Assembly (NCBI GenBank): GCA_030272585.1
Contig: BSYQ01000005.1
Location: forward strand, 496,001 to 560,000
Reading direction: 5' to 3'
Source: Bryopsis sp. KO-2023
Taxonomy: Eukaryota > Chlorophyta > Ulvophyceae > Bryopsidales > Bryopsidaceae
DNA length: 64,000 bases
Every line of letters starts with the position of its first letter. The stretch's first letter is position 1. A model generated the notes under the pieces. The model saw nothing but the letters and a program-made list of their open reading frames with translations. It did no database searches and was not told the DNA's origin. The position numbers and the translations under genes are program-made. This document shows, piece by piece, positions 1 through 64,000 of the stretch.

Positions 1-973
1 GAGGCATCATCCAAGTTTTTATCCACAGACTTTTTCAAAATCGACATCGACATCCATTTGGCATGCTTGACTATTTTTATGTTGAACAGATTTCCCAGTT
101 GCAGCGGCCTGGTGAGGGGCGACTTAGGATTGCAGCATAAAAAGCACTTTTCTTGCCCTGCTATGGATTGCTAGATGGTCCTTCATCAGGTTTCAAGGAA
201 ACAGAAAGAAGCCGAACTCCAACAACATTCGAATGCATTCAGTGGATTTTGGTGAGCACCCAACAAACATTTAAACCGTGAAACCTGTCACTGACTATCA
301 AGAGCATGTGCTCACGAGGGGTGAGGGAAAAGCACTGCTGATTGTTGGTACTTCTTCCCATGACCGCGCGTGGAATGAAGCGGACTTCCGCCACTACTCC
401 CCTCTTGATATTCTATTCAAACGACAATCCATCAGAATCCAGAGTCCCAAAAATACATCCAGGTGTTTTCATTTTTTTTTTTTTGGGGGGGGGAGACCTG
501 GGAAGTATGCTTTGTCAAGTCCACTTTTTCTTTTTCTTTTTGCAGTCGTTTGTTTTTATGTGTTTTCTCTGCAGTTTTAAAAAACGATGTACAAATCCAT
601 TAGGAAAGGAAATGGAAGAAGCCAACAATATGAAGGCATTTTGGCAGTTTTATGTATCGATATCTTGTTTTGGTTTCCCTGAAGTCTGTTGTCAGCCTCC
701 TGATGATTTGAAGAAGCGGTATTTTTGTGTACCTTGTATGTTGGATGTTTCCTGTGGCCTATGGACTGCTCCAACCACCATGCCTTTCCCGACCCAATGC
801 ATCAAACCACATGCGAATGATAATTCATTTCGCTGCTTCCCCCCCCGCCCCCCCCCCCCCCTTCCAAATAGCTGCAAGGAAAAAACAATGTACATAAAAA
901 AGAATCAGAAAATCTTCGGCGCAACATCGTAAGAAAGCACGAGTCGAAACCGAAATAAAAAAAAGATGTATAC
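1..973. other. Non-coding sequence, no gene recognised
   Basis: No recognisable gene, repeat family or RNA. The stretch holds homopolymer runs (T then G near 470-490, a long C run near 841-860) that keep some frames open by low complexity. Short open frames on both strands here have no family resemblance. Confidence 0.4.
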
Positions 974-1276
974 CTGAGCCTCATCCAGTTTTCTGATGTC
1001 AGTGGGGTCTTCCTCTGGTTGCTGCTTGCTGGGACTGCTTTCACAGCAGGCTGAGTCAGCGTGGTTTTCTGAGTGGAGTGCACAGAGATGAAATCGATCA
1101 AGGAATTGAGTTGATGTCCGACCACCAGTGCACAACAAGCCATTGGGGCGGTCCCACATTTTGAAATCTACCCCAACAGATATAGAAGAATTTTTTTCAT
1201 TTTGAAGGCAAAAAAATGGTATATGAGACTCAGCTCCCTGAATGTCCTGGATCGGCGAGGTTTTGAAAACCTGCAA
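974..1276 (-). CDS. Candidate internal exon of unknown gene
   Basis: An open minus-strand frame ends at a good donor (CAG|GTATAC, boundary at 974). The last residues, rich in Ser, Glu and Asp (ESSPSKQQPEEDPTDIRKLD), look like a real hydrophilic segment and not low-complexity noise. The upstream boundary is not clear; the frame is open back to about 1276. I recognise no family and see no partner exon nearby, so the function is unknown and the call is tentative. Confidence 0.25.
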
Positions 1277-2086
1277 TCGTAAAAAGTTAAGTGAAGCTAA
1301 GAAAAGTGACAGTTTTTGAAAACTACTAGTGCATATATTTATACAGGGTCATTGATCCAAAAAATACAGATGGAAGAGGAAAAGCAGCCCCACCTGCATT
1401 CCATTCAAATCTGAACCGTCTGGCTTAAAATGAACAAAAACGAGTTGGCCTGATTTCAATGGCAAAATTAAGGGTTCCATCTCCAGCCAAGCGCCCAGTA
1501 CAGTTATAATATTTTATTTTATTTATACCAGAATAGCACTCCTGGCAGCCCTTTTACTGGTCGCCGATGCACATCCTTGCAAAAAAAAATGAATTTAAAA
1601 ATATCACAATAGAACAAAACACTTGAAAACCTCTCCCTTTCCCCCCAGGGTTGTTTCTTAAATAAAGAAAAATGGAGAAAAAAAAAGAAAAATAAAGGGC
1701 TTCTTCCGTGCTCAATATATTGGTTCCCACAGCGCAGAAAAAAAAAATGGAAAAGTGGTCGATTAGCCAGGAGTGGCTACAACATGGGGCTCTTTTCAGA
1801 AATGCAATCTCCCCCTACTCTCTCTCTCTGGATCCAAGCCGACGAGGACTAGACGAATGATAAACGCTCACTTTGTTGTTAATAGCTAAGGCCGCCATGG
1901 GAAGCACTTGCGCCGCCAGCGCCGCCAGGGACACCACCCCCAGCAACACACCCGCGACGTACGCACTGACCTGAGCAACCAACACCTGGAAAAAACATCC
2001 CCCATTCAGAACCCCACATGTGCATATCGAATTAGCAGATCGCTATTCGGGCACCCACCGCCTTCAGCCTGACGAGGCTGGAGCTG

Positions 2087-2190
2087 TGCGATGTACGATG
2101 TTGATGGCGGGCTCTTCCAAAAAAACCCCAATACGATGTGCTGTGAAGTCGACAGGGAGCGACGGTGCTGCAAACCCCTTGAAGCCATCC
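2087..2190 (+). repeat. Left member of inverted repeat flanking copy A
   Basis: Contains GATGTTGATGGCGGGCTCTT and TACGATGTGCTGTGAA followed by a GGTGCTGCAAACCCC block. The reverse complement of the same block lies at about 8,990-9,078. Further copies are at about 44,583 and 45,656 (plus) and 52,137 (minus). Both dynein-bearing units are therefore flanked by the same imperfect inverted repeat. Confidence 0.7.
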
Positions 2191-3920
2191 CACACCTACG
2201 ACAACAAACAATAGCTGGAGCGCGGTCTGCGTGGGCTTGATTTATTCACCCAGGTTGGAAAAACGAAAACAGCACCCCAAGAAGTGTTTAATGTCTTCGG
2301 GGAATCCAGTTTTTGGTGGTGTCAGTCTACGTGCGGTGGAATGGTATGGACCGTGCCTAGGGTAAAAGAGTTCTCTTGACGTCGAAAGTATGGGATGGGG
2401 GCAATCTAAAAGGCCCTGAGCTGGGCCCCGATCGCCAATACACAGCGGTGAGTGTGTTTTGATCGTCCGCAAAAACCTGCGTGGATCGAGACGTCTTTCC
2501 CGTTGCGCATTTTTGGCAACGATTTTCGCTGTGCCGCCAAAATCATGCAGACTTTTTTTCCTTCTTCCGGTTGCTCTCGTTTTAGTCGTTGGTGTGTTGC
2601 ACATCGCTAGATCGTCGGAGAAAGAGCCAGAGGGGAGATAGCGTTATTGATAGAAAGGGGATGGGGGCGACCTACTGCACCAGATCGCAGCCTGAACATC
2701 TATTTTCCATTGTGAATGTTTTGTCGTGTTTGCATGAAGAAACTTGACGCCAACGCCAGACCAAGCAATGTTTTTTGCGGAAATCCCGCAGCTGTGAACG
2801 ACAAGGTGGCGGCTAGGACATCAAATATGGGGAGAAGGATACTCACTCAGAAGGAAAAAAAATTGCCAAGCCGCCTTTCCTGGTAGTACCTGTGGTGGGT
2901 TTATTGTTTCGCGAAAACATTTTGCACAGGCCATACCAGCCTACCTACACCATCGATTCGCTTGTATTTCTTCTGCACGTTGACAGACGTCAGTTTCCGC
3001 CCGCTTCACATTAACTCGTGCGCATGGTTTGGCATTAAGGTTTTACAGCATTCACAGCGGTGATAAGAACACAATCAATCTTTTTGCAGATGAGGGCTGT
3101 TGGGGCTGTGGGGAATTCTTTCGAAACGTACCCGGACTTACTGATGTTGATTCAACAAACCAGTTTTAAAACGGAAACAGAAGACCAACCGATGTTATTT
3201 TTTGGGGGTGGAGTGGTATGGGCCAAGGCTCGGGGAACCCGATTCACACGACGTCGGAAGGTACGGCACGAGCCCCGATCGCCAATACACAGCGGTGAGT
3301 GTTCTGAACCACGTTTGCGTGGATCGAGGGGTGTTTCCCACTTCGTGTCCAAACTGTTTCGGTTTAACGGGCGATTATCACTATACCGACAAAGATGTGC
3401 TCGACTTTAGCGTTGCAGGCGGAAACAAATCGGGCCAAAAGGCGCTGCACCCTCATAAGGCCGCTTTTTTCAAATCTTTCGGCTTGAAGCTAAGAACTGC
3501 AAATTTTTAACTACGTGTTGTTTCTGACGAGGAGTTTTTCCTTCTTTTTGCACGCAAAGGTTTCACCACAAGCCGTCCGATCGTGTGCGTCTGTGGAGAC
3601 AGCCAACATGGAAAACCCCTTCCATGAAACACATGGCGACTTGCTTTGCAGTTTCTGGACAGAATTAAGCAGCGAAAGTGAAAGATCAAGACAACAGACA
3701 GACAGTAGAAGATCTACAAAGGGATCTTGCTGGAAACTTTTTTTTTCAAGGCTCACAGGTCGTCATTAGTCGATAGATTTGGTTGGAAGGATGGGTTCTG
3801 GCTTTTGTTGAAAAAGGATTGAAAGCTTTGGGAAATTGATTTACATTTTTGGTAGATTATTGTAAGAGTTATAACCTTGATACCATTCTGAAATAATGGT
3901 AATAATGGTAGTCGATAGAA

Positions 3921-3945
3921 GGCGGCACTGGGAATCGAACCCAGT
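3921..3945 (-). other. tRNA T-arm / box-B-like relic
   Basis: On the minus strand this reads as a perfect 5-bp T stem around TTCGATT (CTGGG-TTCGATT-CCCAG), followed by TGCCGCC, matching the pol III box B consensus GGTTCGANNCC. No matching acceptor 5' half, D arm or anticodon arm exists upstream, so it is not a tRNA gene. Copy B keeps it at about 46,641-46,665 with a stem-breaking change. It could be a tRNA-derived SINE or tRNA fragment. Confidence 0.45.
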
Positions 3946-4011
3946 ATTAACCACAACCTCAGACCGAAAAAAACAATAACAAAAATAACAAGATAAGATT
4001 TCAGTTACAAG

Positions 4012-7000
4012 TTACAAGTGGCCTCTCTCGGACAGATATTCTTCCAATGCAAAATAGAAACACCGGATCACACTGGCTCGGTGTAAATTTTCCTGAAAAA
4101 TGAATTCGTCTTGGAAAATCTTAGAATCCAGCTCACAATATTCTCCGACATAATCGCGATCCGTCCATTCATCCTTGTCAAGGGTCACGTCGTTTTCTTT
4201 CAACAGATTTTTTTCTTGCATGGTGACCTGGTGACTGAGACGACTCGGAGGTTTCTTGCGCGATTGTCTGGTTCCGAACGGATCCGATTCGACAACCCAA
4301 ATTTGTTGTGATTTGGGAGGTCGGCCGATGGATTGTGTGGAGGAGTTTGGGCCTGCGAAATGAGGTTGAAGAGAATTGAGGATGAGAGGCCTCGGGCGTG
4401 AGGACCAGCCGTAAACCAAGATGTTATGACGGGAAAGTGAGGGTGTCACCATTCTTTGGGGCTGGTGCTGGGCAAATTCCAGAGTTGGACGACGTGCAAA
4501 CATCAAATGTCGTTGCCGAAGACACTTGTTTGGCGTCTGGATTTAACAAGGATGTGGAAGGCTCTTCATTTGCTCCGGCGACAGTAGCCACATCCACCAC
4601 GCCATCCACAACGAGATTCCAAGGGTGAAATGTGGGTTCAGCACACTTTTTCTGTGCACCCAAGTCATGTTTGTGTTAGTTTGTGTTCAGTATCTAATTG
4701 AAAGTAGAATCTGATTGCAAGTCTAATCGAGGCCACAATTCACTGTAAGGGTTGAAAGGTTCAATAATAATGATAATAGTGACCTTGATGAGCTGTAAGC
4801 ATGAGTCTTCCAGGGCTCCAGCTGAATTACCCAAGAAGACTTCTCTTTCCTCTTTGGTCTGGGTGAAAAGCAATCATTAGATCCACAGAAACACAAGCAA
4901 TCATCCTCACAAATCTGCCAGTATATTAGATCATTTGATGAAAAAAAATCCAGGCAGTTGCACACCTTCACAATTGCTTTTGGGGGATAATGTGGATTCC
5001 GCAGCTTTGCGGTCATAGCGAACTTGAAATCTGGATTGTAGAGATTCATATTGCCGTGATCCTTGATCACTTGGATGGTGCCTGATGCACTGTTGGAGTT
5101 CCCAATGCATTTGGTAGCTTGCCCTCGCTGGTCGATTATCAACGGCCATTGCCTTGTTTTCGGGACGACCACAGCGATATCCTCCACCTTGAAGAGGGAA
5201 AAAAGCATTTGTCCCAGATCAATACAAGATGAAAGATCATCAGCAGTCCCCAAAAAAACAAAAAAACAAAACAAAAAAGCACATCCATGATCGTTTCACA
5301 ACTTCAACCCTGGATCGAGTCAATAAAGAAAAACAGGTGCAATACCAAACAACGAACCTCGGACATCATTGAATTCTCAACATGGCTGGCTGACATAGGT
5401 TGTTTGGCCAGTTCAATTTCCTCCTGAACTTTGGCCTCCAGCTGGATGAAGACCTGCAGGTCTTCCATCATTGCCTGGGCTTTTCTGACTTCGACCATTG
5501 TTTTGGCCACTTTTTCGTCTGCTGCATTCAAGGCAGCGCGCTTGGGGGGGACCTACGAGCATCCACACAAAGTTCACTATGCAACCAAATCTATTTCCTG
5601 CCAGATTTCGTAGGGATAGTGTTTGTGTCTGTTGGATTTACCTGGAGGGCAGAGTGGTGGTAGGAGTAGATGGCCCGCACCCACATCCAGATCCCCGTGC
5701 ATGCTCTCGACGCCCTTCGGACGCTTTCAGCCGTGACATCCTCGCCCTGGATGTACACAGCCACTCTCCGAATGGTGCTCCCCTTGATGCTGTCCCTGTC
5801 CAAGGCCCTCAACCTGTCCAAGAGTTTGGAGGGATCGCTCAGCAGCTTCCTTGCCACGCTCCAGCTATCGTCTGGTTTTTTTCCTGCAAACAAAGGCATA
5901 AAGCTCAATAAACAACCCTGATTTGACTTACAGAAAGGAAGGAACACAAACAAAGCTAACAACAATAACAAATGGAGCACATCTCTGATTTTTCCCTTAC
6001 CCTTGGTCTTGAAGTTGAAGTTGATGCCCAACAGCACCATCACTGCCTCCATTGTACGTTTGACGGTCTTTGGTGGGTTCGATAACGATTTCAGCTCCAC
6101 AAGATCCTTTCGAGATAACTTTGGAAAATGGACACAATTTAATGCATCCACAGCTCTTTTCAAATCTTCTTGGGCAACATCCACCATTGCTCTTGCTCCT
6201 GTCAGCTCCTTCTCCTTTTGAGCGATGATTTTTTCTGCCACCATCACTTGATCCACCTATTTTCAGCAAATCCATGGTAAAAAAGACACTGAAATTCTCA
6301 CATCATCGTGCAAAAATTTTACAGAGCTTTGTTTCCTTTTGTTTTCCTGACCCCCCCACCCCACCCCGCAATCCCTTTCAACCATTGCCAAAAAAAAAGG
6401 AAAGAAGTTGTTTTTGAATTTGCTGCAAACCTCATCGAACACCGGCTGCAAATCTTCGCGTTCGCACACCTCCCTGAGTGCATCCAATCCAGTGGGACTC
6501 TGCTGACTCCTCCTGCCCACACCCACCAGCAAATTCTCCTGCGGTGGCATTTCCTTCACCAGTTTGTTGGGAGTGCTGAGAGTTTCAAGTATATCATCGA
6601 TCCATTCCTGAGTGTTTTCCTTAAATTCATCGATGGTGGTTTCAGTCCCCTTTGCTTCTTGATTCCCACAGGAATGCAAGCAGCTTTTTCCAGTAAATTT
6701 CTGACTGGGACCCATCATGGCACACAATCTTGACAGTATCTTCCTTTTGTTCGGCAACTCATAAGTCCCTTCAATGATTTGTCAATGCAATCATCATCAC
6801 ATACCCCAACAGAAGTTTATGATCAAGATTCTCTGTGCAACGTGTCATGTCAGCCCACCCACTCTTGAGTGATTACCTGGTTTGCCAAGATTCAAATCCA
6901 GCTTTTTTTGCTGCGCCGGAGCTCCACCAGAATTCAAGTCCCCAGATCCCACAAGCATGCTGTAACATCGATCCGGCAGTTTTAATGAATTTCCAAAACA

Positions 7001-7386
7001 CTTGCAGCCATATGCAATCGAAAACTGCCATCATTACAGCATTTCATCATTGTGGTACCTGATCTGAGCAATCCCTTCGAACTTCCTTGGGCTCGCGGCA
7101 ATTTCCATACTCTTCTCCTCCAAGAGCTTGATGAATGTTCCCAGCATATCCGAGTATTTTGCTGGCGAAGTGCATCTACTGAGCACGTTCAAAAATCTGC
7201 CCGAGATCTTCTCCACACATTCGTGGACGAAGGAAAAGTTCACCACGTCGTTGAGCAGAAGGGGGTACTCTTTCTTCCCCAGATCCACTCCTGCACAGAT
7301 GTCCAAGGCAACTGATCGAAGAGCTCCCGATGGCCACTCCCGGAACCAGTCAATCCTACAGCAATCCACCCACGATATAAACGCCA
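4012..7386 (-). CDS. Dynein heavy-chain stalk/AAA5-like gene, copy A (chimeric, multi-exon)
   Basis: Minus-strand exons run downward in coordinate. Exon 7,059-7,386 carries CCRIDWF and a helical segment matching the AAA4-to-stalk entry of dynein heavy chains. Exon 6,001-6,256 (ends at GTAAGG) is stalk coil 1 with LKSLSNPPKTVKRTMEAV. Exon 5,642-5,883 is the microtubule-binding tip (ARKLLSDPS, RASRACTGIWMWVRAI). About 5,344-5,545 is coil 2. About 4,985-5,190 resembles AAA5 (WPLIIDQRGQATKCIG, NPDFKFAMTAKLRNPHY). Two exons between IDWF and coil 1 (about 6,880-7,010 and 6,430-6,757) are not normal stalk; one has LLVGVG, reminiscent of an AAA P-loop but lacking GKT/S. The 3' end (4,012-4,206) has an unrecognised conserved C terminus ending in a stop. 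No AAA6, buttress or full motor ring follows, so a dynein-derived chimera or decaying fragment is likelier than a working motor. Confidence 0.6.
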
Positions 7387-7449
7387 CTATGGGAAAACCC
7401 TCACTGTGCGATGTCCATCAAATATTCATCTCAGAGCGACGCTGAACGT

Positions 7450-8140
7450 CACCGACGGTAGACCCCAAAAAAAGCGCGCAGCGTGGTCCAAAACATTGCA
7501 TAGCAAAGGAATTATTTGGAACGCGATGTGCAATTCGAACAACATTCTGTTCCCGGATTTTTGTGCGATTGTTTTTAAGACATTGCACACTACATGTTTC
7601 CCAACATTAACGTTCACCATCTCTTGGGGGAGCACATCCCCACGAGCAGGACCGGCAAAACGGTAGATCAGGACCGGTTCAAACGATATACGTACATGGT
7701 CATCTTCGTCGGGCTAACCGTCAAAGCCTCGTCATCCATATTGCGTGCCTCGTCGTCCATATTGCGTTGTTGCGTTGTTTCACTGTTTGTTCGGGTATCT
7801 GATTGATTTTCTTGTCACCTCAGACACAAATCTTCGTCACTTTAACCTAACTTCTTAGGTGACCCAGAGACGTTGAGTGAAGAGGTATTAGACCTTTTAT
7901 ACTTGCAACGCGCAAGGAAATTTCTGTCACAAATCACGTGACTTTAATTCACGTGATTTTTTACTTTAATAAAAATGTAAAAAGATATGAAGATTGGGGA
8001 TTTGGAGAAACAGACACACAGATCTTGACCAATCACAAACACAAATTACATAGTAGAACAATCACACACAAACAAACAAACGAACATAAATTACATTGCG
8101 GTCGCCTCTCCTATTACAATGCTCTACAACCCCAAAAAAA
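7450..8140. other. Spacer upstream of dynein-like copy A
   Basis: No gene recognised. It contains a short tandem duplication (CCTCGTCGTCCATATTGCGT, near 7,730-7,765) and CAAACAAACAAA runs near 8,070. Much of it is shared with copy B at about 50,590-51,150. As it lies 5' of the dynein-like exons on the minus strand it could hold regulatory sequence, but no TATA box or element stands out. Confidence 0.35.
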
Positions 8141-8145
8141 ACCAA

Positions 8146-8589
8146 TCACACAAAGCTCGAGTTCACCCCGAATATTTTGAATATTTTGAAGGTCGGAGTC
8201 CTATATCTGGAAGCCCAAGTTGAAATCGAATGTTTGTCGCTGTTGGACGCGAATGCTTGAGGTCGCCAGCAAGAGGGATTGAATTGAACAACGGACACTT
8301 CGGCCACCGCCGCTCCACCTTGCAACGCACTCTTGATTTCTGCACAGCAAAAAAAATTAAGCAATTTCCCCAACAAAAAAGCGCAGCGCTGTCGAAACGA
8401 AAACGACGAGCGAAACCTTGAAAAAAACAAATACCATCGTTCTCTTGTCCCTATTACCGAAGAAAACCGTAGTGTTGCTTTTGCACATACTCCCATCAGC
8501 GAAAAACGTAGGACATAAAAAAGCGATACCGGTGCAAAATCCCCAAACACTTCTGCCCAAACCCGAGAATTATGCAGAGTAGCAGCCAC
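8146..8589 (-). CDS. Hypothetical ORF conserved in duplicated copies
   Basis: A minus-strand frame begins MAATLHNSRVWAEVFGDFAP. The same start recurs at 51,659 (minus) in copy B and, inverted, at 45,061 (plus) in the left palindrome arm. Conservation of start and first 50 residues is expected from recent duplication alone, and opposite-strand frames over the same DNA are also open, so coding status is doubtful. No family is recognised. Confidence 0.2.
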   Translation of the reverse strand: MAATLHNSRVWAEVFGDFAPVSLFYVLRFSLMGVCAKATLRFSSVIGTRERWYLFFSRFRSSFSFRQRCAFLLGKLLNFFCCAEIKSALQGGAAVAEVSVVQFNPSCWRPQAFASNSDKHSISTWASRYRTPTFKIFKIFGVNSSFV

Positions 8590-8989
8590 GCAGAAAAATA
8601 AAAATCACCTCCCTACCTTATCGTTTTCCGCTCGTTTCCGATCCCCAAAAGTCGGGAATTTCGAGATACAGCTACAGGGAAGGGAATCCCACGCGCTACA
8701 AGCTGGATCACGGCTTCATCGTTCGACAGCGCACTTTCGTGCTCTCTTCCATGTTCCTTAGAACGCGATCCAGCGATCGGACAGACCGCCGCCGTGTCAA
8801 TCAAAACTAGACAGGCGTCCAACCCACTCTTTCGAAGACATTTCTGCCATGAAGCCTAATAGGGCTCGCCTAGGCGTCGAGTGTTTCTGTACGCAAAAAA
8901 CAAGGATTCCCACAAGCCTCCAGCGCCTGCGAGGGTTTCTTGTCGTTCTGTTGCGACGATTGTGGGGTGGGTGTGGGATGGGATTTTGA

Positions 8990-9078
8990 GGGGTTTGCAG
9001 CACCGCCGCTCTCTGTCCGTTTCACAGCACATCGTACTGGGACTAAGAGGCCGCCATCAACATCGTACATCACAAGTT
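8990..9078 (-). repeat. Right member of inverted repeat flanking copy A
   Basis: Reverse-complement relative of 2,087-2,190, roughly three quarters identical by eye. Sequence outside the pair is also shared with copy B, so the inverted repeat need not be the exact boundary of the duplicated unit. Confidence 0.65.
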
Positions 9079-9411
9079 CTTAAAAAAACAAACAAACAAT
9101 CAAAGATTACACACAGAGAAGCTTAAAACTCTTTAGGGTGGTCAATTGTTTGTGCAGTGCTAATAAAGAGTGGATGAGGAAATACCCAGATGGGACATAC
9201 CCCTTGCATGAAAATCTCAAACACCCGAAGCAATTTTCAATTTTCAAACCCACTTTCCAGATGTGCATCTCAGCATCCTTCCTCTTTTGATTGATCAGCA
9301 ACCAATCAGCTAGGGGAATTAAATTGGGTGAACAATCAGAAATCAGCGTTAACTGGCTTTCCCCGATAAATATATTATATGTTTTTAACTTTTTTGAGCA
9401 TCAGAGGAGCA

Positions 9412-11061
9412 TCAGAGTGGAGATCCTTCTTTGGGAGCGGGTTTAAGGCCTCCAAAAAATTCGGCCGGGGATTCCGACCAGTCATTCTTCATCCACCTTG
9501 GTATCCAGAGCCAGGATATTACTAATAATTCTTGTAATTGAACTCTACACGGCTGGTTGAGGATTTCAGCAAAACTCCCCCTCCAAACCACTAGTCTGTG
9601 GACCCGTTCCCACTGTGATACTTGCCCCACATTCTGCTGCTGAAGAAGAACAATTGAACAAAATTATCCCACTGCTCCTGTGAGGGCTGACAATGCACAG
9701 TCCATGCGAATCCAATCAACTTTCCCCAAGCACCAAAAAGTGGAATTTGATACCAAATTTGTGCAGCTCGGCCTGAATGTCATTCCACTTCCCACAAGAC
9801 ACTGGTGTGGACGGAATCACGTTCACACCCTGTTGAGATCTGCTGTTTGATTTTGGCTCAGAAGTTCCAGGTTCGCCAGGGTGCTTCATTTGGGGAATTC
9901 GATTATGTACTGCCCACATCATCCGGGGTTGGAATTGCAACCCCGGATGATGTTTGCTCATTTTGATTTCCAGGTCCTCTAAAAAATTGTACCTTGCTGC
10001 TTCTGTTGGATGCACTTCAGGCATCAAATCCCTGTCTGACTCTTCCCAGCCAGGGATTTTCGATTCGATTTGAATTCTATCATATGGCTGTCAGCGCGGG
10101 GATATCCTTCACGTCGAGGTCTCTGGCTGCCCTCTGAGCATCCTCATTCATGAAATTCATGAAAGCGCACATTCGTCCAGCGAACATAACCATCCTCCAT
10201 CGACCCACATTCCTCGGAAATCGACTTCAAGATGGATCGAGGCAATCTGATGTTCAGATTTCCCAACCACAGGTTTTTGCTGCCAGTATTGGGTCCTCAG
10301 TTTCCAAAAACAAATCAGGGAAGAGACATGCCTTCCCAAGAACCACCCACCCCACCCGGGGAAACCAAACGAGGATCAGCGCCGAGCATTATCGTTTTGG
10401 GCACCCACACCTGTACTTGTACATATTGGGTTCGATCTGAAGTGATGTTTCATAGAAATGCCTGTGGTCATCCAGATGGCGTTCCACACTGTCGCATCGA
10501 ATGATTGCCTCAGAAACGATCCAGGTCCTCCAGGGTTTTTTACTCCCATCGGTGATATTGGCTTGTCCCAGACTTCCTACCCTTCTCCAGCTTGCCCCTG
10601 TGGATGCCGCTGATCTGTATCTCGGTGGGTTCGAAAGCATCGGCATCAGGTTACTTATAGAGGGTGGTGAGAGACCATCAAGAGGGAATGATGTGGGTGG
10701 TGGACCATTGGCTGCTATTGGATCGCTTTTCTTCCCTGTATCATTTCCGATGAGGCCAGTGATTCCACTGGAGAGCCAATGCACCAGATTACAATCTGGT
10801 GATTGTCTTCTTCCCCCTCTTTTTGTGCAGTTTCTCCCCTATTGTTCATCCCAGGACGTGCTCGACTCATACTGTCCAACACCCATCAAGGAGGTCCATC
10901 GGGCGGGGAACTGATCTTTTGGTCATGTGCCCCTTCAATCATCGAGGGGTTGGGGTATTATTTTCACAGAAGATATCTTTGATTCTCATTTAGAATCAAA
11001 ACAATTCTCTGTGCTCCTTTTTCTCATTTTTTGTCCACTGTTTTGGCGGGTTGCTTATTTT
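9412..11061 (-). other. Possible decayed exons, unassigned
   Basis: Minus-strand open stretches at 9,412-9,630 (WRGSFAEILNQPCRVQLQEL), 9,716-10,027 (KWNDIQAELHKFGIKFHF) and 10,389-10,784 look protein-like. The first two recur at about 52,690-52,800 and 52,870-52,990 in copy B, disrupted by stops there. They may be exons of the dynein-like gene whose 5' part lies at 13.6-16.3 kb, but I cannot assign them to a family. Confidence 0.25.
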
Positions 11062-12600
11062 TTTTCCTGTTGTTGTTTCAACAAGGCCTCTTGGGCTTGA
11101 AGCTTTTCTTGATTTGTTGCATCTTTCTTGTTCATCATCGCCTGTCATTTAAAAAATAATACCGAAAAAGTGGAGTGCAGTATTATTTTTAAAAGAAAAT
11201 GTGTCGATACTTTTTATACACAGAAGAGTGGGAAACAGCAAAATTGATTTGGAAAAAATGAGATAGATATAAAAGAGGGAGAGGGGTGCTCCACCTTGTT
11301 TTTTTTAATAACAGGACTGAGTAAGAAGCATATCAGACTGACGTGCGCTTTTTCTTCTATCTCTTTTTTTGCAACAAAGGCCATCCTCCGCCAAATAATT
11401 TTCTTTTTTCCCCACATTCGATTTTACCTCCAGTTGGACTTCTTTTTTTTTTCATCTGCAATGGATCCGTCACTCAACAACTGATTGAGTTTGGCCACTA
11501 ATTCCCTAGAGCAACAGAGACATCCAATAGTATAAAAGAACTTCTTTTTTTCCTATTGTTTATGTTATGCTTTTTGCATGTGGAATCGTTCTTGAGGTAG
11601 GCCAACATGTCAGAATGAAAACTTTCGGAAAATGATGGAAGCCTCTGAGTGAGTCTAGTCTCCACTTTGGCTTTTTACCTTTGTATTTCCTCTTGTATTA
11701 TTTCCACTTGTTCTTGAATTGACTCTGTTTCCATAACCTGATGGTCCAAATACACAATATCAGTCTTATTTTAGAAAAGATTTGTAATTTCTATATTTAG
11801 GCACCATAATATCACCTCTGGAAGAAATGGAGTCCCTTTCTATGGTTGCTCTCAATGCATTATAGCTAAAACTGATATTGTTTTCTGTTCTAGCCAAATA
11901 TCCAGTTGAGTTTGTTTTACGGCCTCCTATGCACTCAATTCTCACCACAGGGGGGGGTAAAACTGGCCTGCTTTGTCAGCAGAATGTAATCAGGATTTGG
12001 ATGCACCCCGACAGGCCTTTCAATCGTTCAAACCAATAGAAAAAATTTCCCGAGGAGAACAAATATGCAGCTATCAAGACATCAGCAATCGCTGTTTGCT
12101 GAAGCATTTATAAAAGACCATTGCTTCTGCTATTTACATTAACCTTGTTTCTTTAATTTTCTGTGGGGGGTTTTCACCTCAGAACTCACCTTCTCCACAA
12201 TATTTTCTTTCACTTCGCCTTTGGCATCCAGTTGGAGCAATTCCTTCCTGAAAGTATTAAATAGGAATAATTTTTTAGTCCTTAATTTAATAATATTGAG
12301 GAATCAACAGTCAGTCTTACAAAATTTCCATACATCCAGCCCCCCCTCTTCCGGGAAAAAATAAAGAGAAAAAGAGAGAGACACAATTGTTGTATCTTCT
12401 TTTTTAAAAAGGAGGTGTATTGTTTGGTTCCCTGAACATTACCATCCTCATTTTTTTAAACAAAAAATCAACAGGGGTGGATTTACTTTGTAAAAAAAGT
12501 TTTGATCCTCATTCCCCTTTCATTTCCCCAAAGGGTGTTCTCAACAAACCTGAAATTTTCTCAGTATGGCATCATTGGGGTCCTCGTTGATTCGAGGATT
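11062..12600 (-). CDS. Small charged coiled-coil exons, possible 3' continuation of dynein-like gene
   Basis: Several short minus-strand stretches with splice-like edges encode helical, charged peptides. Near 12,550-12,600, NPRINEDPNDAILRKFQ is followed by GTTTGT. Near 12,190-12,245, ELLQLDAKGEVKENIVEK is followed by GTGAGT. Near 11,680-11,740 there is METESIQEQVEIIQEEIQR before GTAAAA. Near 11,460-11,515 there is ELVAKLNQLLSDGSIADE. Near 11,060-11,142, KLQAQEALLKQQQEKK ends at a TAA-like context. They lie downstream of the dynein coil-2 exon at 13.6 kb in the same orientation. Exon chaining and function are inference. Confidence 0.35.
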
Positions 12601-13574
12601 TTTTTTTTTTTAATGCTTTTTGGCACGCCTTGCATGTAGCAATGTACTGAAGGTTTCGTTGAGATTCCAATCAGCCGGCCCCACATCAGCTACCATTCAA
12701 GTGTTGGTGTTCCCCCCAGCAAATCCTACATGGCCAAAAATTGACCGAAAAAAAAAAAAAAAGAAAACAGAACAAAACTGAGGCTGCACTCTAGCTAATT
12801 CTGGCCCATTGACATTTTTGTGCAACTTTAGCACCCAGCTTGACATCAAATCGAAACGAAAGGAATTCGAAATCTAGTATGGAGATTACATAGGGCTCCC
12901 CATATCCAGTCCATAAAAAAGAAGAATAAAGGAATAATGTTGCACATAACACCATTGCTTTGTCCCCACCTTTTTTTGTTGGTATTTTCCCAACACCTTG
13001 AAAAATCCGGTGAGTTCGCTGCTTCTGCAAGATCTGATTTTCCCATGGGAGCGGAAATCACATTTCCAAGGGGGCTGCCAAGGAAATATTGACTTTGATG
13101 CCTACTTTCAATCAATCACCTGCAATGCAACAAACCCCATCCAACATAAACATCTTACCAGAAATGATTCCAACGTTTCCAACAAAACAATATTCCTGAG
13201 CTGATTTCTCAACCAACATGTCTAGTTCCAACAAATCTCTGCCTCCCATTTCAATAAGCAAACGAAATTACGCTCATAATCGACGGTCGAAACTCCACAT
13301 AAAATTCATTACCACGAGCCCCTGTTATTAATTACCTTTTTTTCTCCGCTGAATCCACCAAATTTAATTCCAGAGATAGCTTTTGCCGTCTTGCGCTGGC
13401 GTACAAGCATCGACTTCTTTTTTCATTCATGAATGGGGGCTATTCCATTTTTCTGGGGGTTAATTTCGATTCTTCGTATCCGACCACGGGCAGATTCGTT
13501 TGTCCCCAAAAATATATAAATGAATATACATTTGTGGGCCTGTGGCAGGGTGTTTCTGAGTATTCAGTGCAATG
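12601..13574. other. Intron-like or non-coding stretch
   Basis: No exon recognised. Poly-T near 12,600, poly-A near 12,750. It lies between the coil-2 exon and the small downstream exons, so a long intron is the simplest reading. Confidence 0.3.
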
Positions 13575-13860
13575 GCGGTGGAACCGCCAAGGACTTCCCG
13601 GACAAAGCACCGATAATTTCTTCAACAATTTGTCGCTTGGTTCTGCAATCCTTAACTTGTTTGGACAGGGCATCCTTTTTAGCCATCGCCTGATTGAATT
13701 TTTCCTCCAAGCTATCGATTTTGGCCTCTCTCCATCGCAATTTTCTTTTGGTTACGCTCAATTCGGTTGTTGTTCTGGTCACCTTCTCCATAGCTTCCTC
13801 AAGCGCAACGCGTCTAGTGGCAACCTACATCACATCCACTCGAAATTCGGAATGCGACCA

Positions 13861-13892
<32 letters not shown>

Positions 13893-16264
13893 ACAGTGAA
13901 AAGAAAGTGAAAGCGTTACCTGAGACCCGACTTTGTGATATGCGTACATCGATTCCACCCAAGAGTGCATTGATACACAAGCTCTCGATGTTTTCTCGAC
14001 ATCTCTTGCGGTAAATTTTTTGTTGATGTAATGCTCAATCTTTCGGAAGGCGTTCTCTTTTATGTTGGTTTTGTCGAAATTTCTCAGATCTTCAAGGAAG
14101 CGAGTTGGTTTGCTAATCAATTTCTTGGAGGCCAACCAATAGTCAGCAAATTTGTTTCCTGGAAAAGGCACTCTTAAAATGAAAAGGACACTGAAGGTAA
14201 ATTAAATATCCTTCATAAGATTGAGTTCATGTCATCGTCATGTCTTACCTTTTTTGGAGATCTTGCTCGGTTGCACAGCAAATAAGATGCATGTCGCGGC
14301 CATCAGTGCCTTTATAATGTTACGTGGATTCACAAAGGACTTTATCTCGATGATGTCCTCTCTGGAAACATTCATCGCACTAGCTTCTGCAGCATCTACG
14401 GCAGCCAAAGCTTCATCCAACCTCTTTTGAGCATCAGCAACATTCATCAGAGCTTCATGAATATCCTGAACTTGATCGCTGGCCAGTTTTTTCTTTTTTT
14501 CGGCCTCTTTTTTCTCTTTGGCCATTCCGACGATCATTTCCTCCACCTGTGTTTTGGCACGAATCCCCTTGTCAATATTAGAATCATGGATTTGGAGATA
14601 AAGAAACATATAAACATATATTTGTACAAATTTTTTGAATCGAAATTGTTCACGAAAATGTGTTATATATATAAGGGATGAATTGGCTATTATTCAACAG
14701 ATTTGGAATACAAACTGTTTTACTAAAATAGGAATTCTATTGGCAATGATTTTCGTTTCTTTTTCTTATGTGTCCTTTTTTTTTGGGGGGGGGGGTTGAA
14801 TTTGCTCCTCACCTCCTCAGCAGTCCTTTCTAACTCTGACTGTAGATCTTCGAGTCTTCTTTCCAGCACCTCCACCTCATTTCTTCTGGGCAACAGCTTG
14901 TCCAGCCCAATCTTCATTTGGGACCTGGTGACAATCAGAATGTTGTTGATGACCATGTGATCAACATTTCATACTTCGGCAGTCGAATGCATTAGACCTT
15001 ACCTTTCAGCGATTTGGACTTGGAACATATCGTATTCCTCCATGCAGGCATCGTTTTTGATCCACATCAAATCCGACCGAAGCATTTGCACCGAAGACTT
15101 CAGCTGAGCGTTCTCTTTTTGTGGCTGGTCCACCTCATTTGATCTCGTGGATGCAACAGCTTTCACCAGCCCATTTATCCGACCAATTTCTCCCAGCACT
15201 CTCCTTTTCTCCTCTTGCATTGTTGGGGCAACATGGGCCTCCCTCTCTCGAATCCCAGAGATCACAATGTCCTCCATGTTTCGCCTGGATGTGTCAGCAC
15301 CGCTTTGGCTTCTGTCCAACAACTTTGCCCCAGTTTTCAAAAACCCCAACTCATCTTTTGTGCGCTTTCCAGTGAATTCCTTCTCCTGATTAAGCTTGTC
15401 ATTCTCCCTCTTCACATATTCGATCTGTTGGGATGATGATGATCGCCAGCATCCCAGGACATTGTTGACCGAAATATTGGAGACATATTCGCAGTTGCTG
15501 GGGTCATTTCCACACATCCCATTGTCACTCGTTCCAGTTTTGGTTATGCCTCCACCTCCTCCACCGCCATTCTTTAGCGTGTGGTCGATGACTTTTGGGG
15601 GCAGCTGTTGACACCAGGATTCATTCGACGCCTGAACCACGTCCATCATTTCGTCGTGCCACAGCTGGGAACCCCATTCGAACTCCGTGATCACTGTTTT
15701 GCGGTCCTGCCAAGAAAGGTCGCCTGTGTCCATCAAGCCCATCACATCAGTGGTTCCGGCTTCAACGGACTCATCCATCTGATGCCTGACACTGTCAAGC
15801 ATGAGTTTTTTCACAGCCCCCAGCCAATTCTCCACATTGCCGCAGAACTCGCCAGACGGAGCCTGACCAGCACATGATTCAACTTCAGTGAAAAAGTACC
15901 CCTGTAGGTGCCTGTGGTGCTGCTTGCACGAGCAATCCTGATTATCGGTGCTTTTTTAAAAATGAAATTTCACGGAAAACACACAAAGATATGAGTACAA
16001 TACCGTTTCTGTCTCCTCGGAATTTATCGCAGCCACTTCCAGATTTGAAGCGAATACCAACGAATCGATCGATTCGAAAAACTTCCTTGGGTGTGGTGGG
16101 ACCCCTAAAAACTTCTCGGCCAGTGCCAAAAGCTCCAAAAGGTCGTCGTTCGAGAAGAAAAAACTCCTTGTTCTTTTCTCCCTGGCCACACGAAAAATCC
16201 TCGCGACCGCTGCCTTTTGCAATCGCTCCTCCGCGCTGTTCTCCAGGAAGTCGTCGTTCCCCAT
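13575..16264 (-). CDS. Dynein heavy-chain-like gene: linker exons plus complete stalk
   Basis: Six exons fit GT-AG rules and keep phase. Exon 1, 16,004-16,264, ATG at 16,264, contains SFFFSNDDLLELLALAEKF and FFESIDSLVF, matching the dynein linker (N2). Exon 2, 15,003-15,901, begins near CGNVENWLGAVKKLM and SWQDRKTVITEF, also N2-like, then has a poly-Gly run and a coiled coil not typical of dynein. Exon 3, 14,813-14,924 (MKIGLDKLL), starts stalk coil 1. Exon 4, 14,249-14,546, finishes coil 1 (IIEIKSFVNPRNIIKALMA). Exon 5, 13,920-14,158, is the microtubule-binding tip (DYWLASKKL, FDKTNIKENAFRKIEHYI). Exon 6, from 13,824 to about 13,590, is coil 2 (KDCRTKRQIVEEIIGAL). AAA1-AAA4 are absent between linker and stalk: about 2,000 residues of a normal heavy chain are missing. 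A promoter lies directly upstream. It may be a mini-dynein or an internally deleted pseudogene. Confidence 0.65.
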
Positions 16265-16383
16265 TCTGAGCGCTCAGAATATGTGGAACTGTGAAACTGT
16301 ATAACTCTCTGGTCCCGTTGACCGACACAGAAACTGAACCTGCTGTACCGATGACCCCGAGATGGGTAGCGAATCTCCAGCGC

Positions 16384-16392
16384 TCTTTTATA
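16384..16392 (-). promoter_or_regulatory. TATA box of dynein-like gene
   Basis: Minus-strand CTATAAAAG about 120 nt upstream of the ATG at 16,264 and just downstream of a G-box hairpin. The equivalent site in the inverted copy reads CTACAAAAG (63,257-63,265), a change expected to weaken TBP binding. Confidence 0.6.
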
Positions 16393-16405
16393 GTGCCGAG
16401 TAAGT

Positions 16406-16443
16406 GCACGTGACATGTGTTTACAGAAACGCATGTCACGTGC
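16406..16443 (-). promoter_or_regulatory. Inverted repeat with two CACGTG G-boxes
   Basis: A 38-bp near-perfect palindrome with arms GCACGTGACATG and CATGTCACGTGC around a short loop. Each arm holds CACGTG, the core bound by bHLH/bZIP factors. It sits immediately upstream of the TATA box. The inverted copy keeps it at 63,206-63,243. Two half-sites in mirror order suggest binding by a dimer pair; which factor is unknown. Confidence 0.55.
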
Positions 16444-16918
16444 CTGCAACAAGCATTTCTGTTTTTCACTGACTGATTATTCGTTTCTAAGTGGAAAGGA
16501 GGAGAAAAACAGGGAAACAAGCCTTGTTTTGAGTTTCACTTTTCGCCCTTTTGCACTGTTCCATCGTGTGCATCCAAATAAATCTGCTTTACAAACTAAT
16601 CAAAACAAAACTTCAACTGTATCAATCTCTGTCCAAAAATATTTTCTGGATAATAACAATCATATTTTTCTGTGAGTTTTGTTTCGGTTTGTTGACGGCT
16701 GACTGGATTTAGTTTTGTGAAATGAGGATAGGGACATCAAATGAGGACAATGTCCTTACATGATTTCAAATAGAGAGGCCCTACAGATGGCGACCAACAG
16801 CCAACCAATACCCTGGTTTTGCTTCAACTACGATCGTAAGTCAGCCCAACCGGCTCGTTTTTCACCTGTGTTGGAAAGGAGCACCATGTAGATTCATTGG
16901 TTTGATTGGTGTTCCAAT

Positions 16919-17330
16919 CAGTCATGGGCTGCACAGGACAGACCCCTGTCCTGTGCACCGCACAGGACAGGGTTCTGTGCAGGTTCTGTGCACCCTGTGC
17001 TGTCCTGTCCTGTGCAGCGGAATTGCACAGGCCAGAACAGCACAGACTGTCTGTGCTGTGCACAGGGTCAGACCTGTGCTGCACAGGTGAGCAGACCTGC
17101 ACAGCACAGCACAGATCTGCACAGAATCTGCACAGAACTGCTCAGAATCTGCACAGATTTGGGACAGAATCTGCACAGAATCTGCACAGAACTGCACAGA
17201 TGTTGCACAGACCCTGTCTGTGCTGTGCTGTACAGGTCTGTGCACCTGTGCAGCACAGGTGTGACCCTGTGCACAGCACAGACAGTCTGTTCTGTCCTGT
17301 CCTGTGCACAGGGGTCTCAGCCCATGTCTG
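16919..17330. mobile_element. hAT-like non-autonomous element (MITE) with TGCACAG array
   Basis: 412 bp with terminal inverted repeats CAGTCATGGGCTG and (reverse complement of the right end) CAGACATGGGCTG, 12 of 13 matching, flanked by a perfect 8-bp target duplication GTTCCAAT (16,911-16,918 and 17,331-17,338). CAG-starting ends plus 8-bp TSD are the hAT signature. The interior is almost entirely degenerate copies of TGCACAG / CTGTGCA in both orientations, forming a long imperfect hairpin (arms about 17,030-17,125 and 17,215-17,310). No transposase. Open frames through it are repeat artefacts. Confidence 0.8.
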
Positions 17331-17396
17331 GTTCCAATGTCTATGCACACAGAGCTTCGCCATCTCAAAGATAACAGGTCTCAACTCAAGCGTTCC

Positions 17397-17601
17397 TGTC
17401 ACAGCTCCGAGGGAAAGGGGGTGGAGCACACACTTGGTGCACAGGGTACAGGAGGAGGGCGTTGGAGAACTCAGAATATTGATTACACAAACAAACGTTC
17501 GTAGGCTTTTAACGGCCACCTTGAAATGACCCTTCCCAGTCCGACCGGTACTGACAAGACCCGTGTCTAGGACACTGCTGTTAACCCTGACAGTCGTAAC
17601 A
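17397..17601 (-). repeat. 3' LTR of outer element
   Basis: 205 bp, TG...CA, by-eye identical to 39,363-39,567. Abuts TSD GTTCC at 17,392-17,396. Confidence 0.9.
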
Positions 17602-20600
17602 ATCACCACCCGATGAGACTAAAAACCGTCCTCGGTCGGGCTCGTCGAACTAAGAAAATCAAGATAATATAGAGTCTATCCATTATCGACTCTACCTCTC
17701 CAAACAACATGTTTCGCATTTAATCACCATAAAAGTCATTTCGAAAACCCCTTTGAAACAATCAACCGAACAAACAAAAGCTCACGCATTTCCCTCTTTC
17801 TGCACTCTTTAAACTAGTCTTTTCTCCAAGCCGTTATAACACTGGCTCGAGCTGGCTGACTACCGTCGCAGACTTTAGTCCACCACTCCATTCCTCCTTG
17901 CAACCATCGTCAACTCGAGTATCATCCGTGCCGGCTATTATCCAAGAGCTTCTCTCACGGATACAAATGTATCAGCTTTCGCTTTCCTTGGATCATAGGA
18001 AATCATATCCACCTGTGACGAGTGCTTCCAGTTCAAACGCATGCTAATCTTGGTCCATGGAAGATCACACGCTCGACATATCGGAACCACTTCCATGAAT
18101 CGCGTCCCATACCACGTTCCGTGGTCAATCCGCTGCCGTTGAACTCCTTGCTTAATACGTTCTCCAGGTCATGATATGTCCTTGCCACTAGCTTCCAGCA
18201 TATGGCCAATGTGTTACTGACGCCGCAGTTGTTTTTTTTTTCTTTCTTTCTCGGTATGCCTGGATTTTTAGCTTAATCCGCACATACTCCTTGATTGCTC
18301 CTTTCGACATATCTCCGGTTAACTTCCGCCACTGCGAGGAACATTTGCACTGAAATATGACCTTTGCGATATCTTTTCTTTCGCTTACGGAATTCACCAT
18401 TTCTGCCAAGACCCCACTCCATTTCCATTTCCAACTTCAAGTGCCACCAAACAAATCATCCACCAAGCACTTCTGTCAATTCAACTGAAATGTCTCGAAC
18501 TCACTGCTAAACACGAGCTAATCTGAGTTTCGAATAAGAAATCTGGCTGCAATGTTTCCAAAAAATCATTTCCAGCACTTCCTCTGTCACACACAGGTCT
18601 TGCTTTCTCTTTTGATCAGAAATTCTACTTCTGCGCAATCCCAAGAACCTCTGCTATTGTTCCTCTCTATCGCTTTTCGACACATAGTTAACACTCCATC
18701 ACTATGTTCAATTCGATTTTTCTGCAGCGCGTCTCATTTTTCAATTTGATAGATACTTTCTATTTCTATCAGAATTTCCACTTGTTCTATATTTCTTCAC
18801 AAGCACCGGTGTTTCTAACATCCTCAAAAATCCTTTTCACTTCCTTTCTTGTTTCTGCCTTTTTTTTTTTGCTGCTACCGTTACTGTTGAAGATCAGGCT
18901 ATTTCCACTCAACAAAACTTAGAAAAACCTGCAACTGACCACTATCGCCAGCTGTAGAACACCCACTGTTCACATCCGATAAACGGGAAAAACACCTCCT
19001 TTTCCATCCGGCGGACAATAAAAACATACCATCCGTCCAAGTTCAGGATGTTCCACTATCCCCAAAGCAATACTTCTCACTTGTTTCAGTTGTAGTTCAA
19101 GTTCAATCCACAGGTCCTAATTCAGATAAACCCAATGAATCTCATAAAACCAGTTTATCCACAGGTCCTAATTCATAGTAACCCAATTTTCCAGTTTCCA
19201 CAAACCGTTCTTTAATCACTGAAATATTTGAAACTTCCTTTGTCCACTGAGATACAACACAAGTAAGAACAGGCATCTATTAATGTCCAGAAACAATAGA
19301 TATTCGAAATAGTTATAGATCCAACTGCAAAAAGAAACCAACAGATTTATGGTACCAAAACCCATTGTTACTTTCACACAAAAGCATCACCAACCACACC
19401 ATCGTGCGGCACCACCAAAGGTTTTTACGATCGTCAATACCGGTCACCGGGAGTGAACACGCGTCCCTTGTAGGCGAGAACAAGTAGGTCGCTTTACAGC
19501 GCATCAACACCGTCCATCTGCTCTACACGCGGACCGGGCCCGGTAGGCATAATAGCTTCCTCCCATCCAGTAGCCTCCAGATGTATCCCACATCTGAGGT
19601 AATCCATCCACCATCGTCATGATAAATGACTCGGCCGCAAACTCTCGCCAAACATACTCCAGGCCAGCACGCCATCAGAGTTGTCGAGTTGCGGAGGGAA
19701 TTGACGTTCAACCCTGAGTATTCCATTTTATTTATAACACAAATACTCCTACTCATATCGGGACTCCCTTTGATAACCTCATCGTCAAATAGCACTCCAT
19801 TTGCACCTCCACGGCACAAATATGCATGTACAAGTCGCACTGACCACCACGTTCGCCGTCTCCACCAATCCTGAAGATACCGATGGACCAGCTGCTTCTT
19901 AAGACAACCGTTCCACAATAGTTTGCCATCCTCCAAAGCATCCCGTCGGCAATAGTCCACCAGCGATTGGTTTGTGCCAAACATATGGTGCCACCACCGG
20001 TCGTCACCCGGTCGTGCTTCTTTTCGACAATGTATTTTCTTCAGCCCTCATGCGATTTCCTTCTCTCCATTTTATACTTGACGTATCTACACTCAGTTCG
20101 ACTTGAGGCTACCGAAATGCACACCTGCCATTGTGACATCGCTAAACAGCGGCTAGGAAATGGTGTCCGAACTGATTATAAGAGCGTAACCAACTCCATG
20201 TAGATGACTTCTGCTCCAGAATTTCTTTACCATCATTTTGCTTGAAGTTCATCCATGTATCCAACTGAAAATCTCCGGGAAATACAACAACGCGTTGGGT
20301 ATATATACTCCAGACTCCATTCATCAGAATTTGCGTGTTCCTCCTGAGAATATTTCCAGTTCTGATGCAAACATGATGTAATCGCTACCTGCTCGCCAAA
20401 AGTATTTCCGTCGGTAGTGAGTACCTTATCTTCCGCCGGAACCACTCCTTCTGAGTAGTACTTTTCGCTAACGCTTGATGAACAAGGCACTTCCTCCAGA
20501 ATCACATTATTTCCAGCATTTCTCCACTTCAGCACCTTCTTTTGGTCATCAGCCAAAGCCTTTTATCACCGCACACCATGCTGGAACATGTGATAGCAAT

Positions 20601-23549
20601 GATATAAATCAGGTGCCAATCACGGTTGGAACACATAGCGGGTAGGCTTTCAGCAGTTGCTCGAAATTCTCCCAAGGAATTGTCGGGATGGTCGGGTCGT
20701 ACCATCTCCGTGTGATTACTCCCTTTACCCTTCAGTCCCACTGACTATGGTCACCAAATTTACATTCACCCATCGTCAAGACTGCAAGGTCAAGATATAC
20801 TTCGCTCCAGCGAAGGTTTAAACACATGCTTGAGGGTCGTTAATCATTCCTTCCAAAAGTCCACTCTGTCCATAAAAACATGTTCAATCCTCATCATACA
20901 GAGCTTCAGTCAAGTGTTGATCACCACCGATGTTGGCACAATTGTAAGGTTGGCACCCCCATCCAATTGTCCTCCACCACCACCAGTTTTAATCACGGTT
21001 ACCCAAGTGATCTTCTTTGCAAAGGGGTCACTAGCACTCAGCCACATCGCCCGGCAATTTCCATTGAGATCTCACTTGGTTTTAGAGGTTGCAGCAGTAG
21101 ATATGGCTTTACTGGATCAGTCCAGCAGTAGTTGGTCACTCTACCACCACACTTCACAGTATTTCTTCAAGTAGCGCGCTTCGCCAATCATCTACTCCTT
21201 CCTTCTGCTTGAATGGTTCCATGTTCGCGCTTATAACATCCATCTTCCCATGGATGCATCGCTGCGGTTTCATAGGTTATCTTTCGCGCATCCAGGTTGG
21301 GAAAAAACCGTGCTGCGTATGATAATCACACCATTCCCTCCATGATACATCCTCCTCCCCTTTGCTGGACGAGGTTCCAGCTCCCTCCTTCGTACAATAA
21401 ACAGTTGCTACCCGAAAATGCCATCCTCGCTCAAGGTTTCCGGCCTCTTTATTGCACCACCAATTTTTGCTTCTCGGTAGTCCAACCACTACCGCTTGGT
21501 TCAGTCCAGCAATCCTTCTCGGCCACCAGCTTCACCAAGACAACATTCTTCCCGACACATTGCACTCCTTCATAGTATGCGGTGTTATAGTATCAACAGT
21601 CCCACAAACAAGTGTCCGCGTCCATGTAGAATCTTCCTTCCGATCGGGTATTTCCATAGATACCTCCACCTGTTTTTTTTCCTTGAAGGTATATCCTCTT
21701 CCTCCAATCATATTGCGGTAGGTTTCCACATAAATCTTTTTCTTTACTTCTCTCCAGCGGCAGTTGAAGAATCCATGTCCGTATTACGCTTTCCACTCGT
21801 CTTTCCATGATTCTTCCTTCACTTGTTAATTCTCCTTTGGCTTCTTCAACCATTCTTCTGATCAACAATATTATCGTCTTCATTCTGATGCATATGTATC
21901 CCGCGTGATACCTTCTCTTATTCCATCTTCCACTCTTCTCGCGGTTTCCACAAACTCCTTCTGGTTTCGAAAAATCACATTAAAGTGTCGCTGCAATCTT
22001 CATTGCTCCTTCCATACATTGTGATCCGGTCTTGATATCTCGCTTTTTTCCCTTGTTGGGCATTCCCAACATAGACTTGTATAGACACATTCGAGGCTGA
22101 GCATGTATCCCCGGCCTGGCCTTGAGATACTCCTCCAATGTACTCTTCGGATTTCACAATCTCGCGACTCCTTGATAGGTCAGTCACTGAGTACCTCCAC
22201 AATATATAATCGCTTTTGATGAGCTGCCACATAATGTCCATACTTCTTCCACCACCGCCATATGAGCTGGTCTGGGTATATGTCATTTGTCCACCATCAA
22301 ATAGCACCTCAGGTTACTCCATCGCTGCCTTGACTGGAATATGTTCTTCGACTCCATCACCACTGGCTCCCACTACTCTCGATTATCTCTCTCCAATGTA
22401 TGTATTCCCCCAGTTTCTCCTCTTCTTCTTGACTGCACTTTTGGCCATTGTCCCGGTTATCATTTGTATTTTCAGGCCCCACTGCCGGTTACAGAAACCA
22501 AGGTCAGTGTTTGTCTTCAGATGCTCCAGGCACTACCGCTGGTTACAGAAACCATACTCGGTGTTTTGCTCTTGATGCTCCTGACTCCACTGCCGGTTAC
22601 GAAAACCAAGGCCAGTGTTTTCTGCCTGTGGATCTTCCTGGCTCAGCTCTGACTCCTTCTCCAGCAACTTCTGCTCATGAGTTTATTGAGCTACAGATCC
22701 TTTTCAACCCAGACAATTCCCTTTGGCACAAAAGAGTCTTCCTTCCAAATCAGACATCGATCTCTATGTAGTCCACAACAGCTCCCAACATCCATCAATC
22801 TATTTTCTTTTTCTTTCCATCATTTGCTTGACTTCAGGAATATTGGTCTTGATAGATCTCCAGCAAAGAATCACCAGCAGTATAAAAATCAGCCCCTCAG
22901 GCTCCTTCTGTATTTTATTTGCTTATAGGTTCACAGCCTTCAAGAATCCACTGCAGGTCCACCGCCTCCAACAATCCACTTACATCCATCGGCTCCTTGT
23001 CGGCTCCTTGGCTGCTCCTTTGTCGGTTGACGACCACAACAGTCGCTCAGTCCCACCAGTATCTTAGACTTCGACTTTTTCTCCCTTCAGAGTTGGCTCC
23101 ATTAGTGATCGCTCACTTTCTGTAAACCATCGACCACCTCTTTTATACTCTCGTCAACTCAGAGGTCACTTATGCTCTCTGTCGTATACAACCTTCTCGT
23201 CACAACCATTCCTACTCGCACTGCTTCTTCCTGTCGACTCCAGTATAATTTTGATCTGCCTGTACCAGCCTTCTATCACGTTGCACAGTCGTACTCCAAC
23301 GACCTGGCTTTTGTTTCCAGCCTCTGTTGTCGGCAGCACTGCGTCATCCAATGGTCGAAGTGACCAGCGCCACAGTGAACGCCCGCTCGCAGTCTTTAGA
23401 CTTACTGCACGTTGTTCGCTTGGCTTCTTCGTCTGTCACACTTCTCACACCTTCGCCAACTGCATGCCCGACATACAGTACTTCTGCCACGGAACTTCCA
23501 AACGCTCCTGTAGCTTTGGCCGCCACGGTCGTCCGCAGACGCTCTGGGT
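17602..23549 (-). other. Internal region of outer element, no known retroelement domain
   Basis: About 5.9 kb. Minus-strand open pieces at 19,523-19,984, 20,233-20,556, 21,593-21,883 and 21,975-22,307 are in the element's orientation but in different frames and interrupted. They contain scattered Cys, Trp and Gly but no zinc knuckle, RT, RNase H or integrase motif. They could be remnants of one decayed protein. The plus strand is strongly pyrimidine-rich in the right half (for example TTCC-rich 21,300-23,100). Confidence 0.5.
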
Positions 23550-23554
23550 CAACT

Positions 23555-23658
23555 TGATAGTAGTAACTCGGGTTTAGGGGTATTGTGTAGTACAATGGGA
23601 TGTACGACAGGGTTTATAGGGCAGGGGGCCCTCCTGTAAAAATTAATCTTCCCAGTGA

Positions 23659-23693
<35 letters not shown>

Positions 23694-23727
23694 TGCTTGT
23701 GTCTCGGGGTCCTAGACCCCCTTATCA
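23555..23727 (+). repeat. 5' LTR of inner element
   Basis: 173 bp, begins TGATAG and ends TATCA (5-bp inverted ends), holds an (CT)9 then GT run. By-eye identical to 38,629-38,801. Confidence 0.92.
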
Positions 23728-23729
23728 TT

Positions 23730-23741
23730 TGGTTTCGGAGC
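23730..23741 (+). promoter_or_regulatory. Primer-binding site, inner element
   Basis: TGGTTTCGGAGC starting 2 nt after the 5' LTR. It would pair with a tRNA ending GCTCCGAAACCA. The outer element carries the same 12 nt at 39,350-39,361 (minus). It resembles but differs at two positions from the plant initiator-Met PBS TGGTATCAGAGC; the primer tRNA is not identified. Confidence 0.6.
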
Positions 23742-23835
23742 TGGTCGAGGCCAGGCGCACCCCACAGGAGAACTCGCGAACCCCCCCCAAAGATCTGACC
23801 TTAGGGATTACTAAATCCCACAGATCTGGAACTCT

Positions 23836-24111
23836 GTGTTCCAGGGGTCGCGAGGAGAGCTATCCTTCGAACGACGTGCTCGCGTCGTCGTTCGAAAACG
23901 TCAGGCGAAGTCGCAAAAGAATCGGAGTCCAGTGAACGAATTTCTGGAAACCTACAGATTTGTAGATCTAAAGGAAAACAAGGCGAAAGCACTCCAACAG
24001 TGCAAGGAGAGCAACGATCGGCGTAAACCCGAAACGCGCAGGCGAACAACCGAAAGTGCGAACCGGCGTAGGAAAGAACGTCGTCCGGAACGACCAACTT
24101 CCGTCGACTGA
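23836..24111 (+). CDS. Small basic leader ORF, uncertain
   Basis: A 91-residue Arg/Lys-rich frame lies in the leader between PBS and gag. It has no family resemblance and no conservation evidence within this window. It may be an upstream ORF or just open sequence; the leader from 23,742 to 24,411 otherwise shows nothing. Confidence 0.2.
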   Translation: MFQGSRGELSFERRARVVVRKRQAKSQKNRSPVNEFLETYRFVDLKENKAKALQQCKESNDRRKPETRRRTTESANRRRKERRPERPTSVD

Positions 24112-24411
24112 CGCTTCTGCCAGTAACACGAAAAACAGTCGTTCTGGCAGGTGACTCATTGTCACTCTTTCCAGCGCGCAATCGGTTACCGCACCGCCTG
24201 AGTCACGACTGGTTCTACAGTTAGTTGTAGACTGACTCACCGGCCAAGGTACTAACCTAGTCGGCTGACAGAACGCGAACGGGAAAGTAACACCCGACGT
24301 TGTCAAGTGTAAAACTCCTATCTATTTCTGACCTAGTAAGGTTCAAGAAAAGATAGCGACTAGGATTGCAACCAGAACTGAAACAAGTTCGCATCCAAGT
24401 CACCAGAAAGT

Positions 24412-25187
24412 TTGGAAACTTTCCGGACACACTCCTATTACGTCAAAATTCCAGGAAATTCAAACAAAAACATGTCCGGCCAGACGCCGCCACAGCTACC
24501 ACCTATTCCACCTCCTGAGGAGGAAGAGGTGGTGGATAACCAACTAATTCCTGTGGTTTATCCAGATGTGGTGCACCCACCAGCGCAGCAAATACATGAT
24601 TTGCAGTGGGACAGACATGTACCCGACCAGGTTGAGGAACCGGACGAAGACTTAGACTCTGAACAAGAGTCGGAAGAGTCCGGGGACGAGGAGTATGATG
24701 AGGATATGGAGGATGTCCCGACAATAGAAGTCACCAACATCCTTCACCATGAACATCAGCACATAAACGTCCACCAGCAGGAGGTGCACGTTCATGGTGT
24801 GGACGAGGGACAACTTAGGGACACAGCTGAGCATGTGTATGCCGCTGTCTCCTCGAATGTGCAAGAGGTCGCACAAAACCTGGAAGGACAAGTTCACGAG
24901 CAGGTTCAGCGTGCAGAGTCGACCTTAAAAGGCGACCTGAAAGAGGAATATGAGCAGTTCGTGCTCTATGTCAGGAAGGAGGCTCAGAAGCTGGTCAACC
25001 AAAATACTGAGTCTATAGAAAGACAACAGAAATTGTTAGACCACCAGCACAAATTGCTGGAACAGAATATAAAGTCCACAGAGCGGATCGACAGAAATCT
25101 GTTGGGTAAATACGATAACGAGGCTATTCTGCAAGAGCGACTCGATCGACTGCAGGAATCAGCCCGTACCCAAGCTGAAGCTGTTGA
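24412..25187 (+). CDS. gag: Gag N-terminal part (inner element), cut by inversion
   Basis: A plus-strand frame of about 258 residues starts at ATG 24,412 (a second Met at 24,472 begins MSGQTPPQLPP). It has a Pro-rich start, an acidic middle (EEPDEDLDSEQESEESGDEE region), a His-rich patch, then a long coiled coil running off its end (ERIDRNLLGKYDNEAILQER). The frame continues artificially to 25,215 through the inversion junction. The minus-strand Gag block starting about 30,916 has no ATG and opens directly in a coiled coil. This supports the two halves having been one Gag of about 960 residues. Structural protein of the particle; not functional in the present arrangement. Confidence 0.75.
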
Positions 25188-27698
25188 TCAGACCAGCACT
25201 TCATCGCCAACCTGAAAATCCACTTTCCTTCGACGTTTGTTTGCTGAGGTGCACATGCGGTTCTGTGCCTCTGCGTATTTCGCCTTAGCGTTTCGCATTT
25301 GGTCGTCCATTCGACGTACCATCTCAGCCGCCATTTCCGATTCATCGCCCGTCCGAACTCCCTTCCTGGCAACAACTATCTGCCCCATGTTCTGGCCATA
25401 CAGAAGATGGGCTGGCGCGTAGCCTGTGGAGACATTCCGTGAATTATTTGCGGCAAATTCCGCGGTCGGCAAATAATCCACCCAACGGTCTGGATACCGT
25501 TCCACATACGGACGCAGGAAATCCTCCAGCACCCGGATGGTGACTTCCGACTGCCCATCCGTTTGAGGATGGTATGCAGTGCTCATCCGGAGCTGGGTAC
25601 CTAAAAGTTTGAAAAGGGAGGTCCAGAACAAACTTGTGAACCTTGGATCCCGATCCGAAACTATGATTTTAGGCAGCCCGTAGTGTTTGTATATGTTCTC
25701 CACGAACAGCTTTGCGTATTCTGGCGCCGTGATAGTTTTGTTACAGGGTACGAACCTCGCATACTTCGTCAATCGGTCTACAAAGACAGCGATTGCTGTG
25801 AAGCCATGGGAAGACGGTAGGTCGGTAACCAAGTCCGTCGTGATCTGTTCCCATTTCTGGTCTGGGATAGGCAACGGCTGCAAAAGACCTTTCTGTCTTT
25901 GCAAGTCCGATTTGTTTAGTTGACAAGTTGGGCACGTTTTCACGTATGCCTTTACGGCTAACCCAACGCCTTTCCACCAGTAACTGCGGGTAAGTACTTC
26001 GGTCATGCGGTCTGCTCCAACATGACCTGCACTGGGAACGTCGTGATGCTCTTCCAGAATCCGTTTCTGGAAAGAAGCAGGGACCACAAGCAAACTAGGA
26101 CCTGGGTCTGTCTTGGTATAATACAAGAACCCGTCGTCCAGCTTGTATTGCGGAGAAACCCCTCGTTCCATCCTTTCAAAGATAGGCTTGAGTTGTTCAT
26201 CACTTCTCAAAGCCTCTTTCCATGCCTCCTTCTCTGCCACTTCCCAAGTGGAGAGGTTATTGAGCTGGTCTGGCGGACCAGGAAGGCTCCGGGATAACGC
26301 ATCAGCCAAGACATTGGCTTTCCCCTGGATATAGACGATTTTTGGACCTATGGATTGGAAAAACCCTGAGTTTAACCACCGGGTTTGGGTCCGCGACAAC
26401 GTGCTCTGGTTCATGAAGTGGGTGATCGGTTTGTGGTCCGTCAACACCTTCACACCCCCATCGCATCCCTCAAGGTAGTGTCGCCACTGGGCTAAAGCAT
26501 ATGCTATTGCCCCCAGCTCCCGCTCATATGCGGAGTATCGCGTTTCAGCTGGTTTTAATCGTCTGGAAAGGTATGCAATTGGTTGCAAACCTTTCCCATG
26601 ATCCTGGGTAAGAACCGCTCCATATGCAGTTCCAGATGCATCCGTTATTACGGTGTACTCCTTAGCCGGATCAGGAAGGAGTAAGATCGGTGCGCGGCTA
26701 ATCCGATCCTTAAGTTCGTTGTAGGCATTGCGTTGGTTCAGCCCCCATTCCCAGACAGTATCCTTCTTGGTTAGATCTGTCAAGGGACTCGCAATCCTAG
26801 CGAACTCAGGAATGAACTTACGATAGTAAGATACCATTCCAAGGAAACTTCGCACATCAGTGACCGAAGTTAACTCCTTCCATTGTTGAATAGCCTTAAC
26901 CTTATCCTGCATCGGTTGAAGGCCTTTTTCCGACAAATGATACCCCAGGTAGTCCGTCTCTGCTACCCCGACTTCGCACTTACTGGCTTTTGCGTACAAC
27001 TTATGTTTCCGCAACCGTTCAAAGACCAGTTTTAGGTGCTCGACGTGCTCTTCCACCGAGTTGGAAAAGACCAGGATGTCGTCGATAAACACCACTACAA
27101 ATTCGTCAAGGAACTCCCCCAGCAAATCCTGAACCATGGTCTGGAACTGGGCTGGGCAGTTGGTCATTCCGAACGGACACACGAGAAATTCGAAATGTCC
27201 GTATCTCGTTCGGAATGCCGTCTTGGGAGTATCCTTGGGTCGAACGGGAAACTGCCAGTAGCCTGAGCGGAGGTCGATCTTCGTATAGATCTTCGCTCTG
27301 GCGAGACGGTCCATTAACTCCTCAGGAAGAGGGAGTGGATACCTATTCTTTACCGTGAATTTGTTTATCCAACGGTAGTCCACACACATTCTCAACCCTC
27401 CGTCTTTCTTGGGAACAAAGAGTATGGGTGCGCCCCAGGGACTCTCGGAGGGTCGGATCTTCCTTTGTTCGAGGAGGTAATCCACCTGCGTCCTAACTTC
27501 GTCCAGCTCGGCTGGAGAGAGTTTGTACAAGGGACGGTGGATTGGGGTCATTTGTTCGTCCTCCAGGTCCACCTTAAATTCGTGGCCTTTTCTGACTGGA
27601 GGAACGCCGGGTGGTAAGTCTTTCGGGAACACATCCTTGAAACTTGTGAGGACAGCCTTGATCCTTGGGTCGAGACCCGAATGCATTACCTTTTCCAC
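25188..27698 (-). CDS. pol: Pol: reverse transcriptase, RNase H, integrase (integrase C terminus missing)
   Basis: 836 residues. RT has PILFVPKKDGGLRMCVDYRW and the catalytic FIDD at 204-207 (usually YxDD). RNase H has TDASG at 352-356, ERELGAI near 392-398 and TDHKPI near 420-425. Integrase has the HHCC zinc motif (H552, H559, C589, C592) and the DDE triad D622, D682, E718 in HPQTDGQSEVT context. The frame runs off at GDEVLV exactly where the GPY/F module should follow; that module and the chromodomain are on the plus strand from about 30,930. It is in the protease frame, separated by one in-frame TAG at 27,705-27,707. All catalytic residues remain, so the inversion looks recent. Confidence 0.93.
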   Translation of the reverse strand: MEKVMHSGLDPRIKAVLTSFKDVFPKDLPPGVPPVRKGHEFKVDLEDEQMTPIHRPLYKLSPAELDEVRTQVDYLLEQRKIRPSESPWGAPILFVPKKDGGLRMCVDYRWINKFTVKNRYPLPLPEELMDRLARAKIYTKIDLRSGYWQFPVRPKDTPKTAFRTRYGHFEFLVCPFGMTNCPAQFQTMVQDLLGEFLDEFVVVFIDDILVFSNSVEEHVEHLKLVFERLRKHKLYAKASKCEVGVAETDYLGYHLSEKGLQPMQDKVKAIQQWKELTSVTDVRSFLGMVSYYRKFIPEFARIASPLTDLTKKDTVWEWGLNQRNAYNELKDRISRAPILLLPDPAKEYTVITDASGTAYGAVLTQDHGKGLQPIAYLSRRLKPAETRYSAYERELGAIAYALAQWRHYLEGCDGGVKVLTDHKPITHFMNQSTLSRTQTRWLNSGFFQSIGPKIVYIQGKANVLADALSRSLPGPPDQLNNLSTWEVAEKEAWKEALRSDEQLKPIFERMERGVSPQYKLDDGFLYYTKTDPGPSLLVVPASFQKRILEEHHDVPSAGHVGADRMTEVLTRSYWWKGVGLAVKAYVKTCPTCQLNKSDLQRQKGLLQPLPIPDQKWEQITTDLVTDLPSSHGFTAIAVFVDRLTKYARFVPCNKTITAPEYAKLFVENIYKHYGLPKIIVSDRDPRFTSLFWTSLFKLLGTQLRMSTAYHPQTDGQSEVTIRVLEDFLRPYVERYPDRWVDYLPTAEFAANNSRNVSTGYAPAHLLYGQNMGQIVVARKGVRTGDESEMAAEMVRRMDDQMRNAKAKYAEAQNRMCTSANKRRRKVDFQVGDEVLV

Positions 27699-27704
27699 AT
27701 CCGG

Positions 27705-27707
27705 CTA
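27705..27707 (-). other. Single in-frame TAG between protease and RT
   Basis: TAG followed by CCGGAT on the minus strand is the only stop separating the protease and RT-IN frames, which are otherwise the same frame. It is either a readthrough stop or a nonsense mutation in this copy. Confidence 0.6.
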
Positions 27708-28847
27708 GAGATAAGCTGGTGTGGTTCCAGTAGCGTTCAAACGCTCTTCTGGAATTCCCGGATATGGATACTGCATGAGATGTGCCATATCTTCCGGGGT
27801 GGTTGGTCGCACAACCACAAGGTATGCCTGATCAACTTCTGGACTGTTCTTCACGAGCGAGAATAACTTCTTCGCTGAGACTGTATCAATAGCCGGTGCT
27901 AGGTGCTGTAAGTAATCTGATGGTCGTTCCTTCATAGGAACAGTTGTCCATCCAGCACCCACTGGAACTTTGAGCGTGCCTGTTGCAAAGTCCAGTTTGG
28001 GATTGGTCTGCATCAACCAAGGAAGCCCTAGTATCATGTCATATGAAAGGTTTGGGAAGACGTCTGCGGAAAGGGTTGTGGTATAAGTACCCATCCTGAG
28101 CTGCAAGTCTTCGCATCGCCGATCAAGTGAACATAGGGTTCCGTCCGCCAAAGTGACTCCCTTTTTGCACTCGGTTGTTTCGAGTTTCAGTCTCGTGACT
28201 AGTTTCTTGGTAATGTAGTTCTCCGTTGCACCACAATCAACATAGGCGGAGATCGGTACTCCTCCTAATCTGGCTCGGATCTCATATCCCATAAATTTCA
28301 AATGGTTAGGACCTCCTAGTGGTAACATACGCTCAGAAGGTGAATACTGACCTTCATCCACTTTTTGTCCTCTACCTGTTCCCTGAACAGGGGCTGCTGA
28401 CTCGTCAGTTGGTGGTGAACGAGTGGCAGGCTTATTTGATTCCCTTGCGGGTTCCCTTCCTTCCGGACTTCGTTTCGTTCCTTGAGGCGGGAACGATACC
28501 GAATTCTCAGTTCCTTCAGGACTACCAAGGTCTCCATGAACAGAGTCGACAGGTTCCGAACTGGATTCTGAACTTGTCCTAGTAAGCGTGCTGCACTTAC
28601 TGGATCGAGTTTCCAACTTAGCACTCATAATCGATCCCTCTGCACCTTGGGTAGCATTCTTTTCTATTTCCCCTTGTGCTCTTTTATTCACTTCTGCATT
28701 TCGAGCTAACCTTTCTTTTCTAAGAAGTTTCTGGCGCTGCTTATATCTGTGACGGCGTGCCCTTCTGCGTTTCGCCGAACGAGTCTGGGCTCTGTTCATC
28801 CGGCTTTTTCGTTTAACCATTTCTTGAACTTTTCGCCCTCTGGACAC
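27705..28847 (-). CDS. Pol: retropepsin-like aspartic protease segment
   Basis: About 380 residues in the -1 frame relative to Gag. A very basic start (RRARRHRYKQRQKLLRKERL) and a Ser/Glu-rich linker precede the protease core AYVDCGATENYITKKL (DCGA where DSG/DTG is usual) and the second-half motif MILGLPWL. It overlaps gag by 52 nt with a slippery heptamer at 28,811-28,817. It ends at TAG (27,705-27,707) just before RT in the same frame. It processes the Gag-Pol polyprotein by family knowledge. Confidence 0.85.
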   Translation of the reverse strand: MSRGRKVQEMVKRKSRMNRAQTRSAKRRRARRHRYKQRQKLLRKERLARNAEVNKRAQGEIEKNATQGAEGSIMSAKLETRSSKCSTLTRTSSESSSEPVDSVHGDLGSPEGTENSVSFPPQGTKRSPEGREPARESNKPATRSPPTDESAAPVQGTGRGQKVDEGQYSPSERMLPLGGPNHLKFMGYEIRARLGGVPISAYVDCGATENYITKKLVTRLKLETTECKKGVTLADGTLCSLDRRCEDLQLRMGTYTTTLSADVFPNLSYDMILGLPWLMQTNPKLDFATGTLKVPVGAGWTTVPMKERPSDYLQHLAPAIDTVSAKKLFSLVKNSPEVDQAYLVVVRPTTPEDMAHLMQYPYPGIPEERLNATGTTPAYL

Positions 28848-30916
28848 TTACTTTGAATATGTCCAGTTTTTCCACACATATAGCATTTAGGATTTACGCC
28901 TCCACCTCCACGTCCTTGATTCCTGCCACCACCTCGTCCGCGACCTCGGCCACCACCCCTTCCCCGACCTCGACCTTGGCCAATGTTTTGTGCCTGGTCT
29001 GGTTGGGGTTGCTGTTGGCCACCCATCTGGTTTGCCTTATCAGTCTGGGGTTGGTTTTGCTTTTTATTTTGGCCTCGGCCTTTACCTCCGCGCCACCGTC
29101 CGCGGCCACGAAAGTTTCCTCCTCTGGATGAGGCAATAGCATCAAGACGAGCCGCCGTCTGGATCGCCAACTCAATGCCGTGCGGCACTTGAGCCACTGT
29201 TTGTTGTTTGATATGGAACTTTAATCCGTCCACGAAGAAGAAGTATTGTTCTTCATCTGTCATGTTAGGAATCCTCAGCACTTGTTCTCGGAAAGCAACA
29301 ATGTACTGGTGCACTGACCCAGTCTGTTTCAGGTTCCGTAAGGAGCGCCTGGCTACATCAGACATTCTGGTGGGTTCAAATGCTTGGACCAGTTCCTCAA
29401 CAAACTCAATCCAATTTGTGATTGGATGTCTTTTCCCTTCCCTTGTACGCAGATCCTGGACGTTTCGCCACTGAGCAGCAGCTCCGGTCAGGTTACTGCG
29501 GAAGAGCCTGAACCATACGCTCTCATCGATGTCCAAAGTCTGGCAATAGACCGTCATTTCTAGTTGCCAATCTCTGATCCATCGCTGACCATCACCTGAG
29601 AAGGCCTTTGGGAAAGGAATACGAACGGATGACGGAATCCGTCCGTGGCGATCTTGCGGAGCAGCAAAGCCTTGGTTAGGGTCTGGAGGACCCCCACCTC
29701 CACCTCCGCCACCTCCACCTCCACCTGGGTGGTACGGCCATCCACCACCCCCACCTCCACCTGGTCCGGAAAGGAAAGATCCCCCTCCACTTCCAGGTGG
29801 TCCTCCTCCGCCTCCGCCTCCACCCCCAGGTCCACCTCCGGGTCCCCCTCCACCACCACCAGATCGATTTCCACCCTGTGGCTGGCTTGATGGAGTTGAG
29901 GGATAAGAACCCCACCCGTAATACGGGTTACTCGCGGAAGGTGCTCCGTATTGGTTTACGGATTGTCCCAAACTTGGTTGGGTGCCTGGTTGGTTTCCTG
30001 GTTGCATACCAGGTTGGGTGTTAAGAGCCGGGATTGGATAGAAGACAGACAGCGGAACTGTCGTCAGTGGTTGTGTTAACATGGATGTCGTTGGTGGTAA
30101 CACACTCGTTACAGGGACACTAAGTATGGGTCTGGCTGTGCCAAGTTGACCCGCTTGGCCGAATGGTGCGCCCATTGCCATAGTTTGTGGCGGCGCAAGA
30201 CTCCATGCCGTCCGTGTTCTTGGGGATGTAAATAAACCCCAGGAAGATGGAGAACCTCCACCCACGGAGTCTGCGACAGTTGTCGATGGGCTGCGACCAC
30301 CCAATCCTCCTAACGTGGTTAGACCAGTAAAAGTACTCAGATCCGGAACAGGTGGTACCGGAAATGGGATACTGGTAAGAGGAGTGGATGACACAAAAGG
30401 AACGCTTGTGGCTGCAGCTTTCGTGGCCGGCAAAGTGACCGTGCCAGTTCCTGCTCCCATCATACCCACTACAACTGGGTCCTGAGCCGGGACTCGAACT
30501 TTCTCCCGTTTTTTCCACGCACTCAGTGTTTCTTTGAACTTCGAATCAACATACTTGGATAGGTTACTTTCCAAAGTCTGCTGTTTCTCTGTCGCGTCTG
30601 ATAGAAATTTCTCCATCAGTTGCATCGACCTGTGTCCTCCTGCAGTGTCATCAGAACTCACACTGCCTCGTTCCGCTCTTCTTTGTTTGCGTTGTTCTTC
30701 GGCTTGGTGTAAGTCCCGCAACACTTTTAGGCTCTGGCTTACCAAGCCTGAGAGTGTGTCTAGCTGGCCTTGGTGGTCGACTTGCTCGCACCGAGACTCA
30801 TCAGTAGTCCGAGCTAGGTTATCCAGCGTTGTCTGCTGTAGGCGCATACCTTCAGCAACTTTTGTCAGAGAGGCTTGCAGAGACAGAATTTGTTTCTCCC
30901 TGAGCGCATTGAGCAA
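28796..30916 (-). CDS. gag: Gag, main part: coiled coil, capsid, zinc knuckle (inverted block)
   Basis: 706 residues with no ATG at its 5' edge (the first codon is TTG at 30,914-30,916), consistent with being the 3' part of a longer Gag. It starts with coiled coil, then Thr/Pro/Ser-rich sequence, long Gly/Pro runs (about residues 350-425), a capsid-like retrotransposon Gag domain (FPKAFSGDGQRWIRDWQLEM to about HGIELAIQTAARL), RGR/GRG basic repeats and one CCHC knuckle C678-C681-H686-C691. It ends at TGA 28,796. A slippery site precedes the stop. It forms the virus-like particle and binds RNA by family knowledge. Confidence 0.9.
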   Translation of the reverse strand: MLNALREKQILSLQASLTKVAEGMRLQQTTLDNLARTTDESRCEQVDHQGQLDTLSGLVSQSLKVLRDLHQAEEQRKQRRAERGSVSSDDTAGGHRSMQLMEKFLSDATEKQQTLESNLSKYVDSKFKETLSAWKKREKVRVPAQDPVVVGMMGAGTGTVTLPATKAAATSVPFVSSTPLTSIPFPVPPVPDLSTFTGLTTLGGLGGRSPSTTVADSVGGGSPSSWGLFTSPRTRTAWSLAPPQTMAMGAPFGQAGQLGTARPILSVPVTSVLPPTTSMLTQPLTTVPLSVFYPIPALNTQPGMQPGNQPGTQPSLGQSVNQYGAPSASNPYYGWGSYPSTPSSQPQGGNRSGGGGGGPGGGPGGGGGGGGGPPGSGGGSFLSGPGGGGGGGWPYHPGGGGGGGGGGGGPPDPNQGFAAPQDRHGRIPSSVRIPFPKAFSGDGQRWIRDWQLEMTVYCQTLDIDESVWFRLFRSNLTGAAAQWRNVQDLRTREGKRHPITNWIEFVEELVQAFEPTRMSDVARRSLRNLKQTGSVHQYIVAFREQVLRIPNMTDEEQYFFFVDGLKFHIKQQTVAQVPHGIELAIQTAARLDAIASSRGGNFRGRGRWRGGKGRGQNKKQNQPQTDKANQMGGQQQPQPDQAQNIGQGRGRGRGGGRGRGRGGGRNQGRGGGGVNPKCYMCGKTGHIQSKCPEGEKFKKWLNEKAG
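28811..28817 (-). promoter_or_regulatory. -1 ribosomal frameshift heptamer G_UUA_AAC
   Basis: On the minus strand G TTA AAC lies in Gag zero frame (codons TTA, AAC), 12 nt before the gag TGA and within the gag/protease overlap. Protease is in the -1 frame, the direction this heptamer drives. GUUAAAC is a known functional slippery sequence in some nidoviruses. A 3' stimulatory structure was not folded. Confidence 0.65.
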
Positions 30917-30924
30917 GTATATTC

Positions 30925-31370
30925 CCCTTGCTTCACTTCAGAAAATCCCACCGAAAATCCGCCGGCGATTTGTTGGACCTTTCCGGGTGGCTAGCCGAAT
31001 TGGGGCTGTCGCCTACCGTCTTGACCTTCCCGACCACTGGAAAATCCACCCAACTTTCCATGTGTCGAAACTGAAGGCTTACTCTCGGCTTGATGACGAT
31101 CAGCGAGAGATAGACGCTCCAGAGGAGGAGCTAGTGGATGGAACCATCGAATTCGAGGTCGAGCGCATCCTCAGAGATCGGGGCACTACTCGCAAGGAGT
31201 ACCTGATCCTTTGGAAGGGCTACGATTTGATGGAATCCACCTGGGAGCCAGAAAGCCACCTGGCCAATGCCCAGGACTTGCTTAAGGAGTACTTAGCCAA
31301 CAAACCGGAGGATAAACAAGTGACCCAGTCTACGAAAAAGACTAGGGCCCAACGCAGAACTCGAACCTAA
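30925..31370 (+). CDS. pol: Integrase C-terminal GPY/F module and chromodomain
   Basis: A plus-strand segment follows from LASLQKIPPKI: RRRFVGPFRVASRIGAVAYR (GPY/F-type), then HPTFHVSKLKAY, then a chromodomain (IEFEVERILRDRG, YLILWKGYDLMESTWEPES). It ends at TAA 31,368-31,370. The frame is open upstream to 30,534 only through the antisense of Gag. It directs integration by chromatin binding in chromoviruses. It is the missing end of the minus-strand integrase, so it marks the right inversion breakpoint at about 30,912-30,930. Confidence 0.9.
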
Positions 31371-31992
31371 ACAGGGATCATTACCACTCTGTTCACGCTC
31401 GACTTAATACTCTCCTTCCAGCTGGGGGAAAATATTAAGCCGAGAAAGTCGATTTGGAACGCTATCCAGATGGGATACCAAAAAGACTTAGGAAAAGAGC
31501 ACCAAGTAGAACTCCCGGAAAAGCCTAGGGAAAGTTTCCATCTTTTCCTAGGGAAAGTTTCCATCTTTTCCGGCGAACGGGTTGCTATCTTTTCCCGTGA
31601 CAGAACTGTGAACGGTTCGCAGGACGGGCTAGGGGTCAGTTTTCTTTCCGGGGAGGTTTACCTAACGCACAACTCACACGCTCATAGCGACTGACAACAG
31701 GTGATGGGGACATTGGATCAAGTGATGGGTTAATGTCCGACCTGGAGGTCACGTGATTGCGCCGCAGGTGGAACTGAGTTGACATAAGCAAGGTAGGGTA
31801 AAATCAAATAGGCACAAACCCGTGTGGTGACGGCGACCTCCATAGAGTGTCACGTTACCGAGGTACGTTAGCTAATACGCCTAGCGTATCTTAAAGCGGA
31901 CTTGCGATCATTTTGGCCTGGTTATTCTCGGCGCGCATACAGAAAAGTCGGAGACTAGTCGGAGAACAAAGCGCAGCCAACACAAAAAGAGA
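31371..31992 (+). other. Spacer between pol and accessory ORF
   Basis: No ORF recognised. Contains a short direct repeat (CCTAGGGAAAGTTTCCATCT, twice, near 31,525-31,565). It may hold the promoter or splice acceptor for the downstream ORF. Confidence 0.4.
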
Positions 31993-33780
31993 ATGCCAAA
32001 GCACAGCCCGATCATGTGGCGCAGTGGTGATAAGGCGGTTGAGGGAAAGGAGTCGAGTGGAAAACAACCGGGTGGCAGCGGAAAAACGAAAGGCAGTGGC
32101 GGCGAGAAAGGCGGAAAAGGAAAAAGTGGAACTCTCGCCGACGCTTGCCCACCCAGAGGGGAACCCAAACCACTTATCACACCACCTAAGGCGAAAATCA
32201 TGAAAACTCTCCCAGCTCCTTCGGTGCTTTCGAAACTTCGGAACTTCGAAACATCGCTGCTCAAAGGAACCTCCAAGATCGTAATTCGCCCACCGACAGA
32301 GTTGCCGGAAAAACTGCCGGAAAAACCTAGTTCCAGAACAGGAAAAACACTCGACCGAGACGCCGACCCAGCTACTCTCCAAGCTAGGTGTCAACGGTTA
32401 CAGGACGATGTGTTGGAACTCCGTGCAGAACGCGACGCACAACGCGCGCGGGCGGATCAGGCAGAGAAGCACCTGAAAAAGTTTGAGGGTGTAGCTCAAA
32501 GACTCTGCAATCAAGTAACCCAACTTGAACACGATCTGGAAATCGCCCGGCAGGCGAGAGGAACCGCTGAACAGGAGCTGAAACAGCTTCACAAGGAACT
32601 CGATTCTGCGAACCAGACGCAGAAGAAGCTGAAAGCGCAGCTGACGAAACAGCAGCCGCACCTGACGTCCACAGACGAAAGGTCGGCCTGGCAAACGGCT
32701 GTGTACTCGTCTGAGGCACAGTCCGGGTTGATGAGCCGGTTGCTCCACAGCGTTCCCGCACGCCTTGGGGACTATGTGGAAAACCTTTGTCGGGCGACGA
32801 TGGACGATATCATCGAGCAGGGTGCTGGAGCTGCTGCTGCGATCAGAGACGGAGAGGAGCCGGTCTACTACGGCAAGGGAAACGTTCCGGTTAACCACCG
32901 GCTTGCCGGGTATGACTATGCGCAGGTGGACAAAACGCTCGAGAGAATCAGAAATCGTGCACCGGGGCACTTTGACGTTCCCGACGTTGCAGACGATATG
33001 ATCTCAGAGCCACAACCCAGGAGAATCCGCGACCTGACCGGGGGACAGACCGGGGGAAAGACCGACGAAAAGTCGGCGCCCAAGAAAAGGAAGGAGAGAG
33101 AGGAAGAGGAGGCGCTCGCCGACATGTCCAAGAGGTTCAAGGACAGGCGTGGGGAAAAGCCACCGATCTGCTTGTGGTGCTATTCGCCGCCGGCGCTGGC
33201 GGATAGCTACGTGATCACCACATGCACGAGCCACACGGTGTGCCGAACCCACTGGAACCTCATGATTATCCTCGTGCGCTTATACGGGGTGTGGCAGGAA
33301 CAGCGAATCGACCCGCCACAGGTTCAGCTAAAGGACCTACATTTGGACATGCGGGAGCCAGACTTCCAGCCACTCCTTCAGACTCCACCCACGACCCAGA
33401 CTCTCACCGAGTGCTATCAGTGCTTGCGAAGGGACATGGGCTTTCCGAAAGGCCTTGCCCTGAAGCGCTTGGGTCCGTTGGTGAAAAAGTGGGCGGAGGA
33501 GTATGAGAAGCAGGAAAAAGAGAGAACACCCGAACCAGAAACAAAAGGAGAACAGGACCCAGAACAGGACGAAGGAAAAAGTCCTTCCGTGTCCAGCAGG
33601 AGTCCCTCCTCGGAGCCCTCGTCTTTGGGACCTCTTCCTCCACCTTTGGATGAGGATTTCCCTCCTTTGGATGTGGATGAGGACGAGCCTCCGATCGACT
33701 TGGTGGCAGAGCCAGTCGATGAACCACACAAGGCGGAAGGGGGGTACCGCCGACGCCGTCGCCGACACCGTCGTTCGTGA
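31993..33780 (+). CDS. Accessory ORF of inner element: coiled coil plus Cys/His cluster (3' end disrupted)
   Basis: 595 residues as read, of which about 577 are element-encoded. Residues 1-60 are Gly/Lys-rich and basic; 128-222 form a strong coiled coil; 355-390 are basic/acidic with a KKRKERE nuclear-signal-like patch. A Cys/His cluster follows (C393, C396, C411, H414, C417, H420, then C474, C477), and a Pro/Glu/Asp-rich tail. It lies 3' of pol where some Ty3 elements carry env or other extra genes, but has no signal peptide or membrane segment. The CACTA-like element entered at 33,724-33,727, so the last Arg-rich residues come from that TIR; across the empty site a stop follows within a few codons. 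I do not recognise the family. Confidence 0.65.
   Translation: MPKHSPIMWRSGDKAVEGKESSGKQPGGSGKTKGSGGEKGGKGKSGTLADACPPRGEPKPLITPPKAKIMKTLPAPSVLSKLRNFETSLLKGTSKIVIRPPTELPEKLPEKPSSRTGKTLDRDADPATLQARCQRLQDDVLELRAERDAQRARADQAEKHLKKFEGVAQRLCNQVTQLEHDLEIARQARGTAEQELKQLHKELDSANQTQKKLKAQLTKQQPHLTSTDERSAWQTAVYSSEAQSGLMSRLLHSVPARLGDYVENLCRATMDDIIEQGAGAAAAIRDGEEPVYYGKGNVPVNHRLAGYDYAQVDKTLERIRNRAPGHFDVPDVADDMISEPQPRRIRDLTGGQTGGKTDEKSAPKKRKEREEEEALADMSKRFKDRRGEKPPICLWCYSPPALADSYVITTCTSHTVCRTHWNLMIILVRLYGVWQEQRIDPPQVQLKDLHLDMREPDFQPLLQTPPTTQTLTECYQCLRRDMGFPKGLALKRLGPLVKKWAEEYEKQEKERTPEPETKGEQDPEQDEGKSPSVSSRSPSSEPSSLGPLPPPLDEDFPPLDVDEDEPPIDLVAEPVDEPHKAEGGYRRRRRRHRRS
33727..33766 (+). repeat. Left TIR of CACTA-like element
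   Basis: 40 bp, starts CACAAGGCGG. Perfect inverse of 38,278-38,317. Confidence 0.85.
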
Positions 33781-34013
33781 CAAGCGCGTCGGCGACGTCA
33801 CCAGGAGCGTCGGCGACGGTAATTCGATGTGATTGGCACATCGGTTGGGGCAGTCACAGCGTCGCCGTCAAGTGTCATTCGTCGGCGACGCTGCGTCGGT
33901 GACGGGCGCGTCGCCGACGGCATCGTTTATGGCGTCGCCGTCGAGTGTCATTCGTCGGCGACGCTGCGTCGGTGACGGGCGCGTCGCCGACGTCATCGTT
34001 GTGGCGTCGTTGA
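33767..34013 (+). repeat. Left subterminal repeats of CACTA-like element
   Basis: Copies of GTCGGCGACG and its complement. Two direct units of about 84 bp (near 33,849-33,932 and 33,933-34,013) share AGTGTCATTCGTCGGCGACG and GCGTCGGTGACGGGCGCGTC. Transposase-binding arrays are expected here in CACTA elements. Confidence 0.75.
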
Positions 34014-34440
34014 ATGGTGAAGCCATCCCAACCAGATTTGATTGTGCAAATCAGGTTAACTTTCAACATCAAGTGTGACTCCTTTCGTCGAATCCCGAAG
34101 TGTCGAACGGCATTGCAGGGACGTTCCAGTCAACGAGGACAGGTCCCCCAACAAGTGACGAGCAATGTTTTAGCGAAGGTTTTCAATACGAACAGGTTGT
34201 CAGAAATGGCACTGTTGCTCTTCTTGGGTATGTGGATGTTTGCTGTTGCTGGTCGTAGCCCTTTCTTTTCTGAACCGGGTGGAAAGCGACCCTCGTCGAA
34301 ACAGTAAGTTTCTGTGCGCAGAAGTTTTGGCCGCCGCTGCACGGGATGCGTAAAGTCTCGAAGAAAGATTAAGCAGCTGCCTCGTCTCCTATTTTTTTTC
34401 ATTCATCTTGTCGATGTTGGGATTGTTGGTATTTGGACAG

Positions 34441-36860
34441 GAACGCGAGAGAATCGAGCGGGAACAAAAAAAGAAATTGGAGGAGGAGGAAAAAGAAAGG
34501 GAAAAAGAATTGAAACGAAAGCAGGGAAGAAGAGAGGTTGAGGCAGCAACAAGAACGAGAACAGAAGCGTCTGGAAAAAGAAAAAAATAAGGACGGAGAG
34601 CCGAGGAACGAAAGAGGCAGCAAGAGGAAAAACGAAGGTGAATTAATATATTCCCATATTGAACTTCATTTTCTTCTTCTGTTCCTTCATATGGTTGAAT
34701 GTTTCTTTCCTTTATACAGTTTTTGGCTGATTGGGGGATTTTGAGTTGGAGCCAATCATAAGTATGGCAAGAACAGTGCCCCGGGGGAGATAAAAGGGCA
34801 GAGAAATAATCACCCCGAAATTTCCATGAACGAGTCCTATTATTTATATTTTGTGTTTCGATAGATGTCGTTTTGCCTCATTGTCTTGTGAGAAAGCCAC
34901 CACCCGAATCCCTCTTCTTGCCCTGAAGATGTCCCCCTTCATTTTACGCTCCATCAATGCCTTCATCATGCTTTTTTCCGGCAGGGAAAAGGAGCTCCAG
35001 AAAGCTTTTGCCGCTAAATTGAAGGCTGCCCAAAAGGAGCTCCAGAAACAAATGGATGCCGGCCCCCTGGACGATTTGGAGATGGAATGGGAAAGGATTG
35101 CTGAGGCGGAAAGAGCTCAGGACTATGGCTCTGACACAGCCGGGTCGAAGAATTTGGTCGGCATGCAGTCAGGCCAGAATTTCCGCCACCTTATCTCCAG
35201 ATCTTCAAGAGGCATTCCCCAAAATGGGCGATGAGGTAGGGGTCTCCTCAAAATTAAAAAATATAAATTAGTGGAGTATTTCAATCTGGTTGCGTATTTG
35301 ATTTTGCATTCCAATTTAATGCAATGGTTTTCTCTTTCACTGTGTCTTAAGACTTTCACGATGTGCGGTGGGTGTGTAGGAGGAGCTGCACTCCAGAACC
35401 GATGTCCGGCAACCAAACTCCGATGATGCTTGCGCCCCCTCCCCAAGGATTCGTTTATGATGTAGTGCAGAAACCTAATGGAGGTGGAATGATCATCACG
35501 TGCAGGCCACATGGAGGAGGGGATGAGGTGCAGAGTCGCTGTCCTCCAATTTTGAAAATGTCACCCCCGTTCATTATTTCGAAACAAGATGAAAACAGGA
35601 AAAAAAATATATACTTGGATCGTCTTTTCTAAGAGGTTCAGGAGGTTTGGAGGGAGTGTGTGCATGTGTTGATTTTTGTTAAAGGATGTCGGTAAAAGAG
35701 ACATGGAAAAGATAATTATTTCGCTATGTCACAGCCGAGCAAAAGGGCGAAAAGGATTCGAAGGCCCTTTTCTGTGAAAGTAGAAATGCAACATGATTTG
35801 CCAGTTGAAAAGATTGGTGTGCTTTCAACATTGCAGTGTTCAACACCGAAACCCCGGCCATCTCCAGTGCCTTCAAATCCCAGAGCTCCACCGTCGCCCA
35901 TGAATTCCAGAGCTCCACCGTCACCAGTGAATTCCAGAGCTCCACGGTCACCAGTGAATCCTAGACCTCCACCGTCCCCGGTGGCGAAAGCTCAGTCGCC
36001 CCTCAGAAATTATCAGAGGGCCTCGACTTCAGCAAGGAATGAAAAGAGCAGACCCGTCCAGCAAAGAAGTCGAACGGTAATCCATTTTGGTTTTAAAAAA
36101 CATAAATCAATTTTCGCCATGCATTCTTTTTTTTTTGTTTTTTTTGATGGGTTGGGGGAGGAGGAAAAGGCACCACTGGTCATGGGAGTTTCTGTTTCTT
36201 TTGTTTTTGATTCTGCTTTTTCTTTTTTTTTGTCCAACCATGGATTGCTCACTGCTGAAACAAGTTTTTTTTCATTTTTTTAATTATTTTTTTAGGAAGA
36301 AGAGGAGGAAGATGATGATGATGATGAAGAAGAAGAAGATGATTTCGATCCATTTGGTATGCAAAAGAAAAACAAATAAAAAAACGTAATGAAGAAAAGT
36401 TGAGTTGTTTTTTTAATATCATCATCCAATTATTGCGAGTTGAAAAACAAAATTTAACAAAAGTGGATACAAGGAAAAAGACATGTAATGTCAAATATAT
36501 ATATATATATATATTTTTTGTTTTTCTTTGGGTTTTGTCACCTCTCTCACTCTTATACCTCGCACTTCATTTTTTTTTTCCTATTTTTTTTTCTTCCTTT
36601 CTTTTTGTCTGCATCTCTTTTTACTCTCTCTCATTCCAGATAGATATATTTTTTTTCTCAGTTTTTTTTCCGAGAGTTAACTTTCATGTGTTTTTTTAGG
36701 GCAGGATGCATCGAAAGTTGGTTTGAGGGCTCGATTGTACTCCAAACTTGACAAAGCTTCTGCTCAATACAGTTCGCCAGTTTTCGACAGGGGAACCCCT
36801 CCCCCTTCACCACGATCATCGCCCAAACAGGACAGAAGAGGCGAAATGTCGGCTTTTCGG
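34441..36860 (+). pseudogene. Captured multi-exon host gene fragment (coiled-coil / Pro-rich protein)
   Basis: Exon-like blocks with splice signals: 34,441-about 34,600 (EREQKKKLEEEEKERE, one apparent frameshift), 34,985-35,235 (KELQKAFAAKLKAAQKELQK), about 35,380-35,560, about 35,800-36,075 (repeats of RAPPSPVNS), 36,296-36,356 (poly-Glu/Asp, then FDPFG) and 36,700-36,860 (QDASKVGLRARLYSKLDKAS). The last three join in frame. Intervening sequence has T-rich tracts ending in AG. No start codon context and no complete product. I do not recognise the parent gene. Confidence 0.6.
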
Positions 36861-37470
36861 GTAATCGTTTGTTTTTGGCTGTATTTTTCTTTCTCTTAAA
36901 AGATTTTTTGTCAAGTGTTGATTGAAGGGAACTTTGCTTGATTTTCCCAGAGAGGTGGGGGTATGTTGCAGGCCAACAACGCTGTCGTAAAAAAAAAACC
37001 CTTAAAAACAAAGAAAATAGATTGGCATCAAGAGTGCTCAAGGAGGAGTGAAATCTCCTGATTTCGCCTTAAGATTATGGACGATTTTTCCCAGGATTAT
37101 GGTCCGCCAGAGTACTCTCTGTTTTATTACTAACTGGAGTTGTTGACCTCAATTTTTTTTGCTGTCCGTTTTAACAATTCAATAGGAAAAAAAAGGAAAA
37201 GGTTAAATGGCTGGTCAAACGTTTAAGGCTCAGCCTATCCCTCATATCTCGGAATTGGTTGCTTCTCCTTGGGGTGCTCCAATCCGTCGAAAACGTTTGG
37301 GGATCTGAATGTTTTTAGAGAAAGCTTTAAAACTTCCCTCCCAGAAGCCCTACGAAACATACTGCCATGACTGAAAGCTTCATGTGGTCTGTTCACTGCA
37401 CAAGTGAGGGTGCCTTCTAATTTCTGTGCTTTTTTTCTCCCCATTTCATGGTGTGTTTCTGTGGATTTAG

Positions 37471-37683
37471 GATTCGTGACATTCCATGCATCGGGTGCAA
37501 GGGCGGCTGGATTTTGTCTGCCTATTGCGCATGCGCACAGCGTTTGATTTGTCGAACGCTTGGCCAGAAATGGAGTTGCATGTGATCCCGATGGCTGGGC
37601 ATTCTATGTATGATGCCGGGGTGAAACATGCACTCATTGAGGCGACTGATCGAATGAAGGAGCATACAGTTCACGCTTCATAG
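37471..37683 (+). pseudogene. Captured last exon of a proline iminopeptidase
   Basis: After an acceptor (GGATTTAG|GATTC) one frame reads IRDIPC and a shifted frame reads VQGRLDFVC, FDLSNAWPEMELHVIP, AGHSMYDAGV and ALIEATDRM. This is the C terminus of the alpha/beta-hydrolase proline iminopeptidase, including the Asp region (GRLD) and catalytic His (AGHS). A frameshift lies between IPC and VQG, and an insertion near VCLLRMRT disturbs the usual VCP-TA spacing. A stop follows at 37,681. Only this exon is present, so it is a non-functional capture. Confidence 0.75.
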
Positions 37684-37974
37684 CCCAAGCCAGCTGTTCA
37701 TCTCTAAAAATGTTTGTTTGCAGGGAATCAAAGTAAGCTATTGTTGGAAGAGCACTGTTGGCTAGCCTGAACAGAAAGGAAAAAGAATCGGAAGAGATCA
37801 GGGAAGAGAAAAAAAAAGCAATATTGCTTTTTAATGTAATTAATGTGATTGCTGGCGCGTCTGCAAGAGCAGATCCGGGATCGACACCTGGAATCATAAA
37901 TCAAATCATCAATCCATTCCCCAAATTCATCAATTCCACAGCCAGAAAAACAGGTGTCAGTGGCACCCACCGAC

Positions 37975-38277
37975 ACCGTCGGCGACACCACCACCGACGT
38001 CATTGTCGCCGACGCACCGTCGTTTTGACGTCGGCGACGCGTCGGTAACACTTTCCAGGCAGCGTCGGCGACACCAGCGTCGCCGACGTTTTCGTCTTGT
38101 GAACGACGTTTCGTCGGCGACGCTGTGTCGGCGACGGCGTCGGCGACGTCACTGACACCGTCGGCGACGCCACTGAAACCGTCGGCGACGCCGTCGCCGA
38201 CGCCGTCGCCGACACAGCGTCGCCGACGAAACGTCGTTCACAAGACGAAAACGTCGGTGAAAGTGCGTCGGCGACGC
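37975..38277 (-). repeat. Right subterminal repeats with 66-bp hairpin
   Basis: Dense GTCGGCGACG copies. Within them 38,083-38,148 and 38,192-38,257 are a 66-bp inverted repeat, perfect by eye, around a 43-bp loop, each arm containing CGTTTTCGTCTTGTGAACGA or its complement. Confidence 0.75.
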
Positions 38278-38317
38278 GTCGGCGACGGCGTCGGCGGTAC
38301 CCCCCTTCCGCCTTGTG
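38278..38317 (-). repeat. Right TIR of CACTA-like element
   Basis: 40 bp, ends CCGCCTTGTG, followed by TSD CCA at 38,318-38,320. Confidence 0.85.
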
Positions 38318-38320
38318 CCA

Positions 38321-38610
38321 GCTGAACAACCAGCTGGCGGCTGAGATGGGTTCTGGAGTGACAACGAAAAGCAGACCAAGCCGGAGACCAAGCTACCGTC
38401 CAAGCCAGAGACCAAGCCTCAAGACAGAACGGGGTTTTTCTGTGGGGTTGAGCATGGGTTTGGTTTGGGATTTTTCCTCGGTTTGTTTGGGGTTTAGTTT
38501 GACGTTTAGTTGGGGTTTTTGTTGTGGGTTTGTTTGGGGTTTCTTTTTCTTCTCGTTCGACCTTTTTCTTTCTTTCTTTCCAGGGTTGTGACGGGTGTGG
38601 ACACCCTCTC
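38321..38610 (+). other. 3' non-coding tail of inner element
   Basis: Begins a few codons before the original stop of the accessory ORF, then G/T-rich sequence with repeated GGTTTG units (38,430-38,560) leading to the polypurine tract. No gene. Confidence 0.5.
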
Positions 38611-38628
38611 GTGGGGGGGGGGACACAT
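38611..38628 (+). promoter_or_regulatory. Polypurine tract of inner element
   Basis: GTGGGGGGGGGGACACAT directly abutting the 3' LTR; the G run would prime plus-strand synthesis. Confidence 0.7.
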
Positions 38629-38732
38629 TGATAGTAGTAACTCGGGTTTAGGGGTATTGTGTAGTACAATGGGATGTACGACAGGGTTTATAGGGCAGGG
38701 GGCCCTCCTGTAAAAATTAATCTTCCCAGTGA

Positions 38733-38767
<35 letters not shown>

Positions 38768-38801
38768 TGCTTGTGTCTCGGGGTCCTAGACCCCCTTATC
38801 A
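38629..38801 (+). repeat. 3' LTR of inner element
   Basis: 173 bp, by-eye identical to 23,555-23,727, followed by TSD CAACT. Confidence 0.92.
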
Positions 38802-38806
38802 CAACT

Positions 38807-39362
38807 AATGCTGCGACCTGGGTCGACTCCTTCCGTCGGCCCTGCTGTCGTCTAGGATCGACCTTTTAACCTAGGTTCGACCCTTCTCCTGTGGTTCTAG
38901 GAATTCTGCACCTTTTACTGCAGATCTTCGACCTGGCAGTTGAACTTCGAACTTCGCCTCCCTGGTCGAGACTCCTGGACCTCCACTACAACTTGCAGCT
39001 CTCTTTTACGTCAGGTTAAGTCGAGAAACCCCCAAACTGCTTGGGTATTAGTCTTGGAAAATGCAGATCTATAGATCTCCAGCACCTTGTTTTTCCAGGC
39101 GCCACCAAACGCAACTCCAAGCTTCCTCTTCGACTTTGCTCACATACCCGCGCCGTGTCGCTCCTTGAAGCGTCGTTTTTAAGCCCAAACTTGGCGCGTC
39201 CTCCTCTCAACTCCTTTTACCCTAGCCAGGATAAGAGCGATCCTTCCTGGCTACTCTCTCCTTGGGACCTCTTTCGTTTCGTCCCTAAAGGGTTCCTTTC
39301 CTCGCGAGCTGCCCCAAGACCTCGAACCTTTGCGCTAGGTTCGACCACGGCTCCGAAACCAT
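38807..39362 (-). other. 5' leader of outer element
   Basis: Sequence between the inner insertion point and the outer 5' LTR, with PBS-like TGGTTTCGGAGC at 39,350-39,361 (minus). No convincing coding region. Confidence 0.5.
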
Positions 39363-39567
39363 TGTCACAGCTCCGAGGGAAAGGGGGTGGAGCACACACT
39401 TGGTGCACAGGGTACAGGAGGAGGGCGTTGGAGAACTCAGAATATTGATTACACAAACAAACGTTCGTAGGCTTTTAACGGCCACCTTGAAATGACCCTT
39501 CCCAGTCCGACCGGTACTGACAAGACCCGTGTCTAGGACACTGCTGTTAACCCTGACAGTCGTAACA
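39363..39567 (-). repeat. 5' LTR of outer element
   Basis: 205 bp, by-eye identical to 17,397-17,601. TSD GTTCC follows at 39,568-39,572. Confidence 0.9.
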
Positions 39568-39572
39568 GTTCC

Positions 39573-42500
39573 CCTCCCAAATTCAAATACAATCGAATTT
39601 CGCCTTGCAAAAATGAGCTCTTTTTCCGGGTAGAATTTCAACCACTTTTTCTCAGGAACCCATGCTTGACGTAGTCGTTCCTCAATGACTGCATGGATTT
39701 GAGAGGAAAAGGTTATTTTTTTGAGGAAAAATATTTTTTCTTGTCCATTGTCACATGTTGTGCAATTAATGTTGCACAAGCAACAAAGTGGATAAAATTA
39801 GCACACAAATTGGGCTGATTTTTTTTTGTGACCATCCTAACAAACAAATAAAACAAACAAACAAACATTAAGTTACATTGTGGAGGAGAATTGCCACTCT
39901 CCTATCATTTTTTCTTTTTCTTTTGAATGACATTCATTGTTTATGGATACGGACTTGTGTAATAAATCTCATTAATGATGATCATCAGTTTACAATAAAG
40001 GATGTTTTTTTTTTTTCATCCTAATGGCTCTCCCGTAAAATATCAAATAGCACTGTGTGAGTTAGGTTTTGCTCATCTCAAACCTCATGCCAGTTCTGGT
40101 CTGCCACAGCTGAAAAAAGTATTGCGATTCGTTCTGTGCACAGATCATGTCAGCCAATTCACTTGCAGGGTGGAGACTTCCTGTTCGTTTTTCAATGAGG
40201 CCTTAGTTTAAAATTAGGGCCAGTTTTGATTGGAACAACATTTATATCAAATTTGAAAGGGAGTATTGATTAGTCGGACTGAGATACTCAAGTGTTTGGA
40301 GGCTAAGTAGGGGGATTGACCATTGTAATATGAGGCTTTAAACGTGTGTGAGGTTGGGAGGATTTGTGAAAGTGGGTATGTCGATATTCTCAAGAAGTGA
40401 AGCTGGTATGGGTTCTCCAGGTTTGGATCATGTGTCTGATTTATTTTGTTAGAGAATCGCTAACACCACCCTCCAGGGCAACAATTTATCTGTGCACATT
40501 TAGTTGAAAATCAAAGTAACAACCGTTAAGTGTCATTTTCAATCTGCCGCTCGTACGACCCTCCTTGGTCTGAGCGATGACAAATGTGCTGAATTCTGAG
40601 ACTTTTTCAAAATAATATATAGGAATCAACCGATATTTGTTGCCCCTTTCGAAGAACCACTCCTCAGAGAAGCTTCTTTCCATTGATTGGCCTGCAACCC
40701 CTGACAATAATCAGGCCTGTCATATTGATCCAGTCAAAAAATTTCACTGGGGGACATCCAGCCGAAGAGTAACTTCGTACTATAGTATTATCCTTCCAGT
40801 CAGACTGGCAACAAACCAACATATCTGCAATCATGACAATTCTTTCACCAAAAAATCTTTTTTTTTGTTCTTGCATAAGGTATGACACCCATAGAGCCTT
40901 CAAAAAACAACAGCTCATGTACAATAATGTGGAGCAGCGTTTTCTTTTTTATTTGCGAAAGATATTTGAAGGAAAAAAACAAAACTTTCAGAAAGACAGA
41001 ATGGTTTTACCAAAAATGAGACTCAGTATATCAGGCGTGCTTTTTAAAAATGTTTAGTCTCACAGTTGTTGAGAAAGATATGCCTGCCAACAACGCTCAC
41101 TTGCTGAATTCACCCCAATTGGCTTCATTCTCGGAGGAGACCTCATTCTGAAAGTTGATCTGTGTACTTTCCCTTTCAGAATACTCAAGCTCCTCTCAAA
41201 GGATGCAGCCTTCCATCTGGATTAAAAATGAATCATTATTAAAAAATATTTTTTGCTGCAAGAAAACTGTCCATTGTGTTGATAGCTGCCCTAGAAACCA
41301 CATCATCATCACTAAGTGAAACAAAAGTACGGAATTCGATTGCAATTATGAGAAAGCGGTTGGTCTTTTGAACAGTAAACAACGACGCGTGGGGTTTTCA
41401 GCCTTGAGGAAATACATTTATTGAAAGAATGAGAAAAAAACGTCATTGGCTGATCCAGAGGATTCGATACCTGAGTGATTTTGTGTTGGAAAAGCTGATT
41501 GTTGTGTCGAGCTGGGTCAGGTCGACGGGGGGTCTATCTCGACACAACACTGATAACCGATTGATCACCATAAATCGACTTCCCCGGGCCGGAAAAATCG
41601 AAAAAACCGCAAAACATCGAAGATCTTCCAGTCCAGCTTGGAGGGTGGAAGCCATGCTTTCATGCACAACGTCGGTGCGAATTATGGTGCGAACAATACA
41701 GTTTTGCACGGGTTTTGCTGGAATAATGGCAGCAGAGTTTAATCATAATCATAATCATAATCATAATCATAATTACAACCCACAGCAAAAGAGAGCCATC
41801 ACCCTCTATGATGCTGGAACAAAGACAAAAAGGAAAGAAAAGAAAAAGAAAAACAAAAAAAAAAAACAAAAACAAAACAAAAACCTTAGGATTGTAAACC
41901 TGCTGAACGAGAGTTTAATCAGTACACACCTGTGAGCAACAAATTCAGATTTCTCATTCAATCCGTAAAGCCTCCACTCAAATTTCCGGCGCAAAAAAAA
42001 CGCGACATCGATCCAGCTTGGCTCACCGACACTGGAGCAAATTCGAGGTCTGTTTTCGGGACGACTTCGGCCCTTTTGTGGAGTTCAAGTCAATGTCGAG
42101 TCGACATTGTCGACCAACGCGGTTATTTTGTCTATCCTGCGGGCAACTTGCCAGCAGGAACCAAGCGCACGATTCACTTTCAACTCCCAGAAGGTGCATT
42201 CTCTCGATCAATCATCGGTAATCAGGCTTATTTAGGAGTTCGCACATCGCTGCCGAGTTTTTCTTTTTACACCGTGTTACAACATTCTTTCTTCACAGCA
42301 GACCTCCTCTTTAAAAAATGTTCCAAATGGTGAAACAAGTTGTACTTCGTTGCTCTTCTCCTAAGACACGCAATCATTACCTTTTCAAATCGAAAAATTA
42401 ATCCAGCCACATAAACGTGCACCGTTCCTTTCGAGGGGAACTGACCCCGATTCCACCAAGTCGAACATCATCCGCAATGGCATGGATTTTTCAACGATCG

Positions 42501-43469
42501 TGCCGTTTTCCATGACATCCCCCACTAAGGCATTTTTTTCTGGCCACCTCCTTCTCAAGTTCTTTGAGTGCTGTTTTGCAACCCTTGAAGTTTGATGCGC
42601 ACTTGGTCAGTGGTATTGTCCAGGTTCATTTTGTTGGACAGTGTGTTCACCCAACTGTGTGAGGTCGAATGAGTGCTACAATTTTTTCTTTTCTTTTCTT
42701 TTCCTTGCTGGTTGCAACAATGTCCGTTTTCTCAAAAGGTTTGGCAGTGCCGGTTCTGTTTTAGCTCGATGGCTTCGATCCGATCAGCGATGCCACGATA
42801 AAGCTGCTTCAAGGCGGGGACAGCCCATACATCGATTGAACACCAGTGATTCCATGATAACATAATTCAGTCCCAACAGATGCCAATTTCATCCCTCCCC
42901 AACCCATTTTCTTTCTTTTTGAACAGAAATGTGAAGACACAATCAGCTTCAAGTTTTGGAGGGGTTCACCTTTTTTTTGTTCCGAATGTGGATTGGTTCA
43001 TCTCAACAATAATGAACCGGTTCTTGCGATTCGGCATCCAGTCTGACATCGCCCCAGCCCCCTTAGTTCGAACAAAACATGCGGAAAAGCCCAGGTCTCT
43101 ATCTCTATCGTTGGCCTCTATTGTTGGACAAGTGTTAAAAGTCTCTGAAGGTTATTTTGTTCAATTTTTCTGATACGTATTACAAGACTACTCAAGGCGA
43201 AAGAGTTGTCCACCTGGTGTTAGAGAAATTTGATATGTCGGATATGGTGGTTGGAGATAATTTGGACACTACGGGGAGGGGTTTCTTGGGGTTAAGATCG
43301 ACAGGACTCTGAGTTATTAGGGAGGGAGGGGTTTCTTGCTCTTTTTTTAGTGTGTGTTTTTTGGGGGGGTGGTTTCTTGAAGAAGAGCTTATGAATCCAG
43401 TTTATTTTTGATGAGGTGATTTTTTGGTATTAGGTTGCGATAGGAGCAGAGTGGCCGTCCTCAGGCAAC
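39573..43469. repeat. Outer, diverged left arm of large palindrome
   Basis: Blocks match the reverse complement of the right arm: about 40,190-40,520 with 58,240-58,590; 41,742-41,880 with about 54,970-55,100 (including an (AATCAT)n run); 42,020-42,340 with 54,090-54,490; 42,470-43,450 with 53,280-54,040. Divergence and indels are substantial. Near 42,470-42,640 a minus-strand fragment resembles dynein coil 2 (KELEKEVARKNALVGDVMEN). Near 39,580-39,780 an unassigned minus-strand peptide (AVIEERLRQAWVPEKKWLKF) adjoins the outer LTR. No intact gene seen. Confidence 0.65.
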
Positions 43470-45215
43470 ATGAAATCATTGTTATTGTTATTGTTGAGAA
43501 AAGCCTCTATCGTTGGACAATATCCCCAGCGAAAAGTATTGGCAAATGTGGATGGATTCCATTTGAGGTAATTCATATATGTCCATGGAACCCCCTCTTT
43601 CACAGCAATGCAAAAACTCAAAGGGCGGAAACAAGGCACCAGGGGGCCCCCTGTTCAGTCAAAGTGAAAGTCAAACATCCAAGTAGATTTTGGCCAGCGA
43701 ACTTTCCCTGGGCAATTGCATCAGAGCAAATGTGGCGTTTGCATAGGGTGGAGCATTCCGTCTTCACCAGTGTCTTGTGGACAGTGGAATGACATTCATG
43801 CCGAGCTGCGTAAAATTTGATATCAAACGGAGCTTGAGGAAAGTTGATTGGATTCGCATGGACTGTGCATTGTCAGCCCTCACAGGAGCAGTGGGATAAT
43901 TTTGTTCAATTGTTCTTCTTCAGCAGCAGAATGTGGGGCAAGTAGTCACAGTGGGAATGAGTCCACAGACTGGTGGTTTAAAGGGGAAGCTTTGCTGAAA
44001 TCCTCAACCAGCCGTGTGGAGTTAAATTGCAGAACTTCAAGCTGAAGGTGGATGAGAAATGGCTGGTCAGGATCCCCAGCCAGAAACTCTGAAAATAATG
44101 CAGAGGAGCATTGACTTTTTTGGAGGCCTTAAACCCACTCCCAGAGCATGATCTCCACTCCGATGCTCAAAAAGATCAAATAGATGATATACTCCTTGGA
44201 ATAAAGACAGCTCTTTCTGAAAGGCCGCAAACCAGAATACCCCCATTCTTCACTGTTCAAAAAAATCCATGTAACCAGAAAAAGCGGGGAAAGTTAGTTG
44301 AAGCTGGTTTCTGATTGTTCACCCAATTTAATTCCCCCAGCTGATTGGTTGCTGATCAATCAAGAGAGGAATGATGAGATGCACATCTGGCTATGAGTAT
44401 TGCTTCGGCTGAGGGAGATTTTCATGGGGTATGTCCCATTTGGGTATTTCCTCATCCACTCTTCACTAGCTAGTGCTATAGCACTGCACAAACAATTGAC
44501 CACCCTAAAGAGTTTTTAGCTTCTCTGTGTGTATTGTTTGTTTGATTGTTTGTTTGTTTGTTTGTTGTTTTTGGAACTTGTGATGTACGATGTTGATGGT
44601 GGCCTCTTAGTCCCAGTACGATGTGCTGTGAAATGGACAGGGAGCGGCGGTGCTGCAAACCCCTCAAAATCCTATCCCACCCCCATTCCACAACAGAACG
44701 ACAAGAAACCCTCGCAGGCGCTGCTGGCTTGTGGGAATCCTTGTTTTTTGCGTACAGAAACACTTGAGGCTTAGGCCATCCCTATTTGGCTTCATGGCAG
44801 AATTGTCTTTGAAAGAGTGGGTTGGACGCCTGTCTAGTTTCGATTGACACGGCGGGGTCTGTCCGATCGCTGGCGGCCTGGATCGCGGGCTAAGGAACAT
44901 GGAAGAGAGCAAGAAAGTGCGCTGTCGAACAATGCCGCCGTGATCCAGCTTGTAGCGCGTGGGTTTCCCTCCGCTGTAGCCGCATCTCGAAATTCCTGAC
45001 TTTTGAGGATCGGAAACGAGCGGAAAACGACGAGGTAGGCAGGTAATTTCTTTTTTCTGCGTGGCTGCCACTCTGCATAATTCTCGGGTTGGGGCAGAAA
45101 TGTTTGGGGATTTCGCACCGGTATCGTTCTTTCTTGTCCTGAGTTTCTCGCTGATGGGAGTATGTTCGGAAGCAACACTGGGGTTTTCTTCGGTCATTGG
45201 GACGAGAACGATCAT
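43470..45215 (+). repeat. Near-identical inner palindrome arm, left
   Basis: 1,746 bp matching the reverse complement of 51,505-53,250 with no indel: paired coordinates sum to 96,720 throughout (for example 44,476 with 52,244 and 43,639 with 53,081). I saw no mismatch in the stretches compared. It also resembles, more distantly, the tail of copy A (about 8,400-9,800). Confidence 0.88.
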
Positions 45216-46729
45216 TTGTTTAAGAATAAGAAAGAATAACGGGAAAAGAAACAAGAAAAACGAAGGGCTTCTTCCGTGCTCAATATATTGGTTCCCGCAG
45301 TCTAGAAAAAAATTGGAAAAGTGGTCGATTAGCCAGGTGTGGCTACAACATGGGGCTCTCATCAGAAATGCAATCTCCCCCTACTCTCTCTCTCTCTGGA
45401 GCCAAGCCGACGAGGACTAGACGAATGATAAACGCTCACTTTGTTGTTAATAGGTAAGGCCGCCATGGGAAGCACTTGCGCCGCCAGCGCCGCCAGGGAC
45501 ACCACCCCCAGCAACACACCCGCGACGTACGCACTGACCTGAACAACCAACACCTGGAAAAACATCCCTCATTCAGAACTCCACATGTGCGTATCGAGTT
45601 AGTAGATCTCTGTTCGGACACCCACCGCCTTCAGCCTCACAAGGCTGGAGATGTGCGATGTTGATGGCGGGCTCTTCCAAAAAAAATCCCAATACGATGT
45701 GTTGTGAAGTCGACAGGGAGCGACGGTGCTGCAAACCCCTTAAAGCCATCCCACACCAGATCTACGTCAACAAACAATTGCTGGAGCCCGGACTTGATTT
45801 ATTCACCCAGGTTGGAAAAACGAAAACAGCATCCCAAGAAGTGTTTAATGTCTTCGGGGAATCCAGTTTTTGGTGGTGTGAGTCTACGTGCGGTGGAATG
45901 GTATGGACCGTGCCTAGGGTAAAAGAGTTCTCTTGACGTCGAAAGTATGGGATGGGGGCAATCTAAAAGGCCCTGAGCTGGGCCCCGATCGCCAATACAC
46001 AGCGGTGAGTGTTCTGAACCACGTTTGCGTGGATCGAGGGGTGTTTCTCACTTCGTGTTCAAACTGTTTCGGTTTAAGGGGCGATTGTCACTGTGCCAAC
46101 AAAAATGTACTCATGGCAGTTCATCCAGTAGGACTTTAGCGCTGCAGGTGGAAAAAAATTGGGCCAAAAGGCGCTGCTTTTTTTAAATCTTTCGGCTTGA
46201 AGCTAAGAACCGCAAATTTTCAATCACATGTTGTTTCTGACGGAGTTTTTCCTTTTTTTCTCACGCAAAGGTTTCCCACAAGCGATCCGATCGTGTGCGT
46301 CTGTGGAGGCAGCCAACATGGAAAGCCCCTTCCATGAAACACATGGCGACTTGCTCAGCAGTTTCTGGACAGAATTGGGCAGCAAAAGTTGGCCTGCACT
46401 GCGGAAAGATCAAGACAACAGACAGACAGTAGAAGATCTGCAAAGGGATATTGCTGGAAACTTTTTTTAAAGGCTCACTGGTCGTCATTAGTTAACAAAT
46501 TTGGTTGGAAGGAGGAGTTCCAGCTTTTGTTGAAAAAGGATTGAAAGCCTTTTGAAATTGATCGACATTTTTGGTAGATTATTGTAAAAAAGTTTGAACC
46601 TTGGTACCATTCAGAAAGAATGGTAATAATCGCAGTTCAGAGAAGGCGGCACTGGAAATCGAACCCAGTAATAACCACAACCGCCGGGACGAAAATAACA
46701 ATAACGAAAATAACAAGATAAGCTTTCAG

Positions 46730-49700
46730 TTACAAGTGGCCTTTCTGAGACAGATATTCTTCCAATGCAAAGTAGAAACACCGGATCACAGTGGCTCGGT
46801 GTACATTCTCCTGAAAAATAAACTCGTCTTCGAAAATCTTAGAATCAAGATCACAATATTCTCCAACGTAATCGCGATCCGTCCACTCATCCTTGTGAAG
46901 TGTCACGTCGTTTTTTTCCACCGGATTTTTTTCTTCATCGACGATCTGGTTTCTCAGACGACTTGGGGGTTTCTTTTGAGCTCGTCTGGTTCCGAACGGA
47001 TCCGATTTGACGACCCAAATTTGTTGTGATTCGAGAGGTCGGCCGATGGATTGTGTGGAGGAGTTCGGGCCTGCGAAATGCGTTGAAGAGAATTGAGGAT
47101 GACGGCTCGGGTGTGAGGACCAGCCCTAAACCGAGATGAGATGATGGGAAAGTGAGGGTGTCACCATTCTTTGGGGATGGTGTTGGGAGAATTCCAGAGT
47201 TGGACGACGTGCAAACATGAAACGTCGGTGTCGAAGACAGTTGTCTGGCGTCTGGGTTGAACAAGGATTTGGAAGGCTCTTCATTTGGTTCGACGACTGT
47301 AGCCACATCCACCACGCCATCCACAACGGGATTCGAAGAGTGAAATGTGGGTGCAGTACAATTTTCCTGTGCACCCAAGTCAAGTTTGTGTTAGTTTATG
47401 TTCAGTATCTAATTGAAAGTCGAATCTGATTGCAAGTCTGATCGAGGCCACAATTCAAACAAGGGTAGAAAGGTTCAATAATAATAATATTAGTGACCTT
47501 GGTGAGCTGGAAGCATGAGTCTTCTGGGGCTTCAGCTGAATTACCCAAGCAAACTTCTCTTTCCTCTTTGGTCTGGGTGGAAAGCAATCATTAGATCCAC
47601 AGAAACACAAGCAATCATCCTCACAAATCTGTCAGGTTAGGCCATTTGATGAATAAAATCCTGGCAGTTGCACACCTTCACAATTGCTTTTGGATACTGT
47701 GGATTCCGCAGCTTTGTGGTCATAGCAAACTTCAAATCTGGATTGCAGGGATTCATGTTTCCGTGATCCTCGATCACTTGGTTGGTGTCTGATGCACTGT
47801 TGGAGGTCCCAATCCATTCGGTAGTCTGCCCTCCATGGTCGATCATCAATGGACATTGCCTTGCTTTCGGGACGATCATACCATTTTCGATGAAAAAGCC
47901 CTGGACTTTTTTCATTCCCTCCATAAGAACCACCACCTTGGGAAGATCAAAATCAAGCTGCCCTTCCAGCCTGAAAGTCATGAGGGGATCCATACCCAGA
48001 AAGGTGGGCTCATGCACCAACCCACATCTGCTCACTGTTGATTGGGATGCTATAGCGATATCCACCACCTTGAAGAGGAAAAAAAGCATTTGTCCCAGAT
48101 CAATACCAGATGAAAAATTATCAGCAGTCCCCCCAAAAAACAAAACAAAACAAAAAAGCACATCCGTGATCGTTTTACAGCTTCAACCCTGGATTGAGTC
48201 AATATAGAAAAACAGGTGCTATACCAAACAACAAACCTCGGACATCATTGAATTCTCGACATGGCTGGCTGACATAGGCTGTTTGGCCAGTTCAACTTCC
48301 TTTTGAACTTTGGCCTCCAGCTGAATGAAGACCTGTAGGTCTTCCATCATTGCTTGGGCTCTTGTGACTTCGATTCTTGTGTTGGCAACTTTTTCTTCGG
48401 CCGCGTTCAAGGCAGCGTGTTTGAGGGGGACCTATGAGCATCCACACAAAGTTCACTATGCAACCAAATCTATCTCCTGTCAGATTTTGTAAGGATAGTG
48501 TTTGTGTCTGCTGACTTTACCTGGAGGGCAGCTTGGTGGTGGGAGTAGATGGCCCGCACCCACTCGTAGATCCCTGTGCATGCTCTCGACGCCCTTCGGA
48601 CGCTCTCCACCGTGAAATTCTCGCTCTGGAGGTACACAGCCACCCTCTGAATGGTGCCCTCTTTGATGTTGTCCCCGTCCAAGGCCCTCAACCTGTCCAA
48701 GAGTTTGGAGGGATCGCTGAGCAGCTTCCTTGCCACGCTCCAGTTGTCAGCTGGTTTTTTTCCTGCAAACAAAAGCATAAAGCTTAATAAACAAGCCTGA
48801 TTTGATTCACAGAAAGTAAGAAAAACAAACAAAGCTAACAACAAGATCAAGTGGAGCACATCTCTGATTTTTTGCCTCACCCTTGGTCTTCATATTGATG
48901 CCCAACAGCAAGCACACTGCCTCCATTGTACGTTTGACGGACTTTGGTGGGTTTGATAATGATTTCAGCTCCACAAGATCCTTTCGAGATAACTTTGGAA
49001 GATGGACACAATTTAATGCATCCACAGCTCTTTTCAAATCTTCTTGGGCAACATCCACCATTGCTCTTGCTCCTGTCAGCTCCTCTTCCTTTTGAGCGAG
49101 GACTTTTTCTGCCACCATCACTTGATCCACCTATTTTCAGCAAGTTCATGGTTAAAAAACACTGAAATTCTCACATCACTGAGGCTGAAAGCTGTGCTAA
49201 AATTTTACAGAACTTGTTTTCCCTTTTTTTTCCTGACCCCCCACCCCACCCCGCAATCCCTTTCAACCCATGCCAAAAAAAAGGGGAAAGAAGCTGTTTT
49301 TGAAGCTGCCCACCTCATCAAATATCGGGTGCAAATCTTTGCGTTCGCAACCTTCCCTGAGTGCATCCAATCCAGTGGTGCCCACACCCACCAGCAAATT
49401 CTTCTGCGGTGGCATTTCCTTCACCAGTTTCTTGGAAGTGCTGAAAGTTTCAAGTAGATCATCTGTCCATTCCCGAGTGTTTTCCTCAAATTCATCGATG
49501 GTGGTTTCAGTCCCTTTTGCTTCTTGATTCCCACAGAAAGGCAAGCAGCTTTTTCCAGTAACTTTCTGACTGGGATTCATCATGGAACACAATGTTGACA
49601 GCATCTTCCATCTTTTCGGCAGCTCATAAGTCCCTTCAATGATTTGTCAATGCAATCATCATCACATACCCCAATAGAAGTTTTTTATCAAGATTCTCTT

Positions 49701-50261
49701 TGCAACATGTCATGTCAGCCCACCCACTCATGAGTGATCACCTGGTTTGCCAAAATTCAAATCCAGCTTTTTTGGCTGCACTGGAGCTCCACCAGAATTC
49801 AAGTCCTCGGATCCCACAAGCTTGCTGTAACATCGATCCGGAAGTCTTAACGAGTTGACATTAATTTCCAAAACACTTGCAGCCATATGTAATCGAAAAC
49901 TGCCATCATTACAGCATTTCATCATTGTGGTACCTGAGCTGAGCCATCATTTCGAACTTCCTTGGGTTCATGGCAATTTCCATCCTCTTCTCCTCCAAGA
50001 GCTTGATGAATGTGCCGAGCATCTCCGAGTATTTTTCTGGCGAAGTGCATCTCCTGAGCTCGTCCAAAAGGCTGCCCGAGATCTTCTCCACACATTCATG
50101 AAGGAAGGAAAAGTTCACCACGTCGTTGAGCAGAAGAGGGTACTCTTTCTTCCCCAGATCCACTCCGAGACAGACGTCCAAGGCAACTGATCGAAGAGCT
50201 CCAGGAGGCCACTTTCGGAACCAGTCAATCCTACAGCAAATAACCCACGATATAAACGTCA
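46730..50261 (-). CDS. Dynein heavy-chain stalk/AAA5-like gene, copy B
   Basis: Same exon plan as 4,012-7,386. 49,934-50,261: AAA4/stalk entry (CCRIDWFRKWPPGALRSVAL). 48,881-49,130: coil 1 (ELKSLSNPPKSVKRTMEAVC). 48,521-48,762: tip (ARKLLSDPSKLLDRLRALDG, RASRACTGIYEWVRAIY), same 242-nt length as copy A. About 48,237-48,432: coil 2. About 47,680-48,071: AAA5-like (CPLMIDHGGQTTEWIG, NPDLKFAMTTKLRNPQY) with an extra stretch absent from copy A. Final exon to stop at 46,730 encodes DEWTDRDYVGEYCDLDSKIF and IRCFYFALEEYL. Differences from copy A in the last exon look concentrated at third codon positions. A full motor is not present. Confidence 0.6.
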
Positions 50262-51504
50262 CTGTGGGAAAACTCCTACTGTGCGATGTCCATGAAATAT
50301 TCATCCCAGAGCGACGCTGAACGTCACCGACGATAGATCCCCCAAAAAACGCGCAGCGTGGTCCAAAAGATTCCACATTGTGTCCGCAGCAACGCATAGC
50401 CAAACATCGCACAACGGATGCTGATCATGACCCAACGATAGATCCCAAAGACATCGCGCCAGGTGGTCCAAAACATTGCACACCGAAGGAATTACTTGGT
50501 ACGCGATGTGCATTCTGTGCAATGATCCAGCTCTTTTTGCGAATCTTTCGAATATATTACACACTACCGGTTTTCGCATAGTTAACGTTCACAATCTCGG
50601 GGTAGCACATCCCAAATGGGATGCGTGTACAACAAGCGGGACCGGCAGAACAATAGACCGGTAGATCGGGACCGGCTCAAAACAATACACGTACATGGTC
50701 ATCTTCTTGGTCGGGCTAACCGTCGTAGCATCGTCGTCCATATTGCGTTGTTGCATTGATCGATTTCCAGTAGTATCCGATTGATTTTTTTTGCAGTATC
50801 CTAAGTTCAAAAGAAACCTCGGACACAAGTCTTCGTCACTTTAACCTAACGTACAATTCTTAGGCGACCCAGAGACGTTGAGTGAAGAAGAAATAGACCT
50901 TTTATACTTGCAATATGGAAGGAAATTTCTGTCATAAATCACGTGACTTCGATAAAAATACAGAACGGAGGTGTGGAGATAAAGTTAAGAGAATATGAAG
51001 ATATAGTTCTAGGAATCTTATGAGAATGTGAAGATACAGTGGAGAGAATGTGGAGACACAGTTGGACTCCCAACTTGGGAGAGAAACACAAAAAAAACAC
51101 GAAGTAAAATTACAAAGCACAAGATTACATATCTTGACCGATCACACAAAGCTCGAGTTCACCCCAACAACCAAAAATTTAAAATTTCCTCAAAAGTCCT
51201 TTGAATATTTTGAAGGTCAGAGTCGCCCAGTGACGGAAAACTATATCTGGAAGCCCAAGTTGAAATCGAATGTTTATCGCTGTTGGACGCGCATGCTTGA
51301 GGTCGCCAGCATGAGCGATTGAATCGAATAGCGGACACTTCAGCCACCGCCGCTCCACCTCGCCACACACTCTTGATTTCTGCACAGCAAATGACAATAA
51401 GCAATTTTTCTGAAAAAAAAAGCCCTCCCCTCCCGACCCACACACGCCAAATAAGAGCAGCCCTGTCGAAACGAAAACGACGGGCGAAACCTTTAAAAAC
51501 AAAT
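50262..51504. other. Upstream spacer of dynein-like copy B
   Basis: Shared with copy A with indels. It contains an internal repeat (CGACGATAGATCCC / AACGATAGATCCCAAAG near 50,330 and 50,435) and GAGAATGTGGAGA units near 50,980-51,060. No gene or core promoter recognised. Confidence 0.35.
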
Positions 51505-53250
51505 ATGATCGTTCTCGTCCCAATGACCGAAGAAAACCCCAGTGTTGCTTCCGAACATACTCCCATCAGCGAGAAACTCAGGACAAGAAAGAACGATACC
51601 GGTGCGAAATCCCCAAACATTTCTGCCCCAACCCGAGAATTATGCAGAGTGGCAGCCACGCAGAAAAAAGAAATTACCTGCCTACCTCGTCGTTTTCCGC
51701 TCGTTTCCGATCCTCAAAAGTCAGGAATTTCGAGATGCGGCTACAGCGGAGGGAAACCCACGCGCTACAAGCTGGATCACGGCGGCATTGTTCGACAGCG
51801 CACTTTCTTGCTCTCTTCCATGTTCCTTAGCCCGCGATCCAGGCCGCCAGCGATCGGACAGACCCCGCCGTGTCAATCGAAACTAGACAGGCGTCCAACC
51901 CACTCTTTCAAAGACAATTCTGCCATGAAGCCAAATAGGGATGGCCTAAGCCTCAAGTGTTTCTGTACGCAAAAAACAAGGATTCCCACAAGCCAGCAGC
52001 GCCTGCGAGGGTTTCTTGTCGTTCTGTTGTGGAATGGGGGTGGGATAGGATTTTGAGGGGTTTGCAGCACCGCCGCTCCCTGTCCATTTCACAGCACATC
52101 GTACTGGGACTAAGAGGCCACCATCAACATCGTACATCACAAGTTCCAAAAACAACAAACAAACAAACAAACAATCAAACAAACAATACACACAGAGAAG
52201 CTAAAAACTCTTTAGGGTGGTCAATTGTTTGTGCAGTGCTATAGCACTAGCTAGTGAAGAGTGGATGAGGAAATACCCAAATGGGACATACCCCATGAAA
52301 ATCTCCCTCAGCCGAAGCAATACTCATAGCCAGATGTGCATCTCATCATTCCTCTCTTGATTGATCAGCAACCAATCAGCTGGGGGAATTAAATTGGGTG
52401 AACAATCAGAAACCAGCTTCAACTAACTTTCCCCGCTTTTTCTGGTTACATGGATTTTTTTGAACAGTGAAGAATGGGGGTATTCTGGTTTGCGGCCTTT
52501 CAGAAAGAGCTGTCTTTATTCCAAGGAGTATATCATCTATTTGATCTTTTTGAGCATCGGAGTGGAGATCATGCTCTGGGAGTGGGTTTAAGGCCTCCAA
52601 AAAAGTCAATGCTCCTCTGCATTATTTTCAGAGTTTCTGGCTGGGGATCCTGACCAGCCATTTCTCATCCACCTTCAGCTTGAAGTTCTGCAATTTAACT
52701 CCACACGGCTGGTTGAGGATTTCAGCAAAGCTTCCCCTTTAAACCACCAGTCTGTGGACTCATTCCCACTGTGACTACTTGCCCCACATTCTGCTGCTGA
52801 AGAAGAACAATTGAACAAAATTATCCCACTGCTCCTGTGAGGGCTGACAATGCACAGTCCATGCGAATCCAATCAACTTTCCTCAAGCTCCGTTTGATAT
52901 CAAATTTTACGCAGCTCGGCATGAATGTCATTCCACTGTCCACAAGACACTGGTGAAGACGGAATGCTCCACCCTATGCAAACGCCACATTTGCTCTGAT
53001 GCAATTGCCCAGGGAAAGTTCGCTGGCCAAAATCTACTTGGATGTTTGACTTTCACTTTGACTGAACAGGGGGCCCCCTGGTGCCTTGTTTCCGCCCTTT
53101 GAGTTTTTGCATTGCTGTGAAAGAGGGGGTTCCATGGACATATATGAATTACCTCAAATGGAATCCATCCACATTTGCCAATACTTTTCGCTGGGGATAT
53201 TGTCCAACGATAGAGGCTTTTCTCAACAATAACAATAACAATGATTTCAT
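51505..53250 (-). repeat. Near-identical inner palindrome arm, right
   Basis: Mirror of 43,470-45,215 (coordinate sum 96,720). Contains open frames on both strands that are exact mirror copies of those in the left arm. No recognised gene. The arm ends near CTCAACAATAACAATAACAA. Confidence 0.88.
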
Positions 53251-53776
53251 GTTTCCTGAGGAGCCACTCAGACCCCCTTGATGGGGGACAAGCTCCTAGC
53301 TCCTATCTCTTTTTTTTTTTTTTTTTTGAGATAGAGACCTGGGCTTTTTCGCATGTAACATTGATTGATTCGAACCAAGGGGCCCCCCGGGGCTGGGGCG
53401 ATGTCAGACTGGATGCCGAACCGCAAGAACCGGCCCACGATTGCCGAGCTGAACCAATCCACATTTGAAAAAAAAAAGGGGGAACCCCCAAAAAATTGAA
53501 GCTGATTGTGTCTTCACACTTTTGTTCAGAGGGGAGGGACAAAATTGGCATCTGTTGGTGGGCCTGAATTATGTTAGTATAGAATCACTGGTGTTCAATC
53601 AATGTATGGGCTTTCCCCGCCTTGAAGCTGCTTTATCGTGGCGCCGCTGATCGGATCGAAGTCATCCAGATAAAACAGAACTGGCACTGCCAAAACCTTT
53701 TGAGAAAACGGACATTGTTGCAACCAGCAAGGAAAAGAAAAGAAAAAATTGCAGCACTCATTCGACCTCAAACAGT

Positions 53777-54060
53777 TTGGTGAACAAACTGTCCACCAAC
53801 TTGAACAACCTTGACAAGACCACCGACCAAGTGCGCTTGAGTTTAAACTTCAAGGGTTGCAAAACAGCACTCCAAGAACTTGAGAAGGAGGTGGCCAGCA
53901 AAGATGCCTTGGTGGAGGACGTCATGGAAAACGGCACGATCGTTGAAAAATCCAGGCTGTTGGTGCAACTGATCATCGGCCCAACACAGGCCATTGCGAA
54001 CGATGTTCGACTTAATGCAATCGAGGTCAGTTCCCCTCGAAAGAAACAGTACATGTTTAT
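53777..54060 (+). pseudogene. Dynein coil-2-like fragment in right arm
   Basis: A plus-strand frame with TALQELEKEVASKDALVEDV and a following RLLVQLIIG segment resembles the end of dynein stalk coil 2 before AAA5. The mirror fragment near 42,470-42,640 is diverged. No neighbouring tip or AAA5 exon is seen, so it is a fragment; a generic coiled coil is the alternative. Confidence 0.4.
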
Positions 54061-54539
54061 GTGGCTGGAATTTTTTTTGCGATCCGAAAAGGTAATAATT
54101 ACGTGTCTTAGGAGAAGAGCAACAAAGTACAACTTGTTTCACCATTTGGAACACCTTTTTAAAGAGGAGGGTTTGTTGTGAAGGAAGAATGTTGTAACAC
54201 GGTGTAAAAAGACATTCAATCAACCAATCAATGAAAAAAGACACACTCGACAGCGACCTGCGAATTCCTAAATATGCCCGATTACCGATGATTGATCGAG
54301 AGATTGCACCTGGTGGGAGTTGAAAGTGAATCGTGCCCTTGGTTCCTGCTGGCGATGATGTTTGTTTGTTTGTTTGTTTGTCCTGCTGGCGAGTTGCCCG
54401 CAGGATGGACAAAATAACCGCGTTGGTCGACAATGTCGACTCGACATTGACTTGAAAATCCACAAAAGGGCCGAAGTCGCCCCGAGATCATCGCAAAGAG
54501 AATTATTGGAGTCTACACGGACGAGGGAGTCTCTTCGAG

Positions 54540-54933
54540 CGATTTCACGTTGTTCAAAACACATCAGGGTTTTGTGGTACCCGAAGTACTCGGGGTTGGC
54601 GGTGAAACCACCTTGTCTGTTCATTTTCGTGCAGTCGTCGCAACCCAAACAAACAAACATCAATTACAACCCACCATCGAGCGACATTCCTCTTTCGCAG
54701 CTTCGACGAAAGGGGTACGGAGAGCACTTGAAATCTCCACCAAAGTCAACAACCGACTCCAAGTATCCACCCTCAATCTTGTCGCACTCAGGGAAACGGC
54801 TGCAACACGTCCATAAAACTGTTATGTATGTTCTGTTGTTCATGGGGCACTATAGAAAAATAACTGCGAACCCTGTACCTGGCGCGAGGGCGCTGAAGAA
54901 ACTGATGGTCGCGATGCCCAGAAGATTCTACAT
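54540..54933 (-). pseudogene. Broken paralogue of the PAN/fucolectin-like lectin
   Basis: The minus strand aligns with the intact lectin at 58,774-59,696: start region, donor CAGGTACAGG, acceptor TTGCAG, and the KMNRQGG / FGYHKTLM motif. Here ATG (54,933) is followed at once by TAG (54,928-54,930), where the intact gene has TCG. A short deletion after the acceptor shifts frame. The fucolectin-type domain is not recognisable downstream. A non-functional duplicate. Confidence 0.7.
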
Positions 54934-55175
54934 GGTGCGGGTGAGAAGTGCGCAAGAACCGATTAAAGGTTTTTGTTTTGTTTTTGTTTTTTTTTGTTTT
55001 TCTCTTTCTTTTCTTTCCTTTTTGTCTTTGTTCCAGCATCATAGAGGGTGATGGCTCTCTTTTGCTGTGGGTTGTAATTATGATTATGATTATGATTATG
55101 ATTGCGCATTAAATGGACGTTTTTTGAAGTAATGCAGTCGCACAGAACTTCGATCTCCAACGAGCGCCATGACTG

Positions 55176-58065
55176 CGTCGCAAAAATGTACTCGGTATTA
55201 TTCTGGGTCGAGAATAATACCGGTGCTACGGTATTATAATACCGTGGGTGTTACAGGGTATTAATAGGTATTAAAATTGTACTCGGTATTATTATGGGAC
55301 GAGAATAATACCAGTGCTACGGTATTATAATACCGTGGGTGTTACAGGGTATTAATAGGTATTAACAATAACATCATCTTAATACCGCGAGCTGGGGTGA
55401 GAATGACGTCTCGTCGCGACAACGCCTTCACTGAAATTGTCAAGTTTTTTTTTTGGTGCTGTCCCAACGTCGCCGCCGTCCTCACGTCGTACTCAATGCG
55501 GAATGGAAATCGTCCAGTTCGATTCTGGAGCCGCATCTGGGAAAAAAACTTCAGCACCAGCATTGCGCCTGAAGTGTGCCGAGAAGCGGTCGATTCCTTG
55601 TCGGGCGAGGTTGTCGCTTTTTTTCGCCTCGTTTCAGAGTTTCGAGGCGTTTGGGAGGACCGGCGCGACCTTTTTTTTCCATCGTTGGCAAAAGTGTGCT
55701 GATTAGCGACGGAGAATGATGGCAGCACCGCTGGCAGGCGCGGTGGACCAGGCGCGAAAGAGCGCGCGTTGGTATTGTGGCATCAGCATTCTTTTGCTCT
55801 TTGGGCTGTACTTCCCATATAATTTTCTGCATATCCTGTATTTTTTGTTTTGTTGCTTCATTTTCAGCAGGAGGCTTCTAAGGATTTTACAATGGTGGAA
55901 GATAGGCTGAAGCAACACTCTGCCCAGACCAAAAATTTGAACTGAGCTGGGGTAGCCTGATTGTGGTGGTGGAAATCAGAACAGTTTCTTTTGTACAGAT
56001 AGCAATTGTTGATTTGCAATTTTTTTTGCAAGGTTCAGTTTTGGGAGGTCTTTCTTGTTATTTATTCCTCCCTTCCACGTGTTTGTACATGAAATTAGCT
56101 CAAACTGTGTCTGCTGTGCTAGGGAAATAATATGGATTTGTCGATGGAAAATGAAAGTTATTTTGCTGAGAAGTAGGTACCCGGTTCTGTCATCCACCAG
56201 TCAACAGACAAGGAGTGTTTTTAGTGGGAAAAGCCGTTGCACAAAGGGAGTCAATATTTTAGTTTGAAAAAGTTCTGTTGAAACTTTGAGAAATGGAATG
56301 ATAGATTGATTCATGGTTTCGCAGGGGTGGCGTTGGGATGAACCCGCGAGGATAGGATAGGTGCGTTTCAACGTGGTGGGTGGAACAACGTTGGCTTCGA
56401 GAGGGTTTTTTGTTTAATATAATTACTTTCACTTAGTTTTGTTTTTATGTTTTTGTTTCCGGTTTGCTTTCAGTTTGAAGAAGTTTCGGAAACCCTGGAT
56501 CCTGCAGTTGGAAGGGGCACTGCAAGCCAACCCAAGACCCCATGAATGATGGGGTGCTGGAGATGTGCATGGCAGAAAGCCAATTGGACCTATGGTTGAA
56601 AGCATGCAACAGCCTTTCTTAGGTTTCCAGAATGGCCTCCTTGAACACTTTTGGTATCTATTTCTAGAACGACTGTCCCCCCCAGTAGTGCCCAAAATTA
56701 TCAAGTTCTGATTCATTTACTGAGATGTTTACTTGTTTTTCTGGGCAGGATCTGAGTGAATGGGAGGAGGAAGAGCAGAAGGGAGCAAAAAAAAAGGAAA
56801 ACAAAGCAAAGAAGGAGGTCAGTTTCTTTCTTTCGAATTCCACACGCTTGGAACACCAGCTATGCGAGGGGAAAAAAGACGACTACTGTACGATTCTGCA
56901 TGTCTAAGGCAAGCTGGACAAGTGTTTTATCAAAAACGATAGCTCATGAACGACACGTCTTCCCCAATTCTTCTCCGCGAAGATTTATAAATTCATAGAT
57001 AAGATATATAGGTAGATAACATATATAGATTTTACTGCATTTATCATGGACATCTCGCTGTGTGCATGTTTGATCGAAACTTTTAGGTTTGCACATGAAA
57101 GGTGCACCTGATGACAAGAGATCAAACCTGGAACTTGGGCTCTTTCACACAACTGCTTTGATCTTTTTTGTTCTGTCGAGTCTATGATGTGGGGTTTTCC
57201 CGTAGGCCAGCTACTGTACCTCTATAACTTATTTCTTGTTGTAAGACTCTGGTTCTCTCAGGAGCATGGCGGCAGCCTCCCTGTTGAGAGGATCTGTTGG
57301 ATTTGGGTACAGCAGCAACTGGGGAAGGAAAACTTCAAAAACAATCCTTTCACCTGGGAAAGGCTTCTGTTGATGTACGATCGCTGGAGGAAATTGCACA
57401 ACTGCGACCCACTCTTGTAGAGTGCAAGGCTGAGGCCAGGAAAGATTGCCATTCCGATCGCTCATTTATGTGTGGGGAATTTGAGGACAGAGAACCTGGG
57501 GGGGGTGAATTGCTGAACGATTGTGAGTTCGGATTATGGTGATGGACAAGAGCTCTTCTCAGCTTTTGATTAGATTGTGGTGGGAGAAAAGGTCTGTCCT
57601 GAAAGAGCAGGATGGTCGATGCCAGTTCGATTCTGGGCCTGTCAATGCAATTTGGGAAATGTAATGAAGCAATTGTATTTTTTTAATTTTGACATTACGT
57701 CTGTGCATTCTGATATTACGAACACCCAATGATATCGATTAATATTATTGCATTTCATCATCGGTGGTATTACTCGGTGTTAATAACACCGTAAGCACGG
57801 TGTTATCAGACCGTGGTATTACTCGATGTTAGACGGTATTAACAATACCACTAATACCCAGTCTCCCGCCTGAGTTTCAAAGACGTCAACCCAGGTATTA
57901 CCGGTGTTATTAACACCGGTTAATACCGATGGCATTTAATATCGCGTGCAAGGTGTTATTAATACAAGGTGTTAAGTTGGGAGACTAGACATTAACGTGT
58001 ATTAATAATACCGCGGTGTTACAGGGTATTAACGCAGTCTTAATACCGAGTACATTTTTGCGACG
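55176..58065. mobile_element. TIR element with GGTATTA subterminal arrays
   Basis: 2,890 bp with 25-bp perfect terminal inverted repeats starting CGTCGCAAAAATG (55,176-55,200 and 58,041-58,065), flanked by TG on both sides. The paralogous locus near 59,795 runs straight across (GCCATGCCACTGGGCGG), showing an empty site. Subterminal arrays of TATTA/TAATACC fill 55,190-55,370 and 57,690-58,050, including two direct units of about 97 bp at the left. No transposase seen. Interior exon-like pieces (for example 55,870-55,940, 56,470-56,545, 56,750-56,818) suggest captured gene sequence. Confidence 0.75.
55870..57420 (+). pseudogene. Possible captured exons inside TIR element
   Basis: Short plus-strand blocks preceded by T-rich AG acceptors: QEASKDFTMVEDRLKQHSAQ after TTTTCAG (55,868), FEEVSETLDPAVGRGT after TTTCAG (about 56,474), DLSEWEEEEQKGAKKKENKA after GGCAG (56,750) and ending GGAG|GTCAG. 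They do not chain into one frame, and stops intervene. Family unknown. Confidence 0.35.
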
Positions 58066-58069
58066 TGGG

Positions 58070-58770
58070 CGGCGACTACTCGTCAAAAAATGACTAAATT
58101 ACATTGTGGAGGAGAATCGAGCAATCATTTCACTGTTACCTGAGGAGCCACTCTCCTTCTGCCATCACAAGATACGAGTGGCAGGTTGAAAATAACACGC
58201 CCACTCCATCGGCGGCAGCGGTTATAACGGCCGTCACTTTCATTTTGAACCCAACAGTGTACAGATAAATTGTTGCCCTGGAGGGTGGCACCTGGAGCGA
58301 TTCTCCGACAAAAAAAATCAGACACATGATCCAAACCTGGAGAACCCGTCCCAGCCTCACTTCACTTCTGGAGAATATCAAAACACCCACTTCCACGAAT
58401 TCCACACATGTTTGAAGCCTCATATTACAATGGTTTATCCCCCTCCTTTCCCTTGTTCTCGTCTCATAAAACCATCCACCCACACTTGAGTATCTCAGTC
58501 CGACTTATCAATGCTGCCTTTCAAATTCGAAATGATTGTTGTTCCAATCAAAGTTGATCTAAAAATTAAGGCCTCATTGAAAAATGGACAAGAAATCCAT
58601 TTTATATTTCAAAACAAAAACAAAATCATTAAAATGCAAAAACAAAAACATCCTTCATTGTAAACTGATGGAAGAAAAAAAGGAAGGCGAAAATTTTAGA
58701 TGCAAGCAAAAATTGAAACACAGACCATGGGGAAAAAAACCCAGCCTTCTTGAAAAAGAACCAAAGAGCC
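58070..58770. other. Right-arm sequence between TIR element and lectin gene
   Basis: About 58,240-58,590 is inverted relative to 40,190-40,520 (palindrome outer arm). A minus-strand frame at 58,136-58,483 is open but unassigned. A-rich from 58,590. Confidence 0.4.
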
Positions 58771-58773
58771 TTT

Positions 58774-59696
58774 TCATTCAGACGATAATAACGTTTTTTT
58801 GTGCTCCTCTTCCGTGTCGACCATTGCGTAGACCTCCACCTCGCACAGTGAGAGGTGAGCGCTGGGCGATGCGCTTGTGATGGTCACGAATCTACCCCTC
58901 AACTCACAGGGGAAGGATTTGGTTGTCGATAGGGGAACCGCCCCACCGATCAAACAAGTGGGATTCGATGCGGACGGGCTGTCGCCAACAGATATCATAA
59001 AATCGGACAACTGGTCTGGACAGCAGGCTCGGCTGCTTATCGCAACCCTCGAAACGTCGTATTCATCCAGCAAATCAACCGACCACCAGGGGTTGACGGC
59101 TTTGGCGGTAAGAGAGCATCTCTTCCCCGACCATTTTGGGTTTTTATCTCCGTCAACAGCCTTTCCAGGCAGTCCTCCCTCTGGGACGGTCTTGTCTTTG
59201 TAGAGACCAGACTGCGTGGTAGGTTTGCCTCTTGAAACCAGCTTTTCGACACGTTCGACTTGTCCTTCATGGCACTTCCCCCTCTCGAGTTTATCGTCCC
59301 CGCAACACCCCATGATGGTCTTATGGTACCCGTCGTACCTTTGAGTGCATGTGACCCCACCATATCTGTTCATCTTCAGGCAACCTCCGACCCCTCTTCC
59401 CCAAGGTCCGAAGAAAAATCCGTCGCAAGCGGCCGTCGAGCGGCATTCCCTCTTCGCGGCTTCGAGAGAGGGGTAGGAGGAGCACTTGATGTCTCCACCA
59501 ACGGACTCCAAGTGGCAACCCTCAATTTTGAAAAAATCGCACTCAGGGACGGAAACGGCTGCAACATAGCCATAAAACCGTCAAGTATGTTCTGCTGTGC
59601 TGGTGGCAGTGATTCCACACAGAATCCTGTACCTGCCGCGAGGGCGCTGATTAAAGTGGCTGCAAAAACGCCGCCAACGTTCAGAAGATTCGACAT
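58774..59696 (-). CDS. Secreted PAN-like / fucolectin-type (FTP, F5/8C-like) lectin
   Basis: Two exons: 59,633-59,696 (64 nt, ATG at 59,696) and 58,774-59,558, with a 74-nt intron (GTACAG...TTGCAG). Product about 282 residues. A signal peptide (NLLNVGGVFAATLISALAA) spans the exon junction. Residues about 27-100 form a Cys-rich PAN/apple-like region (KCSSYPSLEAAKRECRST, CDGFFFG, GCLKMNRYGG, GYHKTIMGC). A fucolectin-tachylectin-pentraxin-type domain follows: AVDGDKNPKW, NPWWSVDLLDEYDVSRVAI, RACCPDQLSDFMISVGD, FPCELRGRFVTIT and SLCEVEVYAM. By family it would bind fucose-like glycans outside the cell. No stop or frameshift; the family's Cys pairs look kept. A decayed paralogue lies at 54,540-54,933. 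Confidence 0.82.
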
Positions 59697-59846
59697 GGTC
59701 CGGGTGAGAGGCGCGCTGGGCTCGAGTGCGCATTAAATGGACGTTCTTTGAAGTACTCCAGTCACATAGAACCTGGATCTCCAACGAACGCCATGCCACT
59801 GGGCGGACCATTTATCACAAGCATCTTCAAGCCTTTTCTGATATAG

Positions 59847-61616
59847 GAAGCAGTTCCATTTTCCTGGTTATTAGGTGAACTTGTTCCAGTCTATAAAGGC
59901 AAAGGTAGTCGCCTTGATCCCTCCAGTTTTAGGCCGTTGACTATTAGTCCTCATATATACAAGCTTTTTGCTTATGTACTTTTGAATCGTGTCCAAGATC
60001 CCTTTTCTACGATTAGACATGTTTGTCAAGGGGGTTTTGGTAAATTTTGCTTACCGGAATTTTTTGTCTTCTCGGTTTGGGCTCTTATTTTTCTGTCAAA
60101 AAAATCTAAGAAGGGGTTAATTTTAATCTTCTTAGATTTATTAAAAGCCTTTGATCGAGTTTCTCATCCCCATCTCTTTTTTGAGTTAGCAAGGACTGGG
60201 GTGCCAGACAAGATTTTGAAGGTTTTGGCTTTTATTTATGCGAATGCTATATCTCGAGTTCGATGTACTTCTGGTGTTTCGAATAATTTTATTCAAGGTA
60301 GAGGGGTACGTCAGGGTTGTCCTCTTAGTCCGGAATTATATAAGGCTTATCATGATAATTTGATTCGTGCTATTGAACATTCTGGGATTAGACCTATTTC
60401 TTTTGATAATGTATGTATTCCGGCGTTAGCGTTTGCTGATGATACTATGATTCCGATTCAGTATACGGAAGATTTGAATTGTCTTAATGACGCTTTAGCG
60501 GGTTGTTCTGCTAGTTGGGGGATTGCTGAGAACGTTTCGAAAAGGGGTGTGGTGGTGATTAACTTTCCTAATGTTCATGGAGTACAGATTGGTGATTCTT
60601 TTATAACGGCTACTAAAACTTTTCGCTATTTAGGGGTTTTTTTTGGTACTGGGTCAAACATTTTCTTACCGCACTTTCAACATATTGGTCGTAAAATGTC
60701 TTCTTCTCTTGGATTGCTTTATAGTCATTTGTCGAAACATAAAATTGAAGATCCTCGGGTTAAATATAATTTGTTTAAACAATTCGTTTTTGGTTCAATA
60801 AATTTTGGGAGTGCTATTTGGTATTTGTTTTTGACTAAAGGACAGAGGGATTCGCTTGAGCGGTCTCATTTGGCTTTTTTACGGTTTTGTTTAAATTTGC
60901 CTCGGCGTGCTCCCACGGAGGTGTTATATGCGGATATGGGGACTTACCCTTTAGAGTTTTTTTTTAGGCGTCTAATTTTTAGATTCTGGAATAAACTTTT
61001 TTCTCTTCCTGAGGAACATCCATCTAAGGCTATTTTTAATAGTCTTTTGGATGAACATAGGTGTGGTTCGTCTTGGGTGGTCAGGGTTGAGTCTTTGGTG
61101 AAAGAGCACTTAATTTCTTTTTCTGGAAAGAGCATTATTGATATTAGGCTGTGGTCTTCTAATTTTAAGAATCATTTTTCGAGGTTGACTTTTTCGTCGG
61201 AGAAGTCCCATGTTCGATATTTTTTTAGTCAAATCAAACGGAATATTCGATTCTTGGATTGCCTTTCTGTCCTTTCGACAAGTTCTCTGCGAAAAATTTA
61301 TTGTGCCTTTCGGGCGGGGGTTCATGGTCTTCAGGTAGATTCGGGTCGGTTACAACATCCTCTTGTGGTGCGGGAATTACGATTCTGCAGGGTATGTGGT
61401 TTTGGGGTAGTGGAGGATGAGTTCCATTTTCTTTATGTGTGTCCGGCATATAATTTTTTGCGTATTCGCTGGTCAGAGTTTTTCCGTTGTCGCAATCTTT
61501 TCTTTCTCTTCAATAGGGTTGATCAGATTAAGGTTGCACGTATGTTGAAGGATTTTTTCCTCTTACGGAGGGCTGTCTTGTGTATTCGGGAGAACAATGC
61601 TGCGGGTTCTTCTTAA
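59847..61616 (+). CDS. LINE reverse transcriptase (5' truncated)
   Basis: About 589 residues, open from the truncation point (first in-frame ATG at 59,937). RT motifs in order: ELVPVYKGKGSRLDPSSFRP, LDLLKAFDRVSHP (catalytic Asp), RGVRQGCPLSPELY, PALAFADDTMI (FADD catalytic pair) and FRYLGVFFG. The C-terminal part has a CX2CX9HX4C cluster (CRVCGFGVVEDEFHFLYVC) like zf-RVT. No stop or frameshift. It makes cDNA from the element's RNA at nicked target DNA. The stop TAA (61,614-61,616) lies inside the start of the dUTPase ORF. Confidence 0.92.
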   Translation, partial: EAVPFSWLLGELVPVYKGKGSRLDPSSFRPLTISPHIYKLFAYVLLNRVQDPFSTIRHVCQGGFGKFCLPEFFVFSVWALIFLSKKSKKGLILIFLDLLKAFDRVSHPHLFFELARTGVPDKILKVLAFIYANAISRVRCTSGVSNNFIQGRGVRQGCPLSPELYKAYHDNLIRAIEHSGIRPISFDNVCIPALAFADDTMIPIQYTEDLNCLNDALAGCSASWGIAENVSKRGVVVINFPNVHGVQIGDSFITATKTFRYLGVFFGTGSNIFLPHFQHIGRKMSSSLGLLYSHLSKHKIEDPRVKYNLFKQFVFGSINFGSAIWYLFLTKGQRDSLERSHLAFLRFCLNLPRRAPTEVLYADMGTYPLEFFFRRLIFRFWNKLFSLPEEHPSKAIFNSLLDEHRCGSSWVVRVESLVKEHLISFSGKSIIDIRLWSSNFKNHFSRLTFSSEKSHVRYFFSQIKRNIRFLDCLSVLSTSSLRKIYCAFRAGVHGLQVDSGRLQHPLVVRELRFCRVCGFGVVEDEFHFLYVCPAYNFLRIRWSEFFRCRNLFFLFNRVDQIKVARMLKDFFLLRRAVLCIRENNAAGSS

Positions 61617-62016
61617 ACATGATGCTGCTCGAGTTCCGACTCGGGCTTCCTTGGGTTCGGCGGGCTATGACCTTTACTCGCCCCAGGATTATGTTATTCC
61701 AGCTTGGAATAACGGTCTGGTTGATATGGGTGTGGCGGTTGAAATCCCTCAAGGTTATTATGGTCGGTTGGAAATTCGTTCGGGTCTCTGTGCCAGGTTC
61801 AAGTTATTTCTGGGTGCTGGGGTTATTGACAGTGACTATAGGGGTTCTTTGATTGCGGTTCTTTTTAACTTCTCCTCTGAAGATTTTTACATTAAAGCGG
61901 GTGATAGGGTGGTTCAATTACTTTTGGAAAAAATTGTTACTCCTCAAGTAATTATTGCAGTTTCTTTGTCCCTTACGGATCGTGGTTTGGGTAGTTTTGG
62001 GTCTACCGGCAGTTAG
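61597..62016 (+). CDS. dUTPase encoded by the LINE
   Basis: 139 residues with all five motifs of trimeric dUTPases: motif 1 AGYDLYS (22-28), motif 2 GRLEIRSGL (56-64), motif 3 GAGVIDSDYRG (73-83, Asp and Tyr of the active site), motif 4 AGDRVVQLLLEKI (101-113) and motif 5 RGLGSFGSTG (129-138). It would hydrolyse dUTP to dUMP and pyrophosphate, keeping uracil out of cDNA. The ATG lies 20 nt before the end of the RT frame, an arrangement suited to stop-reinitiation; an RT-dUTPase frameshift fusion is an alternative. Length fits a complete monomer. No intron, and the same T-rich composition as RT, so it belongs to the element and not to a neighbouring host gene. Confidence 0.92.
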   Translation: MLRVLLKHDAARVPTRASLGSAGYDLYSPQDYVIPAWNNGLVDMGVAVEIPQGYYGRLEIRSGLCARFKLFLGAGVIDSDYRGSLIAVLFNFSSEDFYIKAGDRVVQLLLEKIVTPQVIIAVSLSLTDRGLGSFGSTGS

Positions 62017-62154
62017 TGCCTGATGCTCTGTGTTTTTTGTTTTTTTTGTTTTTGTTTGTTTTTTGGTTCCAAACATTCGTCTGTTCACATTGGTGTACAT
62101 TTTTCCGCAATAGAAGCTGGGTGGCTTCTTCGCGTGTAATTATGTTATGTTATG
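62017..62154 (+). other. LINE 3' UTR and (TTATG)n tail
   Basis: Short T/G-rich 3' UTR ending TTATGTTATGTTATG, a microsatellite tail instead of poly(A), directly joined to the TSD. Confidence 0.8.
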
Positions 62155-62165
62155 TTTTCTGATAT

Positions 62166-62825
62166 CACTTTAGTTTCCATCAATTTCAGTGACTTTTTTT
62201 TTTGAGGTTTCAGATGAGAGAATACCCCCTAACAAATTCTGCCATAATTAAGGTTTCAAAATTTACAAAAAAAAAAGGAACAAAAAGCAGAACAACCAGG
62301 GAGAGGGAAAGGAACCAAAAAAAAAACCTAGCCAGATCCTGCAGATCTTTACCACAGCATTTTTGATCGAGACTCTTGTTTCTACAGGAACATTAAAGAA
62401 CCAGAGGGGGACTGTGTCAAATTCCAAGCAAGGCAAAAACATGATGCTCATCCTGTCTGCTGCATGTACATCTATTGCCTCCTGTGGCTGAAAAGCAAAG
62501 AGATTAGATTCTCCAGAAACCTGTGCTACAGGTATCAGTATTGTAGCCAAGACGTCAAGCTGCCTCGCTTTGCAAACGGTTGGGGCAAGAAAAAAACAAG
62601 ATCGCCCCCAGCCCCAGCCGCCACTCATGAAATACGACTTCGACCCATTGGAAATATTCTGACATCCGATCCACATGGATCGCTGATGTCAAAATGTTCA
62701 TGCATGCATGTGTGCGCACACACGATCGAATCGAATCGTCGATAAGGGCGGCTGAGGCTTGAGGTCCAACCACGTACCCGGGGGGGCATGGCGTCCACAG
62801 GGCCCATTCGCTCGATCGCAACTGC
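62166..62825. other. Non-coding stretch, nothing recognised
   Basis: A-rich runs near 62,265-62,325 and a poly-G run near 62,781. Open frames on both strands have no family resemblance. Confidence 0.4.
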
Positions 62826-63205
62826 GTAGTTGAAGCGAGACCAGGGTATTGATCGGCTGTTGGTCGCCATCTGTAGGGCCTCTCTATTTGAGAACATGTA
62901 AAGACATTGTCCTCAGTTGAGGTCCCTGTCCTCATTTCACGGAACTAAATCCAGTCAGCCGTCGACAAACCGAAACAAAACTCACAGAAAGATATGATTA
63001 TTATTATCCAGAAAAAATTTTTGGACAGAGATTGACACAGTTGAGGTTTTGTTTTGATTAGTTTGTAAAGCAGATTTATTTGGAAACACAGGATGGAACA
63101 GTGCAAAAGGGCAAAAAGTGAAACTCAAAACAAGGCTTGCTTCCCTCTTTTTCTCCATTCAGAAACGAATAATCAATCCGTCAAAAACAGAAACGCTTGT
63201 TGCAG

Positions 63206-63265
63206 GCACGTGACATGCGTTTCTGTAAACACATGTCACGTGCACTTACTCGGCACTACAAAAGA
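63206..63265 (+). promoter_or_regulatory. G-box hairpin with altered TATA box (inverted copy)
   Basis: The G-box palindrome is kept at 63,206-63,243. The TATA position reads CTACAAAAG at 63,257-63,265 versus CTATAAAAG in the left copy, so this copy may be weakly transcribed. Confidence 0.5.
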
Positions 63266-63384
63266 GCGCTGGAGATTCGCTACCCATCTCGAGGTCATCG
63301 GTACAGGAGGTTCAGTTTCTGTGTCGGTCAACGGGACCAGAGAGTTTTACAGTTTTACAGTTTCACATATTCTGAGCGCTCAGA

Positions 63385-64000
63385 ATGGGGAACGACGACG
63401 TCCTGGAGGACAGCGCGGAGGAGCGATTGCAAAAGGCAGCGGTCGCGAGGATTTTTCGTGTGGCCAGGGAGAAAAGAACGAAGAGTTTTTTCTTCTCGAA
63501 CGACGACCTTTTGGAGCTTTTGGCGCTGGCCGAGAAGTTTTTAGGGGTTCAACCACACCCAAGGAAGTTTTTCGAATCGATCGATTCGTTGGTATTCGCT
63601 TCAAATCTGGAAGTGGCTGCGATAAATTCCGAGGAGACAGAAACGGTATTGTACTCATATCTTTGTGTGTTTTCCGTGAAATTTCATTTTTAAAAAAGCA
63701 CCGATAATCAGGATTGCTCGTGCAAGCAGCACCACAGGCACATACAGGGGTACTTTTTCACTGAAGTTGAATCGTGTGCTGGTCAGGCTCCGTTTGGCGA
63801 GTTTTGCGGCAATGTGGAGAATTGGCTGGGAGCTGTGAAAAAGCTCATGCTTGATAGTGTCAGACATCAGATGGATGAGTCCGTTGAAGCGGGCACCACT
63901 GATGTGATGGGCTTGACGGACACAGGCGACCTTTCTTGGCAGGACCGCGAAACAGTGATTACGGAGTTCGAATGGGGTTCCCAGCTGTGGCACGACGAAA
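63385..64000 (+). CDS. Dynein heavy-chain-like gene, inverted copy, 5' part (runs off window)
   Basis: Exon 1 63,385-63,645 (87 codons, identical length to 16,004-16,264) with SFFFSNDDLLELLALAEKF; donor GTATTG; exon 2 from 63,748 (CATACAG|GGG) to beyond the edge, with CGNVENWLGAVKKLM and SWQDRETVITEF. A few substitutions separate it from the left copy (for example MGNDDV versus MGNDDF), none creating a stop here. Linker-type dynein sequence; what follows is outside the window. Confidence 0.65.

Follow-up and report, generated by a model that had tools for sequence, protein, structure and literature searches.

A lineage of LINEs carrying a dUTPase as a third open reading frame in the green alga Bryopsis sp. 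KO-2023

The enzyme dUTPase hydrolyses dUTP and so keeps uracil out of DNA. In a stretch of 64,000 nucleotides from the green alga Bryopsis sp. KO-2023 (contig BSYQ01000005.1 of GCA_030272585.1, positions 496,001 to 560,000 of the forward strand; hereafter, the window), an open reading frame (ORF) for such an enzyme lies at the end of the reverse transcriptase (RT) frame of a truncated LINE. Does this dUTPase belong to the retrotransposon, has it been kept there by selection, and what might it do for an element that already moves by copying RNA into DNA? The features at this locus, which belongs to what we call family A, are as follows.

59834..59844, no strand: 5' target-site duplication (TSD) TTTTCTGATAT, read from the sequence and the copy boundaries
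59845..62156, plus strand: family-A LINE copy, 5'-truncated, corresponding to element positions 3052-5363 of about 5371
59847..61616, plus strand: ORF2 fragment with RT and, by reading, a C-terminal CCHC-like motif (RVT_1 match, 4.5e-20)
61597..62016, plus strand: ORF3, a dUTPase of 139 aa (ORF list, profile match, homologues and fold)
61597..61616, plus strand: 20 nt shared by the last part of ORF2 and the first part of ORF3, in different frames
62017..62156, plus strand: 3' UTR with a short terminal tail of the (TTATG)n type
62113..62128, plus strand: 3'-terminal hairpin GAAGC-TGGGTG-GCTTC, which in full-length copies is complementary to sequence just past the ORF1 UAG
62155..62165, no strand: 3' TSD TTTTCTGATAT, of which the first two T may be tail

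A first reading made from the letters alone, without database searches (the sequence-only reading), had described a LINE copy bounded by an 11-bp TSD, with a 139-codon ORF overlapping the RT ORF by 20 nt, and both descriptions hold at the positions above; the ORF2 fragment ends with a TAA at 61614-61616. The window copy is 99.9% identical to another copy of the same genome, L023. It lacks ORF1 and the endonuclease domain because it is 5'-truncated at element position 3052, and both are present in the full-length copies L021 and L023. Its dUTPase has one private change, D122V, which is absent from the other 28 copies compared.

The identity of the ORF3 product is clear from several sides. The frame runs from ATG to TAG with zero internal stops, and it matches the dUTPase profile PF00692 with an E value of 1.1e-31 over residues 11-138 of 139 and yeast dUTPase with an E value of 5.1e-37. 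The AlphaFold model of the monomer has a mean pLDDT of 94.9, and the dUTPases of Naegleria, human, and yeast, which are among the first rows listed, show 46-47% identity and TM-scores of 0.88-0.94; the predicted monomer has the fold of the trimeric dUTPases (PF00692). In 36 aligned sequences, A22, G23, D25, R61, S62, G75, V76, D78, D80, Q107, and G135 are invariant, and Y81, R129, and F134, among others, are nearly so. These are residues of the five classical dUTPase motifs, all of which are present. The sequence-only reading, which had reported all five motifs without interruption, is thus borne out by the profile match, the motif residues, and the open frame. The closest database proteins are 47-50% identical, in a word-based search that may miss distant relatives.

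A dUTPase beside an RT could in principle have been set there by a separate later insertion or by an assembly artefact. We therefore consider the other copies in the host genome (91.1 Mb in 28 contigs), where all match counts are lower bounds. There are at least 81 dUTPase matches, of which 55 belong to family A (identity of at least 87%); 42 of these 55 are complete and stop-free, and most of the others lack the N-terminal part, as expected from 5' truncation. In the ORF2 search, for which 42 of 490 candidates were scored, the dUTPase adjoins ORF2 at the same junction in all 24 scored family-A matches that reach the ORF2 end. In five copies, ORF2 spans all 1098 aa without a stop, and each of these is accompanied by the dUTPase. 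An identical junction in 24 copies on many contigs, together with the same order in several families, refutes both insertion and artefact; no point in support of either was found, and we give them practically no weight. The sequence-only reading had asked whether other copies share the RT-dUTPase pair and whether the dUTPase shows insertion boundaries of its own: the pair is shared throughout the scored ORF2 ends, no such boundaries were seen, and in families A, B, and C the dUTPase follows ORF2 and precedes the 3' UTR. In other words, what was proposed as a dUTPase carried by a non-LTR retrotransposon proves to be a fixed third ORF of family A in this genome.

From 5' to 3', the full-length family-A element (L021 and L023) opens with a region bearing 47-bp tandem repeats, which is followed by ORF1, a UAG, ORF2, the dUTPase ORF, and a 3' UTR of roughly 150 nt with the terminal hairpin and short tail. 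ORF1 encodes about 337 aa with a weak coiled-coil match. ORF2 is an open frame of 1098 aa after the UAG, containing an endonuclease, the RT, and the CCHC-like C-terminus; in L023, the APE-type endonuclease (PF03372, 1.6e-8) is N-terminal of the RT. The RT is of the non-LTR type, the closest PDB sequence being human L1 ORF2p (9e-20), and the four best database proteins for ORF2 are 22-25% identical, in a word-based search that distant relatives can escape. A comparison of L023 with itself by BLAST revealed the 47-bp tandem repeats only and no LTRs, a domain search of L023 for integrase found none, and one scan of viral contigs with the RT fragment found no relative. The 5' truncation points vary across the 20 fetched family-A copies, and TSDs, read by eye in part of the copies, include GTTCGTCTCGAA (L019), GTTCGAGTCTTT (L023), and ATTGACTTTC (L026). 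TSDs and varied 5' truncation are the ordinary behaviour of target-primed LINEs. In 8 of the 20 fetched copies, a second RT element is inserted in the 3'-terminal hairpin; the hairpin of the window copy is free of it. A 3' extension of some family-A copies was at one time considered as part of the LINE, and was dropped when it turned out to be this other element.

Family A is one of four LINE families (A, B, C, and D) in this genome that carry a dUTPase. The full-length family-B copy L033 has open frames of 387, 1085, and 140 aa for ORF1, ORF2, and the dUTPase, and B is 51% identical to A in ORF2 and 55% in the dUTPase. Family C is represented by L031 and a shorter piece in L039, and family D by the decayed L038; in both L031 and L038, the dUTPase is located past the ORF2 end. 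Other families go without it. For family E (ORF2 identity 33%), nine places were inspected and none has a dUTPase match less than 3 kb away; the two copies read contain none either. Among 150 ORF2 rows, identity and match range placed 42 in family F (of which one copy was read; 32% full ORF2 identity to A) and 17 were C-like, with A, B, E, and short rows left out of the count; a dUTPase within 2 kb occurs in none of the 42 places assigned to F and, among the 17, in C itself only. In the four C relatives whose 3' ends were read (L061-L064), the ORF2 stop is so near the 3' hairpin that a dUTPase would not fit between them. The six families are those recognized here, and the genome may hold more. 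The enzyme is therefore not a standard part of LINEs, as the sequence-only reading had supposed, and it is not needed for LINE movement in this genome, since families E and F and the relatives of C multiply without it.

This very dispensability bears on a second explanation, in which the LINE took up a gene of host or viral origin by a single transduction at its 3' end and has since carried the dUTPase as a passenger without function. The dUTPase does sit at the 3' end, the site of transductions, and the sister families without it multiply too. The codons, however, tell against it. In pairwise codon models, the family-B dUTPases give omega values of 0.12 for L033/L034 (dS 0.39, 2ΔlnL 35.8), 0.157 for L033/L035 (2ΔlnL 25.9), and 0.152 for L034/L035 (2ΔlnL 32.3), and the family-A pair L023/L040 gives 0.155 (2ΔlnL 18.9); omega = 1 is rejected in all four comparisons, of which the three B values share sequences. 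Comparisons between families are saturated in dS. Within family A, 29 of the 42 complete copies were compared: the shared differences are 4 synonymous to 1 nonsynonymous, and the private ones, once the old copy L040 is set aside, number 13 nonsynonymous and 2 synonymous, against a neutral expectation of about 2.7:1. These near-neutral private mutations could be counted for the passenger, but they are what is expected of dead-on-arrival copies: shared differences are conserved and private ones nearly neutral, so that the moving lineages look purified while single copies drift. L040 carries R61H as well as changes at G83, and the start codon of L049 is gone. The dN/dS comparison across copies that the sequence-only reading had proposed thus comes out at 0.12-0.16 between subfamilies, and near neutrality is confined to private mutations of single copies. 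Judged by these codon comparisons, the LINE dUTPase is under purifying selection. Because the dUTPase is also intact in two families whose ORF2 is only 51% alike, is present in two more, and is complete and stop-free in 42 copies, the neutral passenger is largely refuted, chiefly by dN/dS between subfamilies, and we regard it as very improbable.

Where did the enzyme come from? In a tree of 69 rows, 59 of them database homologues, the LINE dUTPases come together as a single clade (support 99/93, in a bootstrap that had not settled), and they do so again in a tree of 21 rows (91/92). The trees indicate that the LINE dUTPases have a common origin. The host's own dUTPase gene (L050), which is split as if by introns, and two Gypsy dUTPases fall outside this clade. 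L029 and L030 are LTR elements of the same genome with the dUTPase inside gag-pol frames; the Gypsy-like dUTPase rows read were L029, L030, L032, and L051 only, and their assignment to Gypsy was made by reading. L032 and L051 look degenerate. The host gene and the Gypsy elements of the genome were each considered as donor; that the LINE dUTPases form their own clade speaks against both, though the deeper branches have no firm order. Since LTR elements of the same genome also bear a dUTPase, retroelements have probably acquired the enzyme there more than once. Within the LINE lineage, the ORF2 tree joins A with B (100/100), and the dUTPase trees join A with C, weakly, the grouping of A with B not being rejected (p-AU 0.096). 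Two histories would both fit these trees: a single capture followed by losses, or an exchange of the module between LINEs.

Taken together, we think it probable that this is an APE-type LINE with a selected dUTPase as its third ORF, which would lower dUTP for cDNA synthesis, and with an ORF2 produced by UAG readthrough. The ORF3 enzyme would hydrolyse dUTP and thereby lower the dUTP/dTTP ratio at the site of target-primed reverse transcription. Any uracil built into cDNA at the nick would expose it to repair and breakage; with less dUTP, fewer uracils would enter the cDNA and fewer repair nicks would break it. This would be the protection of cDNA that the sequence-only reading had proposed. 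That the host possesses a dUTPase gene of its own was counted against this explanation. The enzyme might instead be selected mainly for another role, as a partner in the RNP or in signalling, or for the supply of dUMP to dTTP synthesis. Non-catalytic roles are under discussion for the HERV-K dUTPase, according to the part of PMC4531489 consulted. The catalytic residues of the five motifs are nevertheless retained in A, B, and C, as judged by eye (C has V for A22), and the LTR elements of the same genome carry dUTPases too, which fits a common uracil problem; such another role therefore appears distinctly unlikely, less so than the passenger. The preservation of the gene by selection suggests that these elements meet an obstacle in uracil within newly made DNA. 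If the uracil explanation is true, LINEs are limited by uracil in their cDNA just as some retroviruses are, and this element has answered by capturing an enzyme. LINE families with and without the dUTPase in one genome provide a built-in comparison, and the presence of the enzyme in LTR elements as well makes this genome suited to asking how dUTP pools and uracil repair shape retroelements.

Retroelements with their own dUTPase are known, and the papers on them are cited here from excerpts. They include beta-retroviruses, non-primate lentiviruses, and LTR elements of fungi, rotifers, and planarians (PMC2427051, PMC5408684, PMC2864245, PMC6431247); the non-primate lentiviral enzyme is needed in non-dividing cells (PMC2427051), and a dUTPase is described as rare in retrotransposons (PMC5408684). 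The Bryopsis LINE resembles them in carrying a dUTPase of its own. In the LTR elements described in those excerpts, however, the dUTPase belongs to pol, where it is often found between PR and RT, whereas the LINE dUTPase is a separate ORF 3' of ORF2, and the tree does not place it as sister to the two Gypsy dUTPases from this genome; family A has neither LTRs nor a dUTPase inside a gag-pol frame. With APE-type LINEs such as L1, it shares the endonuclease and RT in ORF2, an ORF1 resembling a coiled coil (weak match), TSDs, and 5' truncation. It differs from L1 in the third ORF, in the in-frame UAG between ORF1 and ORF2, and in having a 3'-terminal hairpin and short repeat tail in place of poly(A). 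LINEs with a captured enzyme have a precedent in the esterase ORF1 of CR1, L2, and RTEX (PMC5408684, in excerpt); the dUTPase is likewise a captured accessory enzyme, of a different kind and at a different position, 3' of the RT. No LINE-borne dUTPase was found described in the open-access literature searched, a scope outside which Repbase lies, and the dUTPase-bearing LINE lineage is provisionally regarded as new.

The in-frame UAG raises the further question of how ORF2 is translated. Families A, B, E, and F have ORF1 and ORF2 in the same frame, with one UAG and a G directly after it as the only break (UAGGGGUUA in A, UAGGAUUGC in B, UAGGGGUGC in E, and UAGGAUUCA in F; the frame of F is taken from the ORF1 end alone, the copy read being cut 5' within ORF1), and ORF2 has no AUG ahead of the motif WNLQ, WNLR, or WNCR of its endonuclease. 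That UAG does act as a stop in this host is clear from the family-A dUTPase and the E ORF2, which terminate with it. We scanned the 3'-terminal 80 nt of one copy per family against windows of 45 nt (1734 in A, 1657 in B, 1633 in F, and 1690 in E). For A, B, and F, the windows that pair best with the 3' end are those that span the ORF1 UAG or begin just past its first base, with a close runner-up region in F (-37.4 versus -41.1); the stop window of E comes at rank 616 of 1690. Dinucleotide-shuffled tails did as well as the real one in 0 of 500 cases each in A, B, and F, and in 119 of 500 in E. In A, B, and F, a family's own stop and 3' end pair with energies between -33.0 and -42.7 kcal/mol (in E, -25.0), as against -14.0 to -24.6 kcal/mol across families, so that the pairing is family-specific. 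The exact antisense match is 14 nt in A (1 of 200 shuffled UTRs has one as long); in B it is 11 nt and not unusual (17 of 200 as long or longer), the longer gapped pairing being the unusual part. F pairs over 14 nt with one G-U. Between A and B, three of 11 hand-aligned pairs have changed on both sides in a compensatory way, and none is broken. For family C, an ORF1 stop junction followed by CACTCT, as predicted from its 3' loop, was not present among the matches listed in one pattern search, among the 35 places of another, or in L067, the one candidate read.

Given the shared frame, the UAG-G context, and the covarying pairing, ORF2 would be produced by ribosomes that read through the ORF1 UAG; in A, B, and F, they would be assisted when the post-stop sequence pairs with the 3'-terminal hairpin. 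There are viral parallels, again in excerpt from a single source (PMC3234231): the readthrough context of MMLV is UAGGGGUGU, and tombusvirus readthrough involves pairing of a post-stop site with the 3' end over about 3.5 kb. The LINEs would thus be analogous to MLV and tombusviruses in the UAG-G context and to tombusviruses in the long-range pairing of stop and 3' end. The in-frame UAG-G and the lack of an early ORF2 AUG are found in A, B, E, and F, and the pairing in A, B, and F and not in E; unlike in the tombusviruses, the LINE pairing is one of 11-14 nt with a 3'-terminal hairpin, and readthrough is predicted here from sequence. The likely function of the pairing would be to couple ORF2 readthrough to an intact 3' end. 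Extending this, we may picture a LINE lineage living like a small RNA virus, with its own dUTPase against uracil in cDNA and an RT made by pairing-dependent UAG readthrough, so that only RNA with an intact 3' end would yield RT, a full-length check tied to cis preference; we offer this combined picture tentatively, and rate its chance a little short of even. A covarying link between a stop codon and the 3' end, if true, would be a form of translation control that we did not find described for LINEs in the literature searched, and the portions of PMC5009743, PMC4559204, and PMC2861651 consulted contain no LINE with such readthrough pairing. For SART1 and L1, unusual translation or reinitiation of the second ORF is described (PMC5972666, in excerpt); SART1 uses an overlapping stop-restart, whereas in LINEs of the family-A type the two frames are the same and no AUG precedes the endonuclease motif.

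The dUTPase itself would need yet another step. ORF3 starts 20 nt before the ORF2 end in A, 26 nt after the ORF2 stop in B, and 47 nt after it in C, and an origin by reinitiation after ORF2 termination, as proposed in the sequence-only reading, would fit this spacing. The alternative is that ORF3 is made from its own mRNA, spliced or internally started. Reinitiation past a rare ORF of 1,100 codons would yield little ORF3 protein, and the ATG of the four B copies read is preceded by a T-rich tract that closes with TAG and resembles a 3' splice site. No such acceptor-like tract is seen by eye in A or C, and we consider a separate mRNA unlikely, though a more serious contender than any of the other alternatives above. 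By reinitiation, ORF3 would be translated at a low level following ORF2 termination.

Members of the dUTPase LINE families, and of related ones, carry a second RT-bearing element inside their 3'-terminal hairpin; it lies there in reversed orientation, and its insertions are accompanied by AGAAGCT-type duplications. Its copies were located in the host genome as follows:

L055:576-2885, minus strand, second RT-bearing element (also at L056)
3' ends of L010-L012, L014-L016, L018, L024, L034, L061, and L063, pieces of the same element

The element has an RT frame of 769 aa (domain search, RVT_1, E 1.2e-12), with a C-terminus that we take to resemble the R2-type restriction-like endonuclease. Eight of the 20 family-A copies carry it in their 3' hairpin, and the pieces at L024, L034, and L063 represent, by reading, a diverged subtype. 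The second RT element is a LINE with other LINEs as its apparent target.

ORF1 and ORF2 are split by an in-frame UAG-G in families A, B, E, and F (L023, L033, L058, and L059-L060), and the region of this stop pairs with the 3'-terminal hairpin, with covariation, in families A, B, and F; when the stop region of family E was checked for such pairing, none was found. The family-F copy at L065 lies just downstream of another coding stretch:

L065:287-784, presumably MutS-like coding stretch

This copy is perhaps inserted in, or next to, a mismatch-repair gene.

dUTPases also occur within gag-pol-like frames of LTR elements in this genome, classed by reading as Gypsy (L029, L030, and L032, on contigs C8, C6, and C2, respectively); the motifs are good in the first two, and the dUTPase of L032 is degenerate. 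Other divergent dUTPase-like frames are seen at L053 and L052 on C12 (35% and 33%).

The window itself contains an LTR element, with a frame that we assume to be chromodomain-like, and several repeats, the two coding pairs being recognized by reading:

25188-31370, minus strand, LTR element
25188-27704, minus strand, its RT, RNase H, and integrase (domain search)
30486-31370, plus strand, chromodomain-like frame, with the LTR element
14999-15955 (minus) and about 63700-64000 (plus), near-identical inverted coding pair
44664-45380 (minus) and 51301-52056 (plus), second such pair
57764-58057, clustered GGTGTTATTAACACC-like repeats, inverted and direct
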